Made by a program: the position numbers and the translations under genes
In this document: piece by piece, positions 1-64,000 of the stretch
Numbering within the stretch: the stretch's first letter is position 1
How the letters are laid out: the number at the start of each line of letters is the position of its first letter
The notes under the pieces: generated by a model
What the model saw: the letters and a program-made list of their open reading frames with translations, nothing else
The model's database searches: none
What the model was told of the DNA's origin: nothing
NCBI RefSeq assembly: GCF_014843005.1
Contig: NZ_JACYXM010000001.1
Coordinates: forward strand, 310,001-374,000
From: Rhodanobacter sp. DHG33
Lineage (GTDB): Bacteria > Pseudomonadota > Gammaproteobacteria > Xanthomonadales > Rhodanobacteraceae
DNA: 64,000 nucleotides
Reading direction: 5' to 3'

Positions 1-362
1 AGGCGTCGCGCGCCATCGGCGAAGTGCAGCCCTCGTACAAGCCGGGCGTGCGGCTCACCGATCTTTCTACCGCACTGCCCGATTACGCGGTGGCGTCGAT
101 ACGCGCCGCGATCCCCGCCTTCGACCGCCAGATCCGCGGCTACGCGCTGCCCGACGCCATGCTCACCGGCGTGGAAACACGCACCTCCTCGCCCGTGCGC
201 ATCCGCCGCAACGACGACAACCTGCAGAGCCTCAACACCCACGGCCTGTACCCGGCCGGCGAAGGTGCGGGCTACGCGGGAGGCATCCTTTCCGCGGCCG
301 TGGATGGGATACGCGTGGCGGAGGCGGTGGCGCTTGCGATCACCACGCCTCGTTCATCCTGA
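1..362 (+). CDS. FAD-dependent dehydrogenase, C-terminal part (partial)
   Basis: The 5' end lies outside the window; about 120 C-terminal residues are visible in the frame starting at base 3. The segment ETRTSSPVRIRR followed by GLYPAGEGAGYAGGI and DGIRVAEAVA matches the C-terminal FAD-binding half of the uncharacterised COG2509-type FAD-dependent dehydrogenases; the GEGAGYAGGI stretch contacts the flavin in that family. The substrate is unknown. The stop codon (360-362) falls inside a dispersed repeat that begins near 351, so the last codons seem to be supplied by the repeat. The next gene is convergent. Confidence 0.7.
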   Translation, partial: ASRAIGEVQPSYKPGVRLTDLSTALPDYAVASIRAAIPAFDRQIRGYALPDAMLTGVETRTSSPVRIRRNDDNLQSLNTHGLYPAGEGAGYAGGILSAAVDGIRVAEAVALAITTPRSS

Positions 363-483
363 GCGTAGCGCCGAAGCTGCGACGCGTGGAGCGGATATGG
401 ATACTCGCGCTTTGAGTAGCGAGGCAGTCGGCGCAACGCTTCGACTTCGCCCGCTGCGCGGGTCACGCTCAGCGCGAACGGTT
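351..483. repeat. Dispersed palindromic repeat (REP-like) at a gene 3' end
   Basis: The left end carries gttcatcctgagcgtagcgc and the right end, read on the opposite strand, carries cgttcgcgctgagcgtgac followed by cgaagtcgaagcg. The two ends form an imperfect inverted repeat of about 130 bases between the convergent ends of the FAD dehydrogenase and the HAD phosphatase genes. Sequences with a cctgagcg...gtcgaagg core are common dispersed repeats in this group of bacteria. The core supplies the TGA stop of the upstream gene. Confidence 0.55.
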
Positions 484-493
484 TACGGGCGCT

Positions 494-1192
494 TCACTGC
501 CACTCTACGCGGCCAACCACACGCCCCAGTGCGGCATCCATCTTCTTGCACAACTTGGGCGTGCCGTTGACCAGCACCGGCTCGGCGGCAGGCTTGAGCA
601 TGGGCACGTCCATCAGCGAATCGGTGTAGGCGACCTGCCATGCACGCACGCCGTGCGCGGACAACGCCTTGAGCTTGTTCGCGCCGATGTTGTGGAAGCC
701 GGTGCGCATGCCCGACCAGCCGGGGCGCAGCCGCGAGGCCAGCAGTTCGACATCGCCGAGCCCGAGCTGCCCAAGGATGCTGCCGACCAGCGCCTGCTCG
801 CAGCCGGTAACCACGATCACGCGATCGCCGGCCTGCTGGTGGCGGCGCAACTGGCGCAGTGCGTCGCGATTGCAGCGGCGCGAGTTCTGCACCAGCCCGG
901 AAGCGAAGGCTTGGGCCTTTGCCTGGTAACGCTTTTCCCCCGTGGCGAACAACGCGACATGCACCAGGGTGCGCGCCGCCAGACGCCGCGAGAACGGCAG
1001 CATCAGCAGCAGCCACGGCAGGCAGGGCAGCACCATCAGCTTGCGCAGCAACGATCGCTGGTAGCGGTCGCGGATGAACAGCTCGAACGCGTCGCCGTGC
1101 AGCAGCACGCCGTCGAAATCGAACAGCACCACGCGCTGCGCAACCGCCTCTTCGCCCGCCGTCGCGGGCTGCTCGATGCCTTCGACCTGCAT
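494..1192 (-). CDS. HAD-IB family phosphatase (PgpC/SerB-like)
   Basis: A 232-residue protein with the haloacid dehalogenase signatures in order: motif I DFDGVL (nucleophile Asp25, acid/base Asp27), motif II VVTG, and motif IV YTDSLMDVPML that binds magnesium. A hydrophobic cap segment (LPCLPWLLLMLPF, near residues 52-64) recalls the membrane-associated YfhB/PgpC group, which dephosphorylates phosphatidylglycerophosphate; SerB-like activity is also possible. Start ATG 1192 was chosen because it lies 5 bases after the trpC stop and directly precedes the conserved domain. It is the last gene of the trpGDC block, though a link to tryptophan synthesis is not evident. Confidence 0.75.
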   Translation of the reverse strand: MQVEGIEQPATAGEEAVAQRVVLFDFDGVLLHGDAFELFIRDRYQRSLLRKLMVLPCLPWLLLMLPFSRRLAARTLVHVALFATGEKRYQAKAQAFASGLVQNSRRCNRDALRQLRRHQQAGDRVIVVTGCEQALVGSILGQLGLGDVELLASRLRPGWSGMRTGFHNIGANKLKALSAHGVRAWQVAYTDSLMDVPMLKPAAEPVLVNGTPKLCKKMDAALGRVVGRVEWQ

Positions 1193-1197
1193 GGGCT

Positions 1198-1992
1198 TCA
1201 CTTCGTGCCGAACAGCCGCTTCAGTTCCGCGCCGGGGTCCTCGGCGCGCATGAAGGCTTCGCCGACCAGGAAGGCATTGATGCCGCCTTCGCGCAGTCGC
1301 GCCACGTCTTCCGGCGTGCGGATGCCGGACTCGGCGACCAGGATGCGGTCGTATTCCATCCGCTCCTGCAGCGCCAGCGAGGTTTCCAGCGAGGTCTCGA
1401 AATTGCGCAGGTTGCGGTTGTTCACGCCGATCAGCGGCACCGGCAGCGCCAACGCGCGTTCCAGTTCGTCTTCGTCGTGCACTTCGCACAACACGTCGAG
1501 GTCGAGCTCGGCGGCCTGCAGGGAGAGCTGCAGCAGCACGTCGTCATCCAGCGCGGCGACGATCAGCAGCACGCAGTCGGCACCGATCGCGCGCGCTTCG
1601 TGCACCTGGTAGGGATCGATGATGAAGTCCTTGCGCAGCACCGGCAGCGAGCACGCCGCACGCGCCTGCTGCAGGAAGGCTTCGCTACCCTGGAAGAAAT
1701 CGCTGTCGGTGAGCACGGAAAGACAGGCTGCGCCGCCCTTCTCGTAGCTCTTGGCGATCGCCGCCGGGTCGAAGTCGGGGCGGATCACGCCCTTGCTGGG
1801 GCTGGCCTTCTTCACCTCGGCGATCACCGCCGGTTTGCCGGCGTTGATCTTCGCCTCCATCGCAGCGGCGAAGCCGCGCGTGTCGGGTAGATCGGGGATG
1901 CGTGCGGCCAGCTCGGCGAGCGGCAGGCGGGCCTGGCGTTCAGCGACTTCTTCGGCCTTGCGGGCGAGGATTCGATTGAGGATGTCGGTCAT
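1198..1992 (-). CDS. trpC: Indole-3-glycerol phosphate synthase
   Basis: Converts 1-(2-carboxyphenylamino)-1-deoxyribulose 5-phosphate to indole-3-glycerol phosphate in tryptophan synthesis. The 264-residue length is standard for the monofunctional enzyme. The (beta/alpha)8 signatures are present: [11 protein letters not shown] (catalytic Lys and phosphate site), VLRKDFI (catalytic Lys), GVNNRNL and VAESGI. TrpF is not fused, unlike in E. coli. It is the third gene of trpG-trpD-trpC and is separated from trpD by 84 bases without an obvious terminator. Confidence 0.97.
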
Positions 1993-2076
1993 GGCGCTAG
2001 AGCCTGTCTGTGCTCTTGGGGATGCGGAGGGCCGGAGCATCGCAGCGACGGGGAGCGGCGCTGCGTCGTCACGCTA

Positions 2077-3132
2077 TCACACCCTGCCTGACAAGCGCTG
2101 CGTCGCTGCCACGAAGGCGCGCATTTTCGCATGTGCCGCGCCGCTGGCAATCGCCGTGCGCGCCAGCCCGATGCCGCCGGCGATCGAGTCGGCCACGTTC
2201 GCCGCATACAGCGCCGCGCCCGCATTGAGGCAGACGATGTCGTGCGGCACGCCGCGCTCGCCGGCCAGCGCCTGTTCAAGCATCGCCCTCGACTCGGCCA
2301 CGTCGGCCACGCGCAGGTTGCGACTGGAGGCCATCGCCAGGCCGAAATCCTCCGGCTCCACCTCGTACTCGCGCACCACGCCGTCGCGCAGCTCGCCGAC
2401 GAGGGTGCCCGCGCCCAGCGAGATCTCGTCCATGCCGTCGCGCCCCCACACCACCAGCGCGCGTTGCGCGCCGAGCTGCTGCAGCACGCGCACCTGGATG
2501 CCGACCAGGTCGGGATGGAACACGCCCATCAGGATGTTCGGTGCGCCGGCCGGATTGGTCAGCGGGCCGAGAATGTTGAACAGCGTGCGCACGCCCATTT
2601 CCTTGCGCACCGGCGCCACCACCTTCATCGCCGGATGGTGGTTGGGCGCGTACATGAAGCCGATGCCGGTTTCGTCCAGGCACTCGGCTACCTGTGCAGG
2701 CGCGAGGTCGATCTGTGCGCCCAGCGCCTCCAGCACGTCCGCGCTGCCGGATTTGGATGAAACGCTGCGGCCGCCGTGCTTGGCGATGCGCGCGCCGGCC
2801 GCCGCCGCCACGAACATCGAGGCGGTGGAAATGTTGAAACTGGAGGCCCCGTCACCGCCGGTGCCGACGATGTCGAGCAGGTGCGCAGTGTCGCCGCGGA
2901 CCGGCACCGCCGCCGCCAGCTCGCGCATCACCCGCGCCGCGCCGGTGATCTCGCCCACGGTTTCCTTCTTCACGCGCAGGCCGGTGACGATGGCCGCGGT
3001 CATCAGCGGGCTCACTTCACCCGCCATGATCTGGCGCATCAGCGCGATCATCTCGTCGTGGAAGATCTCGCGATGCTCGATCGTGCGCTGCAGGGCCTCC
3101 TGCGGCGTGATGGTGATCGCGCGCGCGCTCAT
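2077..3132 (-). CDS. trpD: Anthranilate phosphoribosyltransferase
   Basis: Transfers phosphoribosyl from PRPP to anthranilate, the second step of tryptophan synthesis. A protein of 351 residues starting at ATG 3132, whose first bases overlap the trpG stop (ATGA, 3132-3129), which implies translational coupling. The PRPP-binding loop [16 protein letters not shown], then [15 protein letters not shown] and [12 protein letters not shown] match the type III phosphoribosyltransferase fold. Upstream extension of the frame runs into trpG and is not used. It is not fused to TrpG, in contrast to the enterobacterial protein. Confidence 0.97.
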
Positions 3133-3728
3133 GCCGCCAGTTTCCGCCGCGGCAGACCGAGGAAGTTGGCGAGCATGTCGTGACCATGCTGGGTGAGGAT
3201 GGACTCGGGATGAAACTGCACGCCCTCGACCGGCAGGGTCTTGTGGCGCAGGCCCATGATCTCGTCGATGCTGCCGTCCGCGTTCTCCGTCCACGCCGTG
3301 ACTTCGAGGCAATCCGGCAGCGAGCCCTGCTCCACCACCAGCGAGTGGTAGCGCGTGGCCTCGAACGGATCCGGCAAGCCGGCGAACACGCCCTGCCCGC
3401 GATGGCGCACCGGCGAAGTCTTGCCGTGCATGATCTGCTTGGCGCGGATCACCTTGCCGCCGAAGGCCTGGCCGATCGCCTGGTGGCCGAGGCACACGCC
3501 GAACACCGGGATCGCGTCCGACAATGCGCGCAGCACGTCCAGCGACACGCCGGCATCGTCCGGCGTGCCCGGGCCCGGCGAGATCATGATGTGCGAGGGC
3601 TTCAGCGCGCGGATGCCCGCCACGTCCAGCGCATCGTTGCGCACCACCTTCACCTCCTGCCCCAGCTCGCCGAGGTACTGCACGAGGTTGAAGGTGAAGC
3701 TGTCGTAGTTGTCGATCATCAGCAGCAT
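3129..3728 (-). CDS. trpG: Anthranilate synthase glutaminase component II
   Basis: Class I glutamine amidotransferase that feeds ammonia to TrpE. A 199-residue protein starting [14 protein letters not shown]; signatures [10 protein letters not shown] (oxyanion region), [11 protein letters not shown] (nucleophile Cys) and FHPESILT (catalytic His-Glu) are all intact. It is the first gene of trpGDC; its partner trpE is about 20 kb away on the same strand (23232-24707). The 260-base region upstream is shared with the divergent iron-uptake operon. A TrpG could also serve PabB, and which role dominates cannot be told here. Confidence 0.96.
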
Positions 3729-3889
3729 GGCGCGGCGTCTTCGCAGGAGAACCCGGGGAGACGGCATCATACCGGCATGCGGCAATCCATGCGCCGCGGG
3801 CATCGCGCAATGGACGTCCAAACGCCGCGGCGGCGGGTCTATGCGTCGCAGGGTGCACGCATCCATCGGGCACTCCGGAGCTTGGGCGG

Positions 3890-3929
3890 TTGACATCAAA
3901 CTTCGCTCAAATGAGAATGCATCGCATTA
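3890..3929 (+). promoter_or_regulatory. Promoter with overlapping Fur-like box for the iron-uptake operon
   Basis: TTGACA (3890-3895), a 17-base spacer and GAGAAT (3913-3918) form a sigma-70-like promoter reading toward the DUF3325 gene. The -10 element lies inside aatgagaatgcatcgcatta (3910-3929), which resembles a Fur box (imperfect repeat of AATGAGAAT-type half sites). An operator over the -10 box would let iron-loaded Fur repress the operon. The downstream siderophore receptor fits this reading. Confidence 0.55.
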
Positions 3930-3991
3930 ACTAAATGTGCGATACCGGCTCCCCGCGCCGTTTCTCGCCTTGTTCCAGGAACCCTCCCGCG

Positions 3992-4255
3992 ATGAATCTC
4001 TACGCACTGCTGCTGGGCATGGCTGGCGCCGTCCTGGCCTATCTGGCCGGCGCCAGGCAGGGCCTGCTCGCCAAACGACTGCCCGGAAGCGTGCGCGTGC
4101 TCGCCGCGACCCTGCTCGCCGCCAGCCTCGCGGCGTGGATGGCGGCTGCAGGTCCTGGCGCCGGTATCGCGGCGGCGCTGACCTGCTGGATGCTGGCGTG
4201 GGTGGCGCTCCCCTATTTCGCCTGGTGGCGCGGCGCGAAGGTGTCGCAGCGATGA
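3992..4255 (+). CDS. DUF3325-like small membrane protein
   Basis: An 87-residue protein made almost entirely of three hydrophobic segments (LLLGMAGAVLAYLAGARQ, VLAATLLAASLAAWMAA, AALTCWMLAWVALPYFAWW). It is the first gene behind the Fur-like promoter and overlaps the next gene by ATGA. In many Pseudomonas and Xanthomonas genomes a TonB-dependent siderophore receptor is accompanied by DUF3325, DUF3649 and PepSY proteins in this arrangement, and length and position fit DUF3325. The biochemical role is unknown. Start ATG 3992 was chosen because it begins directly at the first membrane segment. Confidence 0.65.
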   Translation: MNLYALLLGMAGAVLAYLAGARQGLLAKRLPGSVRVLAATLLAASLAAWMAAAGPGAGIAAALTCWMLAWVALPYFAWWRGAKVSQR

Positions 4256-4497
4256 TCGCGCGCTGCCTGGCCGGCGTCCTCCTCGGGTTCACGCTTGCCG
4301 CCGCGCTGCCCGCGCTCCTGATGCGCGTGCTGCCCAACGGCAGCGCCTGGCTGATTCCGCTGCTGATCCTGTTTTTCCCGCTGTGGACTGCTTTCATGGC
4401 CGGCTCGTATGCGGCGCGAAGCGGCACGCGCGCATGGCTTTCACTGGGCGGTGCGAATGCAGTCGCCTTCCTCGCACTCTGGCTGCTGCCGCATTGA
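4252..4497 (+). CDS. DUF3649-like small membrane protein
   Basis: An 81-residue protein with three predicted membrane segments (LAGVLLGFTLAAALPALLM, WLIPLLILFFPLWTAFMAG, LGGANAVAFLALWLL). The GTRAWLSL stretch resembles the RAWL motif usual in DUF3649 proteins, which sit beside PepSY proteins in siderophore operons. The start codon overlaps the previous stop (ATGA, 4252-4255), so the two are probably translated together. The function is not known. Confidence rests mainly on operon position. Confidence 0.65.
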   Translation: MIARCLAGVLLGFTLAAALPALLMRVLPNGSAWLIPLLILFFPLWTAFMAGSYAARSGTRAWLSLGGANAVAFLALWLLPH

Positions 4498-4513
4498 AGG
4501 CGGGCGACACGCG

Positions 4514-6088
4514 ATGAAAGCCGCCACGATCCGCCGTTTCCAGACCGTGCACACCTGGACCGGCCTGCTTGCCGGTTTCGCGCTGTTCGTGGCGTTCTAC
4601 GCCGGCGCGCTGACCGTGTTCCACGACGAGATAGCCGCATGGCAGAACCCACCATGGCGCGCCGCGCCGGACGCCCGAGTGCCGGTGGACGCGCTGATCG
4701 AAAGCCTGCTCGCGCACCATCCGGAAACCCGTGACGATTTCGGCATCGTGCTGCCCGGTGGCGGCCACGGCGCGCCGTATGCGTTCTGGCAGGGCAAGGA
4801 CGGCGCGCGCTTCGCCACCGCGAGCCAGATGGACGCACCCGCCGCCGACGCAGGTGGCGGCAATCTCGCCGACTTCGTGTACGCGCTGCACGATTCGCTG
4901 GGCCTGCCGGTGGTCGGCCTGTATCTGATGGGCATCGTCAGCGTGCTGTACGGCCTGGCGCTGGTGTCGGGCTTCCTGATCCACCTGCCGCAATTGCTGA
5001 GCGACCTGTTCGCGTTGCGCGCGGGGCGCAACCTCAAGCGGCTGTGGCAGGACGCGCACAACGCCATCGGCGTGCTCAGCCTCCCGTTCCATGTGATCTT
5101 CGCGCTGACCGGCGCGATCTTCTGCCTGTTTGCCGTCACGCTGCTTGCGCTCAACACGGTTTCGTTCAACGGCAAGCTGTTCGGATTGTTCGCGCAGGCC
5201 GTGGCGACAGCCCCGGCAACGAAAGCCAGCGGCGCAACCGGCGCGATGTTGTCGCCCGATCAGCTGATCGCACGTGCGCGCGTCGCCGCACTGGCGCAAG
5301 GCGTCAGCAGCTTCGATCCCGATTACCTGCACTTCGTGCACTACGGCGACCGCAACGCGGTGGTCGAGGTGCGCGGACTGTCGCAGCACACCCTCGGCAC
5401 GTACGGCACGGTGGCGCTGTCGGCGCGCGACGGCAGCGTGCTCGCCGCGCATGTCGGCGCCGGGCAGGATGCCAACGGCATCAGCTGGTCAGCGCTGTAT
5501 GCGCTGCATTTCGGCAGCTTCGGCGGCAATACGGTGCGCTGGCTGTATTTCGTGCTGGGGCTGGCCGGCGCCTTCCTGTTCTATTCCGGCAACCTGCTGT
5601 GGGTGGAATCGCGGCGCAAGCGACGCCACGCGGATCAGCCGCTGCGTACGCGAGTGATGGCGCGCGCCACGGTGGGCGTATGCATCGGCACGTGCTTCGG
5701 CATTTCAGGCGCCTTCGCTGCGGCGCTGGCCTGCTCGCACCTTGGCATCGACGCAGCGTTGGTGCAGCGGCTCGCCTGTTATGGATTGTTCCTCGCCGCC
5801 TGCGCCTGGGCCTTTGCCCGGCCGGTCGCGCGTGCCGCCACCGAACTGCTTGGTGCGACCGCCGCACTCACCATCGCCGTGGCGATGGCCGACCTGCTCG
5901 GCAATGCCGGCCGCTGGCTGCAGCCGTGGACACCCGCGACACATGCCGTGCTGGCCGTCGATCTCACCGGCATCGCGCTCGGCCTGATCTTCGCGCGACT
6001 CGCACGCGCGGCGCTGCGGCGCGGGCGCGACGGCGATCCGAACAGCGTGTGGGCACTGCCCGCACGCGCCGCAGCGGCGGCGAACTGA
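4514..6088 (+). CDS. PepSY-associated multi-spanning membrane protein
   Basis: A 524-residue inner-membrane protein. The N-terminus (FQTVHTWTGLLAGFALFVAFYAG... with an early His) and the helix pairs near VGLYLMGIVSVLYGLALVSG, LPFHVIFALTGAIFCLF and WLYFVLGLAGAFLFYSGNLLW are typical of PepSY_TM proteins, followed by a further hydrophobic C-terminal domain. Family members are found with siderophore receptors and have been linked to reductive iron release from ferric siderophores at the periplasmic face; that role is inferred here. The start follows the DUF3649 stop by 16 bases. The receptor gene begins 57 bases downstream, consistent with one operon. Confidence 0.85.
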   Translation: MKAATIRRFQTVHTWTGLLAGFALFVAFYAGALTVFHDEIAAWQNPPWRAAPDARVPVDALIESLLAHHPETRDDFGIVLPGGGHGAPYAFWQGKDGARFATASQMDAPAADAGGGNLADFVYALHDSLGLPVVGLYLMGIVSVLYGLALVSGFLIHLPQLLSDLFALRAGRNLKRLWQDAHNAIGVLSLPFHVIFALTGAIFCLFAVTLLALNTVSFNGKLFGLFAQAVATAPATKASGATGAMLSPDQLIARARVAALAQGVSSFDPDYLHFVHYGDRNAVVEVRGLSQHTLGTYGTVALSARDGSVLAAHVGAGQDANGISWSALYALHFGSFGGNTVRWLYFVLGLAGAFLFYSGNLLWVESRRKRRHADQPLRTRVMARATVGVCIGTCFGISGAFAAALACSHLGIDAALVQRLACYGLFLAACAWAFARPVARAATELLGATAALTIAVAMADLLGNAGRWLQPWTPATHAVLAVDLTGIALGLIFARLARAALRRGRDGDPNSVWALPARAAAAAN

Positions 6089-6145
6089 ATCCCCTTTCCG
6101 GCAAGCCTGTGCCAGCCGGGCAAACCTGCAACACGGAGTCACCCC

Positions 6146-8311
6146 ATGATTTTTCCGCCTCCCCGGCGCCTTGCGCGTCGCGCCATCGCCTTGCTGATCT
6201 TCGCTGCACTGGCGAACACCGCCGCGTACGCCGACGACACCGGCAGCACCGCAAATCCGCAGGACGCCAAGCAGCTCGGCGCGGTGACCGTCACCGGCAC
6301 CACCAGTGCGCTGGATCTCTACGGCAGCAGCAACGCCAGCGCCGGCGCCCTGGGCAATCGCAGCCTGCTCGACACGCCTTTCAGCATCAGCACGGCCACG
6401 TCGGACCTTATCGTCAACCGCCAAGCCATCGACATCAACGAGGCCTTCGCCACCGATCCGGGCGTGACGCCGCTGGGCAGCGGCTATGCCGGCGAGGAAT
6501 CGATGTTCGCCGTGCGCGGTCTGCCGGTGGACCTGCTCAACGGCTACAAGATGGACGGCCTGTCCGTGGTCAACTGGGCCAGCGATCTGCCATTGGAGCC
6601 CTTCAGCGAAATCCAGCTGCTGAAGGGCGCGGGTGGTTTCATGTACGGCTTCGGCGCACCCGGCGGCATCCTCAACTACGTCTCCAAGCAACCGACGCTG
6701 CAGCCCTATGCCAGCTTCACGCTGGGCTACGTGTCCGACGGGGCGCTCGAGGAATCCGCGGATCTCGGCGGCACATTCGGCGGACAAGGCGGCTGGGGCT
6801 ATCGCCTCAATCTCGTGCACGAGGATGGCAACACCTACGTGCAGGGCGGCCACATCCGCCGCAACGCCGCCTCGCTGGCGCTGACCAAGGACATCGCACC
6901 GAATCTGCACTGGCACTTCAACAGCATCTGGCAGGACCGCGACACGCGCGGCACCTACTACGGCATCATCATGGGGCAGTACTACGGCTATCCGGTGGAC
7001 GTGCACACGCCCGCGCCGCTGGACGGCAGCCAGCGCGTGACCCAGCCCTATACCGGCTACGGCACCTCGATGCGCGTGGCCAACACCGGCCTGAAGTGGG
7101 ACCTCTCGCCCGACTGGACGGCCAGCCTGGACTACAGCTACGCCGGCCAGACGCGCTCCAACCGCGACAGCGCGATCATCCTCACCGACAACCAGGGCGG
7201 TTACACCGACCTCAACTACCTCGGCTACTCGCGCTACAACTACCAGCAGTGGCAGGGCATGCTGCAGGGAAGGTTCGACACCGGCGCGATCGGCCACCAA
7301 GTGGTGCTCGGCGCGTCGTGGCAGGCGCTGGATTACCACTACCCGACCGGCCCCTATGCCGACGGGCAGGTGCTCGGGCAGGGCAATCTCTACGACGTGC
7401 CCTTGCTGCCGGATCCCGGCACGCCGCTCAGCCGCAGCACCTACCTCGCTGAAACCACCACGCAGCGCGCGGTGTTCGCCAGCGACACGGTGACGTTCTC
7501 GCCGCAATGGTCGGCCCTGCTCGGCCTGCGCTACACGGACTACATCGACAAGGACTACGCCGCCGGCAGCAGCCTGCCCACTGCACGCTACGTGCAGAGT
7601 CCGCTGACGCCCACCGTCGCCCTGCTCTACAAGCCGACCGCATCCACGACGCTGTACGCCAGCTACGTCGAGTCGCTGGAACAGGCCAGCAGCGCGCCGC
7701 TGGGCACGAAGAACCAGTACCAGACGTTCGCGCCGACGCGCAGCAAGCAATACGAACTGGGCGCCAAGACCGAGCACGAAGACTGGAGCGTGGATCTCGC
7801 GCTGTTCCGCGTGGAGCGCGGGCTGCAGTACATCAACTCGGACGACGTGTACGTGTCCGACGGACGTACGCGCTACCAGGGCATCGACTTGTCCGGCAAG
7901 TTGTCACTGGCGCGTGACTGGACGCTGCTCGGCGGCGTGATGTACCTCGACGCGTACAACCAGCAGGCTTCGGCAGGCGTGCAAGGCATGCGTGCCTACG
8001 GCACGCCGCGCGTGCAGGGCAATCTGTATGTGGAATACGCGGTGCCGCATATCGCGGGATTGGTGCTGGATGCCGGCGGCCGCTACGTAGGCAACGAGGC
8101 CATCGATGCCAGCAATACCGAGTTCGTCGGTGCGTATCACACCTTCGACATCGGTGCGCGCTACGCCACCAGCCTCGGCGGCCATGCGGTGACCTGGCGA
8201 GCCGGCATCGACAACCTCGCCAACGAGAAATACTGGCTTGCCAGCTGGGGATTCATCCTCAACCAGGGGACACCACGCACGGTGCGGGCCAGCGTGACGG
8301 TCGCACTGTAA
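6146..8311 (+). CDS. TonB-dependent siderophore receptor
   Basis: A 721-residue outer-membrane receptor with a signal peptide (MIFPPPRRLARRAIALLIFAALANTAAYA). The plug domain follows (residues about 50-170: FSISTATSDLIVNRQ, MFAVRGL, EIQLLKGAGGFMYGFGAPGG, NYVSKQP), then a beta-barrel with repeated aromatic-ending strands (YASYVESLEQ, KQYELGAKTE, YLDAYN). The FhuA/FoxA type of receptor is the closest match by pattern; the ligand is unknown. The N-terminus after the signal peptide is too short for a FecA-type signalling domain, and no sigma/anti-sigma pair is adjacent, so control by the Fur-like box at 3909-3929 is more likely. Confidence 0.92.
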   Translation: MIFPPPRRLARRAIALLIFAALANTAAYADDTGSTANPQDAKQLGAVTVTGTTSALDLYGSSNASAGALGNRSLLDTPFSISTATSDLIVNRQAIDINEAFATDPGVTPLGSGYAGEESMFAVRGLPVDLLNGYKMDGLSVVNWASDLPLEPFSEIQLLKGAGGFMYGFGAPGGILNYVSKQPTLQPYASFTLGYVSDGALEESADLGGTFGGQGGWGYRLNLVHEDGNTYVQGGHIRRNAASLALTKDIAPNLHWHFNSIWQDRDTRGTYYGIIMGQYYGYPVDVHTPAPLDGSQRVTQPYTGYGTSMRVANTGLKWDLSPDWTASLDYSYAGQTRSNRDSAIILTDNQGGYTDLNYLGYSRYNYQQWQGMLQGRFDTGAIGHQVVLGASWQALDYHYPTGPYADGQVLGQGNLYDVPLLPDPGTPLSRSTYLAETTTQRAVFASDTVTFSPQWSALLGLRYTDYIDKDYAAGSSLPTARYVQSPLTPTVALLYKPTASTTLYASYVESLEQASSAPLGTKNQYQTFAPTRSKQYELGAKTEHEDWSVDLALFRVERGLQYINSDDVYVSDGRTRYQGIDLSGKLSLARDWTLLGGVMYLDAYNQQASAGVQGMRAYGTPRVQGNLYVEYAVPHIAGLVLDAGGRYVGNEAIDASNTEFVGAYHTFDIGARYATSLGGHAVTWRAGIDNLANEKYWLASWGFILNQGTPRTVRASVTVAL

Positions 8312-8512
8312 GTGCCACCGCTCATGCTTGGGAATTAGTCCCGCCTACGCGATGAACGGTGCGGCCATGACTCCAGCAGTTCGGAGCGGAGGACCTGGCG
8401 CTTGTCGCTCCAACAAGGCTTACCTGCAGGCGGTTTCTGATCCAGGCCTCAGAAAATGTTGGGCAGGCACCGGAGTCCGTTCACGATTTCCGGCTTCCTG
8501 CCAGGTCGAGCA

Positions 8513-9640
8513 TCACCGCCGCGGTGCCAGCATCGCGGCAGTGATGCCCGCTTCCACCAGGTTTGCCGGCAACGCCAGACCCAGTGCGAGATGGGCACAG
8601 GCTTCGGCCATGGCGGCGCTGGTCTGGATGCCATAGCCGCCTTGTGCGGCAACCCAGAAGAAGCCTTCCGCATCGGGTGCGAAACCGCCCACCAGATCGC
8701 CTTCCGTGCCGACGAAGCTGCGCAGGCCGGCCCAGCTCCGCGTCGGGCGGTTGATCGTCATCGTGGTGGCCTGCTCGATGCGGTCGATGCCCAAGGCGAT
8801 GTCGAAATCCTCCGGCTGCACGTCGTGCGGCGGCACCGGGTCGGCGTTGGCGGGCGAGCCCAGCAGCAGGCCGGCATCGGGCTTGAAGTAGAAGCTCTCC
8901 TCCGCATCGATCACGAAGGGCCAATGCGACGTGTCGAGGCCCTTGGGCGGCTCGAACAGGAAGGCGGTGCGCCGCTTCGGCTGCAGGCCCAGCGGCGCCA
9001 CGCCGGCGAGGCGCGCCACCTCGTCCGCCCACGCGCCCGCGGCGTCGAGCAGCAGCGGCGCGCGGTACACCGCTTCGCCGCAGTCGATGTTCCACTGCCC
9101 CTGCCCGCGTTCGATCGAGCGGATGGCCACGTCGACGCGCAGCGTACCGCCGCGCTGGCGCAGGCCGCGCAGGAAACCCTGGTGCAATTCGTTGACGTCG
9201 ATGTCGGCCGCGCCGGGCTCGAGCATGCCGATCTGCGCGGCCTCCGGCTTCAGCACCGGCACCATCGCCTGCACCTCGTCGGCATCGAGCAGGCGCAGGT
9301 CGGGGATGTGCGCGCGGTTCTCCACGTACATCGCACGCACCGCATCCGCCTGTTCGGCGCTGCCGATCACCAGCGTGGGGCGCTGCGCCAGGATGGGGTG
9401 CTCGGCGAAACCTTCCGGCGGATGCTCGAGAAACGGCCGCGTGGCCCGCGACAGCGCGCGCACCTGTGCCGACCCGTAGGTTTCGCTGAACAGCGCCGCG
9501 GAGCGTCCCGTGGAATGCATGCCCGGCCACGCCTCGCGCTCCAGCACCAGCACGCGCGCGTGCGGCGCCATGAACCACGCGACCGAAGCGCCGGCCATGC
9601 CGGCACCGATGACGATGGCGTCGAAGTCGTTCGCCTGCAT
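8513..9640 (-). CDS. FAD-dependent D-amino-acid (D-arginine-type) dehydrogenase
   Basis: A 375-residue DAO-family flavoprotein. The N-terminal dinucleotide-binding motif is VIGAGMAGASVAWF, followed by HSTGRSAALFSETYG, AEHPILAQRPT, ADIDVNELHQGFLRGLRQRG, LQPKRRTAF and LLLGSPANADPV, and a C-terminal flavin motif GGYGIQTS. These segments closely resemble D-arginine dehydrogenase (DauA) of Pseudomonas, which oxidises many D-amino acids to 2-oxo acids. The position after GRSAA that is His in DauA appears to be Leu here, so substrate range may differ. The gene follows the DAACS symporter by 2 bases, suggesting uptake and oxidation of the same D-amino acid. Confidence 0.85.
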   Translation of the reverse strand: MQANDFDAIVIGAGMAGASVAWFMAPHARVLVLEREAWPGMHSTGRSAALFSETYGSAQVRALSRATRPFLEHPPEGFAEHPILAQRPTLVIGSAEQADAVRAMYVENRAHIPDLRLLDADEVQAMVPVLKPEAAQIGMLEPGAADIDVNELHQGFLRGLRQRGGTLRVDVAIRSIERGQGQWNIDCGEAVYRAPLLLDAAGAWADEVARLAGVAPLGLQPKRRTAFLFEPPKGLDTSHWPFVIDAEESFYFKPDAGLLLGSPANADPVPPHDVQPEDFDIALGIDRIEQATTMTINRPTRSWAGLRSFVGTEGDLVGGFAPDAEGFFWVAAQGGYGIQTSAAMAEACAHLALGLALPANLVEAGITAAMLAPRR

Positions 9641-9642
9641 GT

Positions 9643-10920
9643 TCAATCCTGTTTCGTGTGGCCTTCCCCGTTTGCCGGGGAAACGTTGGAAGTGTCGTTG
9701 CGCGATTGCCGTGCGACCACGCTGGCCACGGTGAGGTCGGCGGTGACGTTGCCCAGCGTGGCGAACACGTCGGGCAAGGTATCCACCGCCAGCATCAGGC
9801 CCAGCGGCGCCAGCGGCACGCCCATCGCCTGCGCCACCGGCAGGTTGGTCGCCATGAAGGTGACCTGGCCGGGCAGGCCCACCGAACCCAGGCTGATCAC
9901 CACGGCCAGCGCCGCGGCGGCGGCGAGCTGCGCGGCGCCCACGTCGGTGCCGGTGGCCCACGCGATGAAGCACGCCGAGGCGATGTACTGCACCGGGCTG
10001 GTGAGCCGGCACAGCGACACCGCCATCGGCAGCACCAGCGCGGTGACCTGCTGCGGATAGCCCAGTCGCCGCTCCGCGCTTTCCAGCATCGCCGGCAGCG
10101 AAGCGAGCGAGGACTGCGTGCTGGCCGCCACCGCCTGCGCCGGCGCCAGCGCGACCACGAAGCGGCGCAGACGCTCGCCGCCCCACAGCACCGCCACCGG
10201 CAGCATCAGCACGGTGACCACGAGGTACAGGATGATTTCCACCAGCACATACACGCCCAGCGCGCGCACCATGCCCAGACCGGCACGCGCGCACACGGCG
10301 AGGATCAGCGCGAACACGCCCAGCGGCGCCAGCCACAACACCCAGCGCACGATCACGATCATCGCGTCGGCCATGGCCTGGAAGAATTCCACCAGCATCG
10401 CGCGGCGCGACGGCTGCAGCTGCGTGAGCGCGAAGCCGAGGAACAACGCGAACACCACCACCGGCAGCATCGCGCTCTGCGCCGCGGCCATCAGCGCGTT
10501 GCTGGGCACGATGCCGGCGAACCAGTCGGCCCAGCCCGGTGCCGAGACTGCCGTGGCGTTTACGGGGTGGCCGCTCAGCGCCGCGCCCAGTGCCGGGTTG
10601 TGCGGAAACATCGCCAGCAACGGCGGCGCCAGCAGCGCGGCGACCGCCGCCCCCAATGCCAGGATCGCGATGATGGCAATGAGCGCGCGCCGCGCGATCC
10701 GCCCGGAAGCCGCTGCATCGCTGGCCGTGTTCACGCCCACCACCACCAGCGCCAACACCAGCGGCACCACCGTCATCTGCAGCGCGTTCAACCACAGATG
10801 GCCGATGGGCTGCGCCACATTTGCCGCGTGCTGCGCCCAGGCCGGCGCCCAGGTCGCCAGCGCCAGCCCGGCCAGTGCGCCCGCAACCAAACTGGATAAA
10901 ACCCGCGTGGTGGCGCTCAT
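9643..10920 (-). CDS. Dicarboxylate/amino acid:cation symporter (DAACS)
   Basis: A 425-residue membrane protein with about eight hydrophobic helices and family landmarks: TVVPLVLALVVVGV near the N-terminus, the serine-rich re-entrant loop AASTQSSLASLPAML, and the second hairpin region GSVGLPGQVTFMATNLPVAQAMG, all typical of the GltP/SstT/DctA superfamily. Substrates of relatives include glutamate, aspartate, serine and C4-dicarboxylates. Its ATG overlaps the stop of the upstream L,D-transpeptidase-like gene (ATGA), and the D-amino-acid dehydrogenase follows by 2 bases, so a D- or L-amino acid released from peptidoglycan is a reasonable candidate substrate (inference). Confidence 0.9.
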   Translation of the reverse strand: MSATTRVLSSLVAGALAGLALATWAPAWAQHAANVAQPIGHLWLNALQMTVVPLVLALVVVGVNTASDAAASGRIARRALIAIIAILALGAAVAALLAPPLLAMFPHNPALGAALSGHPVNATAVSAPGWADWFAGIVPSNALMAAAQSAMLPVVVFALFLGFALTQLQPSRRAMLVEFFQAMADAMIVIVRWVLWLAPLGVFALILAVCARAGLGMVRALGVYVLVEIILYLVVTVLMLPVAVLWGGERLRRFVVALAPAQAVAASTQSSLASLPAMLESAERRLGYPQQVTALVLPMAVSLCRLTSPVQYIASACFIAWATGTDVGAAQLAAAAALAVVISLGSVGLPGQVTFMATNLPVAQAMGVPLAPLGLMLAVDTLPDVFATLGNVTADLTVASVVARQSRNDTSNVSPANGEGHTKQD

Positions 10921-11687
10921 CGGCCGGCCTTCATGTCGGGCAGCTGCCATGCGTGGCGCAGGCGCGCGTATTCGTCCTGCGGCAACAGCACGAACACCGG
11001 ATGCGCCTGCGGCTTCAGCCACGCCAGCAGGCGCTGCATGGTGTCCGGCGTCATCGCGGTGCAACCGGTGGTGCCCGTGGTCGGCGACGACCACAGGTGC
11101 GCGAAGATGCAGCTGCCGCCACGCGCCACGCCGTCCGGGTTGTGCTCGATCACGAAACCGATGCGGTAGGCCTGGTCGCCGTGCATGTGCAGGTCGCGCC
11201 GCATCGGTTCGCTGGAACCCTTGAGTGCTGCCTCGCCCACCTTCGCCGTATCGGCAATGCGGTTGTAGAGCGGCGTGCCGCTGACGTCCATGCAGTAGTC
11301 GGTGGCAGTGAGCGCGAGATACGGCATCGACGTGTCCACATGCGCTGCGTAGCCGAAGGTGCTGCCGATGCGGAACACCCCGGCCGGGCTGCGGCCGTCG
11401 CCTTCGTGCTTCTGCGGGCCACCCTGCTGCGCCGGGCTCAGGCCAAGGCCCCAGGCCGAGCCGCTCTGACCGATCACCACTGGCTTCGCCGCGCCGACTT
11501 CATGCCACGCGCCACCGTGGTTGCGCTGGTAGGTGCGCAGCGTCCCTTCGATCGTGTTCCAGTCGGGCACGGTGACCAGCACCATCTGGTCGGCACTGGA
11601 CCAGGCATCAGCCGGATCCGTGGCGGCAATGGCATGGCCCGCGAAGGCGAGGCCGGCGATCAGCAAGGCGACGAAATGGCTACGCAT
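10917..11687 (-). CDS. Secreted L,D-transpeptidase (YkuD-type) family protein
   Basis: A 256-residue protein with a signal peptide (MRSHFVALLIAGLAFAGHAIA). The catalytic region carries GSCIFAHLW and TTGCTAMTP, giving the His and Cys of the YkuD/ErfK fold in the COG3786-like subgroup; DGRSPAGVFRIGSTFG upstream is typical of these proteins. They cross-link or trim peptidoglycan peptides at meso-DAP. The start at MRSHF (11687) is preferred because it opens the signal peptide. It overlaps the symporter start by ATGA. A repeat cluster separates it from the RpiR gene, so it may be transcribed separately from the epimerase arm. Confidence 0.82.
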   Translation of the reverse strand: MRSHFVALLIAGLAFAGHAIAATDPADAWSSADQMVLVTVPDWNTIEGTLRTYQRNHGGAWHEVGAAKPVVIGQSGSAWGLGLSPAQQGGPQKHEGDGRSPAGVFRIGSTFGYAAHVDTSMPYLALTATDYCMDVSGTPLYNRIADTAKVGEAALKGSSEPMRRDLHMHGDQAYRIGFVIEHNPDGVARGGSCIFAHLWSSPTTGTTGCTAMTPDTMQRLLAWLKPQAHPVFVLLPQDEYARLRHAWQLPDMKAGR

Positions 11688-11714
11688 GGATGACGAATCC
11701 TCCATCGAAGGGAC

Positions 11715-11822
11715 CCCTCTCCCTTCGGGAGAGGGTGCCGGCAGGCGGGTGAGAGTTCGGGCGGAGACAGGCGTTGCGGCAAGACCGCACCCTCACCCCA
11801 ACCCCTCTCCCGGCGGGAGAGG
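11715..11822. repeat. Pair of short palindromic (REP-like) hairpins
   Basis: Two related hairpins lie in the gap between the L,D-transpeptidase-like gene and the RpiR gene. One is ccctctccc-ttc-gggagaggg (11715-11735, 9-bp stem); the other is cctctccc-ggc-gggagagg (11804-11822, 8-bp stem). Each is flanked by gaggg-tgcc or gcaccctcacccc segments that mirror each other, so the whole reads as an inverted pair, as in bacterial REP/BIME elements. Such elements often act as transcription or mRNA-stability boundaries. Confidence 0.7.
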
Positions 11823-11861
11823 AGCTCAAGCTCGTGGCGCCGATGAAAACCTGGGCGCCCA

Positions 11862-12719
11862 TCAAGGCTCCAGCACCTGCTGGATGCGTTCCAGGTTGGC
11901 GACAAGCTGCGCATGGCGCGTGTCGTCGCCTTCGCAAAGCTGCACGAACAGCACGTCCAGCAGGTGCTGCAGCGCGGACTGGTAGAGCAGCGACTGGATG
12001 TACGGCCGCTCGTCGTGCGCGGACACCAGCAGGGCCGCATCGGCCAGCGTGCGCAGCGGATTGGCGCTGTGCCGGGTCACGCTGACCACCATGCCGCGAC
12101 GCTCGCGGAAATGCCGGCCGATCTTGCACAGCGCCGGATGGTTGCCGTGCTCGGAGAACACCAGCAGCACGTCGCCGGGGCCGGCGGCGGAGACGTTGGC
12201 GGCCATCCGTGCGATGTCGAAGTTGTGCACCACGGGCAGGCCGAGCAGCGCGAGCTTGTACGCGAAGCCGCGCGCGTGGATGTCGTCCTCGCCGAGGCCG
12301 ATGAGGAACACCTTGCCGCTGCGGCCGGCCTTGGCCATGGCCTTGATCACCGCGGCCAGCGTCTGCGGCGGGTTGATGAGGCGCGTGGCCTCTTCCGCCT
12401 CGGACTTGCGCCGCCACAGGCCGGTAGCCAACGACTCGCCGGTCTCGCCATGGACCTGCGCGGCGGTTTCCACGTCGTCGCCGTTGTCGGCGCGCGCGAT
12501 CGCCTCGCCCACCGAATACTTGAGGTCGGGATAACCCTTGAAGCCCAGCTTCTGGGTGAACTTCACCACGCTGGACTGACTGATGCCCAGCGCGTTGGCG
12601 AGCTGCTGCGAGGAGTAGTCGCGCAGCAGCTGTGCGTTGTCCAGCACGAAGTCGGCGATGCGGCGTTCCACCGCCGACATCTGGTCGCGCTCGGAGCGGA
12701 TCTTTACCAGGGGAGACAT
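11862..12719 (-). CDS. RpiR/MurR-family transcriptional regulator
   Basis: A 285-residue regulator with the family architecture: an N-terminal HTH_6 domain (ALGISQSSVVKFTQKLGFKGYPDLK, residues about 45-70) and a C-terminal SIS sugar-phosphate isomerase-like domain (VFLIGLGEDD, near residue 130, to VLLVFSEHGNHP). SIS domains of this family bind phosphosugars or related ligands; MurR binds N-acetylmuramic acid 6-phosphate. It sits 13 bases downstream of the epimerase gene, so it probably controls the divergent block centred on 15285-15450. No murQ or murP partner is visible. Start ATG 12719 gives the standard length. Confidence 0.9.
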   Translation of the reverse strand: MSPLVKIRSERDQMSAVERRIADFVLDNAQLLRDYSSQQLANALGISQSSVVKFTQKLGFKGYPDLKYSVGEAIARADNGDDVETAAQVHGETGESLATGLWRRKSEAEEATRLINPPQTLAAVIKAMAKAGRSGKVFLIGLGEDDIHARGFAYKLALLGLPVVHNFDIARMAANVSAAGPGDVLLVFSEHGNHPALCKIGRHFRERRGMVVSVTRHSANPLRTLADAALLVSAHDERPYIQSLLYQSALQHLLDVLFVQLCEGDDTRHAQLVANLERIQQVLEP

Positions 12720-12732
12720 GCGGCACTCCGCC

Positions 12733-13833
12733 TCAGACCACGCTGCCGGTTTCCAGCCCGCGGATCTCGCGGATGCCCAGGCCCGGCGCATCCGTCACCG
12801 AGATTTCGGACTCGTTGAAGTTCACGCCGCCATCCACCGGATTGAACTGGCACAGCGAAGGGCCGTCCAGATCCACCTTGGTGATCGCGTTGGACTTGGC
12901 CACCGCTACATGCACCGCCGCCGCCACGCTGATCGAGGTTTCCAGCATGCAGCCGATCATGCATTCCACGCCGTGCAGCGCAGCGATGTCGGCGATCTTG
13001 ATGGCGTTGGAGATGCCGCCGGTCTTCATCAGCTTGATGTTGATGATGTCGGCGGCGCGCAGGCGGATCAGGTCGATCACCTCCATCGGCCCGAACACGC
13101 TTTCGTCGGCCATGATCGGCGTGTGCACGCGCTCGGTGACGTAGCGCATGCCTTCCAGGTCGCGCGCCTTCACCGGCTGCTCGACCAGCTCCAGCTTGAT
13201 GCCGGCCTCTTCCAGCGTCTGCAGCGCATACACCGCCTGCTTGGCCGTCCAGCCCTGGTTGGCGTCCAGCCGCAGCAGCGCGCGGCCTTCGACCGCCGCG
13301 TAGATCGCCTTGACGCGCTCGATGTCGACGCCGATGTCTTTGCCCACCTTGATCTTCAGCGACTCGAAACCGCGCTCCACCGCGGCGACGGAATCGGCCA
13401 CCATCTTGTCGATGTAGTCCACGCTGATGGTGATGTCGGTGGTGATCACCGGATCGCCGCCGCCTAGCAGCTTGTACAGCGGCGCGCCGTAGAGCTGGCC
13501 CCATAGGTCGTACAGCGCGATCTCCACCGCCGCCTTGGCGCTGGTGTTCTTCTCCATCGACGACTGCACCAGATGAGTCAGCCGGTTGAGCTCGGCCACG
13601 TCCTGGCCGAGCAGGCGCGGCGTGATGTAGTGGCGGATCGCGTCGGTGATCGAGCCGTGGGTGTCGCCGGTAATCACCGCGGTGGCCGGCGCCTCGCCGT
13701 AACCGACGTGGCCGGTGTCGGTGTGCACCATCACCACGATGTCCTCGACCTGGTTCACGGTGCGCAGCGCCGTCTTGAACGGTGTCTTCAGCGGCACCCG
13801 CAGCATGCCGAATTGGATGTCGGTGATTTTCAT
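12733..13833 (-). CDS. L-Ala-D/L-Glu (dipeptide) epimerase
   Basis: An enolase-superfamily, muconate-lactonizing subgroup protein of 366 residues. The catalytic set is visible: SLKIKVG (KxK, acid/base Lys), LRLDAN, ELVEQP and MADES (three metal ligands), and IKLMKTGG (second catalytic Lys). These motifs and the length match YcjG/YkfB enzymes, which epimerise L-Ala-D-Glu from murein to L-Ala-L-Glu so that ordinary peptidases can cleave it. It lies between the NlpC/P60 endopeptidase and the RpiR regulator, which strongly supports a murein-peptide role. Start ATG 13833 directly precedes the conserved ITDIQFG strand. Other dipeptides cannot be excluded. Confidence 0.9.
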   Translation of the reverse strand: MKITDIQFGMLRVPLKTPFKTALRTVNQVEDIVVMVHTDTGHVGYGEAPATAVITGDTHGSITDAIRHYITPRLLGQDVAELNRLTHLVQSSMEKNTSAKAAVEIALYDLWGQLYGAPLYKLLGGGDPVITTDITISVDYIDKMVADSVAAVERGFESLKIKVGKDIGVDIERVKAIYAAVEGRALLRLDANQGWTAKQAVYALQTLEEAGIKLELVEQPVKARDLEGMRYVTERVHTPIMADESVFGPMEVIDLIRLRAADIINIKLMKTGGISNAIKIADIAALHGVECMIGCMLETSISVAAAVHVAVAKSNAITKVDLDGPSLCQFNPVDGGVNFNESEISVTDAPGLGIREIRGLETGSVV

Positions 13834-13874
13834 GGGCGACCGTGTCCGTGTGGTTCGTGGAAGGGTGATGGCGA

Positions 13875-15284
13875 TCAGCGGCGCATGCGCACGATGCTGG
13901 TCATGTGGTCGATGAAGGTGGAGCCGTCCTTGCCATAGAGCATCGGCAGCAAGGGCGTCACCGACACCGCGTTGAGCTTGACGTGCGCTACGGAACCATC
14001 CGGCTTGAGATAGCTCATGCCCAGCACGTCGTGGATCACCCAGGGCTGCCCCTGCCACTGGCCCAGCACCATCATCACGTGGCCGGGAATGTAGACCAGG
14101 TCGCCGAGCCGCAACTGCATCGCCGCCTGCAGACGCACCGCGTGGCTGTCGGCGGCGGTGAACAGGCGATGCTCCAGCGCGGGGCTCTTGGCCTGGTCGC
14201 CGGTGTTGCGCGGCATCTGCACGCCGAGACTGCGGTACACGTCGGAGACGAAGCCCGAGCAGTCGCGGCCGTCGTAGGAATGGCCCCAGCCGTAGCGCTC
14301 GCCGAGGAACTTGAATGCCTGGGTGATCAGATTGCGCGGCGTCAGCGGCAGATAGTCGGCAGCGGTATCGGTGTTCTTCTGCAGCAGCGCAGGCACCAGC
14401 TCCAGGCTGCCGTCGTCCTTGCGGATGGGCAGCTGCAGCGTATACGCCGCGTACGGCGTCTGGCCGTTCACCGGCTGGTCGGCCGGCAGCGTGGCGAGCA
14501 GCGGCACGCGGGTGGCCATGTCCAGCTGCAGTTGCGACACCGCCGGCTGTTCGGGCGTGAACACGGTGCGCACGCTGGGGCCGGTGACGATGCGGTACGG
14601 CGTCTTCGCGGCATAGGCCAGCACCGCGTCCTTGGCGCCTTCCGCCACGTACCGCTTCTGCATCCATGCCGCGTAGCGCGGGCTCACCACGAACAGCCAC
14701 TGGCCGTCGCGGCTGGTATGCACGATGGCCACCGGCGTGCCGGGAAACTCGGCGCTTTCCTGGAAGCGGTCGATGTCGTGGTCGTCGTCGCTGCTGAACA
14801 CGCGCAGCGTGGTGGGAAAGGTACGCAACGCGGCGCGCTCCACCACCAGACCGTAACGCACCGTGGTCTGCGCGGGGATGGTGTCCAGCGCCATATCGTT
14901 TTCGATCTTGTCCAGTGCAGTCGTCGGCACCGGCTGGCCGTGCTCGTCGTACAGCGCGTGCGTGGGCCGCTGCGACAGGTGCCCGATCCACGCTGCTACT
15001 TGTTCGCGCGGCAGTGTGGCAGGTAGCGCCGCCAGGTCATGCATGGTGGGATCGAGCTGGAACAGCTTTGCGTTCTGCGCATCGACCTGCGCACGAGAAA
15101 GAATCTGCCGGTCGGGCTGCGCCTGCAGGCCGATCCAGAATGCCGGCGTCAGCTGGGCATCGCCCACGCCGAGCACCCCGCTGGGCGGGATGGGCAATGC
15201 ATTCGCGGGCACGTCGCGCGCCTGCATCGGCGCATGGACCAGCGCGAGCGCGAAAACCAGGGCTGTGAGAACCGGACGCTTCAT
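13875..15284 (-). CDS. Secreted SH3/NlpC-P60 (C40) peptidase
   Basis: A 469-residue protein with a signal peptide (MKRPVLTALVFALALVHAPMQA). The N-terminal half contains SH3b-like segments (HALYDEHGQPVPT, LRTFPTTLRVFS) and the C-terminal domain is NlpC/P60: catalytic Cys342 in GRDCSGF, His402 in IPGHVMMVLG and His418 in WVIHDV. The architecture resembles the gamma-D-glutamyl-L-diamino acid endopeptidase group (YkfC), which releases L-Ala-D-Glu, the substrate of the epimerase encoded next. It is the first gene of the minus arm, starting at ATG 15284 beside the divergent promoter region. Confidence 0.9.
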   Translation of the reverse strand: MKRPVLTALVFALALVHAPMQARDVPANALPIPPSGVLGVGDAQLTPAFWIGLQAQPDRQILSRAQVDAQNAKLFQLDPTMHDLAALPATLPREQVAAWIGHLSQRPTHALYDEHGQPVPTTALDKIENDMALDTIPAQTTVRYGLVVERAALRTFPTTLRVFSSDDDHDIDRFQESAEFPGTPVAIVHTSRDGQWLFVVSPRYAAWMQKRYVAEGAKDAVLAYAAKTPYRIVTGPSVRTVFTPEQPAVSQLQLDMATRVPLLATLPADQPVNGQTPYAAYTLQLPIRKDDGSLELVPALLQKNTDTAADYLPLTPRNLITQAFKFLGERYGWGHSYDGRDCSGFVSDVYRSLGVQMPRNTGDQAKSPALEHRLFTAADSHAVRLQAAMQLRLGDLVYIPGHVMMVLGQWQGQPWVIHDVLGMSYLKPDGSVAHVKLNAVSVTPLLPMLYGKDGSTFIDHMTSIVRMRR

Positions 15285-15345
15285 CGTTTTACCCCCTTCA
15301 CCGGCATGTCACCGGGCACGGCGACATGGCCGTGCGGCATGCCAA

Positions 15346-15377
15346 GGAATATTTGATTCCATGTAATTTCATTGTCA
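15346..15377. promoter_or_regulatory. Candidate RpiR-type operator in the divergent promoter region
   Basis: The 166-base gap between the two arms contains a strongly AT-rich core. It holds the palindrome ggaat-atttg-attcc (15346-15360), followed directly by tgtaatttcattgtca (15362-15377), which resembles the TGTAATT-N-AATTACA sites of RpiR-family HexR. The position between two divergent start codons (15284 and 15451) is right for joint control of both arms by the linked RpiR/MurR regulator. Binding is inferred, not shown. Confidence 0.45.
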
Positions 15378-15450
15378 GCATAAATTATTGACCGCCATTT
15401 GCAAGCGTGCTACACAACGCCGCTGGGGAAGCATCGCGGGGTTCTATCTG

Positions 15451-16929
15451 ATGGCGAACGTGGCAACCACTACACGCTGGAGGACGCGTCTGCTGTTCGC
15501 ATCGGCTCTGCTGGCCGTTCCCTTCGCAGCCACCTGGGCGACCGACACGCCGGCCAGCATCGCCAGGCTGGTCGACGCCGGCCAGTTCCAGGCCGCCGAC
15601 GCCGACATCGCTCAGGCGCTGAATCAGACCGGCCTGGATACCGCCACGCGCGATGCCTTGCTGTTCCAGCGCGAACGCATGCGCCGCATCCGCTACGACT
15701 TCTCGCTCGATGCCGATGGGTTGAAGGCGCGCATCCGCAAGCAGGTGCCCGACCTGCGCGACGACGAATTCCGCAACTGGGACGAACACGGCCTGCTCGA
15801 ACGCATGGTGATCGACGGCCGCGTGATGTACTTCAAGCGCGACGCTTCCAACATCTTCCGCCTCAGCGCCGAAGCCGCCGCGCGCCGCGCCCATCCCGCG
15901 CCGTTCGACGACGACCCCATGGGCGTGCTGAACGACTACCACCGCGAGGTGCGCTCGGCGGCATTGCAGGAGAACCGCAGCAGCGTGCTGCCGCATCGCG
16001 TACGCATCACCCAGACGCTCACCGTCGATGCCGACGCGGTGCCGGCCGGCAAGACCGTGCGCGCTTGGATTCCCTATCCGAAACCGCTGCCGGGCCAGCA
16101 GGACGATATCCGCTACGTCAGCAGCGAACCCGCGAAACACGTCATCGCGCCCGATGCCGCGCCGATGCGCACGGCGTATTTCGAAAAACCCGCGCAGGCC
16201 GGCAAGCCCACCACCTTCTCGGTCACCTACGAACTCACCCTCTCCGCGCAGTACCACGCCATCGATCCGGCGAAGGTGGTGCCGGCGGCGATCACGACCG
16301 AGCTCGCGCCCTACGTGGCCGAACGGCCGCCGCACCTGGTGTTCACCGAGCAGCTGCGGCTGTTCTCGCGGCAGGTCGTCGGCAACGAGAAGAATCCGTA
16401 CCGCATCGCGCAGAAGCTGTTTGCCGCGGTGGACGAGATCCCGTGGGCCGGCGCGCGCGAATATTCCACCATTCCCAACCTCAGCGACTACACCTTGCAT
16501 GCCGGCCACGGCGACTGCGGGCAGCAGACGATGCTGCTGATCGCGCTGCTGCGGTTGAACGGCATCCCCGCGCGCTGGCAGTCCGGCGCGATCTTCGCCG
16601 ACCACGGTTACAACGACATCCACGACTGGGGCCAGCTCTACCTCGCGCCCTACGGCTGGGTGCCGATGGACGTCACCTTCGGTCGCCTGCATCCGGGCGC
16701 GCAAGCCAAGCCCGGCGACGATGCGCTGGAATGGTTCTACCTCGGCGGGCTGGATGCCTGGCGCGTCGCCTTCAACAGCGACTTCGGCCAGGGCTTCACG
16801 CCGGCCAAGCAGTCGTTCCGCTCCGACAACGTGGATTCGCAGCGCGGCGAAGTCGAATGGAGCGGCGGCAACCTCTACTACGACCAGTGGAACTACAGCT
16901 TCGACTGGTCGCCGGTCGACTCTCATTGA
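15451..16929 (+). CDS. Secreted transglutaminase-like (papain-fold) protein
   Basis: A 492-residue protein starting MANVATTTRWRTRLLFASALLAVPFAATWA, a signal peptide. The C-terminal half carries a transglutaminase-like triad: Cys356 in GDCGQQT, His391 in IHDWGQLYL and Asp407 in PMDVTFG. The N-terminal half is a less conserved all-beta or mixed region. Bacterial members of this fold are usually proteases or amidases rather than cross-linkers. As first gene of the plus arm of the peptidoglycan block it may hydrolyse stem peptides in the periplasm, but the substrate is unknown. The ATG at 15451 is preferred over 15388 because it opens the signal peptide. Confidence 0.8.
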   Translation: MANVATTTRWRTRLLFASALLAVPFAATWATDTPASIARLVDAGQFQAADADIAQALNQTGLDTATRDALLFQRERMRRIRYDFSLDADGLKARIRKQVPDLRDDEFRNWDEHGLLERMVIDGRVMYFKRDASNIFRLSAEAAARRAHPAPFDDDPMGVLNDYHREVRSAALQENRSSVLPHRVRITQTLTVDADAVPAGKTVRAWIPYPKPLPGQQDDIRYVSSEPAKHVIAPDAAPMRTAYFEKPAQAGKPTTFSVTYELTLSAQYHAIDPAKVVPAAITTELAPYVAERPPHLVFTEQLRLFSRQVVGNEKNPYRIAQKLFAAVDEIPWAGAREYSTIPNLSDYTLHAGHGDCGQQTMLLIALLRLNGIPARWQSGAIFADHGYNDIHDWGQLYLAPYGWVPMDVTFGRLHPGAQAKPGDDALEWFYLGGLDAWRVAFNSDFGQGFTPAKQSFRSDNVDSQRGEVEWSGGNLYYDQWNYSFDWSPVDSH

Positions 16930-16948
16930 TTTCCTCATCGATTCCGCA

Positions 16949-18217
16949 ATGAACCCACCCACCATGGACACCCTGCCCTCCACGCATTTCGACGGCGTGG
17001 ACCTCGTCGCGCTCGCCGAACGGCATGGCACGCCGCTGTACGCCTATTCGGCCAGCGCGATCCGCCAGCGCATCGCCGGCCTGCAGCAGGCGCTGCACGG
17101 CATGGACGCGATGATCTGCTATGCAGTCAAGGCCAACGGCAACCGCGCCGTGCTCGAGCTGATGGCGCAGGCCGGACTGGGTGCGGACATCGTTTCCGCC
17201 GGCGAGCTGCAGCGCGCGCTGCGCGCCGGCATGCCACCCGAGCGCATCGTGTTCTCCGGCGTGGGCAAGAACGACGAGGAGATCGCCGAGGCGCTGGCCG
17301 CGGGCATCCAGCGCTTCAACGTGGAATCGCTGGACGAACTGCACGCCATCGAGCGCATCGCCGGCGAACGCGGCGCGATGGCGCGCGCGGCGGTGCGCAT
17401 CAATCCCGACGTGGATGCGCTCACCCACGCCAAGATTTCCACCGGCAAGTCGGAAAACAAGTTCGGCGTGAGCATCGCCGAGGCGCGCCGCTGGTTCGAT
17501 GCGCGCGCCACGCTGCGGCATGTGCGGCTGGACGGCCTGCACGTGCACATCGGCTCGCAGATCCTCTCGCTGGAACCGTACCGCCTGGCGCTGCAGCGCG
17601 TGGCTGCGTTCTGGCGCGAACTGCGCGATGCCGGCCATCCCATTGCCAGCATCGACGTGGGCGGCGGCCTGGGCGTGCGCTACCGCGACGGCGATGTGCC
17701 GATTGCGCCGGCCGATTACGTGGCGGTGATCCGCGAGGCACTCGCCGGCTTCGAGGGGCGCCTGCTGCTGGAACCGGGCCGCTACCTCGTGGCCGAGGCC
17801 GGCGTGCTGCTGACGCGCGTGCTGCGCGTCAAGCAGGGCGAAGCACGCAACTTCCTGGTGCTGGACGCGGCGATGAACGATCTCGCCCGCCCCAGCCTGT
17901 ACGACGCCTGGCACGACATCGTGCCGGTGTCGGACAAAGTGCGGCCGCCAGCCGTCTACGACGTGGTGGGCCCGGTCTGCGAAACCGGCGACACCTTTGC
18001 GCAGGCCCGCACATTGCCTACCTGCGCAGCGGGCGATCTGGTGATGATCCGCGGCACCGGTGCCTATGGCTCCTCCATGGCCTCCACCTACAACTCGCGG
18101 CCGCTGGCCGCCGAAGTGCTGCTCGACCGCGGCCGGTTCGCCCTGGTGCGCCGACGGCAGACGCTGGACGACATGCTGGCCGGCGAACAGTCGGCCGGCC
18201 AGTGGGAGACGACATGA
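16949..18217 (+). CDS. lysA: Diaminopimelate decarboxylase
   Basis: A PLP-dependent fold-type III decarboxylase of 422 residues (417 if ATG 16964 is used). Markers are Lys61 in YAVKANGN (Schiff base), KSENKFG, HVHIGSQ, DVGGGLGVRY, EPGRYLVAEAG, Cys344 in CETGDTF and the C-terminal GAYGSSMASTYNSRP. It converts meso-DAP to L-lysine. LysA normally ends lysine biosynthesis. Here it sits inside a murein-peptide block and its stop overlaps the next gene by ATGA, so it may process meso-DAP released from peptidoglycan. Whether it is also the only biosynthetic LysA of the cell cannot be seen. Confidence 0.93.
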   Translation: MNPPTMDTLPSTHFDGVDLVALAERHGTPLYAYSASAIRQRIAGLQQALHGMDAMICYAVKANGNRAVLELMAQAGLGADIVSAGELQRALRAGMPPERIVFSGVGKNDEEIAEALAAGIQRFNVESLDELHAIERIAGERGAMARAAVRINPDVDALTHAKISTGKSENKFGVSIAEARRWFDARATLRHVRLDGLHVHIGSQILSLEPYRLALQRVAAFWRELRDAGHPIASIDVGGGLGVRYRDGDVPIAPADYVAVIREALAGFEGRLLLEPGRYLVAEAGVLLTRVLRVKQGEARNFLVLDAAMNDLARPSLYDAWHDIVPVSDKVRPPAVYDVVGPVCETGDTFAQARTLPTCAAGDLVMIRGTGAYGSSMASTYNSRPLAAEVLLDRGRFALVRRRQTLDDMLAGEQSAGQWETT

Positions 18218-19887
18218 AACTCATCGCGCGCATGAAACTCGCTCTCCCTTCCAGGGCACTCGGAAAGCGACCACGGATGACCGCAACTTCGAAGAACGAG
18301 GAAAGGGTTGGCACGAAGGCCCTCCTTTGCTTCGCCCTGCTGGCCACGTTCACGCTTGCCGGCACTGCACAGGCCGCCACGTCGGCAACACCTTCGGCGA
18401 ACGGCGACTACGACCGCATCCTCGACACCGTGGTCGCGCGCTACCACCTGCCCGGCATTGCGCTGGGCGTAATCGAAAACGGCAAGGTGGTCTATGTCGC
18501 CACGCGTGGCGAAACCGTCGCCGGCTCAGGGCAGAAAATCACGCCGCGCACGCTGTTCAAGATCGCCTCCAACAGCAAGGCGATGACCACCGCCCTGCTT
18601 GGCCGCCTGGTCGACCAGGGCAAGCTGCACTGGGACGACCCGGTGACGAAATACCTGCCCGACTTCAGCATGTACGACCCCTGGGTCACGCAGAACATGC
18701 GCGTGGCCGACCTGCTCACGCACTCCAGCGGCCTGCCCGAGGGCGGCGGCGACCTGATGCTGTGGCCGGAGCCGAACGCGTTCACCCGCGCCGACATCAT
18801 CCACGGCCTGCGCTACATCAAGCCCGGTTACAGCTTCCGTTCGAAATACGAGTACGACAACCTGCTCTACGTGGTCGCCGGCGAAGTCGCCGCCGCCGCG
18901 GGCGGTGCGCCTTACGAAACGCTGATGCATCGCGAGGTGTTCCAGCCGCTGGGGCTTTCGCGCTGCCAGGTCGGCGAGTGGAACCGCGATACGGTGGGCG
19001 ACGTGGCCGCACCGCACGCGCGCGAGGACGGCCGCAACATCCCGCAGCAATCGGACAACCCGGTCATCCCCGCGATCACCTCCGCTCCGGCCGGCGGCAT
19101 CCGCTGCGACCTGGACGACATGCTGACCTGGGCGCGCAACTGGCTGGTGCCCACGCCGGCGCAATTGCAATGGCTGTCGGCGGAACAGCGCCACGTGCTG
19201 CAGTCGCCGCACATGCTGATCCCCGTCTCCGAGCAGCGCCGCGACTGGGACAACAGCCACATCATGGCCTACGGCTACGGCTGGCGCATGACCGACGTGG
19301 ACGGCACCTGGACGGTGTGGCACACCGGCACGCTGGACGGCATGTACTCCGAACTGATGCTGCTGCCCGACCGGAAGAACGGCTTCGTGTTCCTCATCAA
19401 CGGCGAGGCGGAATCCGCGCGCACCGTGCTCGGCGAAGCGCTGCTCAAGCACTTCACCCAGCCGGACGATACGCACGATGTCACGTGGTACGCGGATGCG
19501 CAGCAGCGCGCCGACGAGCAGGCCAGCAAGCGCGCCGCCGCGCCCGACACCTCGAAGGCCACCCCTGTCGCGCCTGCTGCCTTGGCCGCGTGGACGGGCC
19601 GCTACCGCGACCCGTGGCTGGGCGATCTCCTGTTGTGCCCGGAGAACGGCCGCGTGCATTTCGCCGCCGCTAAGTCGCCGCGGCTCAACGGCGACGTGAT
19701 GCGCTTGGGCAACCGCGACCTGGTGCACTGGAGCAACCACGGCATGGACCCCGATGCCTGGCTGGATTTCCATCCCGCGCAAGGCGGCCAGCCTGCCACG
19801 CTGACCATGGCCAAGGTCGATGCGCTGGGCGACTTCAGTTCCGACTACGAAGACCTGCACTTCGTGCGCACCGGAGACTGCCCGTGA
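18214..19887 (+). CDS. S12 serine hydrolase (class C beta-lactamase-like) with C-terminal DUF3471
   Basis: 557 residues from ATG 18214, which overlaps the lysA stop (ATGA); ATG 18277 would give 536 residues and a more usual signal peptide (core ALLCFALLATFTLAGTAQA). The penicillin-binding fold motifs are SNSK (SxxK nucleophile), YDN (YxN) and HTGTLDG (in place of KTG). The C-terminus (AWTGRYRDPWLGDLL onward) resembles DUF3471. S12 enzymes include D-Ala-D-Ala carboxypeptidases and D-amino-acid amidases/aminopeptidases; the location beside a VanX-type dipeptidase favours a D-peptide substrate. True beta-lactamase activity seems less likely. Confidence 0.85.
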   Translation: MKLIARMKLALPSRALGKRPRMTATSKNEERVGTKALLCFALLATFTLAGTAQAATSATPSANGDYDRILDTVVARYHLPGIALGVIENGKVVYVATRGETVAGSGQKITPRTLFKIASNSKAMTTALLGRLVDQGKLHWDDPVTKYLPDFSMYDPWVTQNMRVADLLTHSSGLPEGGGDLMLWPEPNAFTRADIIHGLRYIKPGYSFRSKYEYDNLLYVVAGEVAAAAGGAPYETLMHREVFQPLGLSRCQVGEWNRDTVGDVAAPHAREDGRNIPQQSDNPVIPAITSAPAGGIRCDLDDMLTWARNWLVPTPAQLQWLSAEQRHVLQSPHMLIPVSEQRRDWDNSHIMAYGYGWRMTDVDGTWTVWHTGTLDGMYSELMLLPDRKNGFVFLINGEAESARTVLGEALLKHFTQPDDTHDVTWYADAQQRADEQASKRAAAPDTSKATPVAPAALAAWTGRYRDPWLGDLLLCPENGRVHFAAAKSPRLNGDVMRLGNRDLVHWSNHGMDPDAWLDFHPAQGGQPATLTMAKVDALGDFSSDYEDLHFVRTGDCP

Positions 19888-20597
19888 AACCTCAGCTGCT
19901 GCTTGCCGCCCTGCTCGCACTGCCGTTCGCCGCGAGAGCCGACCAGCCGCCGCCGCAGCTTTCGCCCGCGAAAACCGCCGCGCAGGCGAACCTGGTGGAC
20001 ATCCGCAGCCTGGTGCCCGACATCGCCGAGGACATCAAGTACGCCGGCAGCGACAACTTCGTCGGCCGGCCGGCGGATGGCTACCTCGCACCCAAGTGCC
20101 TGCTGCTGCGTCCAGCCGCCGAAGCGCTGGCCCGCGTCGAGCGCGACCTGCGCGCGCAGCACTATCGGCTCAAGCTGTGGGACTGCTACCGCCCTGCCCG
20201 TGCGGTGGCGGACTTCGTGCGCTGGGCGCACGACCTCGGCGACCAGCGCAGCAAACCGCAGCACTACCCGAACCTCGACAAGTCGCAGCTGCTGGGCGAC
20301 TACATCGCACCCGTCTCCGGCCACAGCCGCGGCGCCACCGTGGACCTCACCATGGAACGCTGCGCCACCGCCGACACGCACTGCACGCCGCTGGACATGG
20401 GCACCGGCTTCGACTGGTTCGGCGTACGCGCCCACACCGACGCGCCCGGCATCAGCGCGGAACAGCACGCCCATCGCCTGCTGCTGCGCTCGGCGATGGA
20501 GCACGAAGGCTTCCAGAACTACATGCTGGAATGGTGGCACTACACGCTCACGCCCGAACCCACGCCGCAATGGCTTTACGACGTGCCCGTGCAATGA
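19884..20597 (+). CDS. D-Ala-D-Ala dipeptidase, VanX/DdpX type, secreted
   Basis: A 237-residue M15D metallopeptidase with a GTG start overlapping the previous stop (GTGA, 19884-19887). A signal peptide (MKPQLLLAALLALPFAARA) is followed by the VanX landmarks: CYRPARA (Arg103), SGHSRGATVDLT (zinc ligands His147 and Asp154) and EWWHYT (catalytic Glu216 and ligand His219). VanX-type enzymes split free D-Ala-D-Ala. Outside glycopeptide-resistance clusters they serve D-Ala recovery from peptidoglycan. No vanR/vanS/vanH/vanA genes are nearby, so resistance is not indicated. Two S12 hydrolases flank it. Confidence 0.9.
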   Translation: MKPQLLLAALLALPFAARADQPPPQLSPAKTAAQANLVDIRSLVPDIAEDIKYAGSDNFVGRPADGYLAPKCLLLRPAAEALARVERDLRAQHYRLKLWDCYRPARAVADFVRWAHDLGDQRSKPQHYPNLDKSQLLGDYIAPVSGHSRGATVDLTMERCATADTHCTPLDMGTGFDWFGVRAHTDAPGISAEQHAHRLLLRSAMEHEGFQNYMLEWWHYTLTPEPTPQWLYDVPVQ

Positions 20598-20680
20598 ACG
20601 CCACATCTTCGCCGCACCCCATGCACTCCCATCCCTGCCGCCGGGAGCGCGGCGCAAGCTTCGGCGCCCGGAGAACCACC

Positions 20681-21736
20681 ATGCGCTTTGCCGCCACCTT
20701 CGTCGTATCGATGCTCACCGCCGGCGCAGCAGGCGCCTCGACCACCGACGCCATCAACAACGCCAACCAGCTGATGCAGAAATACACCGGCGACGTGCCC
20801 GGTGCCTCGCTGTTGGTCATCAAGGACGGCAAGCCGCTGCTCGACCGCGGCTACGGCATGGCCGATCTCGAACAGCATGTCGCCGCCACCTCCGCCACCG
20901 ACTACCGCCTCGCCTCCGTCACCAAGCAGTTCACCGCTGCCGCGATCCTGCTGCTGGCGCAGGACGGCAAGCTGAAGCTCGACGACTCGATCCGCCACTG
21001 GCTGCCCTCGTTGCCCGCCTTCACCGACCAGGTGACGCTGCGCGAACTGCTCAGCCACACCGGCGGCCTGCTCGACTACGAAGACCTGGTGCCGGCCGAC
21101 CGCACCGCACAGCTCAACGACGGCGATGTGCTGCGCATGGTCTCCGCCACCACGCACGGCTATTTCCCGCCCGGCAGCGCCTACCGCTACAGCAACACCG
21201 GCTACGTGCTGCTCGGGCTGGTGGTGGAGAAGTCCTCGGGCATGGCGCTGCAGGACTTTCTCGCGCGGCGCATCTTCCAGCCGCTGCACATGGACCACAC
21301 CCTACTCTACGTGCACGACGTCAAGACTGTGCCGAACCGCGCTTACGGCTACAGCGAGACCGACGGCCGCTGGCAGCGCACCGATCAGGACATGACCAGC
21401 GCCACCCGCGGCGACGGCGGCATCTATTCCAACATCGACGACCTCGCGAAATGGGATGCCGCGCTGTACGACGGCCGCCTGCTGAGCGATGCCTCGCGCA
21501 AACTGGCCTTCACCGCGCATGTGAAAGTCGTCGGCGAGCCGTACGAAGCCGGTTACGGTTTCGGCTGGCGCATCACCGGCGACACGCTGTGGCATTCCGG
21601 CGAGAGCATCGGCTTCCGCAACGTGATCGTGCGCTGGCCGAAGCAGCACCTCACGGTGATCCTGCTCAGCAACCGCAACGATCCGGAACCCTACCGCACC
21701 GCGCTGGCGATCGCCGAGCCGTTCCTGCAACACTGA
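20681..21736 (+). CDS. S12 serine hydrolase (beta-lactamase/D-peptidase family)
   Basis: A 351-residue secreted protein (signal peptide MRFAATFVVSMLTAGAAGA). Motifs are SVTK (SxxK), YSN (YxN, in YRYSNTGY) and HSGES (in place of KTG), with GASLLVIKDGKPLLDRGYG at the N-terminus as usual for the family. Start ATG 20681 is preferred: GGAG lies about 9 bases upstream and the signal peptide begins there; an earlier in-frame ATG at 20594 overlaps the previous stop. It is a distant paralogue of the S12 gene two positions upstream and lacks the DUF3471 tail. A D-stereospecific peptidase or esterase role is inferred from context. Confidence 0.85.
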   Translation: MRFAATFVVSMLTAGAAGASTTDAINNANQLMQKYTGDVPGASLLVIKDGKPLLDRGYGMADLEQHVAATSATDYRLASVTKQFTAAAILLLAQDGKLKLDDSIRHWLPSLPAFTDQVTLRELLSHTGGLLDYEDLVPADRTAQLNDGDVLRMVSATTHGYFPPGSAYRYSNTGYVLLGLVVEKSSGMALQDFLARRIFQPLHMDHTLLYVHDVKTVPNRAYGYSETDGRWQRTDQDMTSATRGDGGIYSNIDDLAKWDAALYDGRLLSDASRKLAFTAHVKVVGEPYEAGYGFGWRITGDTLWHSGESIGFRNVIVRWPKQHLTVILLSNRNDPEPYRTALAIAEPFLQH

Positions 21737-21760
21737 GCCATCCATCGGGACATCGCATCC

Positions 21761-22576
21761 ATGCACGCCTCGCCCGACACGCCGCGCAGCCGCTTCGCCA
21801 TCGTCCGCCTTGCGGCACTGCTGGCCGCCTTTCTGCTGCTCGCCGCCTGCGCCCACGCGCCGCCCCGCAATCCGTTGGCGACCTGGGTGCCTTCGCCGAA
21901 CTACGACATCCGCCGGCCGGTGCTGATCGTGCTGCACTTCACCGACGAGCACTCCGCGCAGGAAGCGCTGGACACCCTGCGCACGCGCAACAGCGGCGGT
22001 CCGGTGAGTGCGCACTACCTGATCGGCAGCGACGGCCACGTCTACCAGCTGGTGCCCGACCAGCTGCGCGCATGGCAGGCCGGGCCGGGACGCTGGGGCA
22101 CCATCACCGACCTCAACTCCGCCTCCATCGGCATCGAGCTGGACAACGACGGCCACTCGCCGTTCGCGCAGCCGCAGATCGCCAGCCTGCTGCGCCTGCT
22201 GGCCGACCTCACCACCCGACTGCATATCCCGCCCACGCAGATCATCGGCCACGAGGATCTCGCGCCCGGCCGCAAGGACGATCCCGGCCCGCTGTTCCCG
22301 TGGCAGCAACTCGCCGATGCCGGTTTCGGCCGCTGGCCGCACGCGCCGCTGTGCGATCCGCCGCCCGGTTTCGATCCGTGGATGGCGATGGCCGTGGTCG
22401 GTTATGCGCTGGACGATCGCGCCGCCGCCGTGCGCTCCTTCCATCACCACTTCCGTGGCATGGAGGGCGACACGCTGGATGCGCAGGATCTGCGCATCCT
22501 CTACAACCTCGCGCAGCAGATCGAGCCCAGCGCCAACACCTGCACCGCACCTTCGCCGCAGGCGCCCACCAACTAA
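21761..22576 (+). CDS. amiD: N-acetylmuramoyl-L-alanine amidase, AmiD-type lipoprotein
   Basis: 271 residues with a lipobox LLAAC (lipid-modified Cys30), so probably an outer-membrane lipoprotein. The Amidase_2 domain shows zinc ligands His59 (IVLHFTD), His164 (IIGHEDLAPGRK) and Asp174 (DDPGPLF), with Glu126 in SIGIELDN. A C-terminal alpha-helical segment resembles the peptidoglycan-binding tail of E. coli AmiD. The enzyme frees the stem peptide from MurNAc-containing fragments, the entry reaction for the other enzymes of this block. It is the last gene of the plus arm, 24 bases after the S12 gene; its stop overlaps the convergent gene's stop. Confidence 0.9.
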   Translation: MHASPDTPRSRFAIVRLAALLAAFLLLAACAHAPPRNPLATWVPSPNYDIRRPVLIVLHFTDEHSAQEALDTLRTRNSGGPVSAHYLIGSDGHVYQLVPDQLRAWQAGPGRWGTITDLNSASIGIELDNDGHSPFAQPQIASLLRLLADLTTRLHIPPTQIIGHEDLAPGRKDDPGPLFPWQQLADAGFGRWPHAPLCDPPPGFDPWMAMAVVGYALDDRAAAVRSFHHHFRGMEGDTLDAQDLRILYNLAQQIEPSANTCTAPSPQAPTN

Positions 22577-23235
22577 GGACGGGCCAGCACGCTCGCCGTG
22601 TAGCTCTCCACCACCAGGCTGAAGGGCTGGTTGTCCTGCGTGTACAACAAGGCGCGGTGTTGCAGCACGTGCTGCGGTATCGCCAATGGCTGGCCGCTTG
22701 CCGGCGGCAGCGCCGCACCGCTGTCCCAGCCCTGCGGCAACGGCGACCACAGCAGGTCGGCGGAAAGCGTCTGGCGGTGGAAATGCAGCGGCTGCACTAC
22801 TTTGCCGAACGGCACGTCGCTGGTGTCGAGCTGCCGGTTCATCGCCGCCGTCAGCCGGGACGGCACGTACCAGTTGTCGGCGTCGGAAAGCACCGTGTCG
22901 CCGCAGGCCAGCTGCACGCGGCGGTAGCGCACCGGTTCGCTTGCGGCTATGCCAAGCAGTGCGCGCCCGTCCGGCGGCAGCGGCTTGTCTTCGCCCTGCA
23001 CGCGATGCGCCAGGATCTTCGCCTGCGCCGCCAGGTGATGTTCGCCGCACCAGTGCTCCAGGGTCAGCGTGGCGCTGGGATGGCTCAGCAGTTCGGCATT
23101 GAGCGTCTGCAGTTCGGCCAGCGCTTGCGTGCGGGCGAGCGGTGTGTCCGGCCAGCTGTCTCGCGCGGCGACGACGGGTGCGACCGCCAGCACCAGCGCG
23201 CCACATGCCGCGAGGTATCGCGGGCAGGTACTCAC
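22573..23235 (-). CDS. Secreted chorismate-lyase-like protein
   Basis: A 220-residue protein with a GTG start (23235) that overlaps the trpE stop (GTGA). A signal peptide (CPRYLAACGALVLAVAPVVAA) precedes a domain with the UbiC order of elements: RYRRVQLACG, NWYVPSRL, PFGKVV and a final RALLYTQDNQPFSLVVESY. In E. coli UbiC two Arg and one Glu hold the product; here the first Arg and the Glu have counterparts, but the second (AGRTVVP in UbiC) is replaced in ADNWYVP. Export and the missing Arg make chorismate lyase activity doubtful. Coupling to trpE is striking because TrpE also uses chorismate. Confidence 0.65.
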   Translation of the reverse strand: MSTCPRYLAACGALVLAVAPVVAARDSWPDTPLARTQALAELQTLNAELLSHPSATLTLEHWCGEHHLAAQAKILAHRVQGEDKPLPPDGRALLGIAASEPVRYRRVQLACGDTVLSDADNWYVPSRLTAAMNRQLDTSDVPFGKVVQPLHFHRQTLSADLLWSPLPQGWDSGAALPPASGQPLAIPQHVLQHRALLYTQDNQPFSLVVESYTASVLARP

Positions 23236-24707
23236 AACCCCTGCGCCGCCTGCGCCACCGCGCGGAACAGCGCACGCCCTTTGTTCATGGTCTCCTCCCA
23301 CTCGGCGGCGGGATCGGAGTCGTAGACGATGCCGGCGCCGGCCTGCACGTGCAGGCGACCGTCCTGGATCACCGCAGTGCGGATCGCGATAGCGGTGTCG
23401 GCATCGCCCCACCAGCCGATCCAGCCGATCGCGCCGGCGTAGATGTTGCGCTTGTACGGTTCCAGCTCCTGGATGATCTCCAGCGCGCGGATCTTCGGCG
23501 CGCCGCTCAGCGTGCCGGCCGGGAAAGTGGCCTTGAGCACGTCCATGTAGCTCAGGTCCGGCTTCGCCGTGCCCTGCACCTGCGAGACGATGTGCATTAC
23601 GTGCGAGTAGCGCTCGATCGCGAAGGATTCGCTCACCTCCACCGTGCCCGTCTCGCTGATGCGGCCGATGTCGTTGCGGCCCAGGTCGATCAGCATCACG
23701 TGCTCGGCGCGCTCCTTGGGATCGGCGAGCAGCTCGGCTTCCAGCGCCTGGTCCTCTTCCTCGGTGGCGCCGCGCTTGCGCGTGCCGGCCAGCGGCCGCA
23801 CCAGCACCTTGCCGTCCTTCAGCCGCGCCAGGATCTCCGGCGAGGAGCCCACGATCTGCGTGCCGCCGAGGTCGACGAAATACATGTAGGGCGACGGGTT
23901 CAGCGCGCGCAACGCGCGGTACACGTCCACCGGCCGCGCGTTGAAACCCACGCTCAGGCGCTGCGAAGGCACCACCTGGAAGATGTCGCCCGCGCGGATG
24001 TACTCCTTCGCGCGCTCCACCATCGCTTCGAACTCCTCCTTGGTGAAGGAGGAAGTGAAGTCGCCTTCGTCCAGCGCGACGGATTGCGTGAGATGCGGAT
24101 ACGCCGCGCCGCCCTGGCGCAGGCGGTGCACCAGCGCGTCGAGCCGGCGCTGCGCGCGCGCATACGCCTGCGGCTGCGACGGGTCGGCGTGCACGATCAG
24201 GTACAGGCGGCCCTTGAGGTTGTCGAACACCGCGACTTCCTCAGCCAGCATCAGCAGCACGTCGGGCGTGCCCAGCTCGTCGGCGCGGTCCCACTGCGCA
24301 AGGCGCGGTTCGATGTAGCCGATGGTCTCGAAGCCGAAGTAGCCGACCAGGCCGCCGCTGAACGCCGGCAGCTGCGGCAGGCGCGGCACGTCGTACTGTT
24401 GGCGCAGCTTCTCGATCTCGCCCAGTGGGTCCTCGAGATGGCGGCGCTCGACGATTTCGCCCGAGTCCTCCACTTCCAGCTCGTGCCCGCGCAGGCGGTA
24501 CACGCGTTTCGCCGGCAGGCCGATGATGGAGTAGCGACCCCAGGTGGCGCCGCCCTCGACCGACTCGAACAGGAAGGTGTACGGGCCGTCGGCCAGCTTC
24601 AGGTACACCGACAGCGGCGTGTCGAGGTCGGAAAACACCTCGCGCACCAGCGGGATGCGGGTGTGGCCCTGCGCGGCCAGCGCGTCGAAATCGCTACGGG
24701 AGATCAC
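23232..24707 (-). CDS. trpE: Anthranilate synthase component I
   Basis: Makes anthranilate from chorismate and ammonia delivered by TrpG. 491 residues with the family blocks: feedback-site region TPLSVYLKL near the N-terminus, then FQVVPSQRLSV, RPLAGTRKRG, ERAEHVMLIDLGRND, FPAGTLSGAPKIRA and VQAGAGIVYDSDP. Its partner trpG lies about 20 kb downstream on the same strand. A chorismate-lyase-like gene follows with a GTGA overlap. The 184-base upstream region shows no leader peptide with clustered Trp codons, so classical attenuation is not evident. Confidence 0.97.
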   Translation of the reverse strand: MISRSDFDALAAQGHTRIPLVREVFSDLDTPLSVYLKLADGPYTFLFESVEGGATWGRYSIIGLPAKRVYRLRGHELEVEDSGEIVERRHLEDPLGEIEKLRQQYDVPRLPQLPAFSGGLVGYFGFETIGYIEPRLAQWDRADELGTPDVLLMLAEEVAVFDNLKGRLYLIVHADPSQPQAYARAQRRLDALVHRLRQGGAAYPHLTQSVALDEGDFTSSFTKEEFEAMVERAKEYIRAGDIFQVVPSQRLSVGFNARPVDVYRALRALNPSPYMYFVDLGGTQIVGSSPEILARLKDGKVLVRPLAGTRKRGATEEEDQALEAELLADPKERAEHVMLIDLGRNDIGRISETGTVEVSESFAIERYSHVMHIVSQVQGTAKPDLSYMDVLKATFPAGTLSGAPKIRALEIIQELEPYKRNIYAGAIGWIGWWGDADTAIAIRTAVIQDGRLHVQAGAGIVYDSDPAAEWEETMNKGRALFRAVAQAAQGL

Positions 24708-24891
24708 GGATTGACCATTTCACGGAAACGGGTTGCACACGATAGCAGGGCGGCGCGGGTTTACGGATGGACATCCATACGAAATCCGGCCTGTCCGGAA
24801 TTGCCGGCTTTGCTGCCCCCGCTTTCGAGACGCCTGGGAATTGTTGCTTGCCGCAAGTTTCCAAGCCCGCGAAAGAGCCCGACACACAGCC

Positions 24892-26919
24892 CTAAAGTCG
24901 CTGCCGCGGCATCCCATGCAATCGCAGGCTGAAAGCCACTCCGCTGCCGTCGTCGAGATTCCGCGCACTGGCGACACCGCCATGGCGCTCGGCCACCAGC
25001 CGCACCACGTACAGCCCGAGGCCGAGGTGCGGCGCATCGCCCGGCGTGGCCTTGTCGCGCAGGCTCACCAGCGAATCGAACAGGCGCCCCTGCATGGCCG
25101 CGGGCAGCGGGGGCCCCTGGTTGGCCAGCTCGATCTCGGCGCCGCCATCGATGGCGTGCAGCGACAGGCGCAGCCAGCCATCCGTCGGGGTGAACGAGAG
25201 CGCGTTGTCGAACAGCTTGTCCAGCGCCTGCGCGATGGGCTCGGGTGCGCAGTGCAGGCGCAGCGGCGTATCGGGAAGCACGCATTCCAGTCGCCGCATG
25301 CCGGCCAGCGGGCGATAGGCTGCCGCGCAACCGCGCACCACCTCGCGCAGGTCCACGTCCTCCGGTTCGGCGGCGGCGATGGCGCGCTCCATGCGGCTGG
25401 CCTCGCTCATCGCGCGCACCAGCGCGCCCAGCCGCGCCACGCCGTCGCGGGCACGCGCGAGGTAGGGTTCGGCATCCGGCGGCAATTCGGCCTGCTCCAG
25501 CAGGATGTGTTCCAGGTTGTCCAGCGAGGACTTCACGATGGCCAGCGGCGTGTTGAGTTCGTGCGACAGCTTGGAGGCCAGGGTGCGCAGGTAGTCCGTG
25601 TAACCGTCCACCGCCTCGAACAGTTTTTCGAAGCTGCGTGCCAGGTCGCCGATCTCGTCCGGCGCATCGGTCATCGGGAAACGGCCCCGTTCGAACAAGC
25701 CGTCCAGACGTCCATCCGACAGCTGCGCGCGCTCGGCCGCGTTGCGCAGACGGCCCAGGCGCAGGCTGAGGCGCGTGGCGAAAAGCAGCAGGATCGCGCC
25801 GGCCACCAGCAGCACGCCGAAGCTGGTGAGCAGCAGGCCGAACAGCGCGCGGTTGGCCAGCAGCGGCACCGCACGGCTGGATTGCTCCAGCAGCAGCACG
25901 CCCACGAGCTTGCCGTCCTGCTCGATAGGCACCGCCGCCGAGAGCACCACGCTGCCGCGCTCCTCGCCGCTGCGCCACACGCTCACCGGCCGGCCGGTGC
26001 GGGCGCGCTGCACCTCCGGCGTGTCCAGCCGCGGCACGTCCTGCGCCCACAGATTGGCATCCTCCAATCGGGTGGCCAGCAGCGAGCGGTAGACCAGCGA
26101 GGCGAACCAGCCCGGCTGGCCTTGCACGCCGGATGCCGTTTCCAGCTTGCCGCTGCGCGCCAGCAACCAGCCCTGCGGCGACAGCACGCGCGCCTGCGTG
26201 CGATCCGGTGCAAGGCTGACGAGCTCGCTGGAAAGCACGGGCGAATAATCCAGCAAGGGCCGCGTTTCCGCCGCCATGCGATCGCCGCCGTCCGCCGCCA
26301 CGTAGGCGCCGATGCCCAGCGCCTGCAGCGACAGGCTGCGCGGCAGGCGCAGCTCGACGCGGAAGCCGCTGCCGTCCTCCTGCCACTGCGCGGGGAATTC
26401 CGCGGGCAACCCGGCCACGGGTGCATCCAGCGCCTTGGCCGTGATCGCGCCGGGCGCGTCGCTTTCCAGCAGGTAATGCTGCGTCCCCGCCGCGCCACCG
26501 AGCACCAGGTTGAGGTGATCGGCCGCCAGCGCATTCGCGCCATCCATCGTGTCGGCGCGGGTGCGCCGGGTATCGCGCACCTCGGCATAGAGGTACAGGC
26601 TGTTCGCATCCTCGGCCAGCATCAGCTTGCCGCGCGTGCCGAACGACTGGCTCCATGGCGTCAGCGGCGCCCAATCGTCGCCATAGCCGTCCACGGTGAT
26701 CGGATCGACCGCCTGCTCCACGTACCACGCCGCATCGCCCTGCGGCAGCACGGCATGCGTCACCACCAGGCTACGCGCCACCGCACGCGCCGAGGCGACC
26801 AGCGCCTGCGCCTGACCTTCGCGCAGCAATGCCTCCATCTGGCGCACGTACAGCCATCCGGCCACCGGCAGCGCCAGCGTGCACAGCGCGACGAGCAGCA
26901 GCTTGCGGCGGAGGTTCAT
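24892..26919 (-). CDS. Sensor histidine kinase, PdsS-like, with periplasmic CBM9-like domain
   Basis: A 675-residue membrane kinase. TM1 is near residues 5-24; a periplasmic region includes ITVDGYGDDWAPLTPW (near residue 75), typical of CBM9/DOMON-like carbohydrate- or heme-binding folds; TM2 is LFGLLLTSFGVLLVAGAILLLFA. HAMP, HisKA (SKLSHELNTPLAIV) and HATPase_c (KLFDNALSF, GLGLYVVRLV) follow. This layout matches histidine kinases of the proteobacterial dedicated sortase system (PdsS), but no sortase gene is in view. It follows a small secreted-protein gene by 7 bases, and the cognate response regulator is first in the operon. Confidence 0.85.
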   Translation of the reverse strand: MNLRRKLLLVALCTLALPVAGWLYVRQMEALLREGQAQALVASARAVARSLVVTHAVLPQGDAAWYVEQAVDPITVDGYGDDWAPLTPWSQSFGTRGKLMLAEDANSLYLYAEVRDTRRTRADTMDGANALAADHLNLVLGGAAGTQHYLLESDAPGAITAKALDAPVAGLPAEFPAQWQEDGSGFRVELRLPRSLSLQALGIGAYVAADGGDRMAAETRPLLDYSPVLSSELVSLAPDRTQARVLSPQGWLLARSGKLETASGVQGQPGWFASLVYRSLLATRLEDANLWAQDVPRLDTPEVQRARTGRPVSVWRSGEERGSVVLSAAVPIEQDGKLVGVLLLEQSSRAVPLLANRALFGLLLTSFGVLLVAGAILLLFATRLSLRLGRLRNAAERAQLSDGRLDGLFERGRFPMTDAPDEIGDLARSFEKLFEAVDGYTDYLRTLASKLSHELNTPLAIVKSSLDNLEHILLEQAELPPDAEPYLARARDGVARLGALVRAMSEASRMERAIAAAEPEDVDLREVVRGCAAAYRPLAGMRRLECVLPDTPLRLHCAPEPIAQALDKLFDNALSFTPTDGWLRLSLHAIDGGAEIELANQGPPLPAAMQGRLFDSLVSLRDKATPGDAPHLGLGLYVVRLVAERHGGVASARNLDDGSGVAFSLRLHGMPRQRL

Positions 26920-26926
26920 CGCGCGA

Positions 26927-27499
26927 TCAATGCTTCTTCGGCTCGACGTAGCGCTCGTAACGCGCGTTGGTCGCCACCTGCATGAAGGCTTCCAGGAGGG
27001 CTTTCTGCGCGGCGTCGCCGTCGGCGAAGCTCATCGACCAGCTCAGGCGGATGCCGCTGGCCTGGCCTGGGTCGCAGAACACCACCACGTCGTCGATGCG
27101 GTCGCCTCCCTGGTACAGCACGCCGGCGCAGGGCATGTGCGGGTTGTCGATGCGGAGGTCGGTGGCCTTGCCCCTGGCGTCGCGCTGCAGGTATTGCTTG
27201 CGGTCGGCCGCCACTTCGTCGGCCAGCGTCGCCAGCTTGCGCGACCAGGTGTTCAGCACCATCACGCGCTCGGGCTTGCCCGTCCACTCGCCCTGGTAGA
27301 GCACGGCGTCGACGCCGATGGCCTTGGCGTACATGCAGCAGTCGCGGGTCCAGCCCGGCGGGCTCGCCACCGCGATCGCCCAGGCCGGCGCATCGCCATC
27401 GCGCGCGCCGTGGGCCAGCATGTCGTCGCCGGTTTGCGCTGCCGCAGCGAAGGTGCAGGAAACGAGCAGGATCAAGGCCAGCAGGCGACGCACGCTCAC
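26927..27499 (-). CDS. Small secreted protein of unknown function between regulator and kinase
   Basis: A 190-residue protein with a GTG start (27499) overlapping the response-regulator stop (GTGA). A signal peptide (RRLLALILLVSCTFAAAAQ) is followed by a soluble domain with Cys pairs (RDCCMYAKAIG, HMPCAGVLY, VVFCDPGQA) that could form disulfides, and a charged C-terminus. I do not recognise the family. Its place between the genes of a two-component system and its periplasmic location suggest an accessory sensor or ligand-binding partner for the kinase. GTG 27493 is an alternative start. Confidence 0.7.
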   Translation of the reverse strand: MSVRRLLALILLVSCTFAAAAQTGDDMLAHGARDGDAPAWAIAVASPPGWTRDCCMYAKAIGVDAVLYQGEWTGKPERVMVLNTWSRKLATLADEVAADRKQYLQRDARGKATDLRIDNPHMPCAGVLYQGGDRIDDVVVFCDPGQASGIRLSWSMSFADGDAAQKALLEAFMQVATNARYERYVEPKKH

Positions 27500-28185
27500 G
27501 GCCTCCACCGATAGCCCACGCCGTGCACGGTCTCGATGGCATCGAACTCCGGCGCCACCGCGATGAACTTCTTGCGGATGCGCTTGATGTGCGAGGTGAT
27601 GGTGGCGTCGTCCACCACCAGCTCCGCTTCGCGCATCAGCTGGTCGCGGTTCTTCACGTGACCGGGGAAGCGGATCAGGGTGTGCACCATCCAGAACTCG
27701 GTGACGGTGAGCGGCACTTCCACGCCGCCCCAGGTGATGCGCATGCGCTCGGATTCCATCTTCAGCGGACCGTGCTCGATCACCGTCTCGCTGGCCATCG
27801 GCGCCTTCAGCGACTCGATGCGCCGGAACAGTGCGGCAATGCGCGCGGCAAGCTGGTGCAGGCTGGTGTCCTTGCTCAGGTAATCGTCGGCGCCGAGGCG
27901 CAGGCCGGAGATCACGTCGAAATCCGAATCGCGCGCGGTGAGGAAGATGATCGGCAGCGTGGCGGATTTCGCGCGCAGCTCGCGGCACAGGTCGAAGCCG
28001 CCTTCCGGCTCGTCGCCGAGGCCGATGTCGATGATGACCAGCTCCGGCAGCTTGATCGCGAATGCGTTCGACGCTTCCTGCCGCGAGCCGTAGCCGCGGG
28101 TGTCGTAGCCGAAGCGGTTGAGCGCCTCGACGTAGTTGGCGCGGATCAGCGGTTCGTCCTCGACGATGGCAATGCTGCGGCCCAT
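27496..28185 (-). CDS. Response regulator, PdsR-like (OmpR-type winged helix)
   Basis: 229 residues: an N-terminal receiver domain (IVEDEPLIRANY acidic pocket, phospho-acceptor Asp in VIIDIGL, Thr in IFLTARDSD, Lys in YLSKDTS) and a C-terminal winged-helix DNA-binding domain (TVTEFWMVHTLIR...DDATITSHIKRIRKKF...VHGVGYRW). The wording of these blocks closely resembles response regulators of the proteobacterial dedicated sortase system. It heads the operon that also encodes the secreted protein and the kinase. Start ATG 28185 directly precedes the receiver domain; longer upstream readings are not supported. Confidence 0.9.
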   Translation of the reverse strand: MGRSIAIVEDEPLIRANYVEALNRFGYDTRGYGSRQEASNAFAIKLPELVIIDIGLGDEPEGGFDLCRELRAKSATLPIIFLTARDSDFDVISGLRLGADDYLSKDTSLHQLAARIAALFRRIESLKAPMASETVIEHGPLKMESERMRITWGGVEVPLTVTEFWMVHTLIRFPGHVKNRDQLMREAELVVDDATITSHIKRIRKKFIAVAPEFDAIETVHGVGYRWRP

Positions 28186-28385
28186 GGGCGGCTCCCTGTT
28201 TCGATGGCGCGATGCGATGTTGCGATGCGATGGCGCGCAGCGTGCTATGCGCACGCCGACGGCGCAAGCCGCGCGTTCACGTTGCCCGCGTTTTGCCACG
28301 AATGGGCGGCAAGCCGCCTCACTCGCGCCGCCCGCGCGGCCGCGTTGCGGCGTGAGATGTACCCAACTCCCACCGGAACGCCGAA

Positions 28386-28505
28386 ATGCCCCGTACCGAA
28401 GCCACCGATCGCGACCCCAACGCCGAATTGCGCGGCTTCGAGCCGCTGCGGGTGACGCTGGCGGTAGGCGCGCTGCTGCTGGGCCTGCTGCTGGGACTGC
28501 ACTGA
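28386..28505 (+). CDS. Putative 39-residue single-span membrane peptide
   Basis: A short reading frame with GGAA about 10 bases before the ATG. The charged N-terminus (MPRTEATDRDPNAELRGF) is followed by one hydrophobic helix (VTLAVGALLLGLLLGL). Codon third positions are mostly G/C as in neighbouring genes. A strong rho-independent terminator on the same strand (28625-28652) lies 120 bases downstream, which supports a transcript here. It is divergent from the PdsR-like gene, 200 bases away. No family is recognised; small one-span proteins often modulate membrane kinases or transporters. Confidence 0.4.
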   Translation: MPRTEATDRDPNAELRGFEPLRVTLAVGALLLGLLLGLH

Positions 28506-28624
28506 ATCCCGTGGAAGGGCCAGAGTGCGGCCGGTGCGCACGGAAGCGTGCCGGCCGCGGGACACGAACGCCCCGCACAACGGCCCATCCCATCACCCCT
28601 TCCTCCAACCATGGTGATTCCTTC

Positions 28625-28652
28625 AATCCCCTCCTCGCGAGGGGATTTTTTT
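28625..28652 (+). terminator. Rho-independent terminator
   Basis: Stem aatcccctc / gaggggatt (28625-28633 and 28639-28647) with loop ctcgc, followed by an uninterrupted T tract to 28652 on the plus strand. The only plausible upstream plus-strand gene is the 39-codon frame at 28386-28505. Confidence 0.8.
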
Positions 28653-28915
28653 CGGTCGCGGTCGTGTATTCATCCATGAACGCAAAGGCCGGGAAACGGC
28701 TATCCAGAGCCACTCTCTTCAGAAGATCCGCCGAAAACCGCTTCCGGTGACTTTCCCGGGAACCAATCCCTCAGCCCCCTGTCTGATTTAGGGACTGGCG
28801 CTTCTCCATTGCCGTGGATGGCGCGGATACGGTATCGAATTCCCCTCCCCGGTGACCGTAACCGCGCCATGGCGCCGGTCGATGGTGTCTCCTCGCACGT
28901 CATGCAATGACGTTT
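28653..28915. other. Gene-free stretch before a second plus-strand terminator
   Basis: No convincing protein frame is seen on either strand. It contains short palindromes (ggcgccatggcgcc-like near 28865 and gtcat-tgc-atgac near 28900 on the minus strand) and ends at a strong plus-strand terminator. An unannotated small RNA is possible but not shown; no clear -35/-10 pair was found. Confidence 0.3.
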
Positions 28916-28949
28916 GCCCCGGTGCGGCTCTCCTGCGCCGGGGCTTTTT
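28916..28949 (+). terminator. Rho-independent terminator without an assigned gene
   Basis: Stem gccccgg (28916-28922) with ccggggc (28938-28944), followed by ttttt. It is oriented on the plus strand, yet no plus-strand gene lies between it and the terminator at 28625-28652. Confidence 0.7.
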
Positions 28950-28986
28950 GCGGTCGCCATCCCCCGGACACCGCCTGCGCGAGATC

Positions 28987-29008
28987 AAAAGCCGCTTCCG
29001 CGGCTTTT
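28987..29008. terminator. Bidirectional terminator downstream of rpe
   Basis: Perfect stem aaaagccgc / gcggctttt (28987-28995 and 29000-29008) with a ttcc loop. It lies 20 bases beyond the rpe stop, and the A and T runs make it usable on both strands. Confidence 0.75.
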
Positions 29009-29028
29009 CTGTTGCTGGCAGCCCGGGC

Positions 29029-29697
29029 TCAGCCGATGGCCGCGTGCATCGCGGCGATCTCGGCGCGGTAGTCCTTGGCATGGAAGATCGCCGAGCCAGC
29101 GACGAAGGTGTCCGCACCCGCTGCCGCGATGGCGCCGATGTTTTCCGCGGTGACGCCGCCGTCCACTTCCAGCCGCACGGACAGACCGCGCTCGTCGATC
29201 ATCCGGCGCACGCGGCGCAGCTTCTCCAGCGCCATCGGGATGAACTTCTGGCCGCCGAAACCGGGGTTCACCGACATGATGAGCACGAGGTCGAGCTTGT
29301 CGAGCACGTAATCCAGGCAATCCAGCGAAGTAGCCGGGTTGAACACCAGGCCGGCCTTGCAGCCCGAATCCTTGATCAGGCCGATGGTGCGGTCGACGTG
29401 TTCGCTGGCTTCGGGGTGGAAACTGATCAGCGTGGCGCCGGCCTTGGCGAAGTCGGGCACGATGCGGTCCACCGGCTTCACCATCAGGTGCACGTCGATC
29501 GGCGCCGTGATGCCGTACTTGCGCAGCGACTGCAGCACCATCGGTCCGATGGTGAGGTTGGGCACGTAATGGTTGTCCATCACGTCGAAATGCACCCAGT
29601 CCGCGCCCGCGGCCAGCGCCGCGGCGGTGTCCTCGCCCAGCCGTGCGAAGTCGGCGGCGAGAATGGAGGGGGCGATGATGGGGCTCTGCTTGCTCAT
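29029..29697 (-). CDS. rpe: Ribulose-phosphate 3-epimerase
   Basis: Interconverts ribulose 5-phosphate and xylulose 5-phosphate in the pentose phosphate pathway. A protein of 222 residues with all TIM-barrel signatures: [21 protein letters not shown] (metal-binding His and catalytic Asp), [13 protein letters not shown], and EVDGGV with catalytic Asp, then VAGSAIF. Length and motifs are standard. It lies downstream of djlA on the minus strand, after a 92-base gap, and ends at a bidirectional terminator. Confidence 0.97.
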
Positions 29698-29789
29698 GGC
29701 GTCGGCTCTGAAAATGGGAGCGCACCCTGTGCGCGATGGAAGTTTACGGCGTCACCGCTTCGTCGGCTTTTCGCGCACGGAGTGCACCC

Positions 29790-30596
29790 TTACTTGAAAC
29801 CGCGTTCCGCCTTGATCCGCTCATAGGCCGCGTTGATCTCGCTGGCGCGGGCCTCGGCCTGTCTGCGCATGGTCTCGGGCAGGTCGCCGAGCCGATCGGG
29901 GTGGTGTTCGGAAATCAGCTTGCGATAGGCGCGCTTCACGGCGCGGTCGTCGGCGCTGCGGTCGATGCCGAGCACCGTGTAGGGATCGGGTCCCTGAGTA
30001 TTGCGCTGCGGCGGCACGTAACCGCCACCGCCGTAACCCTGGCCGCCGCGGCCGCGCGCGCCGCCCGCGTTCCACGCATAGCCCTTCATGGCCATCAGCG
30101 CCATCAGCTCCATGTCGCTGACGCGCAGGGCGAAGGCGAGCTGGTGCAGTATCGCCATCTTCTCCGGCGCCGGATTGCCCTCGGCGAGCACGGTGTCGAT
30201 CACCACGTCCAGCACCGGGAAGGCATGGTCGCGGCGCAGGCCGGCCCAGCGGCGCAGCTCATCGATGGTGGGCGTCACGTCGAACTCGGGCTGCTTGCCC
30301 GCGTTGAAGCTGGCAATGGCCTGCTGGCGCTGCGCTGTATCCAGCCCCATGCGCGTCATCATGCGTTCGGCGATGGCGATTTCCGCCTCGGAAACGCGGC
30401 CATCGGATTTCGCCACCGCACCGAGCAGGGCGAACAGCGGCCCGATGAAACCGCCCGCCTCCGGCGTGGCCTGCTTGCGCTGGCTATGACGCAGGTTGTC
30501 GAACACGAAGCCGATGATTGCGCCGGTGACCGCACCGGGCAGATGGCCGATCAGCAGGCCGAAGAAGCCGAACCACAGGGTGTAAGTGAAACTCAT
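29790..30596 (-). CDS. djlA: DjlA-type membrane-anchored J-domain co-chaperone
   Basis: A 268-residue protein. The N-terminal membrane segment (FFGLLIGHLPGAVTGAIIGFVF, near residues 10-32) carries the glycines typical of DjlA. A central TerB-like helical domain follows (FIGPLFALLGAVAKSDGRVSEAEI) and, after a glycine-rich linker (RGGQGYGGGGY), a C-terminal J domain with the HPD motif (EHHPDRLG). DjlA stimulates DnaK at the inner membrane. The start codon overlaps the stop of the cytochrome c gene (ATGA, 30596-30593), so the two genes are probably co-translated. Confidence 0.9.
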   Translation of the reverse strand: MSFTYTLWFGFFGLLIGHLPGAVTGAIIGFVFDNLRHSQRKQATPEAGGFIGPLFALLGAVAKSDGRVSEAEIAIAERMMTRMGLDTAQRQQAIASFNAGKQPEFDVTPTIDELRRWAGLRRDHAFPVLDVVIDTVLAEGNPAPEKMAILHQLAFALRVSDMELMALMAMKGYAWNAGGARGRGGQGYGGGGYVPPQRNTQGPDPYTVLGIDRSADDRAVKRAYRKLISEHHPDRLGDLPETMRRQAEARASEINAAYERIKAERGFK

Positions 30597-30910
30597 GGCT
30601 TGGCCGCCGACGCCGGGGTTTGTTCGCTGTACCAGCGCGCCACGGCATCCAGCTCGGCATCGCTGAGCGGGCCGATGGCTGCGCGCATCACCGGCACGTC
30701 GCGGCTGCCGTCGCGGTAATGCTTCAGCGCCACGCGCAGGTAATCCAGCCGCTGCCCGGCAAGGTTGGGGGCGCCCGGCATCACCGCCACGCCGTTCTCG
30801 CCATGGCAGGCCGCGCACAGACCCAGCCGTGACGGCTTGGGAGATACCGTTTGCGCGAAGCCCGGAAAGGCGACGACAAGGCAGAGTGCCGTGATCAACA
30901 GGATGCGCAT
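30593..30910 (-). CDS. Small periplasmic c-type cytochrome
   Basis: A 105-residue protein with a signal peptide (MRILLITALCLVVAFPGFAQ). One heme c attachment motif CAACH is present, followed by ENGVAVMPGAPNLAGQ, with a likely distal Met in DVPVMRAAIG. The pattern is that of class I cytochrome c (cytochrome c553/c4-like half), used for electron transfer in the periplasm. It overlaps djlA by 4 bases. The intergenic region to purC is divergent. The partner oxidase or reductase is not in this window. Confidence 0.85.
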   Translation of the reverse strand: MRILLITALCLVVAFPGFAQTVSPKPSRLGLCAACHGENGVAVMPGAPNLAGQRLDYLRVALKHYRDGSRDVPVMRAAIGPLSDAELDAVARWYSEQTPASAAKP

Positions 30911-31028
30911 CGACGGAAGCCGGGCCCAAAGCCGCGAATTCTAGCAGCGCGACCCGCCTTTCACCGCGGCGATGCCTGCGTCAGCCGCTACAATGCGCGT
31001 TCCCCATTCGTCCCACGGAACCGCCGTC

Positions 31029-31925
31029 GTGCCCACCACCCTGCCGCAATCGAACCTGCCCGGCCTGGAACTGATCCATCGCGGCAAGGTGCGCGACGTC
31101 TATGCGCTGGACGACCAGCGACTGCTGATGGTGGCCACCGACCGGCTCTCCGCGTTCGACGTGGTGCTGCCCAACCCGATTCCCGGCAAGGGCGAGATGC
31201 TCACGCAGATCTCCAACTTCTGGTTCGGCAAGACCGCGCACCTGGTGCCCAACCACCTGCTCGACGTGCCGCTGGCCGACGTGCTGCCGCCCGGCACCGA
31301 CCTCGCACTCTACGAGAAGCGCGCCGTGGTCACGCGCCGCCTGAAGCCGGTGCCGGTGGAAGCCATCGCGCGCGGCTACATCATCGGCTCGGGTTGGAAG
31401 GACTACCAGAAGACCGGCACGGTGTGCGGCATCGCGCTGCCCGCGGGCCTCAAGCAGGCGCAGCAGCTGCCCGCGCCGATCTTCACGCCCTCGACCAAGG
31501 CCGCCGTGGGCGACCACGACGAGAACGTGAGCTTCGACGCCGTGGTGAACGCGGTGGGCCGCGAACTGGCCGAGCAGGTGCGCGACGCCACGCTGGCCAT
31601 CTACCAGTGGGCCGCCGCCTATGCCGCCGAGCGCGGCATCATCATCGCCGACACCAAGTTCGAGTTCGGTACCGATGCCGACGGCAAGCTCTACGTGATG
31701 GACGAGATGCTCACGCCGGACTCCTCGCGCTTCTGGCCCGCCGACAGCTACCAGGTGGGCATCAGCCCGCCCAGCTACGACAAGCAGTTCGTGCGCGACT
31801 GGCTGGAAACCCAGCCGTGGAACAAGACCGCGCCCGGCCCGGTGATCCCCGACGAGGTAATCGCGCACACCGCCGCCAAGTACGCCGAAGCGCTGGAGCG
31901 GTTGGCGGGCATCCGGCTGGACTGA
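31029..31925 (+). CDS. purC: Phosphoribosylaminoimidazole-succinocarboxamide synthase
   Basis: SAICAR synthetase of purine biosynthesis, joining aspartate to CAIR with ATP. The 298-residue product starting at GTG 31029 has the usual beginning [21 protein letters not shown], then [32 protein letters not shown] and [12 protein letters not shown]. The GTG was chosen because a -10 box TACAAT (30989-30994) covers the earlier in-frame ATG (30993), which therefore cannot be inside the transcript. This longer single-domain type is usual in Xanthomonadales. Confidence 0.95.
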
Positions 31926-31992
31926 TTCTCCGCTTGCGATGGCTGTCGCTTGCATGTTGCTATTGCACCCCTGACCCATCGGGGAGCACACC

Positions 31993-32484
31993 ATGACCAC
32001 GCAGGCCGCCAACCAGCGCAGCATGCAGGACTGGCTGGACAGCTACAGCAACGACCACCGCAACCCGGTGAACCAGGTTTTCCACTGGTGCTGCGTACCG
32101 CCCATCGTTTGGTCGGTGATCGCACTACTGTGGGCGATCCCCGTACCGCGGACATGGTTGCGCCCCGGCGCCTGGGCGGTGGCGGTGATGGTGCTGGCGT
32201 TCTACTGGTACTGGAAGCGTTCGCGCACGCTGGCGCTGGCGCTGCTGGTCGCATTCGCCGCGCTCGGCCTGCTCACCAACTTCCTGTATGCGCAACTGGG
32301 CGCGACCGACCTCTGCTGGCTCGCCGTCGGCGTGTTCGTGGTGGCGTGGATCGGCCAGTTCATCGGCCACAAATTCGAAGGCCGCAAGCCCAGCTTCCTC
32401 ACCGACCTCGCCTACCTGCTGATCGGCCCGGCCTGGCTGATGTCCAAGCTGCTGCGCCGGCTCGGCTTCAAGCACGTCGCATGA
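31993..32484 (+). CDS. DUF962/Mpo1-like membrane protein
   Basis: 163 residues with four predicted helices and the family hallmarks HRNPVNQVFHWCCVP at the N-terminus and GQFIGHKFEGRKPSFL plus LAYLLIGPAWL at the C-terminus. The conserved His residues are those used by yeast Mpo1, an iron-dependent dioxygenase for alpha-oxidation of 2-hydroxy fatty acids. The bacterial role is unproven. The stop overlaps the start of the next membrane-protein gene (ATGA). The gap to purC is 67 bases, so cotranscription with purC is possible. Confidence 0.85.
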   Translation: MTTQAANQRSMQDWLDSYSNDHRNPVNQVFHWCCVPPIVWSVIALLWAIPVPRTWLRPGAWAVAVMVLAFYWYWKRSRTLALALLVAFAALGLLTNFLYAQLGATDLCWLAVGVFVVAWIGQFIGHKFEGRKPSFLTDLAYLLIGPAWLMSKLLRRLGFKHVA

Positions 32485-32888
32485 ATGCCCTGCTCACCGT
32501 CCTCAGCAGCCTGGTGTGGTGGGTGCTCTACGGCAGCATCGCCGCGCTGTTCTGCGCACTGATCGCCTGGGTCGTGCTGCGCTGGACCGAACGCTGCAAC
32601 GTGGTGTTCAACCGCGTCTACCTCGCCTGCCTGCTGTGGACGCTGCTCGGCATGCTGCTGGTCGTGGGCGTGGCCGCATACGAAGGCCACCTGCATCCTC
32701 CGTTCCGCGCCCTGCTCGCTTCCGGCCTGCTGCGCTGGGCGCTGGTGGCGGACATGCTGGTGGGCGTGGTGTTGGTGTGGCGGTTGACGCCGCGGACGGA
32801 TGCGCATCGCGTGCGACCGGGGAGCGCATGCCTGGCGGTGGGCGTGGTGATGGCGGTGGGGTTTGGGGTGGCGACCAGTTTGGTCTGA
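32481..32888 (+). CDS. Four-helix membrane protein of unknown function
   Basis: A 135-residue protein with hydrophobic segments SLVWWVLYGSIAALFCALIAW, VYLACLLWTLLGMLLVVGVA, LLRWALVADMLVGVVLVW and SACLAVGVVMAVGFGVAT. It is translationally coupled to the Mpo1-like gene (ATGA, 32481-32484). No catalytic motif or known family was recognised; the C-terminal part is Val/Gly-rich. A partner role with the Mpo1-like protein is only a guess from position. Confidence 0.7.
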   Translation: MNALLTVLSSLVWWVLYGSIAALFCALIAWVVLRWTERCNVVFNRVYLACLLWTLLGMLLVVGVAAYEGHLHPPFRALLASGLLRWALVADMLVGVVLVWRLTPRTDAHRVRPGSACLAVGVVMAVGFGVATSLV

Positions 32889-32970
32889 GGGATACGGACT
32901 CGTGTTGTGCGCACCCCGGACGGGCTTGCCGCAGCGATCCAATTTGTTCCTGCAGATCGATGCCTCGTAT

Positions 32971-33025
32971 CTCCCAGCCAAACAAAAAACCCCGCCATCG
33001 GCGGGGTTTTTTGTTTGGCTGGGAG
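32971..33025. terminator. Bidirectional terminator: 26-bp perfect inverted repeat that includes the tRNA-Gln 3' end
   Basis: Left arm 32971-32996 and right arm 33000-33025 are perfect reverse complements around an atc loop. The inner part (aaaaaaccccgcc / ggcggggtttttt) is an ordinary bidirectional terminator between the convergent membrane-protein gene and tRNA-Gln. The outer ten bases of the right arm (tggctgggag) are the last ten bases of the tRNA gene including CCA, so the left arm carries an inverted copy of the tRNA 3' end. Confidence 0.85.
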
Positions 33026-33089
33026 ACTAGGATTCGAACCTAGATAAACAGAGTCAGAGTCTGTTGTCCTACCGTTAGACGATCTCCCA
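33016..33089 (-). tRNA. tRNA-Gln (CTG anticodon)
   Basis: On the minus strand the acceptor stem TGGGAGA pairs with TCTCCCA, and CCA is encoded. The D arm contains TCTAACGGTAGGA, the T arm contains TAGGTTCGAATCCTA, and the anticodon stem ACAGA/TCTGT encloses the loop CTCTGAC with anticodon CTG. The gene is 74 bases including CCA. It is followed at once by a terminator hairpin and lies downstream of rplM-rpsI. Confidence 0.95.
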
Positions 33090-33143
33090 AAACCCTTGCG
33101 TGTCGGCGCGCTCTGACCTGGAGCGCCGCACGTCGAAGCGCGA

Positions 33144-33536
33144 TTAGCGCTTCGAGAACTGGGTGGCGCGGCGGGCCTTGTGCAGACCGACCTTCTTGCG
33201 CTCGACCTCGCGAGCGTCGCGGGTCACGAAGCCGGCCTTGCGGAGCGGCGACTTCAGGGTTTCGTCGTACTCGATCAGCGCGCGGGCGATGCCGAGGCGG
33301 ATCGCGCCGGCCTGGCCGGTGATGCCGCCGCCTTCAACGGTGACCTTGATGTCGAACTTGTCGGTGTTCTGGGTCAGTTCGAGCGGCTGGCGCACGATCA
33401 TGCGCGAGGTCTCGCGACCGAAGAACTGGTCGAGGGTCTTGCCGTTGACTTCGATCGCGCCGGTGCCCTTGCGCAGGAACACGCGGGCGGCGGAGGTCTT
33501 GCGGCGGCCGGTGCCGTAATTCTGCTGAATCGCCAT
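33144..33536 (-). CDS. rpsI: 30S ribosomal protein S9
   Basis: 130 residues with the S9 signatures [15 protein letters not shown] at the N-terminus, [19 protein letters not shown] in the middle and the basic tail [17 protein letters not shown], whose last Arg contacts tRNA in the ribosomal P site. It is encoded 9 bases after rplM, the standard rplM-rpsI pair. The tRNA-Gln gene follows on the same strand. Confidence 0.98.
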
Positions 33537-33545
33537 GATGGTTCC

Positions 33546-33974
33546 TTAAACTTCCAGCGCCTGCGGCTGCTGCGCGGTGTGCGGGTGCTCGGCGCCGCCG
33601 TACACCTTGAGCTTGCGATACATCTCGCGGCCCAGTGCGTTCTTCGGCAGCATGCCCTTGACGGCGATCTCGATCACGCGCTCCGGGTGGGTGGCCAGCA
33701 TGTCCTTCAGACTGGTGGTCTTGAGGTTGCCGACGTAGCCGGTGAAGCGGTGATACATCTTGTCGTCCAGCTTGGCGCCGGTGACCGCCACCTTCTGTGC
33801 GTTGACCACGACGATGTAGTCGCCGGTGTCCACGTGCGGGGTGAACTCAGGCTTGTGCTTGCCGCGCAGGCGACGCGCGATTTCGGTCGACAGGCGACCG
33901 AGCGTCTTGTTGGTGGCGTCCACCACGAACCAGTCGCGCTTGACGCTTTCTGCCTTGGCGCTGAAAGTTTTCAT
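33546..33974 (-). CDS. rplM: 50S ribosomal protein L13
   Basis: 142 residues starting MKTFSAK, with [14 protein letters not shown], the [12 protein letters not shown] block, [14 protein letters not shown] and [19 protein letters not shown], all diagnostic of L13. The protein assembles early into the large subunit. It is the first gene of the rplM-rpsI operon. A promoter-like pair, TTGCGC and TATCAT with an 18-base spacer, lies at 34069-34040 upstream. Confidence 0.98.
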
Positions 33975-34039
33975 TTCGAGATACCCGTATGCCGCCAGCG
34001 AGGGCGGTTGCACATTAATCGGTGAAGCAAAGAGGCGGA

Positions 34040-34069
34040 ATGATAGCGAAGCTGTCACCGCCTGCGCAA
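34040..34069 (-). promoter_or_regulatory. Probable promoter of rplM-rpsI
   Basis: Reading the minus strand: TTGCGC (34069-34064), an 18-base spacer and TATCAT (34045-34040), about 65 bases before the rplM start. The same 130-base gap must also hold the promoter of the divergent glcF-like gene. Confidence 0.5.
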
Positions 34070-34108
34070 GTCCACCGAGTGGGTGGGCTGTGGGCCGGCG
34101 ATGATAGC

Positions 34109-35305
34109 ATGCCCGACATGGCACTTGAACAGCCCCCTACACGCATCTCGGAACTGGCTGATCAATGCGTGCAATGCGGCCTGTGCCTGCCCGCCTGCCC
34201 TACTTACGCGCTGGACCGCAGCGAGTCGGAATCGCCGCGCGGACGCATCGCCATCGCCGCCGCGCTGGCCCGCGGCGCGGCGGAGCCCACGGCGGAACTG
34301 CGCGCCCATCTGGACCATTGCCTGGGCTGCCTGAGCTGCCAGCGGGCCTGCCCCGCCGAAGTGCGCTACGACGAACTGCTGATCGGAACGCGCGCCCTGC
34401 TTGGCCCCGCACCGCAGCGCCCCCGGCTCCTGCTGGGCCTGCTGGGCCTGCTGCAGCGCCCACGCCTGCTGCGCGCACTGCGCCGGATCGGCGCGGCGCT
34501 CGGTGCAACGCGCTGGAGTCGTGCACTGGCCCGCCACCTGCCGCCCTATTCGCCGTGGCGCACCGCGCTTGGATTGTTGCCCGCCACGTCACCGTTGCCG
34601 TTGCCGCGAGGCGATGCGGCCGGCGCCGAACTCGCCCTGTTCCCCGGCTGCGTGGCCAGCGTCGAGGATGCCGAGGCGCAACAGGCGGCGCTGACTCTGC
34701 TGCGCGCCGCCGGCTACCGCATCCACGTGCTGCCCGCGTTCTGTTGTGGCGCGATGGATCTGCACGGCGGCGAAACCGCGGGGGCGGAGCAAGCCGCCCG
34801 GCGCGTGCGGCAAGCATGGGAGGCGAGCGGCGCCACGCGCCTGTTGAGCGTGACGTCCGGCTGTCTCGGTACGCTGCGCCAGGCACTGCCCAATGTCCCC
34901 GTGCTCGATCCGCTGACCCTGTTGGCCGAACGCGCCGAACGCCTGCGCTTCCGTCCACTGCCGCTGCGCGTGGCGGTGCACCTGCCCTGCACCCAGGCCA
35001 ACGTGGCGCGCAGCGAGACCGCGATGCTGAAGCTGCTGCACCGCGTGCCGCAGCTCGAAGTCGCGTCGCTGCCGCGGCCGCCAAGCTGCTGCGGCGCGGC
35101 CGGCAGCCATCTGCTGGAATTTCCCGAACGCGCGGCGCAGTTGCGCGAAGCCGCGCTGCAGCCGCTCGCCGCGCTGGCGCCGGCGCGGCTGCTGTCGTCC
35201 AATATCGGCTGCCGCCTGCATCTCGCCGCCGGCGACGACGCAAAGCACTGGACCACGCAGCACCCGCTGAGCCTGTTGGCGCAGCAACTGGAGGATCGCC
35301 CATGA
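34109..35305 (+). CDS. GlcF-like iron-sulfur protein (glycolate/lactate oxidase type)
   Basis: A 398-residue protein (395 from ATG 34118). Two 4Fe-4S ferredoxin motifs lie near the N-terminus: [14 protein letters not shown] and [12 protein letters not shown]. Two CCG domains follow ([13 protein letters not shown]...[11 protein letters not shown], and HLPCTQANV...SCCGAAGSH), as in GlcF and LutA/heterodisulfide-reductase-like subunits that pass electrons from a flavoprotein. No glcD/glcE partner is adjacent. The stop overlaps the coq7 start (ATGA), linking it to ubiquinone, a plausible electron acceptor of such oxidases. Confidence 0.85.
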
Positions 35306-35943
35306 ACGCACGCACGCTCGGCCCGCTGGACCGCCTGCTCGCCGGCATCGAACGCGCGCTGGAGACCGTGTCCGGCGCACCGGAGGCGAACCGTCCCTCG
35401 CCCGCCCGCGGCACCGCCGATGCGGAGCTGGACGACGCCGAACGTCGCCATGCCGCCGGCCTGATGCGCATCAACCACACTGGCGAGGTCTGCGCGCAGG
35501 CGCTGTACGACGGCCAGGCCGCCCTGGCCCGCAACGAGGCGAACCGCGAACACCTGCTGCACGCCGCCGCCGAGGAAACCGACCACCTCGCGTGGTGCGC
35601 CGAACGCCTGAAGGAACTGGACAGCCGCCCCAGCCTGCTCAACCCGCTGTGGTACGCCGGCAGCTACGCCATCGGCGCGCTGGCCGCGCTGGTTGGCGAC
35701 GCGGTGAGCCTGGGTTTCGTGGTGGAAACCGAGCGCCAGGTGGAAGCACACCTGGCCGAGCACCTGGATCGCCTCCCAGCGCAGGACGAACGCTCACGCG
35801 CCGTGCTGGCGCAGATGCAGGCCGACGAAGTGCGCCACGGGCAGGATGCGCAGGCGCGCGGCGGCATCGACCTGCCGTTCCCGATCCCGCAGCTGATGCA
35901 GGCCAGCTCGATGGTGATGAAGACGGTGGCGTACCGGGTCTGA
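35302..35943 (+). CDS. coq7: Demethoxyubiquinone hydroxylase
   Basis: A 213-residue di-iron monooxygenase of ubiquinone synthesis, replacing UbiF in many proteobacteria. The carboxylate ligands are visible in [35 protein letters not shown] and [10 protein letters not shown] (two ExxH-type motifs). The C-terminal helix [18 protein letters not shown] matches the membrane-facing end of the family. It is translated in overlap with the glcF-like gene. The neighbouring minus-strand gene is convergent, 10 bases beyond. Confidence 0.95.
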
Positions 35944-35953
35944 GCCCGCTGCC

Positions 35954-36283
35954 TCAACCGGTGAGCAGCGGACCGATCTTCCGTTCCAGCAATGCCACCA
36001 GTTCGGGCTGCATGCAGTCGTAGCGATCCGGGATATCCGCGCACACCACGCGCTTGCCCCTGAGCCGGGCACCGAACTTCTGCACCAGCCGCGCCTTGTG
36101 CTGGCGCTCCATGACCACGACGAGATCGGCCCAGTCCACCTGCGCCGCGTCGAGCACCGTCTGCGCATCCGGCGCCAAGCCCGCGGAATCCGTTTCCACG
36201 CCACGCACGCCGGCGAATACCGCCTCCGCCGTGGGACTGCGCAGGCGGTTGCGGCTGCAGACGAAGAGCACGTGTAGCGTCAT
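35954..36283 (-). CDS. Short low-molecular-weight protein tyrosine phosphatase-like protein
   Basis: A 109-residue protein whose N-terminus VLFVCSRNRLRSPTAE has the C-x5-R-S phosphate loop of LMW-PTPs, followed by DSAGLAPDA, VVVMERQHKARL and a C-terminal CADIPDRYDCM with an Asp in the general-acid position. It is about 40 residues shorter than typical LMW-PTPs, as known for a compact subgroup. Targets are unknown. Start 36283 (MTLHVLF) is favoured over 36289. The speD terminator lies between this gene and speD. Confidence 0.8.
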   Translation of the reverse strand: MTLHVLFVCSRNRLRSPTAEAVFAGVRGVETDSAGLAPDAQTVLDAAQVDWADLVVVMERQHKARLVQKFGARLRGKRVVCADIPDRYDCMQPELVALLERKIGPLLTG

Positions 36284-36291
36284 GGGCAAAG

Positions 36292-36314
36292 AAAAAACCC
36301 GCCTTGCGGCGGGT
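36292..36314 (-). terminator. Rho-independent terminator of speD
   Basis: On the minus strand, acccgcc-gcaa-ggcgggt is followed by TTTTTT (A run 36292-36297 on the plus strand). It lies 7 bases after the speD stop and overlaps the start region of the LMW-PTP-like gene. Confidence 0.85.
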
Positions 36315-36320
36315 CTTTCG

Positions 36321-37106
36321 TCACATCAGGTTGCGGCCGTGGAACAGCTCCTCGATCTCCCGGCGCAGCAGCGACTCGATGCGCTGGCGCTCCTTGAACG
36401 AGAGGTCGTCCGCGTGGGCGTCGAACAGGTAGGTATCGAGGTCGAAGTCCTTCACGTGCATCTTCGTGTGGAACATGTTTTCCTGGTACACGTTGACGTC
36501 GAACATCTCGTACTTCTGGCGGATGTGGCGCGCCAGGTAGTCCTGCACCGAGTTGATCTTGTGGTCGATGAAGTGCTTCTTGCCCTTCACGTCGCGGGTG
36601 AAGCCGCGCACGCGGTAGTCGCACACCACGATGTCCGACTCGAAGCTGTCGATCAGGTAGTTCAGCGCCTTCAGCGGCGAGATCACGCCGCAGGTGGCCA
36701 CGTCGATGTCCGCACGGAAGGTGGCGATGCCGTTGTGCGGGTGCGTTTCGGGATAGGTGTGGACGGTGATGTGGCTCTTGTCCATGTGCGCCACCACCGC
36801 ACCGGCGATCGAATCGCGACCGAGCTTCTCGACGATGGGCTCCTCGGAGATCAGGATGGTGACCGAGGCACCCTGCGGGTCGTAGTCCTGGCGGGCCACG
36901 TTGAGGATGTTCGCGCCGATGATCTCGGCCACGTCGGTGAGGATCTGGGTGAGGCGATCGGCGTCATACTGCTCGTCGATGTATTCGATATAGCGCTGGC
37001 GCTGCTCTTCCGACACCGCATAGCAGATGTCATAAATATTGAAGCTCAGGGCCTTGGTGAGGTTGTTGAAACCCTGCAGGCGCAGGCGGGGCAAAGGCTT
37101 GACCAC
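36321..37106 (-). CDS. speD: S-adenosylmethionine decarboxylase proenzyme
   Basis: A 261-residue enterobacterial-type (AdoMetDC class 1A) proenzyme that supplies the aminopropyl group for spermidine. Self-cleavage should occur at Lys110-Ser111 in [14 protein letters not shown] to create the pyruvoyl group; His116 and Cys139 ([10 protein letters not shown]) occupy the expected processing positions. The C-terminal half ([23 protein letters not shown]) is typical of the long type. It is divergent from clp with a 249-base intergenic region. No spermidine synthase (speE) is adjacent. Confidence 0.97.
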
Positions 37107-37158
37107 GACGACTCTCCATGACCGAATCTAACGATCAGCAGATGAGGCGGGTTAGCAC

Positions 37159-37197
37159 CAAGGGTCCCCGCGGGAATTCGGACGATGGGGACCCTTG
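37159..37197. promoter_or_regulatory. 11-bp perfect inverted repeat between speD and clp
   Basis: caagggtcccc (37159-37169) and ggggacccttg (37187-37197) are perfect reverse complements with a 17-base gap. It lies 53 bases upstream of speD and about 160 bases upstream of clp. There is no U tract, so an operator or an RNA leader hairpin is more likely than a terminator. The protein that might bind it is unknown. Confidence 0.5.
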
Positions 37198-37355
37198 TCT
37201 CCCACGATCCGGCGAACACCCACGGCTACCCGCCATGAGCGAAAGACTGCGAAGTATGCGGCAAAATCTTGAAAAACAGAACCTCCGTCAATCCATCCGG
37301 CTTTGACATAATGGGATGATGGGGTGCGGGCACCATCCAAGGGGTACAAAACAAC

Positions 37356-38051
37356 GTGGCGCTACTCAAATATCAGCTTCAGCAGGCCTTCGAACGTTCG
37401 CAGGCACCGCTCGCGTTTGCACCGGACCCGGCTTCGATGGAGCGCTTCCTGGCGTTGTGCCATCGCCGCCGCTATCCCGGCAAGACCGCGATCATCCGTC
37501 CCGGTGACCCGGCCAACACGCTGTATTACGTCATCGACGGCTCGCTGGCCGTGTGCACCGAGGACGAACAGGGCCGCGAGCTGATCCTGGCCTACATCAG
37601 CCGGGGCCAGTTCATCGGCGAGATGGGCCTGTTCGTGGAACAGGCGCAGCGCGAATCGGTGGTGCGCACGCGCAGCGTGTGCGAGATGGCCGAAGTCAGC
37701 TATGAGCGCCTGTTCACGCTGCTGAAGGGTCCGCTGGCGGAGGAATGCCCCAAGATCCTGTTCGCCATCGGCTCCCAGCTCACCCATCGCCTGCTGCGCA
37801 CCTCGCGCCAGGTGAGCCGCATGGCCTTCATGGACGTCACCAACCGCATCTCGCGCACCCTGCTCGACCTGTGCGAGGAGCCGGACGCGATGAGCCATCC
37901 CGACGGCACCCAGATCCGCATTTCGCGGCAGGAAGTGAGCCGCATCGTGGGCTGCTCGCGCGAGATGGTCGGCCGCGTGCTCAAGCAGCTCGAAGAGCAG
38001 GGCATGATCGACGTCTCGGGCAAGACCATCGTGGTGCGCGGCACGCGCTGA
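37356..38051 (+). CDS. clp: CRP/FNR-type global regulator Clp
   Basis: 231 residues from a GTG start preceded by aagggg. The N-terminal cyclic-nucleotide-binding fold includes RRRYPGKTAIIRPGDPANTLYYVIDG and GQFIGEMGLFVEQAQRES; the C-terminal HTH is ISRQEVSRIVGCSREMVGRVLKQLEEQG. The pattern closely matches Xanthomonas Clp, a regulator of virulence and extracellular enzymes whose DNA binding is blocked by c-di-GMP. speD is divergently adjacent, as in Xanthomonas. Several c-di-GMP enzymes occur elsewhere in this window (49884-50891 and 60900-63791). Confidence 0.93.
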   Translation: MALLKYQLQQAFERSQAPLAFAPDPASMERFLALCHRRRYPGKTAIIRPGDPANTLYYVIDGSLAVCTEDEQGRELILAYISRGQFIGEMGLFVEQAQRESVVRTRSVCEMAEVSYERLFTLLKGPLAEECPKILFAIGSQLTHRLLRTSRQVSRMAFMDVTNRISRTLLDLCEEPDAMSHPDGTQIRISRQEVSRIVGCSREMVGRVLKQLEEQGMIDVSGKTIVVRGTR

Positions 38052-38095
38052 ATCCGCACCGGCGGCATGCGGCCTGCCTGTATCATGGCCGGCCC

Positions 38096-40192
38096 ATGCT
38101 CGCCGACACCACCAAGGACGCCATCCGCGCCGCCTATGCGCGCCTGAAAGACGGCCTGCCGGGCTTCCGCCCGCGCGCCTCGCAGGGAAAGATGATCGCC
38201 GAAGTGGCCAAGGCGCTGGCCAGCGAAGGCGGCGTCGCCGCCATCGAGGCGCCCACTGGCACCGGCAAGTCCATGGCCTACCTGATCGCCGGCCATGAAG
38301 TGGCCCGTGCGCAGAAGAAGAAGCTGCTGATCGCCACCGCCACGGTGGCTCTGCAGGAACAGCTGGTCGAACGCGACATTCCGCTCTATCTGCAGCTCTC
38401 CGGCCACACGGCCAAGGTGGCGCTGGCCAAGGGTCGCGGCCGCTACCTGTGCCCGCGCAACCTGGCCATGGCACGCAACAGCCTCGCCGGCCCGGCGCAA
38501 TCGGGCTTCGGTTTCGATGCCGACCTCGCGCTGTGGAGCAAGCCGCCCGCCGAACGCGACAAGCAGGCCTTGTCCAAGCTCGCGCAGGCCTTCGACGAGG
38601 GCCAATGGAACGGCGACATGGATGCCGCACCCGAGCCCGTGAGCGACCTGCTGCGCCCCATGCTCACCACCAGCGCCGGCGGCTGCACCAACCGCAAGTG
38701 CGGCCACTTCATGATCTGCCCGTTCTTCGCGGCGCGCCGCGCGGTGGACGACGCCGACGTCATCGTGGCCAACCAGGACCTGGTGCTGGCCGACCTCACC
38801 ATGCCGGGCGACGACGACAACTGGGGCGGCGTGATCCTGCCGCGCCCGGACGAAACGCTGTACGTGTTCGACGAAGCCCACCACATCCCCGGCAAGGCCA
38901 TCGACCGCGGCGCCTCCGACGTGCACATGGCCGCCACCGTGCGCCAGCTGAGCCGACTCGGGCGGCAGGTGCACGCGGCCTATTCGCTCACCGACAAGGA
39001 AAGCCTCGGCAAGCTCACCCTGGATGCCGGCGACGCGAAACTGCAGGAGCTGAGCGACGCGCTCGAGTCGCTGGAAAAAGAAATCCGCCTCGGCTGGCTG
39101 CCCGATCACGCCGAGACCGAGCCGATGTACCGCGGCTCGCTGGGCCGCCTGCCCGAGGCATGGGTCGAACACGCACGCATGCTCAGCCTGCAGGCCAGCG
39201 AAGTGCAGCGCTGGCTGGCCGCCGTGCGCCGTGCGGTGGTGGAGATGACCGACGGCGGCCCCACGCAGGAGGCGCTGTCGCGCGAGCTCGGCATCGCGCT
39301 GGAACGCATAGGCAAGCAGGCCGGGTGCTGGCAGGCATGGGCCATGGAAGATCCCGACCAGATGCCGCCGCTGGCGCGCTGGGTCACCCTCACCGGCGAT
39401 CAGCAGCTGGTCTGCCACGCATCGGCGGTGTCCGCTGCGGGCCTGCTCCGCAGCGTGCTGTGGGGCAATGCCAGCGGTGTGGTGCTCACTTCGGCCACGT
39501 TGAGTGCGGGCGGCAACTTCCGCGGCTATGCCGATGCGGTGGGCCTGCCCGACGACGCGGCCACGCTCAGCCTGCCTTCGCCCTTCGATCTCGCCGCGCA
39601 GGCGCAGCTCGAAGTGCCGGCCATGGACGCGCTGCCCGACGCGCGCGAGGAGCATGCGCAGGCGATCAGCGACTGGCTGGCCGAACACCTCGACTGGAAC
39701 GCCGGCAACCTCGTGCTGTTCACTTCGCGCGCCAAGCTCGACCGCGTGCTGCAGCGCCTGCCGATCGACAAGGTGCGCAAGGTGCGTGCGCAGGGTTCGC
39801 TGGGCAAGACGCAGCTGATCGCCGAACACATCGGCGACGTAGAGGCCGGCAAGGGCAGCACCCTGTTCGGCCTCGCCAGCTTCGGCGAAGGCCTCGACCT
39901 GCCCGGCAAGCTGTGCGAAACCGTGGTCATCACCCAACTGCCGTTCGCCGTACCCACCGACCCGGTGGGCGCCACCTACGCCGAGTGGCTGGAATCGCGC
40001 GGCCGCAACCCCTTCATCGAGGTGAGCATCCCCGAAGCCACGCGCCTGCTCACCCAGTACTGCGGCCGCCTGATCCGCAACGAGAGCGACAGCGGCCGCA
40101 TCGTGCTGCTGGACCGGCGGGTGGTGACCAAGCGCTATGGGGCGGGGATGTTGCGGGCGTTGCCGCCGTTCAGGCGGGTGATCGAGAGATAG
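38096..40192 (+). CDS. dinG: ATP-dependent DNA helicase DinG
   Basis: A 698-residue XPD-like SF2 helicase (5'-3'). Walker A is EAPTGTGKSMAYL and Walker B VFDEAHH. The iron-sulfur cluster Cys residues are in GRYLCPRN, GGCTNRKC and MICPFF. C-terminal helicase motifs include VVLTSATLS, LFGLASFGEGLDLPG and TQYCGRLIRNESDSG. It unwinds R-loops and forks. The ATG at 38096 directly precedes the family N-terminus and is 45 bases after the clp stop; another ATG at 38084 is in a different frame. Confidence 0.95.
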   Translation: MLADTTKDAIRAAYARLKDGLPGFRPRASQGKMIAEVAKALASEGGVAAIEAPTGTGKSMAYLIAGHEVARAQKKKLLIATATVALQEQLVERDIPLYLQLSGHTAKVALAKGRGRYLCPRNLAMARNSLAGPAQSGFGFDADLALWSKPPAERDKQALSKLAQAFDEGQWNGDMDAAPEPVSDLLRPMLTTSAGGCTNRKCGHFMICPFFAARRAVDDADVIVANQDLVLADLTMPGDDDNWGGVILPRPDETLYVFDEAHHIPGKAIDRGASDVHMAATVRQLSRLGRQVHAAYSLTDKESLGKLTLDAGDAKLQELSDALESLEKEIRLGWLPDHAETEPMYRGSLGRLPEAWVEHARMLSLQASEVQRWLAAVRRAVVEMTDGGPTQEALSRELGIALERIGKQAGCWQAWAMEDPDQMPPLARWVTLTGDQQLVCHASAVSAAGLLRSVLWGNASGVVLTSATLSAGGNFRGYADAVGLPDDAATLSLPSPFDLAAQAQLEVPAMDALPDAREEHAQAISDWLAEHLDWNAGNLVLFTSRAKLDRVLQRLPIDKVRKVRAQGSLGKTQLIAEHIGDVEAGKGSTLFGLASFGEGLDLPGKLCETVVITQLPFAVPTDPVGATYAEWLESRGRNPFIEVSIPEATRLLTQYCGRLIRNESDSGRIVLLDRRVVTKRYGAGMLRALPPFRRVIER

Positions 40193-40222
40193 CCACGGAC
40201 TGCGGCCACAGCTTGCCGAAGA

Positions 40223-41035
40223 TCAGGTTCCCGCCCTGCCTCCCGGCGAGGCGGCGGAACCGGCCAGGATGCCGCCGTCGATGTGCAGTTCGCTGCCGGT
40301 CATGTAGGTCGCCTCGTCCGAAGCGAGCAGGACGGCGATGGCCGCCACTTCCTCCGGCCTCCCAAAGCGCCGCAATGGCGTGTCTTTGACGAAGACCGCC
40401 ATGTTGGCTTCGCGCTCCAGGCCACTGCCAAGCATCGGCTCCCACATCGGCGTGAGCACCGCGGCCGGGTGGATGGCGTTGCAGCGCACGCGCAGCCCTT
40501 GTTCGGCGCAGTAAAGCGCCACGCTCTTGGTGTGGTTGCGCACCGCCGCCTTGCTAGATGCGTACGCGGCGGCGGCCGGGATGCCGACCACGCCGGAGCG
40601 CGACGAGATGTTGATGATCGAACCCGAGCCAGTCGCGCGCATGGCGCGGATCGCCTCGCGACAGCCAAGGAACACGCCATCCAGGTTGGTCGCGTGCACG
40701 CGCCGCCATTCGGCGAGGCTGGCATGTTCCGGGTCGTGCGGCACGAAACCGGTCTCGAATCCGGTGATGCCGGCATTGTTCACCAGCACGTCGAGTCGGC
40801 CCGAGCGCGCCAGCACCCGGTCGACCGCTTGCCGCCAATGCGTCTCCTCGCGCACGTCCAGCGGCAGGAACGCCGCCGCCCCGCCAAGCCGCGACGCCTC
40901 GGCGCCGCCGCGCACGACATCGATGTCGGTCACGTAGACCGACGCACCTTCATTGACGAAAGCCGCTGCGATGGCGGCACCGATTCCCCTTGCCGCGCCA
41001 GTCACCAGCGCGATCTTGCCCTTCAGACGACCCAT
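40223..41035 (-). CDS. Short-chain dehydrogenase/reductase
   Basis: A 270-residue classical SDR. The Rossmann motif is TGAARGIG, followed by VYVTDID (an acidic residue after beta-2, favouring NAD), NNAG, active-site Ser in NISSRSG and YASSK (Tyr and Lys). The C-terminal [14 protein letters not shown] is usual. The sequence resembles the 3-alpha-hydroxysteroid or cyclic-alcohol dehydrogenase group (LinX/CpnA-like), but the substrate cannot be assigned. It is convergent with dinG, with 30 bases between the stops. Confidence 0.85.
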
Positions 41036-41481
41036 GGTTGCGTCCCCAGCAAAAAGTCATGGAAAGCGAGGCGCATGAGCGCCTGCCATTCGCTTATTGC
41101 CTGGACGTGTTCATGGCACGCTGCTCCGCAGCTTCGATGGAGATTCCGATAGTCCCAAAGATGACTCGAATGATGCAATCCCACAGGGTCAGTGCCATCG
41201 GGCCTGTTCAGGCCAGAGAGGCTGATACATCGATTGGTGCCCTTTTGTGTCTATCCATTTCGCCGGAGTCTGCCATCGCCGCACCTTCGCTACCGCCAGA
41301 CATCCCGACATGGGCAAGATCATGCCGGTCGAAAGCCGCTACTACACTGAACTAAAATCTGGGCAGAAGAATTAAGGGGCCAAAGATTTCTGCCACCCGA
41401 AGCACCCATTAACAACCATATCCAGCACGTGTGTAACCAACTGCGGATCGAACCACTCGACATGAAAAGGAGGTCTAGACA
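41036..41481. other. AT-richer gene-free stretch
   Basis: 446 bases without a convincing gene. Sampled 60-base lines contain roughly 45-57% G+C, clearly below neighbouring genes. One small hairpin (aggcgc-atga-gcgcct, 41069-41084) is present. Short frames on both strands show no recognisable motif. A strong Shine-Dalgarno (aaaggaggt, 41467-41475) near the right end serves the next gene. Confidence 0.5.
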
Positions 41482-41982
41482 ATGAGTCTGAGTCCACTTG
41501 TCCCTTTTTTCACGGGACTGACGCTCACTGGCGTCATGTTGATCGGCGCAAGAGAGCATCATCTCAAGGTTGGAAACGCCGAGATTTACAAGTTCCCGGC
41601 TGCCCTCGGTTACATGATGTTCGGCATAGCCGTGCTTTTCCTGGGCGCCCCATTCTTGCCTGGTGCAAAAGGGGACATGGATTTCCTCACTTTCGCAAGC
41701 TTCTTTTGGATCATTGCGGCGCTAGTCGTCGCATTCGGATTCTATCTGCTGAAATACAGGGTCGTGATCAACGATGGACACCTGTCTGCCGGAGCCTACT
41801 TCAAGCGCCAAATTGATCTGCGTGACATCGTTGCCGCAAACCTCAAGAGAGGCAGCAGGAGTGCAGAGTTGACTCTATCCATCCGCGCCGGGCGAAAAAT
41901 TTTGCTTTCCGGCATGCTGGCCGACTTCGATTCTTTGGCACAGACGATGATCTCCTGCGCTGCAAAGAATCAACAAAGCTGA
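41482..41982 (+). CDS. Two-helix membrane protein with a PH-like C-terminal domain
   Basis: A 166-residue protein preceded by an unusually strong ribosome-binding site (aaaggaggt). Predicted helices are VPFFTGLTLTGVMLIGA, LGYMMFGIAVLFLGAPF and FFWIIAALVVAFGFYLL. The cytoplasmic end (YRVVINDGHLSAGAYFKRQIDLRDI, then LTLSIRAGRKILLSGMLADFDSLAQTMI) has the strand pattern of bacterial PH-like domains. Codon usage is less GC-rich than in the neighbours, which suggests acquisition from elsewhere. The role is unknown, and it stands alone between the SDR gene and prfC. Confidence 0.65.
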   Translation: MSLSPLVPFFTGLTLTGVMLIGAREHHLKVGNAEIYKFPAALGYMMFGIAVLFLGAPFLPGAKGDMDFLTFASFFWIIAALVVAFGFYLLKYRVVINDGHLSAGAYFKRQIDLRDIVAANLKRGSRSAELTLSIRAGRKILLSGMLADFDSLAQTMISCAAKNQQS

Positions 41983-42133
41983 AGCAGGAATTCCATACGG
42001 AATCGCACTCTGGATAAAGCGCACCGCAGTGTTTGCCCTTGGCGAATAACGGACATAGACGGCTCGGGTGTTTCCGGGCCATGAGCCAAACCAAGCTACA
42101 ATTGCCGGTTTGCGCTCCAGCTGAATTGCCGCC

Positions 42134-43735
<1,602 letters not shown>

Positions 43736-43822
43736 CCTCCGACAGGGCATGACTGAGGTCACTGGTCGCCCGCCTGCGGCGATCGCCAGACTCGCACGCA
43801 TCCAAAACCACAGGGGGTTTCC

Positions 43823-44725
43823 ATGATCGTCTCCGGCCAGCAGGTCGCCTTCACCACGCCCGCGGACGCGCCGGGTTGGCAACGCTGGGTGGTGTTTTCG
43901 CCGTTCGCGCGGCTGCTGGCCTACGTGATCGTGTTCATCCCCGGTGTGAAGCTGGCGGAATTCGCCATGCACGCACTGGGATGGACCAGCAAAGGCACGC
44001 CGCTGCAGGCAGGACTGGGCCAGATGGTCGGCCGCATCGCGCCGGCCCTCGTCGCCTACCTGGTGGTGGCCTGCCTGATCGAACGCCGTAGGCCGAGCGA
44101 ACTGCTGTCGCGTAACGCGCCGTCGCGCGCCCTCGCCGGTCTGGCGGCGGGCACCGCCTTGTTCAGTGCCGTGGTCGGCGTGCTGTGGCTGCTGGGCGCC
44201 TACCACGTCGCCGGCATCAATCCGCAGGTCAATTGGGTGACGCCGTTGCTGATGGTGGGCGTCGGAGCGGGCGTGGGCGAGGAAATCATGTTCCGCGGCG
44301 TGCTGTTCCGTTTCGTGGAGGAAGGGCTGGGCACGTGGGCGGCGCTGATCGTGTCGGCACTCTTCTTCGGCGTGGCGCACATCTTCAACCCGGGTGCCAC
44401 GCTCTGGAGTTCGCTGGCGATCACGGTCGAGGCCGGCCTGCTGTTCGGCCTGCTGTACAACGTGACCCGTTCGCTGCCGCTCTGCATGGGTCTGCACGCG
44501 GCCTGGAACTTCTGCCAGGGCACGGTCTACGGCATCCCGGTCTCCGGCCTGAAGGCCGACGGCTGGCTGGTCTCCACGCGCAGCGGCCCCGCCTGGCTGA
44601 GCGGAGGCGCATTCGGCGCCGAGGCCTCCGTGGTGGCGCTGACGCTGTGCACCCTGTGCTCGATCGCCCTGCTGGCGGTGGCGCTGCGGCGGCATACGCT
44701 GGTGCCGCCCAGCTGGAAGCGCTGA
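43823..44725 (+). CDS. CPBP-family intramembrane metalloprotease
   Basis: A 300-residue polytopic membrane protein. The Abi/CPBP motifs are GVGEEIMFRGVLF (EExxxR), FFGVAHIFNP (FxxxH) and CMGLHAAWNFCQG (HxxxN), placing the glutamates and histidines of the Rce1-like active site in the membrane. Bacterial members act in protein maturation, bacteriocin self-immunity or stress control; none of these is specifically indicated. It stands alone, 87 bases after prfC, and is followed by a hairpin at 44731-44757. Confidence 0.88.
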   Translation: MIVSGQQVAFTTPADAPGWQRWVVFSPFARLLAYVIVFIPGVKLAEFAMHALGWTSKGTPLQAGLGQMVGRIAPALVAYLVVACLIERRRPSELLSRNAPSRALAGLAAGTALFSAVVGVLWLLGAYHVAGINPQVNWVTPLLMVGVGAGVGEEIMFRGVLFRFVEEGLGTWAALIVSALFFGVAHIFNPGATLWSSLAITVEAGLLFGLLYNVTRSLPLCMGLHAAWNFCQGTVYGIPVSGLKADGWLVSTRSGPAWLSGGAFGAEASVVALTLCTLCSIALLAVALRRHTLVPPSWKR

Positions 44726-44730
44726 CCAAA

Positions 44731-44757
44731 CGGGCACCCGCTATGGCCGGGTGCCCG
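44731..44757 (+). terminator. Terminator-like hairpin after the CPBP gene
   Basis: Stem cgggcaccc / gggtgcccg (44731-44739 and 44749-44757) with a 9-base loop, starting 6 bases after the CPBP stop. It lacks a U tract, so it may be a weak or Rho-assisted terminator. Confidence 0.5.
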
Positions 44758-44843
44758 CAACGGTTACCCTGTGCACAGCCGCAGCCCTGCACTCGGCAGG
44801 GGCATGCGGCGTCCAGTTCTTCGAAACGTTCGGCGAGACGACC

Positions 44844-48461
<3,618 letters not shown>

Positions 48462-48463
48462 CC

Positions 48464-49321
48464 ATGGATCGTGCGCCGGACGACATCGAGCTGGAAGGCA
48501 TCGAACTGGACCTATTCGTCGAGGCGATGCGGCGACGCCACGGTTACGACTTCGGCCAGTATGCGCCGGCCTCGCTGCTGCGCCGCGTGCGCCTCCTGGC
48601 CGAGCGCCACGGCGACGGCGTGATCAGCGTGCTCACCCGGCGCCTGCTGCACGAACCGGAGCTGCTGCCGCAACTGCTGGAAGGATTGTCGGTACCGGCT
48701 TCGGACATGTTCCGCGACCCCCCCGTGTTTCGCACGCTGCGCGAACAGGTACTGCCGCTGCTCGCCTCGTACCCGCACATCACCATCTGGCAGGCGGGCT
48801 GCGCCCACGGCGAGGAAGTCTATTCGCTGGCCATTCTGCTGGAGGAAGCAGGCCTGTACGAACGCAGCCAGATCTTCGCCACCGATCTCAGCGCCCGCGC
48901 ACTGGAGCGCGCACGCGAAGGCATCTACCCGCTGCGGTCCGCGCAACAGTGGTCGCGCAACTACCTGGCGGCAGGTGGCAGTCATTCGCTGGCCGACTAC
49001 TACAGCGCGCGCTACGGCCTGCTCAAGCTGGACCGGCAGCTGCGTCGCAACGTCACGTTCGCCCAGCACAATCTGGCAGTCGACCAGGTGTTCTGCGAGG
49101 CGCAGCTGGTGCTGTGCCGCAACGTGCTGATCTATTTCACCAACCCGCTGCAGCAACATTGCCTCACGCTGTTCCGCGACTCGCTGGTGCGCGGCGGCTT
49201 TCTCTGCCTGGGGCTGCGCGAGCGGCCGGATTCCGCCGAGGCCGCCGCCGACTTCGTACCCGTAAACGCCGATCTTCGCGTCTACCGGCGCCGCAGCGCA
49301 GCTGCGATGAAGCGTTCGTGA
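48464..49321 (+). CDS. CheR-type protein-glutamate methyltransferase
   Basis: 285 residues starting 2 bases after the kinase stop. The N-terminal helical domain (RRRHGYDFGQYAPASLLRRV) precedes a SAM-binding domain with IWQAGCAHGEEVYSLAILL, IFATDLSARALERAREGIYP and LVLCRNVLIYF. This matches CheR proteins of the long-kinase class, which lack the pentapeptide-binding beta insert. No chemoreceptor (MCP) gene is nearby, so the methylated target may be the hybrid kinase itself or another protein. The stop overlaps the cheB start (GTGA). Confidence 0.9.
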   Translation: MDRAPDDIELEGIELDLFVEAMRRRHGYDFGQYAPASLLRRVRLLAERHGDGVISVLTRRLLHEPELLPQLLEGLSVPASDMFRDPPVFRTLREQVLPLLASYPHITIWQAGCAHGEEVYSLAILLEEAGLYERSQIFATDLSARALERAREGIYPLRSAQQWSRNYLAAGGSHSLADYYSARYGLLKLDRQLRRNVTFAQHNLAVDQVFCEAQLVLCRNVLIYFTNPLQQHCLTLFRDSLVRGGFLCLGLRERPDSAEAAADFVPVNADLRVYRRRSAAAMKRS

Positions 49322-49887
49322 AACATCCGGCCGCGATCGTGCTGGGCTGTTCGGCCGGCGGCCCCGAGGCGCTGAAGACGGTGCTGGGCGGCCTCGATCC
49401 GCACCTGCCGCAAACGGTACTCGTCTGCTGCCACACCGGCTCGGAGACGGTGGAACTGCTGTGCGACCTGCTGGGGCGCGCCTCGCGGCTGCCGGTGATC
49501 GAAGCCGCCGAACGCGAACCGGTGCGCGGCGGCGTGGTGCAGGTCGCTCCCGCCGGCTACCACCTGCTGGTGGAGCGCGATCTGCATTTCACGCTGTCGG
49601 TCGATCCACGCGTCAATCTTTCGCGCCCCTCGATCGATGTCCTCTTCGCTTCCGCCGCTGCCGCATGGCGCGGCGCCCTGATCGGCGTGGTGCTCAGCGG
49701 TGCGAATGCGGACGGCGCCGAGGGCATGCGGGAGTTGCGTCGATTGGGCGGCTGCGCCATTGTGCAAGCGCCGGACACTGCGTCGGCGCACACGATGCCG
49801 CAGGCGACCCTAGACCGTGCCGGTGCCGACCACTGCGTACCGCTGGATGCGATCGCTCCCCTGCTCAACCGGCTGTGCCTGCCATGA
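49318..49887 (+). CDS. CheB-type methylesterase domain protein (no receiver)
   Basis: A 189-residue stand-alone CheB catalytic domain from a GTG start overlapping the cheR stop. The catalytic Ser lies in LGCSAGGPEALKTVL, Asp in LSGANADGAEGM, and APAGYHLLVERD is the characteristic strand. Without the N-terminal receiver it is not controlled by its own phosphorylation, unlike chemotaxis CheB. Together with CheR it suggests reversible methylation within this signalling operon. The stop overlaps the following diguanylate cyclase start (ATGA). Confidence 0.9.
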   Translation: MKHPAAIVLGCSAGGPEALKTVLGGLDPHLPQTVLVCCHTGSETVELLCDLLGRASRLPVIEAAEREPVRGGVVQVAPAGYHLLVERDLHFTLSVDPRVNLSRPSIDVLFASAAAAWRGALIGVVLSGANADGAEGMRELRRLGGCAIVQAPDTASAHTMPQATLDRAGADHCVPLDAIAPLLNRLCLP

Positions 49888-50891
49888 ACGATACGCGCCC
49901 CAAGCTCCTGATCGTCGACGACACCCACGCCAACCTGGTGGCGATGCGTCACCTGCTCGGCGACTGCGGCGCCGAACTGGTCGAGGCAACGAGCGGCAAC
50001 GAGGCGCTGGCACTGTGCCTGGAGCATGCGTTTGCGCTGATCCTGCTCGACGTGAACATGCCCGACATGGACGGCTTCGAAGTAGCCACCCTGCTCGGCG
50101 AAGTCGAGCAGCTGCGCGATACGCCGATCATCTTCGTCACCGCCGCCTACGCCGACGACCTCAACCGGTTGAAGGGTTACCGCTCCGGCGCAGTGGACTA
50201 CATCGCCAAGCCGATCAACGACACCATCCTGCTTTCGAAAGTGCGCGTGTTCCTCGACCTCTACAACGCGCGCATGCAGTTGCAGCAGGCGATGGGGGAG
50301 CTGTCCGAACGCAACCTCCAGTTGCAGGAAGAGATCGCCGAACGCCAGCGCATCGAGATCCAGGTGCGCCACCAGGCGACCCACGACATGCTCACCGGCC
50401 TGCCGAACCGCGCGCTTTTCCACGACCGCCTGCGCGATGCCATCGCGCAGGCCACGGCGCTTGGGCACGGTTTTGCGCTGGCCATGCTCGACATCGACGG
50501 GTTCAAGGCGGTCAACGACACCCACGGCCACCCCGTCGGCGATACGCTGCTCAAGGCGATCGGCGGCCGCCTGCGGGGGCACGTGCGCGCCGGCGATACG
50601 CTGGCGCGGCTGGGCGGCGACGAATTCGCGCTGATCCTCGAAGACGCCACCGAGCTGCCCTTGCTGCTCCAGCGCTGCCAGGAATTGTGCGACATGCTCG
50701 CACTGCCCTACCCCTTACCCGGCCCGTCTGGAGAAGTAGTGGCCCGAGTCAGCGCCAGCATCGGCATCGCGGTGTGGCGTCCCGAAACGCCATCGGACGA
50801 AGCACTGATCCAGGCCGCCGACCGGGCGCTCTACGAAGCCAAGCGGGCAGGCAAGAACCGCTGCCTGCTCGACATGGCGAGCGCTGCCTGA
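49884..50891 (+). CDS. Response regulator with GGDEF diguanylate cyclase domain
   Basis: 335 residues. A receiver domain (LLIVDDTHANL, phospho-acceptor Asp in LLDVNMPDMDG, Thr in IFVTAAY, Lys in YIAKPIN) is linked by a coiled coil to a GGDEF domain with an intact active site GGDEF at residues 244-248. An inhibitory I-site RxxD (Arg235 to Asp238) lies exactly five residues upstream, so product inhibition by c-di-GMP is expected. Kinase phosphorylation probably switches c-di-GMP synthesis, making it the output of the operon. Confidence 0.93.
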   Translation: MNDTRPKLLIVDDTHANLVAMRHLLGDCGAELVEATSGNEALALCLEHAFALILLDVNMPDMDGFEVATLLGEVEQLRDTPIIFVTAAYADDLNRLKGYRSGAVDYIAKPINDTILLSKVRVFLDLYNARMQLQQAMGELSERNLQLQEEIAERQRIEIQVRHQATHDMLTGLPNRALFHDRLRDAIAQATALGHGFALAMLDIDGFKAVNDTHGHPVGDTLLKAIGGRLRGHVRAGDTLARLGGDEFALILEDATELPLLLQRCQELCDMLALPYPLPGPSGEVVARVSASIGIAVWRPETPSDEALIQAADRALYEAKRAGKNRCLLDMASAA

Positions 50892-50895
50892 GCGC

Positions 50896-51366
50896 TCAAT
50901 CCCGACGCCGGGGTGACAGCCACATATCGATGCGTGCGCGGAACACCTCGGCTCCCGCATCGTCATGCACCTGTACCGCTACCGGCCACGCATAGCCGCT
51001 GGTGGACTTGGCAACGGGATGCTCCGGCGTGGCTGTCGCATGCATACGACCCTTTGCCCTGGCGAGGTATTCGACCGTCATGCCCTTCGGGATCCAGCGC
51101 ATGGCGGCGGGGATCGTGACCTCGGTCATCATGCCGGCGCACAGCTCGGCAAGATTACACAGCGCGATCGCATGCACAGTGCCGATGTGGTTGTGCACCC
51201 GGCGGCGATCGCGGATGGCGATCTCGCAGCGCCCCGGCTCCAGCACCGTGAAATGCGGCGCGATGGTGCCGAAGTACGGTGCCTTGAGGCAGAGCAGCCG
51301 GCCGTAGAGCCAACGGCCAGCGGGCACCCTGGAAAGGCTGCTCCAAAGTTTCAGCGCATCGCTCAT
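50896..51366 (-). CDS. DUF4442 hotdog-fold thioesterase-like protein
   Basis: A 156-residue protein with the DUF4442 pattern: APYFGTIAPHFTVLEPGRCEI, HNHIGTVHAIALCNLAELCAGMM (hotdog helix) and a final beta-sheet with VEYLARAKGRMHATA. These proteins resemble PaaI/YiiD acyl-CoA thioesterases. Downstream position relative to fadE, on the same strand, suggests a link with fatty-acid metabolism, although a hairpin separates the two genes. It ends 4 bases from the convergent diguanylate cyclase gene. Confidence 0.82.
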   Translation of the reverse strand: MSDALKLWSSLSRVPAGRWLYGRLLCLKAPYFGTIAPHFTVLEPGRCEIAIRDRRRVHNHIGTVHAIALCNLAELCAGMMTEVTIPAAMRWIPKGMTVEYLARAKGRMHATATPEHPVAKSTSGYAWPVAVQVHDDAGAEVFRARIDMWLSPRRRD

Positions 51367-51382
51367 GCCCTTGGCTCCTGAT

Positions 51383-51415
51383 GAACGAACGGAGCGACAT
51401 GCGCTCCGTTCGTTC
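51383..51415. terminator. 14-bp perfect hairpin between fadE and the DUF4442 gene
   Basis: gaacgaacggagcg (51383-51396) and cgctccgttcgttc (51402-51415) pair perfectly around a 5-base loop, 22 bases beyond the fadE stop. There is no U tract. It probably ends or stabilises the fadE transcript. Confidence 0.6.
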
Positions 51416-51436
51416 TTGGTTGCTCCGAGGAGCGGT

Positions 51437-53911
51437 TTATGCCGCGTCGGCCAGTTGCTTGCGACGCTCGTCCGCGCGAGTCACCGCCGCGCCCAGCTCA
51501 GACGGATCGAAGTCGTCCACCGAGATGAACTCGAATACCGCCGTGTGCACCCGCTTCAGGAGATCATGTTCGGCCTGGCTGATGACGTTGGCGGCCAAGG
51601 CCTCGCCCAGCTGACCGTCGTAGTCGTGCGCCTTGAACTGCCCGGCCTTCAGGCCCTTGAGGAACTTGCGCTCCACCGGCTCGGCGGCGATCACGTCGGG
51701 CAGCAGCGCATTCATGCGGCCCACCGTGTTGTTCGCCGTGGGCGTGAGGTAGACCCACTCGGTGAGGCGGGCGCGCGCCTCGTTCGGCGCCGTGAGCAGC
51801 GCGGCGACGCGACGGCCCAGGCGATCCGACGGCGGCACTTCGCGGCGGCCGAACGGAAACACCAGCGCGCGCAGCAGCCAGGCCACCGGGCGCACCGGGA
51901 AGTTGCGGATCGCGCCGTCCAGCGCGTTCTGGATCAGCCACATGCACTCGTGGAAACCCCAGGCGAGGAATGGGCGATCCGCTTCCGGCCGGCCGGTGTC
52001 CTCGTAGCGCTTCAGCATGCTGCTGGCGATGTAGAGGTAGCTCAGCACGTCGCCCAGACGCGCGGAGAGCTTTTCCTTGAACTTCAGCTTGCCGCCCAGC
52101 ACGCCCATGAAGGTATCGGCGCACAGCGCCAGCGCCGCGGAGTAACGGTTGAGCTTGCGGTAGTAACGGCGCGTGTAGGCATCGCCCGCGGCATCGCCCA
52201 TGCGGCCGCCGGAAAGGCCCATCGCGAAACTGCGCACGGCATTGGAAATGCCGAAGCCGATGTGGCCGAACAGCGCCTTGTCGAAGCTGCGCAGGCGGTC
52301 GCCGTAATCGGCGATGGACAGCGCCTGCATCTCCTTCAGCACGTAGGGATGGCAGCGGATCGCGCCCTGACCGAAGATCATCAGGCTGCGCGTCATGATG
52401 TTGGCGCCTTCCACCGTGATCGCGATCGGCACGCTGGACCAGCCGCGTCCGGCGTAGTTCTTCGGACCCAGCTGCACGGCCTTGCCGCCGTGTACGTCCA
52501 TGGTGTCGCCGGCCACCACGCGCGCCCACTCGGTGGCGTGGTACTTGGCGATGGCCGAGGGCACCGCGGGCTTCTCGCCGCGATCCACCGCCGCCGCGGT
52601 GGCACGCGACAGCGCCGTGGTGGCGTAGGTGAGGCCGCCGATGCGGCCCAGTGCTTCTTCCACGCCTTCGAAGCGGGCGATGGCGAGGCCGAACTGCTTG
52701 CGCATGCGCGCATACGCACCGGTGGCCGCGGCCGAGCCGCGCATCGCGCCGGTGGCGTTGGACGGCAGCGAGATCGCGCGACCCACCGACAGGCATTCCA
52801 CCAGCATGCGCCAGCCATGGCCGGCCATGTGCGGGCCGCCGATCAGCGTATCGAGCGGCGCGAACACGTCCTTGCCGTGGATCGGGCCGTTCTGGAACGG
52901 GATGTTGAGCGGAAAGTGGCGGCGGCCGATCTGCAGCCCCGGCGTAGAGCGCGGCAGCAGCGCCAGGGTGATGCCGAGGTCTTCCTTGTCGCCCAGCAGA
53001 TGCTCCGGGTCGTACATGCGGAAGGCCAGGCCCACCACCGTGGCGATCGGCGCCAGCGTGATGTAGCGCTTGTCGAAGGTGAGACGGATGCCCAGCGTCT
53101 CGACGCCGTCGACGACCTGCTTGCACACGATGCCCACGTCGGGAATCGAGGTGGCGTCGGAACCAGCGTAGGGGCCGGTGAGCGCGAAGCAGGGGATTTC
53201 CTCGCCCACCGCGAGGCGCGGCAGATAGTAGTTCTTCTGCTCGTCCGAGCCGTAGTGCAGCAGCAGCTCGGCCGGGCCCAGCGAGTTCGGCACCGCCACC
53301 GTGGACGCCACCGTGGCGGACATGGTGGAGAGCTTCTGCAGCACCGCCGAATGCGCCAGCGCGGAGAACTGCAGGCCGCCGTACTGCCTGGGGATGATCA
53401 TGCCGAAGAAACGGTTCTTCTTGATGAAGTCCCAGATTTCGGGCGGCAGGTCGGCCAGTTCGTGGGTGATCTGCCAGTCGTCGATCATCCCGCAGAGTTC
53501 TTCCACGGGACCGTCGAGGAAAGCCTGCTCTTCCACGCTCAGTTCGGGCTTGGGCTGCTTCAGCAGTTCGTGCCATTCCGGCTTGCCCGAGAACAGCTCG
53601 CCCTCGAAGCCGACGGTGCCCGCTTCCAGCGCGGTCTGCTCGGTCTCCGAAAGCTTCGGCGTCACCTTGGCGAACATCTTCAGCAACGGCGCGGTGATCT
53701 GCTTGCGACGGAAGCCGTCCATCAGCAGCGGCACCGCGATACCCAGCTCGACGACCAGCAGCAGGAAGGTCGTCCAGTACGCGCCGGTGATGAAGCCGAC
53801 GACCAGTGTGGTCACCGGTGCGGCGATGGCGAACGTGCGCAGGCTGCTGCGGTGGTAGGCACAGGCGCCGGCGGCGATGAGTGCCGCCAGCAAGGTGATT
53901 ATCACGGCCAT
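51437..53911 (-). CDS. fadE: Acyl-CoA dehydrogenase, FadE type
   Basis: An 824-residue long-form acyl-CoA dehydrogenase, the first enzyme of beta-oxidation. Two N-terminal membrane helices (VIITLLAALIAAGACAY, TTLVVGFITGAYWTTFLLLVVELG) are followed by the dehydrogenase core (PRQYGGLQFSALAHS, CFALTGPYAGSDATS, GAYARMRKQFGLAIARFEGVEEALGRI, VHGGKAVQLG) and the extra C-terminal domain unique to FadE (FHECMWLIQNALDGAIRNFP). Start 53911 opens the membrane segment. It lies 19 bases after the alpha/beta hydrolase gene and is probably controlled with it by the divergent TetR regulator. Confidence 0.95.
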   Translation of the reverse strand: MAVIITLLAALIAAGACAYHRSSLRTFAIAAPVTTLVVGFITGAYWTTFLLLVVELGIAVPLLMDGFRRKQITAPLLKMFAKVTPKLSETEQTALEAGTVGFEGELFSGKPEWHELLKQPKPELSVEEQAFLDGPVEELCGMIDDWQITHELADLPPEIWDFIKKNRFFGMIIPRQYGGLQFSALAHSAVLQKLSTMSATVASTVAVPNSLGPAELLLHYGSDEQKNYYLPRLAVGEEIPCFALTGPYAGSDATSIPDVGIVCKQVVDGVETLGIRLTFDKRYITLAPIATVVGLAFRMYDPEHLLGDKEDLGITLALLPRSTPGLQIGRRHFPLNIPFQNGPIHGKDVFAPLDTLIGGPHMAGHGWRMLVECLSVGRAISLPSNATGAMRGSAAATGAYARMRKQFGLAIARFEGVEEALGRIGGLTYATTALSRATAAAVDRGEKPAVPSAIAKYHATEWARVVAGDTMDVHGGKAVQLGPKNYAGRGWSSVPIAITVEGANIMTRSLMIFGQGAIRCHPYVLKEMQALSIADYGDRLRSFDKALFGHIGFGISNAVRSFAMGLSGGRMGDAAGDAYTRRYYRKLNRYSAALALCADTFMGVLGGKLKFKEKLSARLGDVLSYLYIASSMLKRYEDTGRPEADRPFLAWGFHECMWLIQNALDGAIRNFPVRPVAWLLRALVFPFGRREVPPSDRLGRRVAALLTAPNEARARLTEWVYLTPTANNTVGRMNALLPDVIAAEPVERKFLKGLKAGQFKAHDYDGQLGEALAANVISQAEHDLLKRVHTAVFEFISVDDFDPSELGAAVTRADERRKQLADAA

Positions 53912-53930
53912 CTCGACTTCCTCGTTGCAG

Positions 53931-54833
53931 TTAAGCGGCACGCCCGCCCGGTCGGGCAGGCGCGTCGTCCAGTGATTGGATGAAATGTGCGATCTCGCGG
54001 GTGAATGCGTCGTTGGCGTCGCCCGCCAGCATGTGCGTGGCGCCGGCCACCTCGACGTGGCGTGCGTGCGGCACCAGCTGCAGGAATTCCTCGACGGTGG
54101 AGTGCGACACCACGTCGCTGCGTTCGCCGGAAAGCAGCAGCACCGGCACGTCCACCTGCGCAGCGGCGGCGAACAGGCGGGGCTGGTAACGCTCGCTCTC
54201 GGCAATCAGGTCGCCAGCCAGCAAGGCCGGATCCCAGTGCCAGCGCAGGCGGCCGTCGCTGCCGGCGCGCATCAGCGGACGCAGTTGCTCCTCGCTCTTG
54301 CGGCCGGGACGGTGCGGCAGGTAGGCGGCGATCTGCTCGGCCGCCTCGGCGTAGTCGGCAAAGCCGTCCGGATGCGCCTGCATGAAGGCGAGGATGCGTT
54401 CCACGCCTTTGGTTTCCCAGCGTGGCGTGATGTCCACCAGCACTAGCGCACAGAACGGCGAAGGCCGTGTCTCGCCCGCCACCACCAGGCCCAGCAGGCC
54501 ACCCATCGAGGCCCCCACCAGCACCGGCGGTTCGGGCTGCGCGCGGGCGAGGGTCAGCAGATCATCCACGAACTGCTGCATGTGGTAGTCGCCATCCGAT
54601 GCACGCCCACTCTCGCCGTGGCCGCGCGAGTCGAAGCTGATGCAGCGATAGCCCTGTGCCGCCAACGCGGCGGCCGCGCCGTTCCACGCTCCACGCGTCT
54701 GGCCGAAGCCGTGGGCGAACAGCAGGGTCGGCGCACCGTCGCCACGATAGGTTTCCACGGCCAGGCGCAGGCCGTCGCGGGTAGCGACAGGCTCGCTCTT
54801 GGAGCGGATCATCAGCGGCACGGGCGCATCCAT
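53931..54833 (-). CDS. Alpha/beta hydrolase
   Basis: A 300-residue hydrolase. The oxyanion strand is LLFAHGFGQTRGAW, the nucleophile elbow is VGASMGGLLGL, and the catalytic acid and base are expected in LLSGERSDVV and VAGATHMLAGD. The pattern suits a carboxylesterase or acyl-CoA/lipid hydrolase; the true substrate is unknown. It precedes fadE by 19 bases, so the two probably form an operon for lipid use. Start ATG 54833 lies inside a 30-base palindrome that may be the TetR operator. Confidence 0.85.
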   Translation of the reverse strand: MDAPVPLMIRSKSEPVATRDGLRLAVETYRGDGAPTLLFAHGFGQTRGAWNGAAAALAAQGYRCISFDSRGHGESGRASDGDYHMQQFVDDLLTLARAQPEPPVLVGASMGGLLGLVVAGETRPSPFCALVLVDITPRWETKGVERILAFMQAHPDGFADYAEAAEQIAAYLPHRPGRKSEEQLRPLMRAGSDGRLRWHWDPALLAGDLIAESERYQPRLFAAAAQVDVPVLLLSGERSDVVSHSTVEEFLQLVPHARHVEVAGATHMLAGDANDAFTREIAHFIQSLDDAPARPGGRAA

Positions 54834-54853
54834 ACGGGTGAGTATGGATGCGC
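54824..54853. promoter_or_regulatory. Palindromic operator candidate at the hydrolase-fadE start
   Basis: gcgcatccatac (54824-54835) and gtatggatgcgc (54842-54853) are perfect reverse complements with a 6-base spacer, covering the start codon of the hydrolase gene. Size and symmetry suit a TetR dimer or dimer pair, and a TetR gene begins 65 bases away on the opposite strand. Confidence 0.6.
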
Positions 54854-54907
54854 CATCTGGCCTCGTCAACCTGCCTCCATGGATTACAAAGCCCGGCGCA
54901 GCGGCTA

Positions 54908-54921
54908 CCATACGGTCATGG
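54908..54921. promoter_or_regulatory. Second, shorter operator-like site over the tetR start codon
   Basis: ccat-acggtc-atgg, containing the same CCATACGG core as the larger palindrome at 54824-54853. It covers the tetR start codon (54918-54920), which would suit autoregulation. Confidence 0.4.
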
Positions 54922-55496
54922 ATTCAAGCCAGAAACCTGAACGCACCCGCCTCACCGCGGAAGACTGGGAAGTCGCCGCCATGCAGCTGATCGCCGACCA
55001 GGGCGTAGGCGCATTGGCCGTGGAAGCCCTGGCCCGCCAGTTGGGTGTCACCAAGGGCAGCTTCTACTGGCATTTCCGTACCCGCGAAGCCTTGCTGCAG
55101 GCCACGCTGGAGCGATGGGAGCAGTACGGCGAGAACGAGGTACTGGGCCAGATCGAGCAGATCGCCGATCCGCGCCAGCGCCTGCCCGAACTGTTCCGCC
55201 GCGTGGCGCATGAAATACAGCCGCATCGCGTGTATGCCGCCCTGCTGAAGGCCCTGGATCACCCGCTGGTGGTGCCGGTGATGGCGCGCGTGTCGCAGCG
55301 GCGCACTGAATTCCTGCACACCGCCTACCGCGAAGCCGGCCTGCCGCCGCGCGAAGCGCTGAACCGCGCGCGGCTCACCTACGCCGCCTACGTCGGCTTC
55401 CTGCAACTGAATTTCACGCTGGGCCTCCCGCGCATCAACCACGAGGAGTTCGACGCCTACGTGGAACACATGATCGCCACGCTGATTCCAGCCTGA
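54918..55496 (+). CDS. TetR/AcrR-family transcriptional regulator
   Basis: 192 residues. The N-terminal HTH region is AAMQLIADQGVGALAVEALARQLGVTKGSFYWHF (KGSFYWHF is a strong TetR marker). The C-terminal ligand domain is helical and less conserved. It is divergent from the hydrolase-fadE pair, and inverted repeats containing CCATACGG lie over both start codons, so it most likely represses both itself and the lipid genes; an acyl-CoA or fatty acid is a reasonable inducer (inference). ATG 54918 begins the standard N-terminal arm. A terminator follows at 55519. Confidence 0.9.
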   Translation: MDSSQKPERTRLTAEDWEVAAMQLIADQGVGALAVEALARQLGVTKGSFYWHFRTREALLQATLERWEQYGENEVLGQIEQIADPRQRLPELFRRVAHEIQPHRVYAALLKALDHPLVVPVMARVSQRRTEFLHTAYREAGLPPREALNRARLTYAAYVGFLQLNFTLGLPRINHEEFDAYVEHMIATLIPA

Positions 55497-55518
55497 CCGG
55501 CAACACCGGTTTTCGCAT

Positions 55519-55543
55519 AACGGCGCCAACTGGCGCCGTTTTT
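55519..55543 (+). terminator. Rho-independent terminator after tetR
   Basis: Stem aacggcgcca / tggcgccgtt (55519-55528 and 55531-55540), with a T run to 55543 that continues from the right arm. It lies 23 bases after the tetR stop. Confidence 0.85.
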
Positions 55544-55622
55544 GTTGCATTCGTCCTTGCAATGCCAGTGTCCGCAAACTACGGTTCTTTCACCCTTTTT
55601 TCTAAAGACCAGTGAGGACACG

Positions 55623-57395
55623 ATGGCAAGCACGTTGGAAGCGCTCGAACGCTGGGTCAGCGACGTTGCGACACTCACACGACCCGCCAAGATCCATTGG
55701 TGCGACGGCTCCGAAGCCGAATACCAGGCCCTGGTGCGCCAGATGCTGGCCGACGGCACCCTGGTCGAGCTCAACCAGCAGACCCATCCGGGCTGCTATC
55801 TGCACCGCTCCCACCCGTCCGACGTGGCGCGCGTGGAGCATCTCACCCTGGTCTGCCATCGAGACGAACAGGATGCCGGCCCGAACAACCACACGATGGA
55901 TGTGACCGCGGCGCACGCGAAGATGGACGCGCTGTTCGACGGCTGCATGCAGGGCCGCACCATGTACGTGATCCCGTATTGCATGGGTCCCATCGATTCG
56001 CCGCTGTCGCGCTGCGGCGTGGAGATCACCGACAGCCCGTACGTGGTCGCCAACATGAAGATCATGACCCGCATGGGCAAGGCGGCGCAGGAACGCATCG
56101 AGCGCGAGGGCCGCTTCGTGAAGGGCCTGCATTCCACCGGCGAACTCGACCCCGAGCGCCGCTTCATCGTGCATTTCCCCGACGAGCTGAGCATCCAATC
56201 CTACGGCTCGGGCTACGGCGGCAATGCGCTGCTGGGCAAGAAGTGCCACGCGCTGCGCATCGCCAGCCACCAGGCACGCACCGAAGGCTGGCTGGCCGAG
56301 CACATGCTGATCGTCGGCATCGAGAACCCGCAGGGCGAAACGCACTACATCGCCGCCGCCTTCCCTTCCGCCTGCGGCAAGACCAACCTCGCCATGCTGA
56401 TTCCGCCCGAGGGCTACCGCAAGGACGGCTGGAAGGTGTGGACGGTGGGCGACGACATCTGCTGGATGCGTCCCGGCGCAGATGGACGTCTGTACGCCAT
56501 CAACCCCGAAGCCGGCTTCTTCGGCGTGGCGCCGGGTACCAGCGACAACAGCAACCCGAACGCGCTCTCGACCATCGCACGCGACACCATCTTCACCAAC
56601 GTCGCCGTCACCGCCGACAACCAGCCGTGGTGGGAAGGCCTGCCCGGCACGCCGGTCACCGACTGGCAGGGACGGCCTTACGACGCCGCCAACGGTCCTG
56701 CCGCGCACCCCAACTCGCGCTTCACCGTCAGCGCCAAGCAGTGCCCCACGTGGTCGCCCAAGGCCGAGGACGCGCAAGGCGTGCCGATCAGCGCCATCGT
56801 GTTCGGCGGCCGCCGTCCTTCGCTGCTGCCGCTGGTCATGGAAGCGCGCGACTGGACGCACGGCGTGCTGATGGGCGCGGCCATGGGCTCGGAAACCACG
56901 GCTGCCGCCACCGGTGCGGTGGGCGTGCTGCGCCGTGACTCGATGGCGATGAAGCCATTCTGCGGCTACCACTACGGCGATTACTTCGCGCACTGGCTGA
57001 GCTTCGACAAGCCGGGCGCGCAGCTGCCGAAGGTCTTCCACGTCAATTGGTTCCGCAAGGGCAAGGATGGCAAGTTCCTGTGGCCGGGCTTCGGCGAAAA
57101 CCTGCGGGTGCTGGAGTGGATGATCGCGCGCGTGGAAGGCAAGGCGCGTGGCGAGGAAACCCCCATCGGTACCCTGCCGGCCACCGGCGAACTGAAGCTG
57201 GAGGGGCTGAGCCTCGACAAGGCCACGCTGACGGGATTGCTCGAAGTGGACCATGCCGGCTGGCAGGCCGAACTCGCCGCCATCGGCGAATACCTGGACA
57301 GCTTCTCCCCGCGCATGCCGGCAAAGCTGCACGCGGAACAGCAACGCGTGGCCCGTGCCCTGGACACCACCGAACGCAAGGTCGCCACGGCCTGA
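55623..57395 (+). CDS. pckG: Phosphoenolpyruvate carboxykinase (GTP)
   Basis: 590 residues, converting oxaloacetate and GTP to PEP in gluconeogenesis. Diagnostic segments of the GTP class are SYGSGYGGNALLGKKCHALRIAS, the kinase loop FPSACGKTNLAML, DDICWMRPGADGRLYAINPEAGFFGVAPGT, CPTWSPKAEDAQGVP and FGGRRPSLLPLV. The ATP-type enzyme would lack these. Start ATG 55623 is preceded by gtgagga. It stands alone; carbon-source regulation is likely but not visible in the sequence. Confidence 0.97.
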   Translation: MASTLEALERWVSDVATLTRPAKIHWCDGSEAEYQALVRQMLADGTLVELNQQTHPGCYLHRSHPSDVARVEHLTLVCHRDEQDAGPNNHTMDVTAAHAKMDALFDGCMQGRTMYVIPYCMGPIDSPLSRCGVEITDSPYVVANMKIMTRMGKAAQERIEREGRFVKGLHSTGELDPERRFIVHFPDELSIQSYGSGYGGNALLGKKCHALRIASHQARTEGWLAEHMLIVGIENPQGETHYIAAAFPSACGKTNLAMLIPPEGYRKDGWKVWTVGDDICWMRPGADGRLYAINPEAGFFGVAPGTSDNSNPNALSTIARDTIFTNVAVTADNQPWWEGLPGTPVTDWQGRPYDAANGPAAHPNSRFTVSAKQCPTWSPKAEDAQGVPISAIVFGGRRPSLLPLVMEARDWTHGVLMGAAMGSETTAAATGAVGVLRRDSMAMKPFCGYHYGDYFAHWLSFDKPGAQLPKVFHVNWFRKGKDGKFLWPGFGENLRVLEWMIARVEGKARGEETPIGTLPATGELKLEGLSLDKATLTGLLEVDHAGWQAELAAIGEYLDSFSPRMPAKLHAEQQRVARALDTTERKVATA

Positions 57396-57476
57396 GCACC
57401 TGCCCGGCATCGCCGCGGACTTCGCGTCCGCGGCGATGCAAACCCTTTCGGCACGACCGGCATCCAAGCTGGCAAG

Positions 57477-58058
57477 ATGATCGCCGCCTGCCCAGCCACC
57501 GACCGCTCGATGCCGCCAGCCTCCGCTGCCGCCGACAACGACACTGATGATGCGCGCGCCGCTGCCGACGGTGACCGCCGTGCGTTCCAGCGGCTGTACC
57601 GCCGGCACGCCGAACGCATCCACGGCGCGGTCTATCGACTGGCAGGCTACGACCACGCCCGTGCCGAAGACCTCACGCAGGAAGCCTTCGTGCGCGCCTG
57701 GCAGAAACTGCCGGGCTTCCGGCACGAGAGCGCGTTCGGCACCTGGCTGTACCGCCTCGCCGTCAACGTGGCGTTGATGGAAATCCGCGCCCGCCGCGCC
57801 GATCCGGTCGGCTTCGTGGACGAGGAGCATCTGCCCGACCAGGGCGAAACGCCGTTCTGCGCCGCCGAACGCGAAGAACTGGAGCGCGCCATCGGCAAAC
57901 TGCCGCCGCGAGCACGCGCCGTGCTTGTGCTGCACGACGTCGAAGGTTGGCGGCACGAGGAAATCGGCGAGGAAATGGACATGGCCGTCGGCACGTCCAA
58001 AGCGCAATTGCACCGCGCGCGGCAACTGCTGCGCCGTGCTTTGGGAGAAAACGCATGA
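57477..58058 (+). CDS. ECF-type RNA polymerase sigma factor
   Basis: A 193-residue ECF sigma. Region 2 is FQRLYRRHAERIHGAVYRLAGYDHARAEDLTQEAFVRAW followed by the FGTWLYRLAVNVAL core, and region 4 is LPPRARAVLVLHDVEGWRHEEIGEEMDMAVGTSKAQLHRARQLLR. The N-terminal 30 residues are low in complexity and could be untranslated if a later start is used. The stop overlaps the anti-sigma start (ATGA). It probably controls its own operon, including the DUF4097 gene. Confidence 0.92.
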   Translation: MIAACPATDRSMPPASAAADNDTDDARAAADGDRRAFQRLYRRHAERIHGAVYRLAGYDHARAEDLTQEAFVRAWQKLPGFRHESAFGTWLYRLAVNVALMEIRARRADPVGFVDEEHLPDQGETPFCAAEREELERAIGKLPPRARAVLVLHDVEGWRHEEIGEEMDMAVGTSKAQLHRARQLLRRALGENA

Positions 58059-58498
58059 ACGAATTCGAATGGCGCCAGCAGATGCGCAAGCTGCGCGAGC
58101 CGGTCGCACCGCGCCGCGACCTGTGGGACGCGATCGATGCCGCGCTGGACGACCGCGCCGGCGACACGGCAGCGGCACCGCCCAAGCGCCATGTATCGCC
58201 GCGGCCCTGGCTGCTGGCTGCCGCGCTGGCCGGCGCATTCCTTCTGGCAGGCAGCATCGGCTGGCACCTGAGCCGCGACGCCCATGTCGCGCCGAACAAC
58301 GCGCCGGCGCTGGCCAGCACGCCATGGAAACCGACCGACCCGCGCCTCAGCGGCGCGGCGATCGAGCTGGATGCCGCCCGCGTCGAACTGCAGCAGGCCA
58401 TGCAGCAATCCCCGAATTCCCCCTCGCTGCAACGCCTGCTGGCGCGCACCGAGCAACAACAGACGCAATTGCGCCATCTTGCCCAGGAGGCCGGCTGA
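58055..58498 (+). CDS. Anti-sigma factor-like membrane protein
   Basis: 147 residues: a short cytoplasmic N-terminus (MNEFEWRQQMRKLREPVAPRRDLWDAIDAAL), one membrane helix (LLAAALAGAFLLAGSIGW) and a periplasmic Gln-rich helical C-terminus (EQQQTQLRHLAQEAG). The position and coupling to the ECF gene identify it as the likely anti-sigma factor. It contains no cysteine, so the zinc-binding HxxxCxxC anti-sigma motif is absent. The periplasmic part could be a signal-sensing or protease-cleaved segment. Confidence 0.8.
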   Translation: MNEFEWRQQMRKLREPVAPRRDLWDAIDAALDDRAGDTAAAPPKRHVSPRPWLLAAALAGAFLLAGSIGWHLSRDAHVAPNNAPALASTPWKPTDPRLSGAAIELDAARVELQQAMQQSPNSPSLQRLLARTEQQQTQLRHLAQEAG

Positions 58499-58510
58499 CC
58501 GCAGCCGTAC

Positions 58511-59437
58511 ATGACCATGAAAGATATGACCATGAAGACCATCCGCTACGCTCCCCTGCTGCTGTGCCTATGTGTCGGCCAGACCCTGGCCGACACACCG
58601 ATCAACCTGCAGCACGCCGCCACGCCCACGGCGCGCATCAGCATCAGCAACATTTCCGGCGAGGTGCGCGTCACCGCTTGGGATCGTCCGACCGTGCAGG
58701 TCGGCGGCCAGCTCGGCGACGGCGCCAAACCCCTGGCGATCACCGGCAGCGACGACAAGCTCTCCATCGACGTGCAGCCACAAAACAAGGGCAGCGGCTG
58801 GTTCGACTGGGGCAGCGACAACCACATGGGACCGACCCTGCTGGACCTGCACGTGCCACGCGGCGCCACGCTGGATGTGCGCGTAGTCAGCGCGCCGCTG
58901 ACGGTGGACGGCCTGAACGGCGGCACGATCTCCGTCAACGCGGTAAGCGGCCGCGCCCGCATCAACGCCAACAGCCCTTCGCTCGATGTCCAGAGCGTGA
59001 GCGGCAACATCGAACTGGCCGGCCATGCCACGCAGGCCAACCTGCAGACGGTGAGCGGCGACATCCTCGCGCCCGTGCTGGGCGATCAGGCAAAGATGCA
59101 GACCGTCTCCGGCCGCATCCAGGCCAGCGGCGGCCCATGGCGCCAGCTCACGCTGAGCACGGTGTCAGGCGACGTGCAGATCGCCGGCGGCATTGCGCCA
59201 GGCGGCAAGATCGGCATCGACAGCATGAGCGGCAACGTGCAACTGCAGCTGCCCACAGGAACCAATGCCACCGTGCATGGCAGCAGCTTCAGCGGCGACC
59301 TGCGCAGCGATGCCGGCAGCGTGCAGAAATCCGAACACGGTCCCGGCAGCAAGCTGGATGCGACGCTTGGCAATGGCGGCGGGACCGTCAACGTCGAGAC
59401 CTTCAGCGGCGACCTGCGCATCCGCGTATCGAATTGA
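58511..59437 (+). CDS. Secreted DUF4097 beta-strand repeat protein
   Basis: 308 residues (301 if ATG 58532 is used, which starts the signal peptide MKTIRYAPLLLCLCVGQTLA more directly). The mature part is built of repeated strands with recurring TVSGD/SVSGN/AVSGR motifs spaced by about 20 residues, the DUF4097 right-handed beta-helix pattern. Such proteins commonly follow ECF sigma/anti-sigma pairs; the repeats suggest a periplasmic or cell-surface role. It is the last gene of the operon, ending before a strong hairpin at 59501. Confidence 0.85.
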   Translation: MTMKDMTMKTIRYAPLLLCLCVGQTLADTPINLQHAATPTARISISNISGEVRVTAWDRPTVQVGGQLGDGAKPLAITGSDDKLSIDVQPQNKGSGWFDWGSDNHMGPTLLDLHVPRGATLDVRVVSAPLTVDGLNGGTISVNAVSGRARINANSPSLDVQSVSGNIELAGHATQANLQTVSGDILAPVLGDQAKMQTVSGRIQASGGPWRQLTLSTVSGDVQIAGGIAPGGKIGIDSMSGNVQLQLPTGTNATVHGSSFSGDLRSDAGSVQKSEHGPGSKLDATLGNGGGTVNVETFSGDLRIRVSN

Positions 59438-59500
59438 TGCTGTCGGGTCGGGCCTGATCCCTCACGGTAGACCTGTCGTTTCGAAATTTTCCCGCCTCAC

Positions 59501-59534
59501 GAACAAGGCCGCCGGGTAACCGGCGGCCTTGTTC
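59501..59534 (+). terminator. 15-bp perfect terminator-like hairpin after the DUF4097 gene
   Basis: gaacaaggccgccgg (59501-59515) pairs perfectly with ccggcggccttgttc (59520-59534) around gtaa. It lies 63 bases after the DUF4097 stop. Only short T runs follow, so it may act as a bidirectional barrier. Confidence 0.7.
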
Positions 59535-59589
59535 GTTTCATCTTCCCTCATGTCGCTTGTCGCAGCGGCATGAGATTGAAGCATGCGGC

Positions 59590-59754
59590 TTACCAGTCGT
59601 ACTTCACGCTGAGCTCGTCGTAACGCAGCATTTCCAGGCTTACCGAAAGCAGATGCATTGGATGCGGGCTGGCGGTCGACCGTACATGCTCGCGAGCACG
59701 GAATCCTTTCGCACAAACAAAAGCGGCGGCGCTTTTGTTCAACATCTCAAAAGA
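59590..59754 (-). pseudogene. Detached outer-membrane beta-strand remnant, in frame with the upstream barrel gene
   Basis: After the stop codon of the barrel gene (59755-59757) the same minus-strand frame continues without another stop for 54 codons to TAA at 59590-59592. The last residues, LEMLRYDELSVKYDW, have the alternating pattern and terminal aromatic residue of an outer-membrane barrel C-terminus. The stretch before them is AT-richer, contains a terminator-like hairpin and does not look coding. It may be a displaced end of the barrel gene or the tail of a lost paralogue. Confidence 0.35.
59716..59739. terminator. Hairpin downstream of the barrel-protein gene
   Basis: aacaaaagcg (59716-59725) pairs perfectly with cgcttttgtt (59730-59739) around gcgg. 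A U-rich right arm on both strands makes it a bidirectional terminator candidate, 15 bases beyond the minus-strand stop at 59755. Confidence 0.6.
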
Positions 59755-60714
59755 TCAGAGATCTTGGTGGTATTGCACGTATGGCGTACGGGACTGATCC
59801 GGCTCGGGACCTGCCGGCGTGTTCGTCTGCGTGCCGGACGACCACAGGTTCTGCGCACCCACGCTCAACGACCCTTGCCACGGCAAGTGCCAGGTCACGC
59901 CGAGGTCGACGCTGTTCCAGCGACGATCCGGGGCATAGCCGTTGCCCGGCAAACCGGCCAGAGGCTGCATGGTGCGGCCGACCAGGGTGCCGCTGACCGG
60001 GCCATGGTCGACGCCGAAGCTGATCGCCTTCTGGTCCAGGGTGCTTATACCCAGCAGGTTGCCAGGCAACAGGTGGATGCGGCCGACACTGGCGCCCAGA
60101 TCGACGCCGCTGTTGGTACCGAGCGCCAAACGTCCGCGGGCGTTGAATTGCGAGCTGCTGTCGAAACCGGAAAGGCCATCCACGCTGGGGGTCACGCCAG
60201 GCAGCACTCGCGGCAAGCTGGGGCTGTTGTTGGGCGTAGTGTTGGTACCCACGCTCACGCCAAGGCTGTAGGGGCCGTTCAAATAAGTGGCACCCACTTC
60301 GCTGCCAACCACCTGCAGCGGGCTGTTGACCCAGGATTGCTGGTTGACGCCGGCATTCGTCTGCCAATTCGGCGACAGGTTGTACTGCAGACCGGTGCTC
60401 ATCACACTGGCTGCATCCACCGCGTGGAAGGATAGCGGCGAACTGCGCAAGGCCTGAGCGCCGTTGTTGTTGTCCGCCTTGAGTGCGAGCAGGCGACCGT
60501 CCGTACCCCGCCACAGCGGCACCACCAAGCCCGGTTTCACCTGGGCCATCTGCGCGGGCGGCTGCTTCAGCAGTTGCGCAGCCACTTGGCCATCGGCATC
60601 GCCCACAGCTTGGCCTGCCGCCGCGAACGGCAACAGGCACAACAGCAATGGAGCGAGCAGGCGGCGCATAAGAATCAGGCTTGATCCCTTGAGATCACAC
60701 GGAATTGGTGGCAA
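59755..60714 (-). CDS. Predicted outer-membrane beta-barrel protein
   Basis: A 319-residue protein with a signal peptide (MRRLLAPLLLCLLPFAAAGQA). Alternating short strands with aromatic ends (TGLQYNLSPNWQTNAGV, YSLGVSVGTN, WNSVDLGVTWHLPW, GSLSVGAQNLW) suggest a barrel of about 8-10 strands. The C-terminus PYVQYHQDL ends in Leu instead of Phe or Trp. An aromatic-ending remnant follows in the same frame. The family and ligand are unknown; similar proteins occur in Xanthomonadales as hypothetical proteins. It is divergent from the GGDEF-EAL gene. Confidence 0.65.
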   Translation of the reverse strand: MPPIPCDLKGSSLILMRRLLAPLLLCLLPFAAAGQAVGDADGQVAAQLLKQPPAQMAQVKPGLVVPLWRGTDGRLLALKADNNNGAQALRSSPLSFHAVDAASVMSTGLQYNLSPNWQTNAGVNQQSWVNSPLQVVGSEVGATYLNGPYSLGVSVGTNTTPNNSPSLPRVLPGVTPSVDGLSGFDSSSQFNARGRLALGTNSGVDLGASVGRIHLLPGNLLGISTLDQKAISFGVDHGPVSGTLVGRTMQPLAGLPGNGYAPDRRWNSVDLGVTWHLPWQGSLSVGAQNLWSSGTQTNTPAGPEPDQSRTPYVQYHQDL

Positions 60715-60899
60715 AAGTATAGCGCATTTTACATTTAACTAACACTGAAACAAGCCCCGGTACAGTAAATGAATGCCGTGTCGCCCCTGTTTACAGTAGA
60801 GCCATTCCTCCTTGCCTGGTTCCTGCTGGCGGCACGTCGATACGCACGATATAACGGGGGCCTCGCCGCCTGCGGGCCATCGGGCCACCTTTTCCTTCC

Positions 60900-63791
60900 A
60901 TGAATGCAGCCACTCCCTCGCACCTGCCGTCCGCGCCTGCTTCGACCGGCGCGCCGGCGGATGTGCCGGCGGCGATCGAGCAGTTGCTCAGGGCGCACGA
61001 CGGCTCGAGTGTGCTGGAAGCCTGTGAGTGCATCCTGAAGGAACTCGGGATCACCGGCCGCCTGCATTGGCGACCCGTGGACGCCCAGGCCGCCGAACCT
61101 TCAGGCTGGCACTTCGATCTGGCGGAAGACGCGCAACACCATCAAGCCCTCACGTTGAGCCGCGAAGAACCGGTAGCCGCAGACCAGCACGACAACCTGG
61201 CCTGGCTGGGGCGACTCGCCGACACCCGCCTGCGCCAGCTGGGTCAATCCAGCCGGCTATACGAAGCGGTCTCGCGACTGGCTCTGGCCGAACGGTTGCA
61301 GCGCGCGCTCTACGCCATTGCCGAGCAGGCCAGCAACGAACGTGAAATGCCCGCCCTGATGCGTTCGCTGCACACCATCATCGGCAGCCTGATGTATGCG
61401 GAAAATTTCTACATTGCGCTGTACGACGCCGCCAGCGACAGCGTGCGCTTCCCGTACTACGTCGACACGCTCGACGTCGCTCCACCCACGCCCGAACAGA
61501 GCGTTCCCCTGCACGAGTTGCTGCACGGGCTCACCTGGAATCTGTTGCGTCACGCCCGCCCGCTGTTTGGCGCCATCGAAGACCTGGCGCGGGAGATGCC
61601 CGGGCAATTCCAGCTGCATGGCCCGCGCTGCGAGCACTGCATCGGCGTGCCGCTGTTCCGCGCCGGACGAGCCGTCGGTTGCATCGTCGTGCAGAGCTAT
61701 CGCAGCAACATCCGCTACACGCGGCACGATCTCGATCTGCTGAGCTACGTGGCGCAGCATGTACAGACGGCGATCGAGCGGCGCAGCGCCCACGTCGAAC
61801 TGGAGCGCCGCGTTGCCGACCGCACCACCGCGCTGCGCGAGGCCAACCGCGTGCTGCGCCAGCAGGTGCTGCAGCGCCAGCGCGGCGAACGCTTGCAGGC
61901 GGCGCTGTTCCGCATTGCCGAACTGGCCAGCACCACCGAAAGCCTCGAGGATTTCTATCCCGCCCTCCATCGCGTGATCGGCGGCCTGCTCTACGCGCGC
62001 AACTTCTACATCGCGTTGAGCGACGAGGAAAGCCAGTTCATCAGCTTCCCCTATTCGGTGGACGAGGTGGAAAGCGAACGCCCTCCACGCAGCCATGGCG
62101 GCGGTGCCACCGAATACGTGCAACGCACCGGACGCCCGCTGCTCGCCGACGCGGCGACGATCGACCGCCTGCTCGAATGCGGCGAGATCACCCGTTTCGG
62201 CTCGCGCTCGGTGTGCTGGCTGGGCGTGCCGCTGAACTGGGGCGATCGGGTGCGCGGCGTGCTGGCGGTGCAGAGCTATAGTCCCGAACACACCTACACC
62301 GAACGCGACCAGGAATTGCTGACCTTCGTCAGCTACCACGTCGCCAACGCGCTGCAACGCAAACACGCCGAGGCCGCGCTCAAGCAAGCCTATGCCGGCA
62401 TGGAACGGCGCGTGGTGGAACGTACCCGCGCATTGGGCCTGGCCAACCGCGACCTGCGCGAACAGATCGCCGAGCGCGAACGCATCGAACGCCGGCTGAA
62501 GTACGAAACCCTGCACGACTCGCTCACCGGCCTACCCAACCGCACCTTGCTGCTGCAGCGGCTGGAACAGTCGCTGCAGCGCTATCGCGCGAATCCGAAA
62601 GACCAGTTTGCCGTGCTGTTCGTCGATCTGGATCGTTTCAAGGTGATCAACGACTCGGTCGGCCACCTGGTCGGCGACGACCTGCTGTTCCAGGTCGGCG
62701 GCCGCATACGCGCCTGCCTGAAGACCCGAGACGTGGTGGCGCGACTGGGCGGCGACGAGTTCGCCGTGCTGCTGGAGCACGTACCCGACGTCGCCGCCGT
62801 ACGGCTCACGGCCGAGCGCGTGCTGAGGGAGCTGCAGACGCCATTCCGCCTGGGAACGCGCGAGATATTCACCTCCGCATCGATCGGCATCGCGATGGCC
62901 GACTCGCACTACCGCCAGCCCGAGGAACTTCTCCGCGATGCCGACTCGGCGATGTACCACGCCAAGGACGGCGGCCGTCACCGCGCCTCGCTGTTCGACG
63001 ACGGCCTGCGCCGCGAAGCGCTGTCCCTGCTGCGCATGGAAGGCGACCTGCGCCACGCGCTGGCGCGCCGCGAGTTCGTGCCGTTCTACCAGCCCATCGT
63101 CTCGTTGGCCGATGGCCGGGTCTCCGGCTACGAGGCGCTGCTGCGCTGGAACCACCCCGAACGAGGTCTGCTGCATCCGCAGGATTTCCTGCTGATCGCC
63201 GAAGAGGCCGGCTGCGCCGAAACGATCGACTGGATGATCTTCGAACAAGCCTGCGCCCAGGCCACGCACCTGATCGGCGACAAGGGCACCATCAGCATCA
63301 ACGTCTCCGGCCTGCATTTCCGCTATGCGGATTTCGATACACGCCTGTTGACGCTGCTCGAAAAACATCGCGTGCCGCCGTCCAACATCCGCATCGAAGT
63401 GATCGAGCGCACCCTGCTGGACAACCCCACCCAGGTGAAGCAGATCCTGCAGAACCTGCGGCTCGAGGGCGTGGGTATCGCGCTGGACGATTTCGGCACC
63501 GGCTACTCTTCGCTGAGCTACCTGCACCAGTATCCGTTCGACACGCTGAAGATCGACCGCTCCTTCGTCACCGAGCTCGGCAGCGACCGCGGCGACCAAG
63601 GTACCGCCGTGGTCCGCGCGATCCAGGCGCTGGCCGACTCGCTGGGCATGCAGGTGATCGCCGAAGGCATCGAACAGACCTCCCAGCGGGAAGCCCTGCT
63701 CGACATGGGATGCCGCTACGGCCAGGGCTTTCTGTTCGGACAAGCGCAGACCGCCGAATTCTGGCTGCGCCCGGAAAACCGGCTGCCCTAG
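60900..63791 (+). CDS. GAF-GAF-GGDEF-EAL c-di-GMP signalling protein
   Basis: 963 residues. Two GAF-like sensor domains with a repeated motif (AENFYIALYD near residue 165 and ARNFYIALSD near residue 365) are each followed by a coiled coil (HVELERRVADRTTALREANR; ERRVVERTRALGLANRDLRE). The GGDEF domain keeps ARLGGDEFAVLL, but its I-site is KTRD instead of RxxD. The EAL domain has YEALLRWNHPE (Glu745-Ala-Leu), FEQAC, INVSG, IEVIERTLL, DDFGTGYSS and IAEGIEQ, so phosphodiesterase activity is likely. Which activity dominates cannot be read from sequence. It stands alone. Confidence 0.93.
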   Translation: MNAATPSHLPSAPASTGAPADVPAAIEQLLRAHDGSSVLEACECILKELGITGRLHWRPVDAQAAEPSGWHFDLAEDAQHHQALTLSREEPVAADQHDNLAWLGRLADTRLRQLGQSSRLYEAVSRLALAERLQRALYAIAEQASNEREMPALMRSLHTIIGSLMYAENFYIALYDAASDSVRFPYYVDTLDVAPPTPEQSVPLHELLHGLTWNLLRHARPLFGAIEDLAREMPGQFQLHGPRCEHCIGVPLFRAGRAVGCIVVQSYRSNIRYTRHDLDLLSYVAQHVQTAIERRSAHVELERRVADRTTALREANRVLRQQVLQRQRGERLQAALFRIAELASTTESLEDFYPALHRVIGGLLYARNFYIALSDEESQFISFPYSVDEVESERPPRSHGGGATEYVQRTGRPLLADAATIDRLLECGEITRFGSRSVCWLGVPLNWGDRVRGVLAVQSYSPEHTYTERDQELLTFVSYHVANALQRKHAEAALKQAYAGMERRVVERTRALGLANRDLREQIAERERIERRLKYETLHDSLTGLPNRTLLLQRLEQSLQRYRANPKDQFAVLFVDLDRFKVINDSVGHLVGDDLLFQVGGRIRACLKTRDVVARLGGDEFAVLLEHVPDVAAVRLTAERVLRELQTPFRLGTREIFTSASIGIAMADSHYRQPEELLRDADSAMYHAKDGGRHRASLFDDGLRREALSLLRMEGDLRHALARREFVPFYQPIVSLADGRVSGYEALLRWNHPERGLLHPQDFLLIAEEAGCAETIDWMIFEQACAQATHLIGDKGTISINVSGLHFRYADFDTRLLTLLEKHRVPPSNIRIEVIERTLLDNPTQVKQILQNLRLEGVGIALDDFGTGYSSLSYLHQYPFDTLKIDRSFVTELGSDRGDQGTAVVRAIQALADSLGMQVIAEGIEQTSQREALLDMGCRYGQGFLFGQAQTAEFWLRPENRLP

Positions 63792-63861
63792 GAACGCGGC
63801 TTGTGCGCGAGCCGCGCACGCTCCGACCGAGGCGAAAGCAGCGCGCGCAAGCCAGACACTT

Positions 63862-64000
63862 TTACGCGGTGCCGGAGACGCCGCCTGCCCCCGCGTCGCG
63901 CAGCAGGTGCTCCACGTCGATGCGGTCGAACTCGTAGCGCTGCGCACAGAACTCGCAGTTCACCTCGATGCGCTCGCTCTGTTCCGCCAACGTGGTCTCC
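63862..64000 (-). CDS. hslO: Hsp33 redox chaperone, C-terminal fragment (partial)
   Basis: The final 45 residues are visible: ETTLAEQSERIEVNCEFCAQ, then RYEFDRIDVEHLLRD and a short tail, ending at TAA 63862-63864. The NCEFC (CxxC) with RYEFD is the second half of the zinc-binding redox switch of Hsp33, in which four Cys hold zinc until oxidation activates the holdase. The first CxC pair and the start lie beyond the window edge. It is convergent with the GGDEF-EAL gene. Confidence 0.85.
   Translation of the reverse strand, partial: ETTLAEQSERIEVNCEFCAQRYEFDRIDVEHLLRDAGAGGVSGTA

Follow-up and report, generated by a model that had tools for sequence, protein, structure and literature searches.

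The described systems closest to the locus reported here come from Escherichia coli and Bacillus. The E. coli stretch ycjG-mpaA-ycjY-pgrR holds genes of murein-peptide catabolism with a regulator nearby; this regulator is annotated as PgrR, and we assume for it the function that goes with the name and a family other than RpiR. In the Bacillus cluster ykfABCD-dpp and in the B. cereus pair ykfB-ykfC the epimerase gene adjoins an SH3b-NlpC/P60 gene, and the B. cereus scheme combines an NlpC/P60 protein with a signal-like N terminus and an epimerase without a signal (PMC2954226). The GlcNAc clusters of Caulobacter (PMC13046382) gather a receptor, catabolic enzymes, an inner-membrane transporter and a regulator in one locus, and phosphosugar regulators of the MurR/RpiR type join an HTH_6 and a SIS domain with a short inverted repeat as candidate operator (PMC12713135).

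The locus lies in a window, i.e., the whole analysed stretch of 64,000 nucleotides, from Rhodanobacter sp. DHG33. It shares with Bacillus the adjacent epimerase and SH3b-NlpC/P60 genes with the same distribution of signals, with E. coli a homologous epimerase and a regulator nearby, and with the MurR/RpiR regulators both domains and a candidate operator. However, the Bacillus-like pair is embedded here in a block of two arms that also contains VanX, two S12 hydrolases, a transglutaminase-fold protein (TGL), YkuD, an amidase, LysA, a D-amino-acid dehydrogenase and an RpiR-type regulator. Where Bacillus has a dipeptide ABC system, the block has a DAACS symporter, which in many relatives is accompanied by a DUF819 transporter and a TonB receptor. 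VanX, LysA, S12 and TonB receptor genes are absent from the E. coli stretch examined, whose regulator is not annotated as RpiR-type, and MpaA is unrelated to NlpC/P60 (PMC2954226). The block's relatives resemble the Caulobacter clusters in their make-up, but their cargo is probably a peptide rather than a sugar, and the window strain has no such receptor. A description of this cluster was not found in a literature search that reached few subscription journals. We consider it probable (roughly 0.7) that the block, under its own RpiR-family regulator, is an optional locus by which stem peptides of peptidoglycan are used as nutrients. This nutritional role is inferred from the sequence, as are the substrates and the direction in which they flow, the localisation of the proteins, and the effector and binding of the regulator.

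The two arms and their enzymes

Pfam searches of the window confirmed all twelve adjacent genes of the original prediction, every named family in its place, in two divergent arms limited by the stop codons of the dehydrogenase (8513) and of the amidase (22576). Downward from 15284, the minus arm carries an NlpC/P60 endopeptidase with an SH3b domain (13875–15284), an MR/MLE epimerase (12733–13833), the RpiR regulator (11862–12719), a YkuD-like protein (10917–11687), the SDF/DAACS symporter (9643–10920) and an FAD-dependent D-amino-acid dehydrogenase, DAO (8513–9640). The plus arm consists of TGL (15451–16929), LysA (16949–18217), the hydrolase S12a (18277–19887, with an uncertain start in a frame that opens at 18202), an M15/VanX dipeptidase (19884–20597), the hydrolase S12b (20681–21736) and an Amidase_2 protein (21761–22576). 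Murein-peptide or D-amino-acid chemistry, predicted for at least nine genes, fits nine of the twelve; the remaining three are the symporter, the regulator and TGL.

The epimerase has no signal segment and is assigned as a YkfB-like L-Ala-D/L-Glu epimerase by its fold (PF13378 and PF02746; PDB 1jpm, 350 bits over residues 1-354), with scores below the curated NCBIfam cut-offs (NF041118, 254.6 vs 500; NF011708, 112.4 vs 343). The motifs SLKIKVG, LRLDANQ, EQPV, ADES, NIKLMK and DLDGPS are conserved among 52 homologues, and we take them to hold the catalytic Lys and acid residues and the DxD dipeptide-binding motif; identity to E. coli YcjG is 32% over 250 amino acids, with DLDGP common to both. 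Its neighbour fuses SH3b (PF12913) to NlpC/P60 (PF00877; PDB 3m1u, E 2e-30) behind a signal-like N terminus and retains the Cys and His, the stretches YGWG, RDCSGF and GHV being conserved. In BcYkfC, Asp256 binds the free amine of L-Ala (PMC2954226). At the equivalent position, placed by its 18-residue distance from the catalytic Cys and not by an alignment to BcYkfC, the window protein has Asn, as do 48 of 52 sequences, and four have Asp; in this residue the block enzyme departs from the YkfC subfamily. A conserved Tyr in SPRYAAW is a candidate equivalent of Tyr118, which lies in SH3b1 of BcYkfC.

LysA exceeds its curated cut-off (TIGR01048, 485.9 vs 297.9 bits). In all 14 genomes searched, a long, fusion-length reading frame also gives a lysA match over the cut-off, which rules out that the block gene is the sole lysA; the stronger, standalone-type match occurs only in the six genomes whose block carries LysA. 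By these matches the genomes concerned have two copies, of which the block LysA is the second, with a presumably catabolic role. An identity as D-ornithine/lysine decarboxylase was ruled out, the DokD model being far weaker (195 vs 700). The VanX-type protein has a signal-like N terminus and the Peptidase M15 D-Ala-D-Ala dipeptidase domain (PF01427, 139.4 bits) and does not reach the NCBIfam VanX cut-off (NF033115, 185.6 vs 320). The amidase, AmiD-like with a lipobox LAAC, is a putative N-acetylmuramoyl-L-alanine amidase (PF01510; NCBIfam AmpD model, 95.8 bits vs a cut-off of 143).

The S12 and YkuD assignments are broad. Both S12 proteins match PF00144: S12a, with a DUF3471-like tail, has PDB matches including 2qmi, and S12b falls in the D-peptidase/carboxypeptidase class (Flp, 2qmi, alkaline D-peptidase and DD-carboxypeptidase). 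YkuD is the weakest family call (PF03734, 23.7 bits vs 23.4); it has a signal-like N terminus and a conserved Cys in a non-canonical but conserved GC motif, a PDB search matched nothing relevant, and it may be an L,D-transpeptidase or an L,D-carboxypeptidase. The symporter (PF00375, E 8.5e-75) likewise belongs to a broad family. Taken together, the family assignments agree with the predicted set of enzymes for stem-peptide catabolism. One step fared less well: a dehydrogenase for the conversion of D-Ala to pyruvate is present (PF01266), but the conversion is doubtful, because the enzyme is closest to the D-arginine dehydrogenase DauA (PDB 3nyc, 446 bits).

The gene left unnamed in the original prediction is TGL, apparently a secreted cysteine hydrolase of the transglutaminase fold (PF01841) with a signal-like N terminus and a Cys-His-Asp triad invariant in the homologue alignment. 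Foldseek returned mainly 3isr, an uncharacterised putative cysteine protease from Cytophaga, along with distant transglutaminase folds. Across the class, with at most four candidates per genome scored, it was found in at least 4 of 369 genomes, the window's own included, all labelled as the same order.

The control region and the regulator

The arms diverge from one shared control region, as had been predicted. It contains the near-invariant element ATAAATTATTGACC with a -10-like box (15380–15416, plus strand), in which TTGACC at 15388 and TACACA at 15411 are separated by a 17-base spacer as -35 and -10-like sequences, a predicted promoter of the plus arm. This core element occurs in 54 of 147 family genomes, in a single copy and always at the block. 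Of the 68 named block loci 67 contain it, and of eight mini-blocks without the regulator none does. The inverted repeat GGAATATTTGATTCC (15346–15360) is a candidate RpiR operator; the 50 loci matching the combined pattern all have it 20 bases ahead of the core. A search of 13 genomes for its exact form gave a single copy in each of five (5/9 with the block, 0/4 without). A generic sigma-70 scan listed nothing, the core element included, and a promoter of the minus arm was not located.

The regulator has the HTH_6 (PF01418) and SIS (PF01380) domains that the MurR/RpiR family requires. The phosphate site of SpNanR consists of Ser135, Ser179, Ser181 and Thr184 (PMC12713135). Among 68 block regulators the first position is Asp in every case, the second is kept (Ser in 64, Cys in 4), the third is never Ser or Thr (His 54, Gln 7, Phe 3, Asp 2, Arg 2) and the fourth is His in 46, Gln in 19, Ala in 2 and Arg in 1; invariant Glu, Arg and Asn residues lie next to these positions. 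In E. coli MurR, YebK, AlsR and YfhH, positions 1-3 are Ser/Thr in 4/4, and position 4 varies (K, T, T, R). The block regulator thus lacks the full Ser/Thr phosphate site of the phosphosugar regulators. The original assignment as RpiR/MurR stands for the RpiR family, but sensing of MurNAc-6P in the manner of MurR is doubtful with these positions changed. Since two phosphate-binding Ser/Thr positions are replaced in 68/68 sequences, the effector is likely a peptide or an amino acid.

Distribution among relatives

Both arms are conserved together: all 57 epimerases with at least 85% identity in the 147 family genomes adjoin TGL, while seven further genomes carry an epimerase at 57-77% identity that does not. 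We compared 61 named loci of more than 18 kb, picked by TGL and an epimerase of at least 75% identity, so that these two number 61 by construction; the other counts leave out matches below about 50% identity or 40% length, and the flank often ends before AmiD. The minus arm has RpiR in 61, NlpC in 60, YkuD in 57, SDF in 55 and DAO in 36 of these loci, and the plus arm has S12a and VanX in 57 each, S12b in 49, of which 45 have it on the expected strand, LysA in 44 and AmiD in 23. Genes beyond the twelve are a TonB receptor (55), a DUF819 transporter (45) and an M19 dipeptidase (41). DAO, LysA, M19 and DUF819 are each absent from 16 to 25 of the 61.

The block is dispensable, because TGL and epimerase are both missing in 4 of 11 genomes of the same genus and one same-genus genome, G069, has a clean empty site: DNA matching 485-3820 lies only 19 bases from DNA matching 22577-24777. 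The segment 3821–22576, which takes in the PepSY and siderophore-receptor genes adjoining the block, is missing there in one piece.

The window block has no TonB receptor, DUF819 transporter or M19 dipeptidase. Elsewhere in its genome, receptor matches reach 27-36% identity only, and neither DUF819 nor M19 was found, which rules out that receptor or DUF819 was merely relocated. Both import steps are therefore unaccounted for in this strain, and the twelve genes include no evident L-Ala-L-Glu peptidase; the suggestion of a self-contained system thus had to be given up for this strain. The TonB receptor at 6146-8311 was rejected as the block's receptor: it is of the siderophore type (TIGR01783, 272 vs a cut-off of 223.5) and does not adjoin the block in the loci of two relatives (L036 and L037).

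Proposed route and alternative explanations

In the route that we propose, muropeptides or free stem peptides would enter the periplasm, in most named relatives via the block's TonB-dependent receptor and in the window strain through porins, unless its own wall turnover is the source. The amidase would release peptides from MurNAc; the S12 hydrolases, VanX, YkuD and TGL would act on D-Ala and cross-link ends, trimming or opening them; and the secreted NlpC/P60 would cleave the gamma-D-Glu/DAP bond to give L-Ala-gamma-D-Glu. This dipeptide would be taken up by a transporter (DUF819 in many relatives) and amino acids by the symporter. In the cytoplasm the epimerase would then form L-Ala-L-Glu, the second LysA would convert meso-DAP to lysine and the dehydrogenase would oxidise D-amino acids, while the regulator would bind the divergent region and respond to a peptide or amino acid, not to a phosphosugar.

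A more far-reaching reading is offered tentatively, the odds being against all of its parts holding at once. It sees a locus that serves the utilization of peptidoglycan peptides in Lysobacterales and Steroidobacteraceae, with a TonB receptor for wall peptides, DUF819 as inner-membrane importer of L-Ala-gamma-D-Glu, TGL as a stem-peptide hydrolase, a SIS phosphosugar site rebuilt as a charged sensor site for a zwitterionic wall peptide or amino acid, and the window strain as a slimmed descendant minus the importers. If true, these bacteria would have a dedicated route to live on cell-wall peptides, i.e., on bacterial necromass; two uncharacterised families, DUF819 and TGL, would gain candidate functions as wall dipeptide importer and hydrolase; and a sugar-phosphate sensor domain would have been re-used for peptides. 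The patchy occurrence in close relatives and the empty site make direct tests easy.

One could argue that the block does not serve to feed on foreign walls but mainly breaks down, in the periplasm, what turnover of the cell's own wall releases. This would apply above all to the window strain, whose lineage has kept the twelve genes without TonB receptor, DUF819 and M19; ycjG-mpaA of E. coli is a similar route, there intracellular (PMC2954226). However, Mpl, for tripeptide recycling, is above its cut-off in 16/16 genomes tested, whether or not they have the block; a block-type epimerase is missing in 90 of 147 family genomes; and most named loci carry the receptor (55/61). Thus we regard own turnover as rather unlikely to be the main role. 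Still less probable, and by a good distance, is that the block scavenges or detoxifies D-amino-acid peptides in general, such as peptide antibiotics, or free non-canonical D-amino acids, with wall peptides as one substrate among others. The DauA-type dehydrogenase, the two generic S12 hydrolases and the broad symporter family would suit this, but the epimerase, the NlpC/P60 and the second DAP decarboxylase indicate the murein stem, and NlpC is kept in 60/61 named loci and, with YkuD, in all eight mini-blocks, seven of which have the epimerase. For the stem-peptide locus that we favour, a chance gathering of unrelated genes hardly comes into question as an alternative: gene content varies at the edges and a lone amidase homolog persists beside trpE in the block-less genome G117, but gene order and orientation are retained across three families, a single control element is specific to the block, and the genes are present or absent jointly.

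Gene content and predicted enzymes

The murein-peptide block in the window was borne out by our analysis and is larger than originally predicted: Pfam confirmed all twelve genes, and relatives carry further ones. The minus arm runs outwards from the centre through NlpC/P60 with SH3b (13875-15284), an MR/MLE epimerase (12733-13833), an RpiR regulator with a SIS domain (11862-12719), a YkuD-like protein (10917-11687), the DAACS-type symporter SDF (9643-10920) and an FAD-dependent dehydrogenase, DAO (8513-9640). The plus arm begins with TGL, a transglutaminase-fold cysteine hydrolase (15451-16929), and continues through LysA (16949-18217), S12a (about 18277-19887), M15/VanX (19884-20597), S12b (20681-21736) and, at 21761-22576, an Amidase_2 amidase that carries an LAAC lipobox. 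In each arm most adjacent genes overlap or lie at most about 100 bases apart; the gap between RpiR and YkuD is 174 bases. Judged by eye, the N termini of NlpC, YkuD, TGL, S12a, VanX and S12b are signal-like, and the epimerase, LysA, dehydrogenase and regulator have no such segment. From its predicted functions the block is a "murein-peptide catabolism cluster", a known kind, in which the receptor and DUF819 of relatives, TGL and the re-tooled SIS regulator are the points of interest.

Among solved structures the epimerase matched the L-Ala-D/L-Glu epimerase 1jpm (350 bits), and LysA, which also passed the curated lysA model, was closest to diaminopimelate decarboxylases. Curated NCBIfam cut-offs were not reached by the epimerase, VanX or the amidase, and the Asp256 of the YkfC subfamily was not found in the window NlpC. 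S12a and S12b matched the broad S12 class, including D-peptidases and 2qmi (Pab87). For TGL (AlphaFold model with mean pLDDT 77.6) the putative cysteine protease 3isr was the sole sequence match with E <0.001 and also the best fold match; 20 aligned sequences all share Cys357, His392, Asp393 and Asp408 (numbered as in alignment A1). The suggested conversion of D-Ala to pyruvate is doubtful: a member of the D-amino-acid dehydrogenase family is present, but its closest solved relative is the D-arginine dehydrogenase DauA (446 bits), so that D-Ala need not be the main substrate.

A PepSY-TM gene and a siderophore-type TonB receptor adjoin the block (4409-8311). The receptor adjoins it in locus L035 and both genes do so in L097; at L036/L037 they are not beside the block, and in the same-genus genome G069 they are absent along with it.

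Conservation, gain and loss

A family-wide search found TGL in 71 of the 147 genomes (16 of 26 genera), and in the gene-order comparison called for by the original prediction all 57 epimerases of at least 85% identity (57 of 147 genomes, a line set after the list had been inspected) adjoin TGL, as seen in 52 fetched loci, the window and, by search coordinates, G065, G087, G091 and G131. Loci were fetched for 60 of the 70 other TGL-bearing genomes, and in eight of these 60 (L079, L080, L082, L084, L085, L087, L088, L092) TGL is without block epimerase or NlpC; the block-type epimerase is missing from 14 TGL genomes in total (genera g9 and g24).

The GTDB collection yielded at least 592 stretches, 401 with a TGL relative, of which the best 80 were kept, a sample biased towards close relatives. 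These 80 come from Rhodanobacter, Dyella, Luteibacter, Frateuria, Fulvimonas, Pinirhizobacter, Rudaea, Lysobacter, Luteimonas, Pseudoxanthomonas, Thermomonas, Povalibacter and Steroidobacter, as well as from MAGs; the three genera whose family was checked belong to Rhodanobacteraceae, Lysobacteraceae and Steroidobacteraceae. An epimerase of at least 75% identity is present in 68 of the 80; the remaining 12 comprise two blocks truncated at a contig end (L096 and L139) and 10 loci with different surroundings. The variable members are DAO, LysA, AmiD, M19 and DUF819. In a class-wide search, the window genome aside, TGL was found in 3 of 368 genomes, all labelled as the same order; Steroidobacteraceae are nonetheless among the best 80 of 401.

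Where TGL occurs without the block-type epimerase, its neighbours in several named loci are an M61 peptidase and a different TonB receptor. At L138, L142, L144 and L152 an M61 aminopeptidase precedes TGL, followed by YkuD and SDF, with a TonB receptor also before TGL in three of the four; epimerase, NlpC and the promoter core were not found there.

TGL and epimerase are both absent at E 1e-20 from 4 of 11 same-genus genomes (G069, G106, G117, G127). G069 has a clean empty site beside trpE: 19 bases separate the DNA that matches window 485-3820 from the DNA that matches 22577-24777. In G127, too, this left neighbour (up2) adjoins trpE, G117 retains an amidase homolog beside trpE, and trpE is the sole match in the G106 stretch. 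Seven more genomes carry an epimerase of 57-77% identity that does not adjoin TGL; these belong to the mini-blocks (L199-L206, eight genomes), in which RpiR, TGL and the block receptor were looked for and not found. Mini-blocks contain YkuD (8/8), NlpC (8/8), epimerase (7/8), DUF819 (5/8), VanX (5/8) and, more rarely, M19 (3/8), SDF (2/8) and DAO (1/8); trpE lies inside the fetched 20 kb for L200, L201, L202 and L206.

The divergent control region and its putative regulator

The results support one divergent control region shared by the arms. Aligned intergenic regions hold an inverted repeat like GGAATA-N-N-T-N-ATTCC, 20 bases, ATAAATTATTGACC, 17 bases and TACACA; the 7-mer GTCAATA is shared by all 70 regions compared (the window plus 69 named loci) and AAATTAT by 69 of them. 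The core ATAA[AT]TTATTGAC is present in 67 of the 68 named block loci among the best 80 of 401 (exception L165) and in both contig-cut blocks, and in none of the 10 other TGL loci. The whole combined expression fits 50 of 81 sequences (80 named loci and the window), always with a repeat-to-core spacing of 20 and with a -35/-10 spacer of 17 (48 sequences) or 18 (two). The predicted plus-arm promoter was missed by a generic sigma-70 scan, whose last-T rule TACACA violates.

Genome-wide, 54 of the 147 family genomes contain ATAAWTTATTGACN{17,28}TACACA, each in a single copy that lies at the block (coordinates compared with the TGL search); the exact pattern is missing from three block genomes (G026, G113, G124), and its reversed control gave no match in the 147. 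The exact palindrome has one copy, at the block, in five of nine block-bearing genomes searched, is imperfect or missing in the other four, and was found in none of four block-less genomes. The element was absent from all eight regulator-less mini-blocks, and this confinement to the block supports a single block-specific regulon, with the block RpiR as its likely binder.

The ligand phosphate of the RpiR-type regulator SpNanR is described as held by Ser135, Ser179, Ser181 and Thr184 (PMC12713135). At the equally spaced positions of a MurR alignment, 68 block RpiRs, which are related and not independent sequences, have Asp (68) at the first, Ser (64) or Cys (4) at the second, His (54), Gln (7), Phe (3), Asp (2) or Arg (2) at the third and His (46), Gln (19), Ala (2) or Arg (1) at the fourth; neighbouring Glu, Arg and Asn are each invariant and one His is kept in 67. 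In contrast, E. coli MurR, YebK, AlsR and YfhH all have Ser/Thr at positions 1-3, while position 4 varies among them also. The predicted phosphate site thus has two positions lost, one kept and one uninformative. Since the block has no evident sugar-phosphate gene, a peptide or amino acid is the simpler guess for the effector.

Missing predicted importers and a probable nutritional role

In many relatives the gaps NlpC/TGL, TGL/LysA and LysA/S12a hold DUF819, a TonB-dependent receptor (CarboxypepD_reg/Plug/barrel type) and an M19 dipeptidase, found in 45, 55 and 41, respectively, of 61 named loci (those spanning >18 kb among the 68 epimerase-positive of the best 80 of 401; TGL and epimerase are 61/61 by construction). 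Genome searches of the window strain and its close relatives G022, G082 and G095 found no DUF819, no M19 at E 1e-20 and only paralogs of the block-type receptor (27-36% identity in the window genome, at most 39% over fragments in the others). All three genes are present in same-genus G041 and G054 and in other genera, so loss would be the simplest reading. The reading as a co-conserved, regulated nutritional block is partly supported: its arms are kept together and share a control element, but "self-contained" does not fit the window strain, which lacks the predicted importers (receptor and DUF819). DUF819 may import L-Ala-gamma-D-Glu, as suggested by its position beside NlpC and the epimerase, which recurs in 5 of 8 mini-blocks. 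A paper on CPA/AT transporters mentions DUF819 11 times (PMC8396727).

The fourteen window-genome matches to the block-type receptor form an expanded paralog family. The block of Rhodanobacter sp. B05 (L040/L099) has an M61 gene alongside; neither NlpC nor DUF819, the receptor or M19 was found in it, and it appears to have been slimmed independently.

A lysA match above the cut-off lies in a long ORF of 873-1081 aa, by length alone the size of aspartokinase-LysA fusions, in all 14 genomes searched. A stronger, standalone-type match occurs only in the six with lysA in the block, so that the block copy is additional and presumably serves catabolism. All 16 genomes searched for the tripeptide-recycling ligase Mpl gave a match above its cut-off, among them four of the same genus that lack the block. 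Taken together, the extra lysA, the presence of Mpl irrespective of the block and the patchy distribution of the block favour the proposed murein-peptide nutritional role over a housekeeping one.
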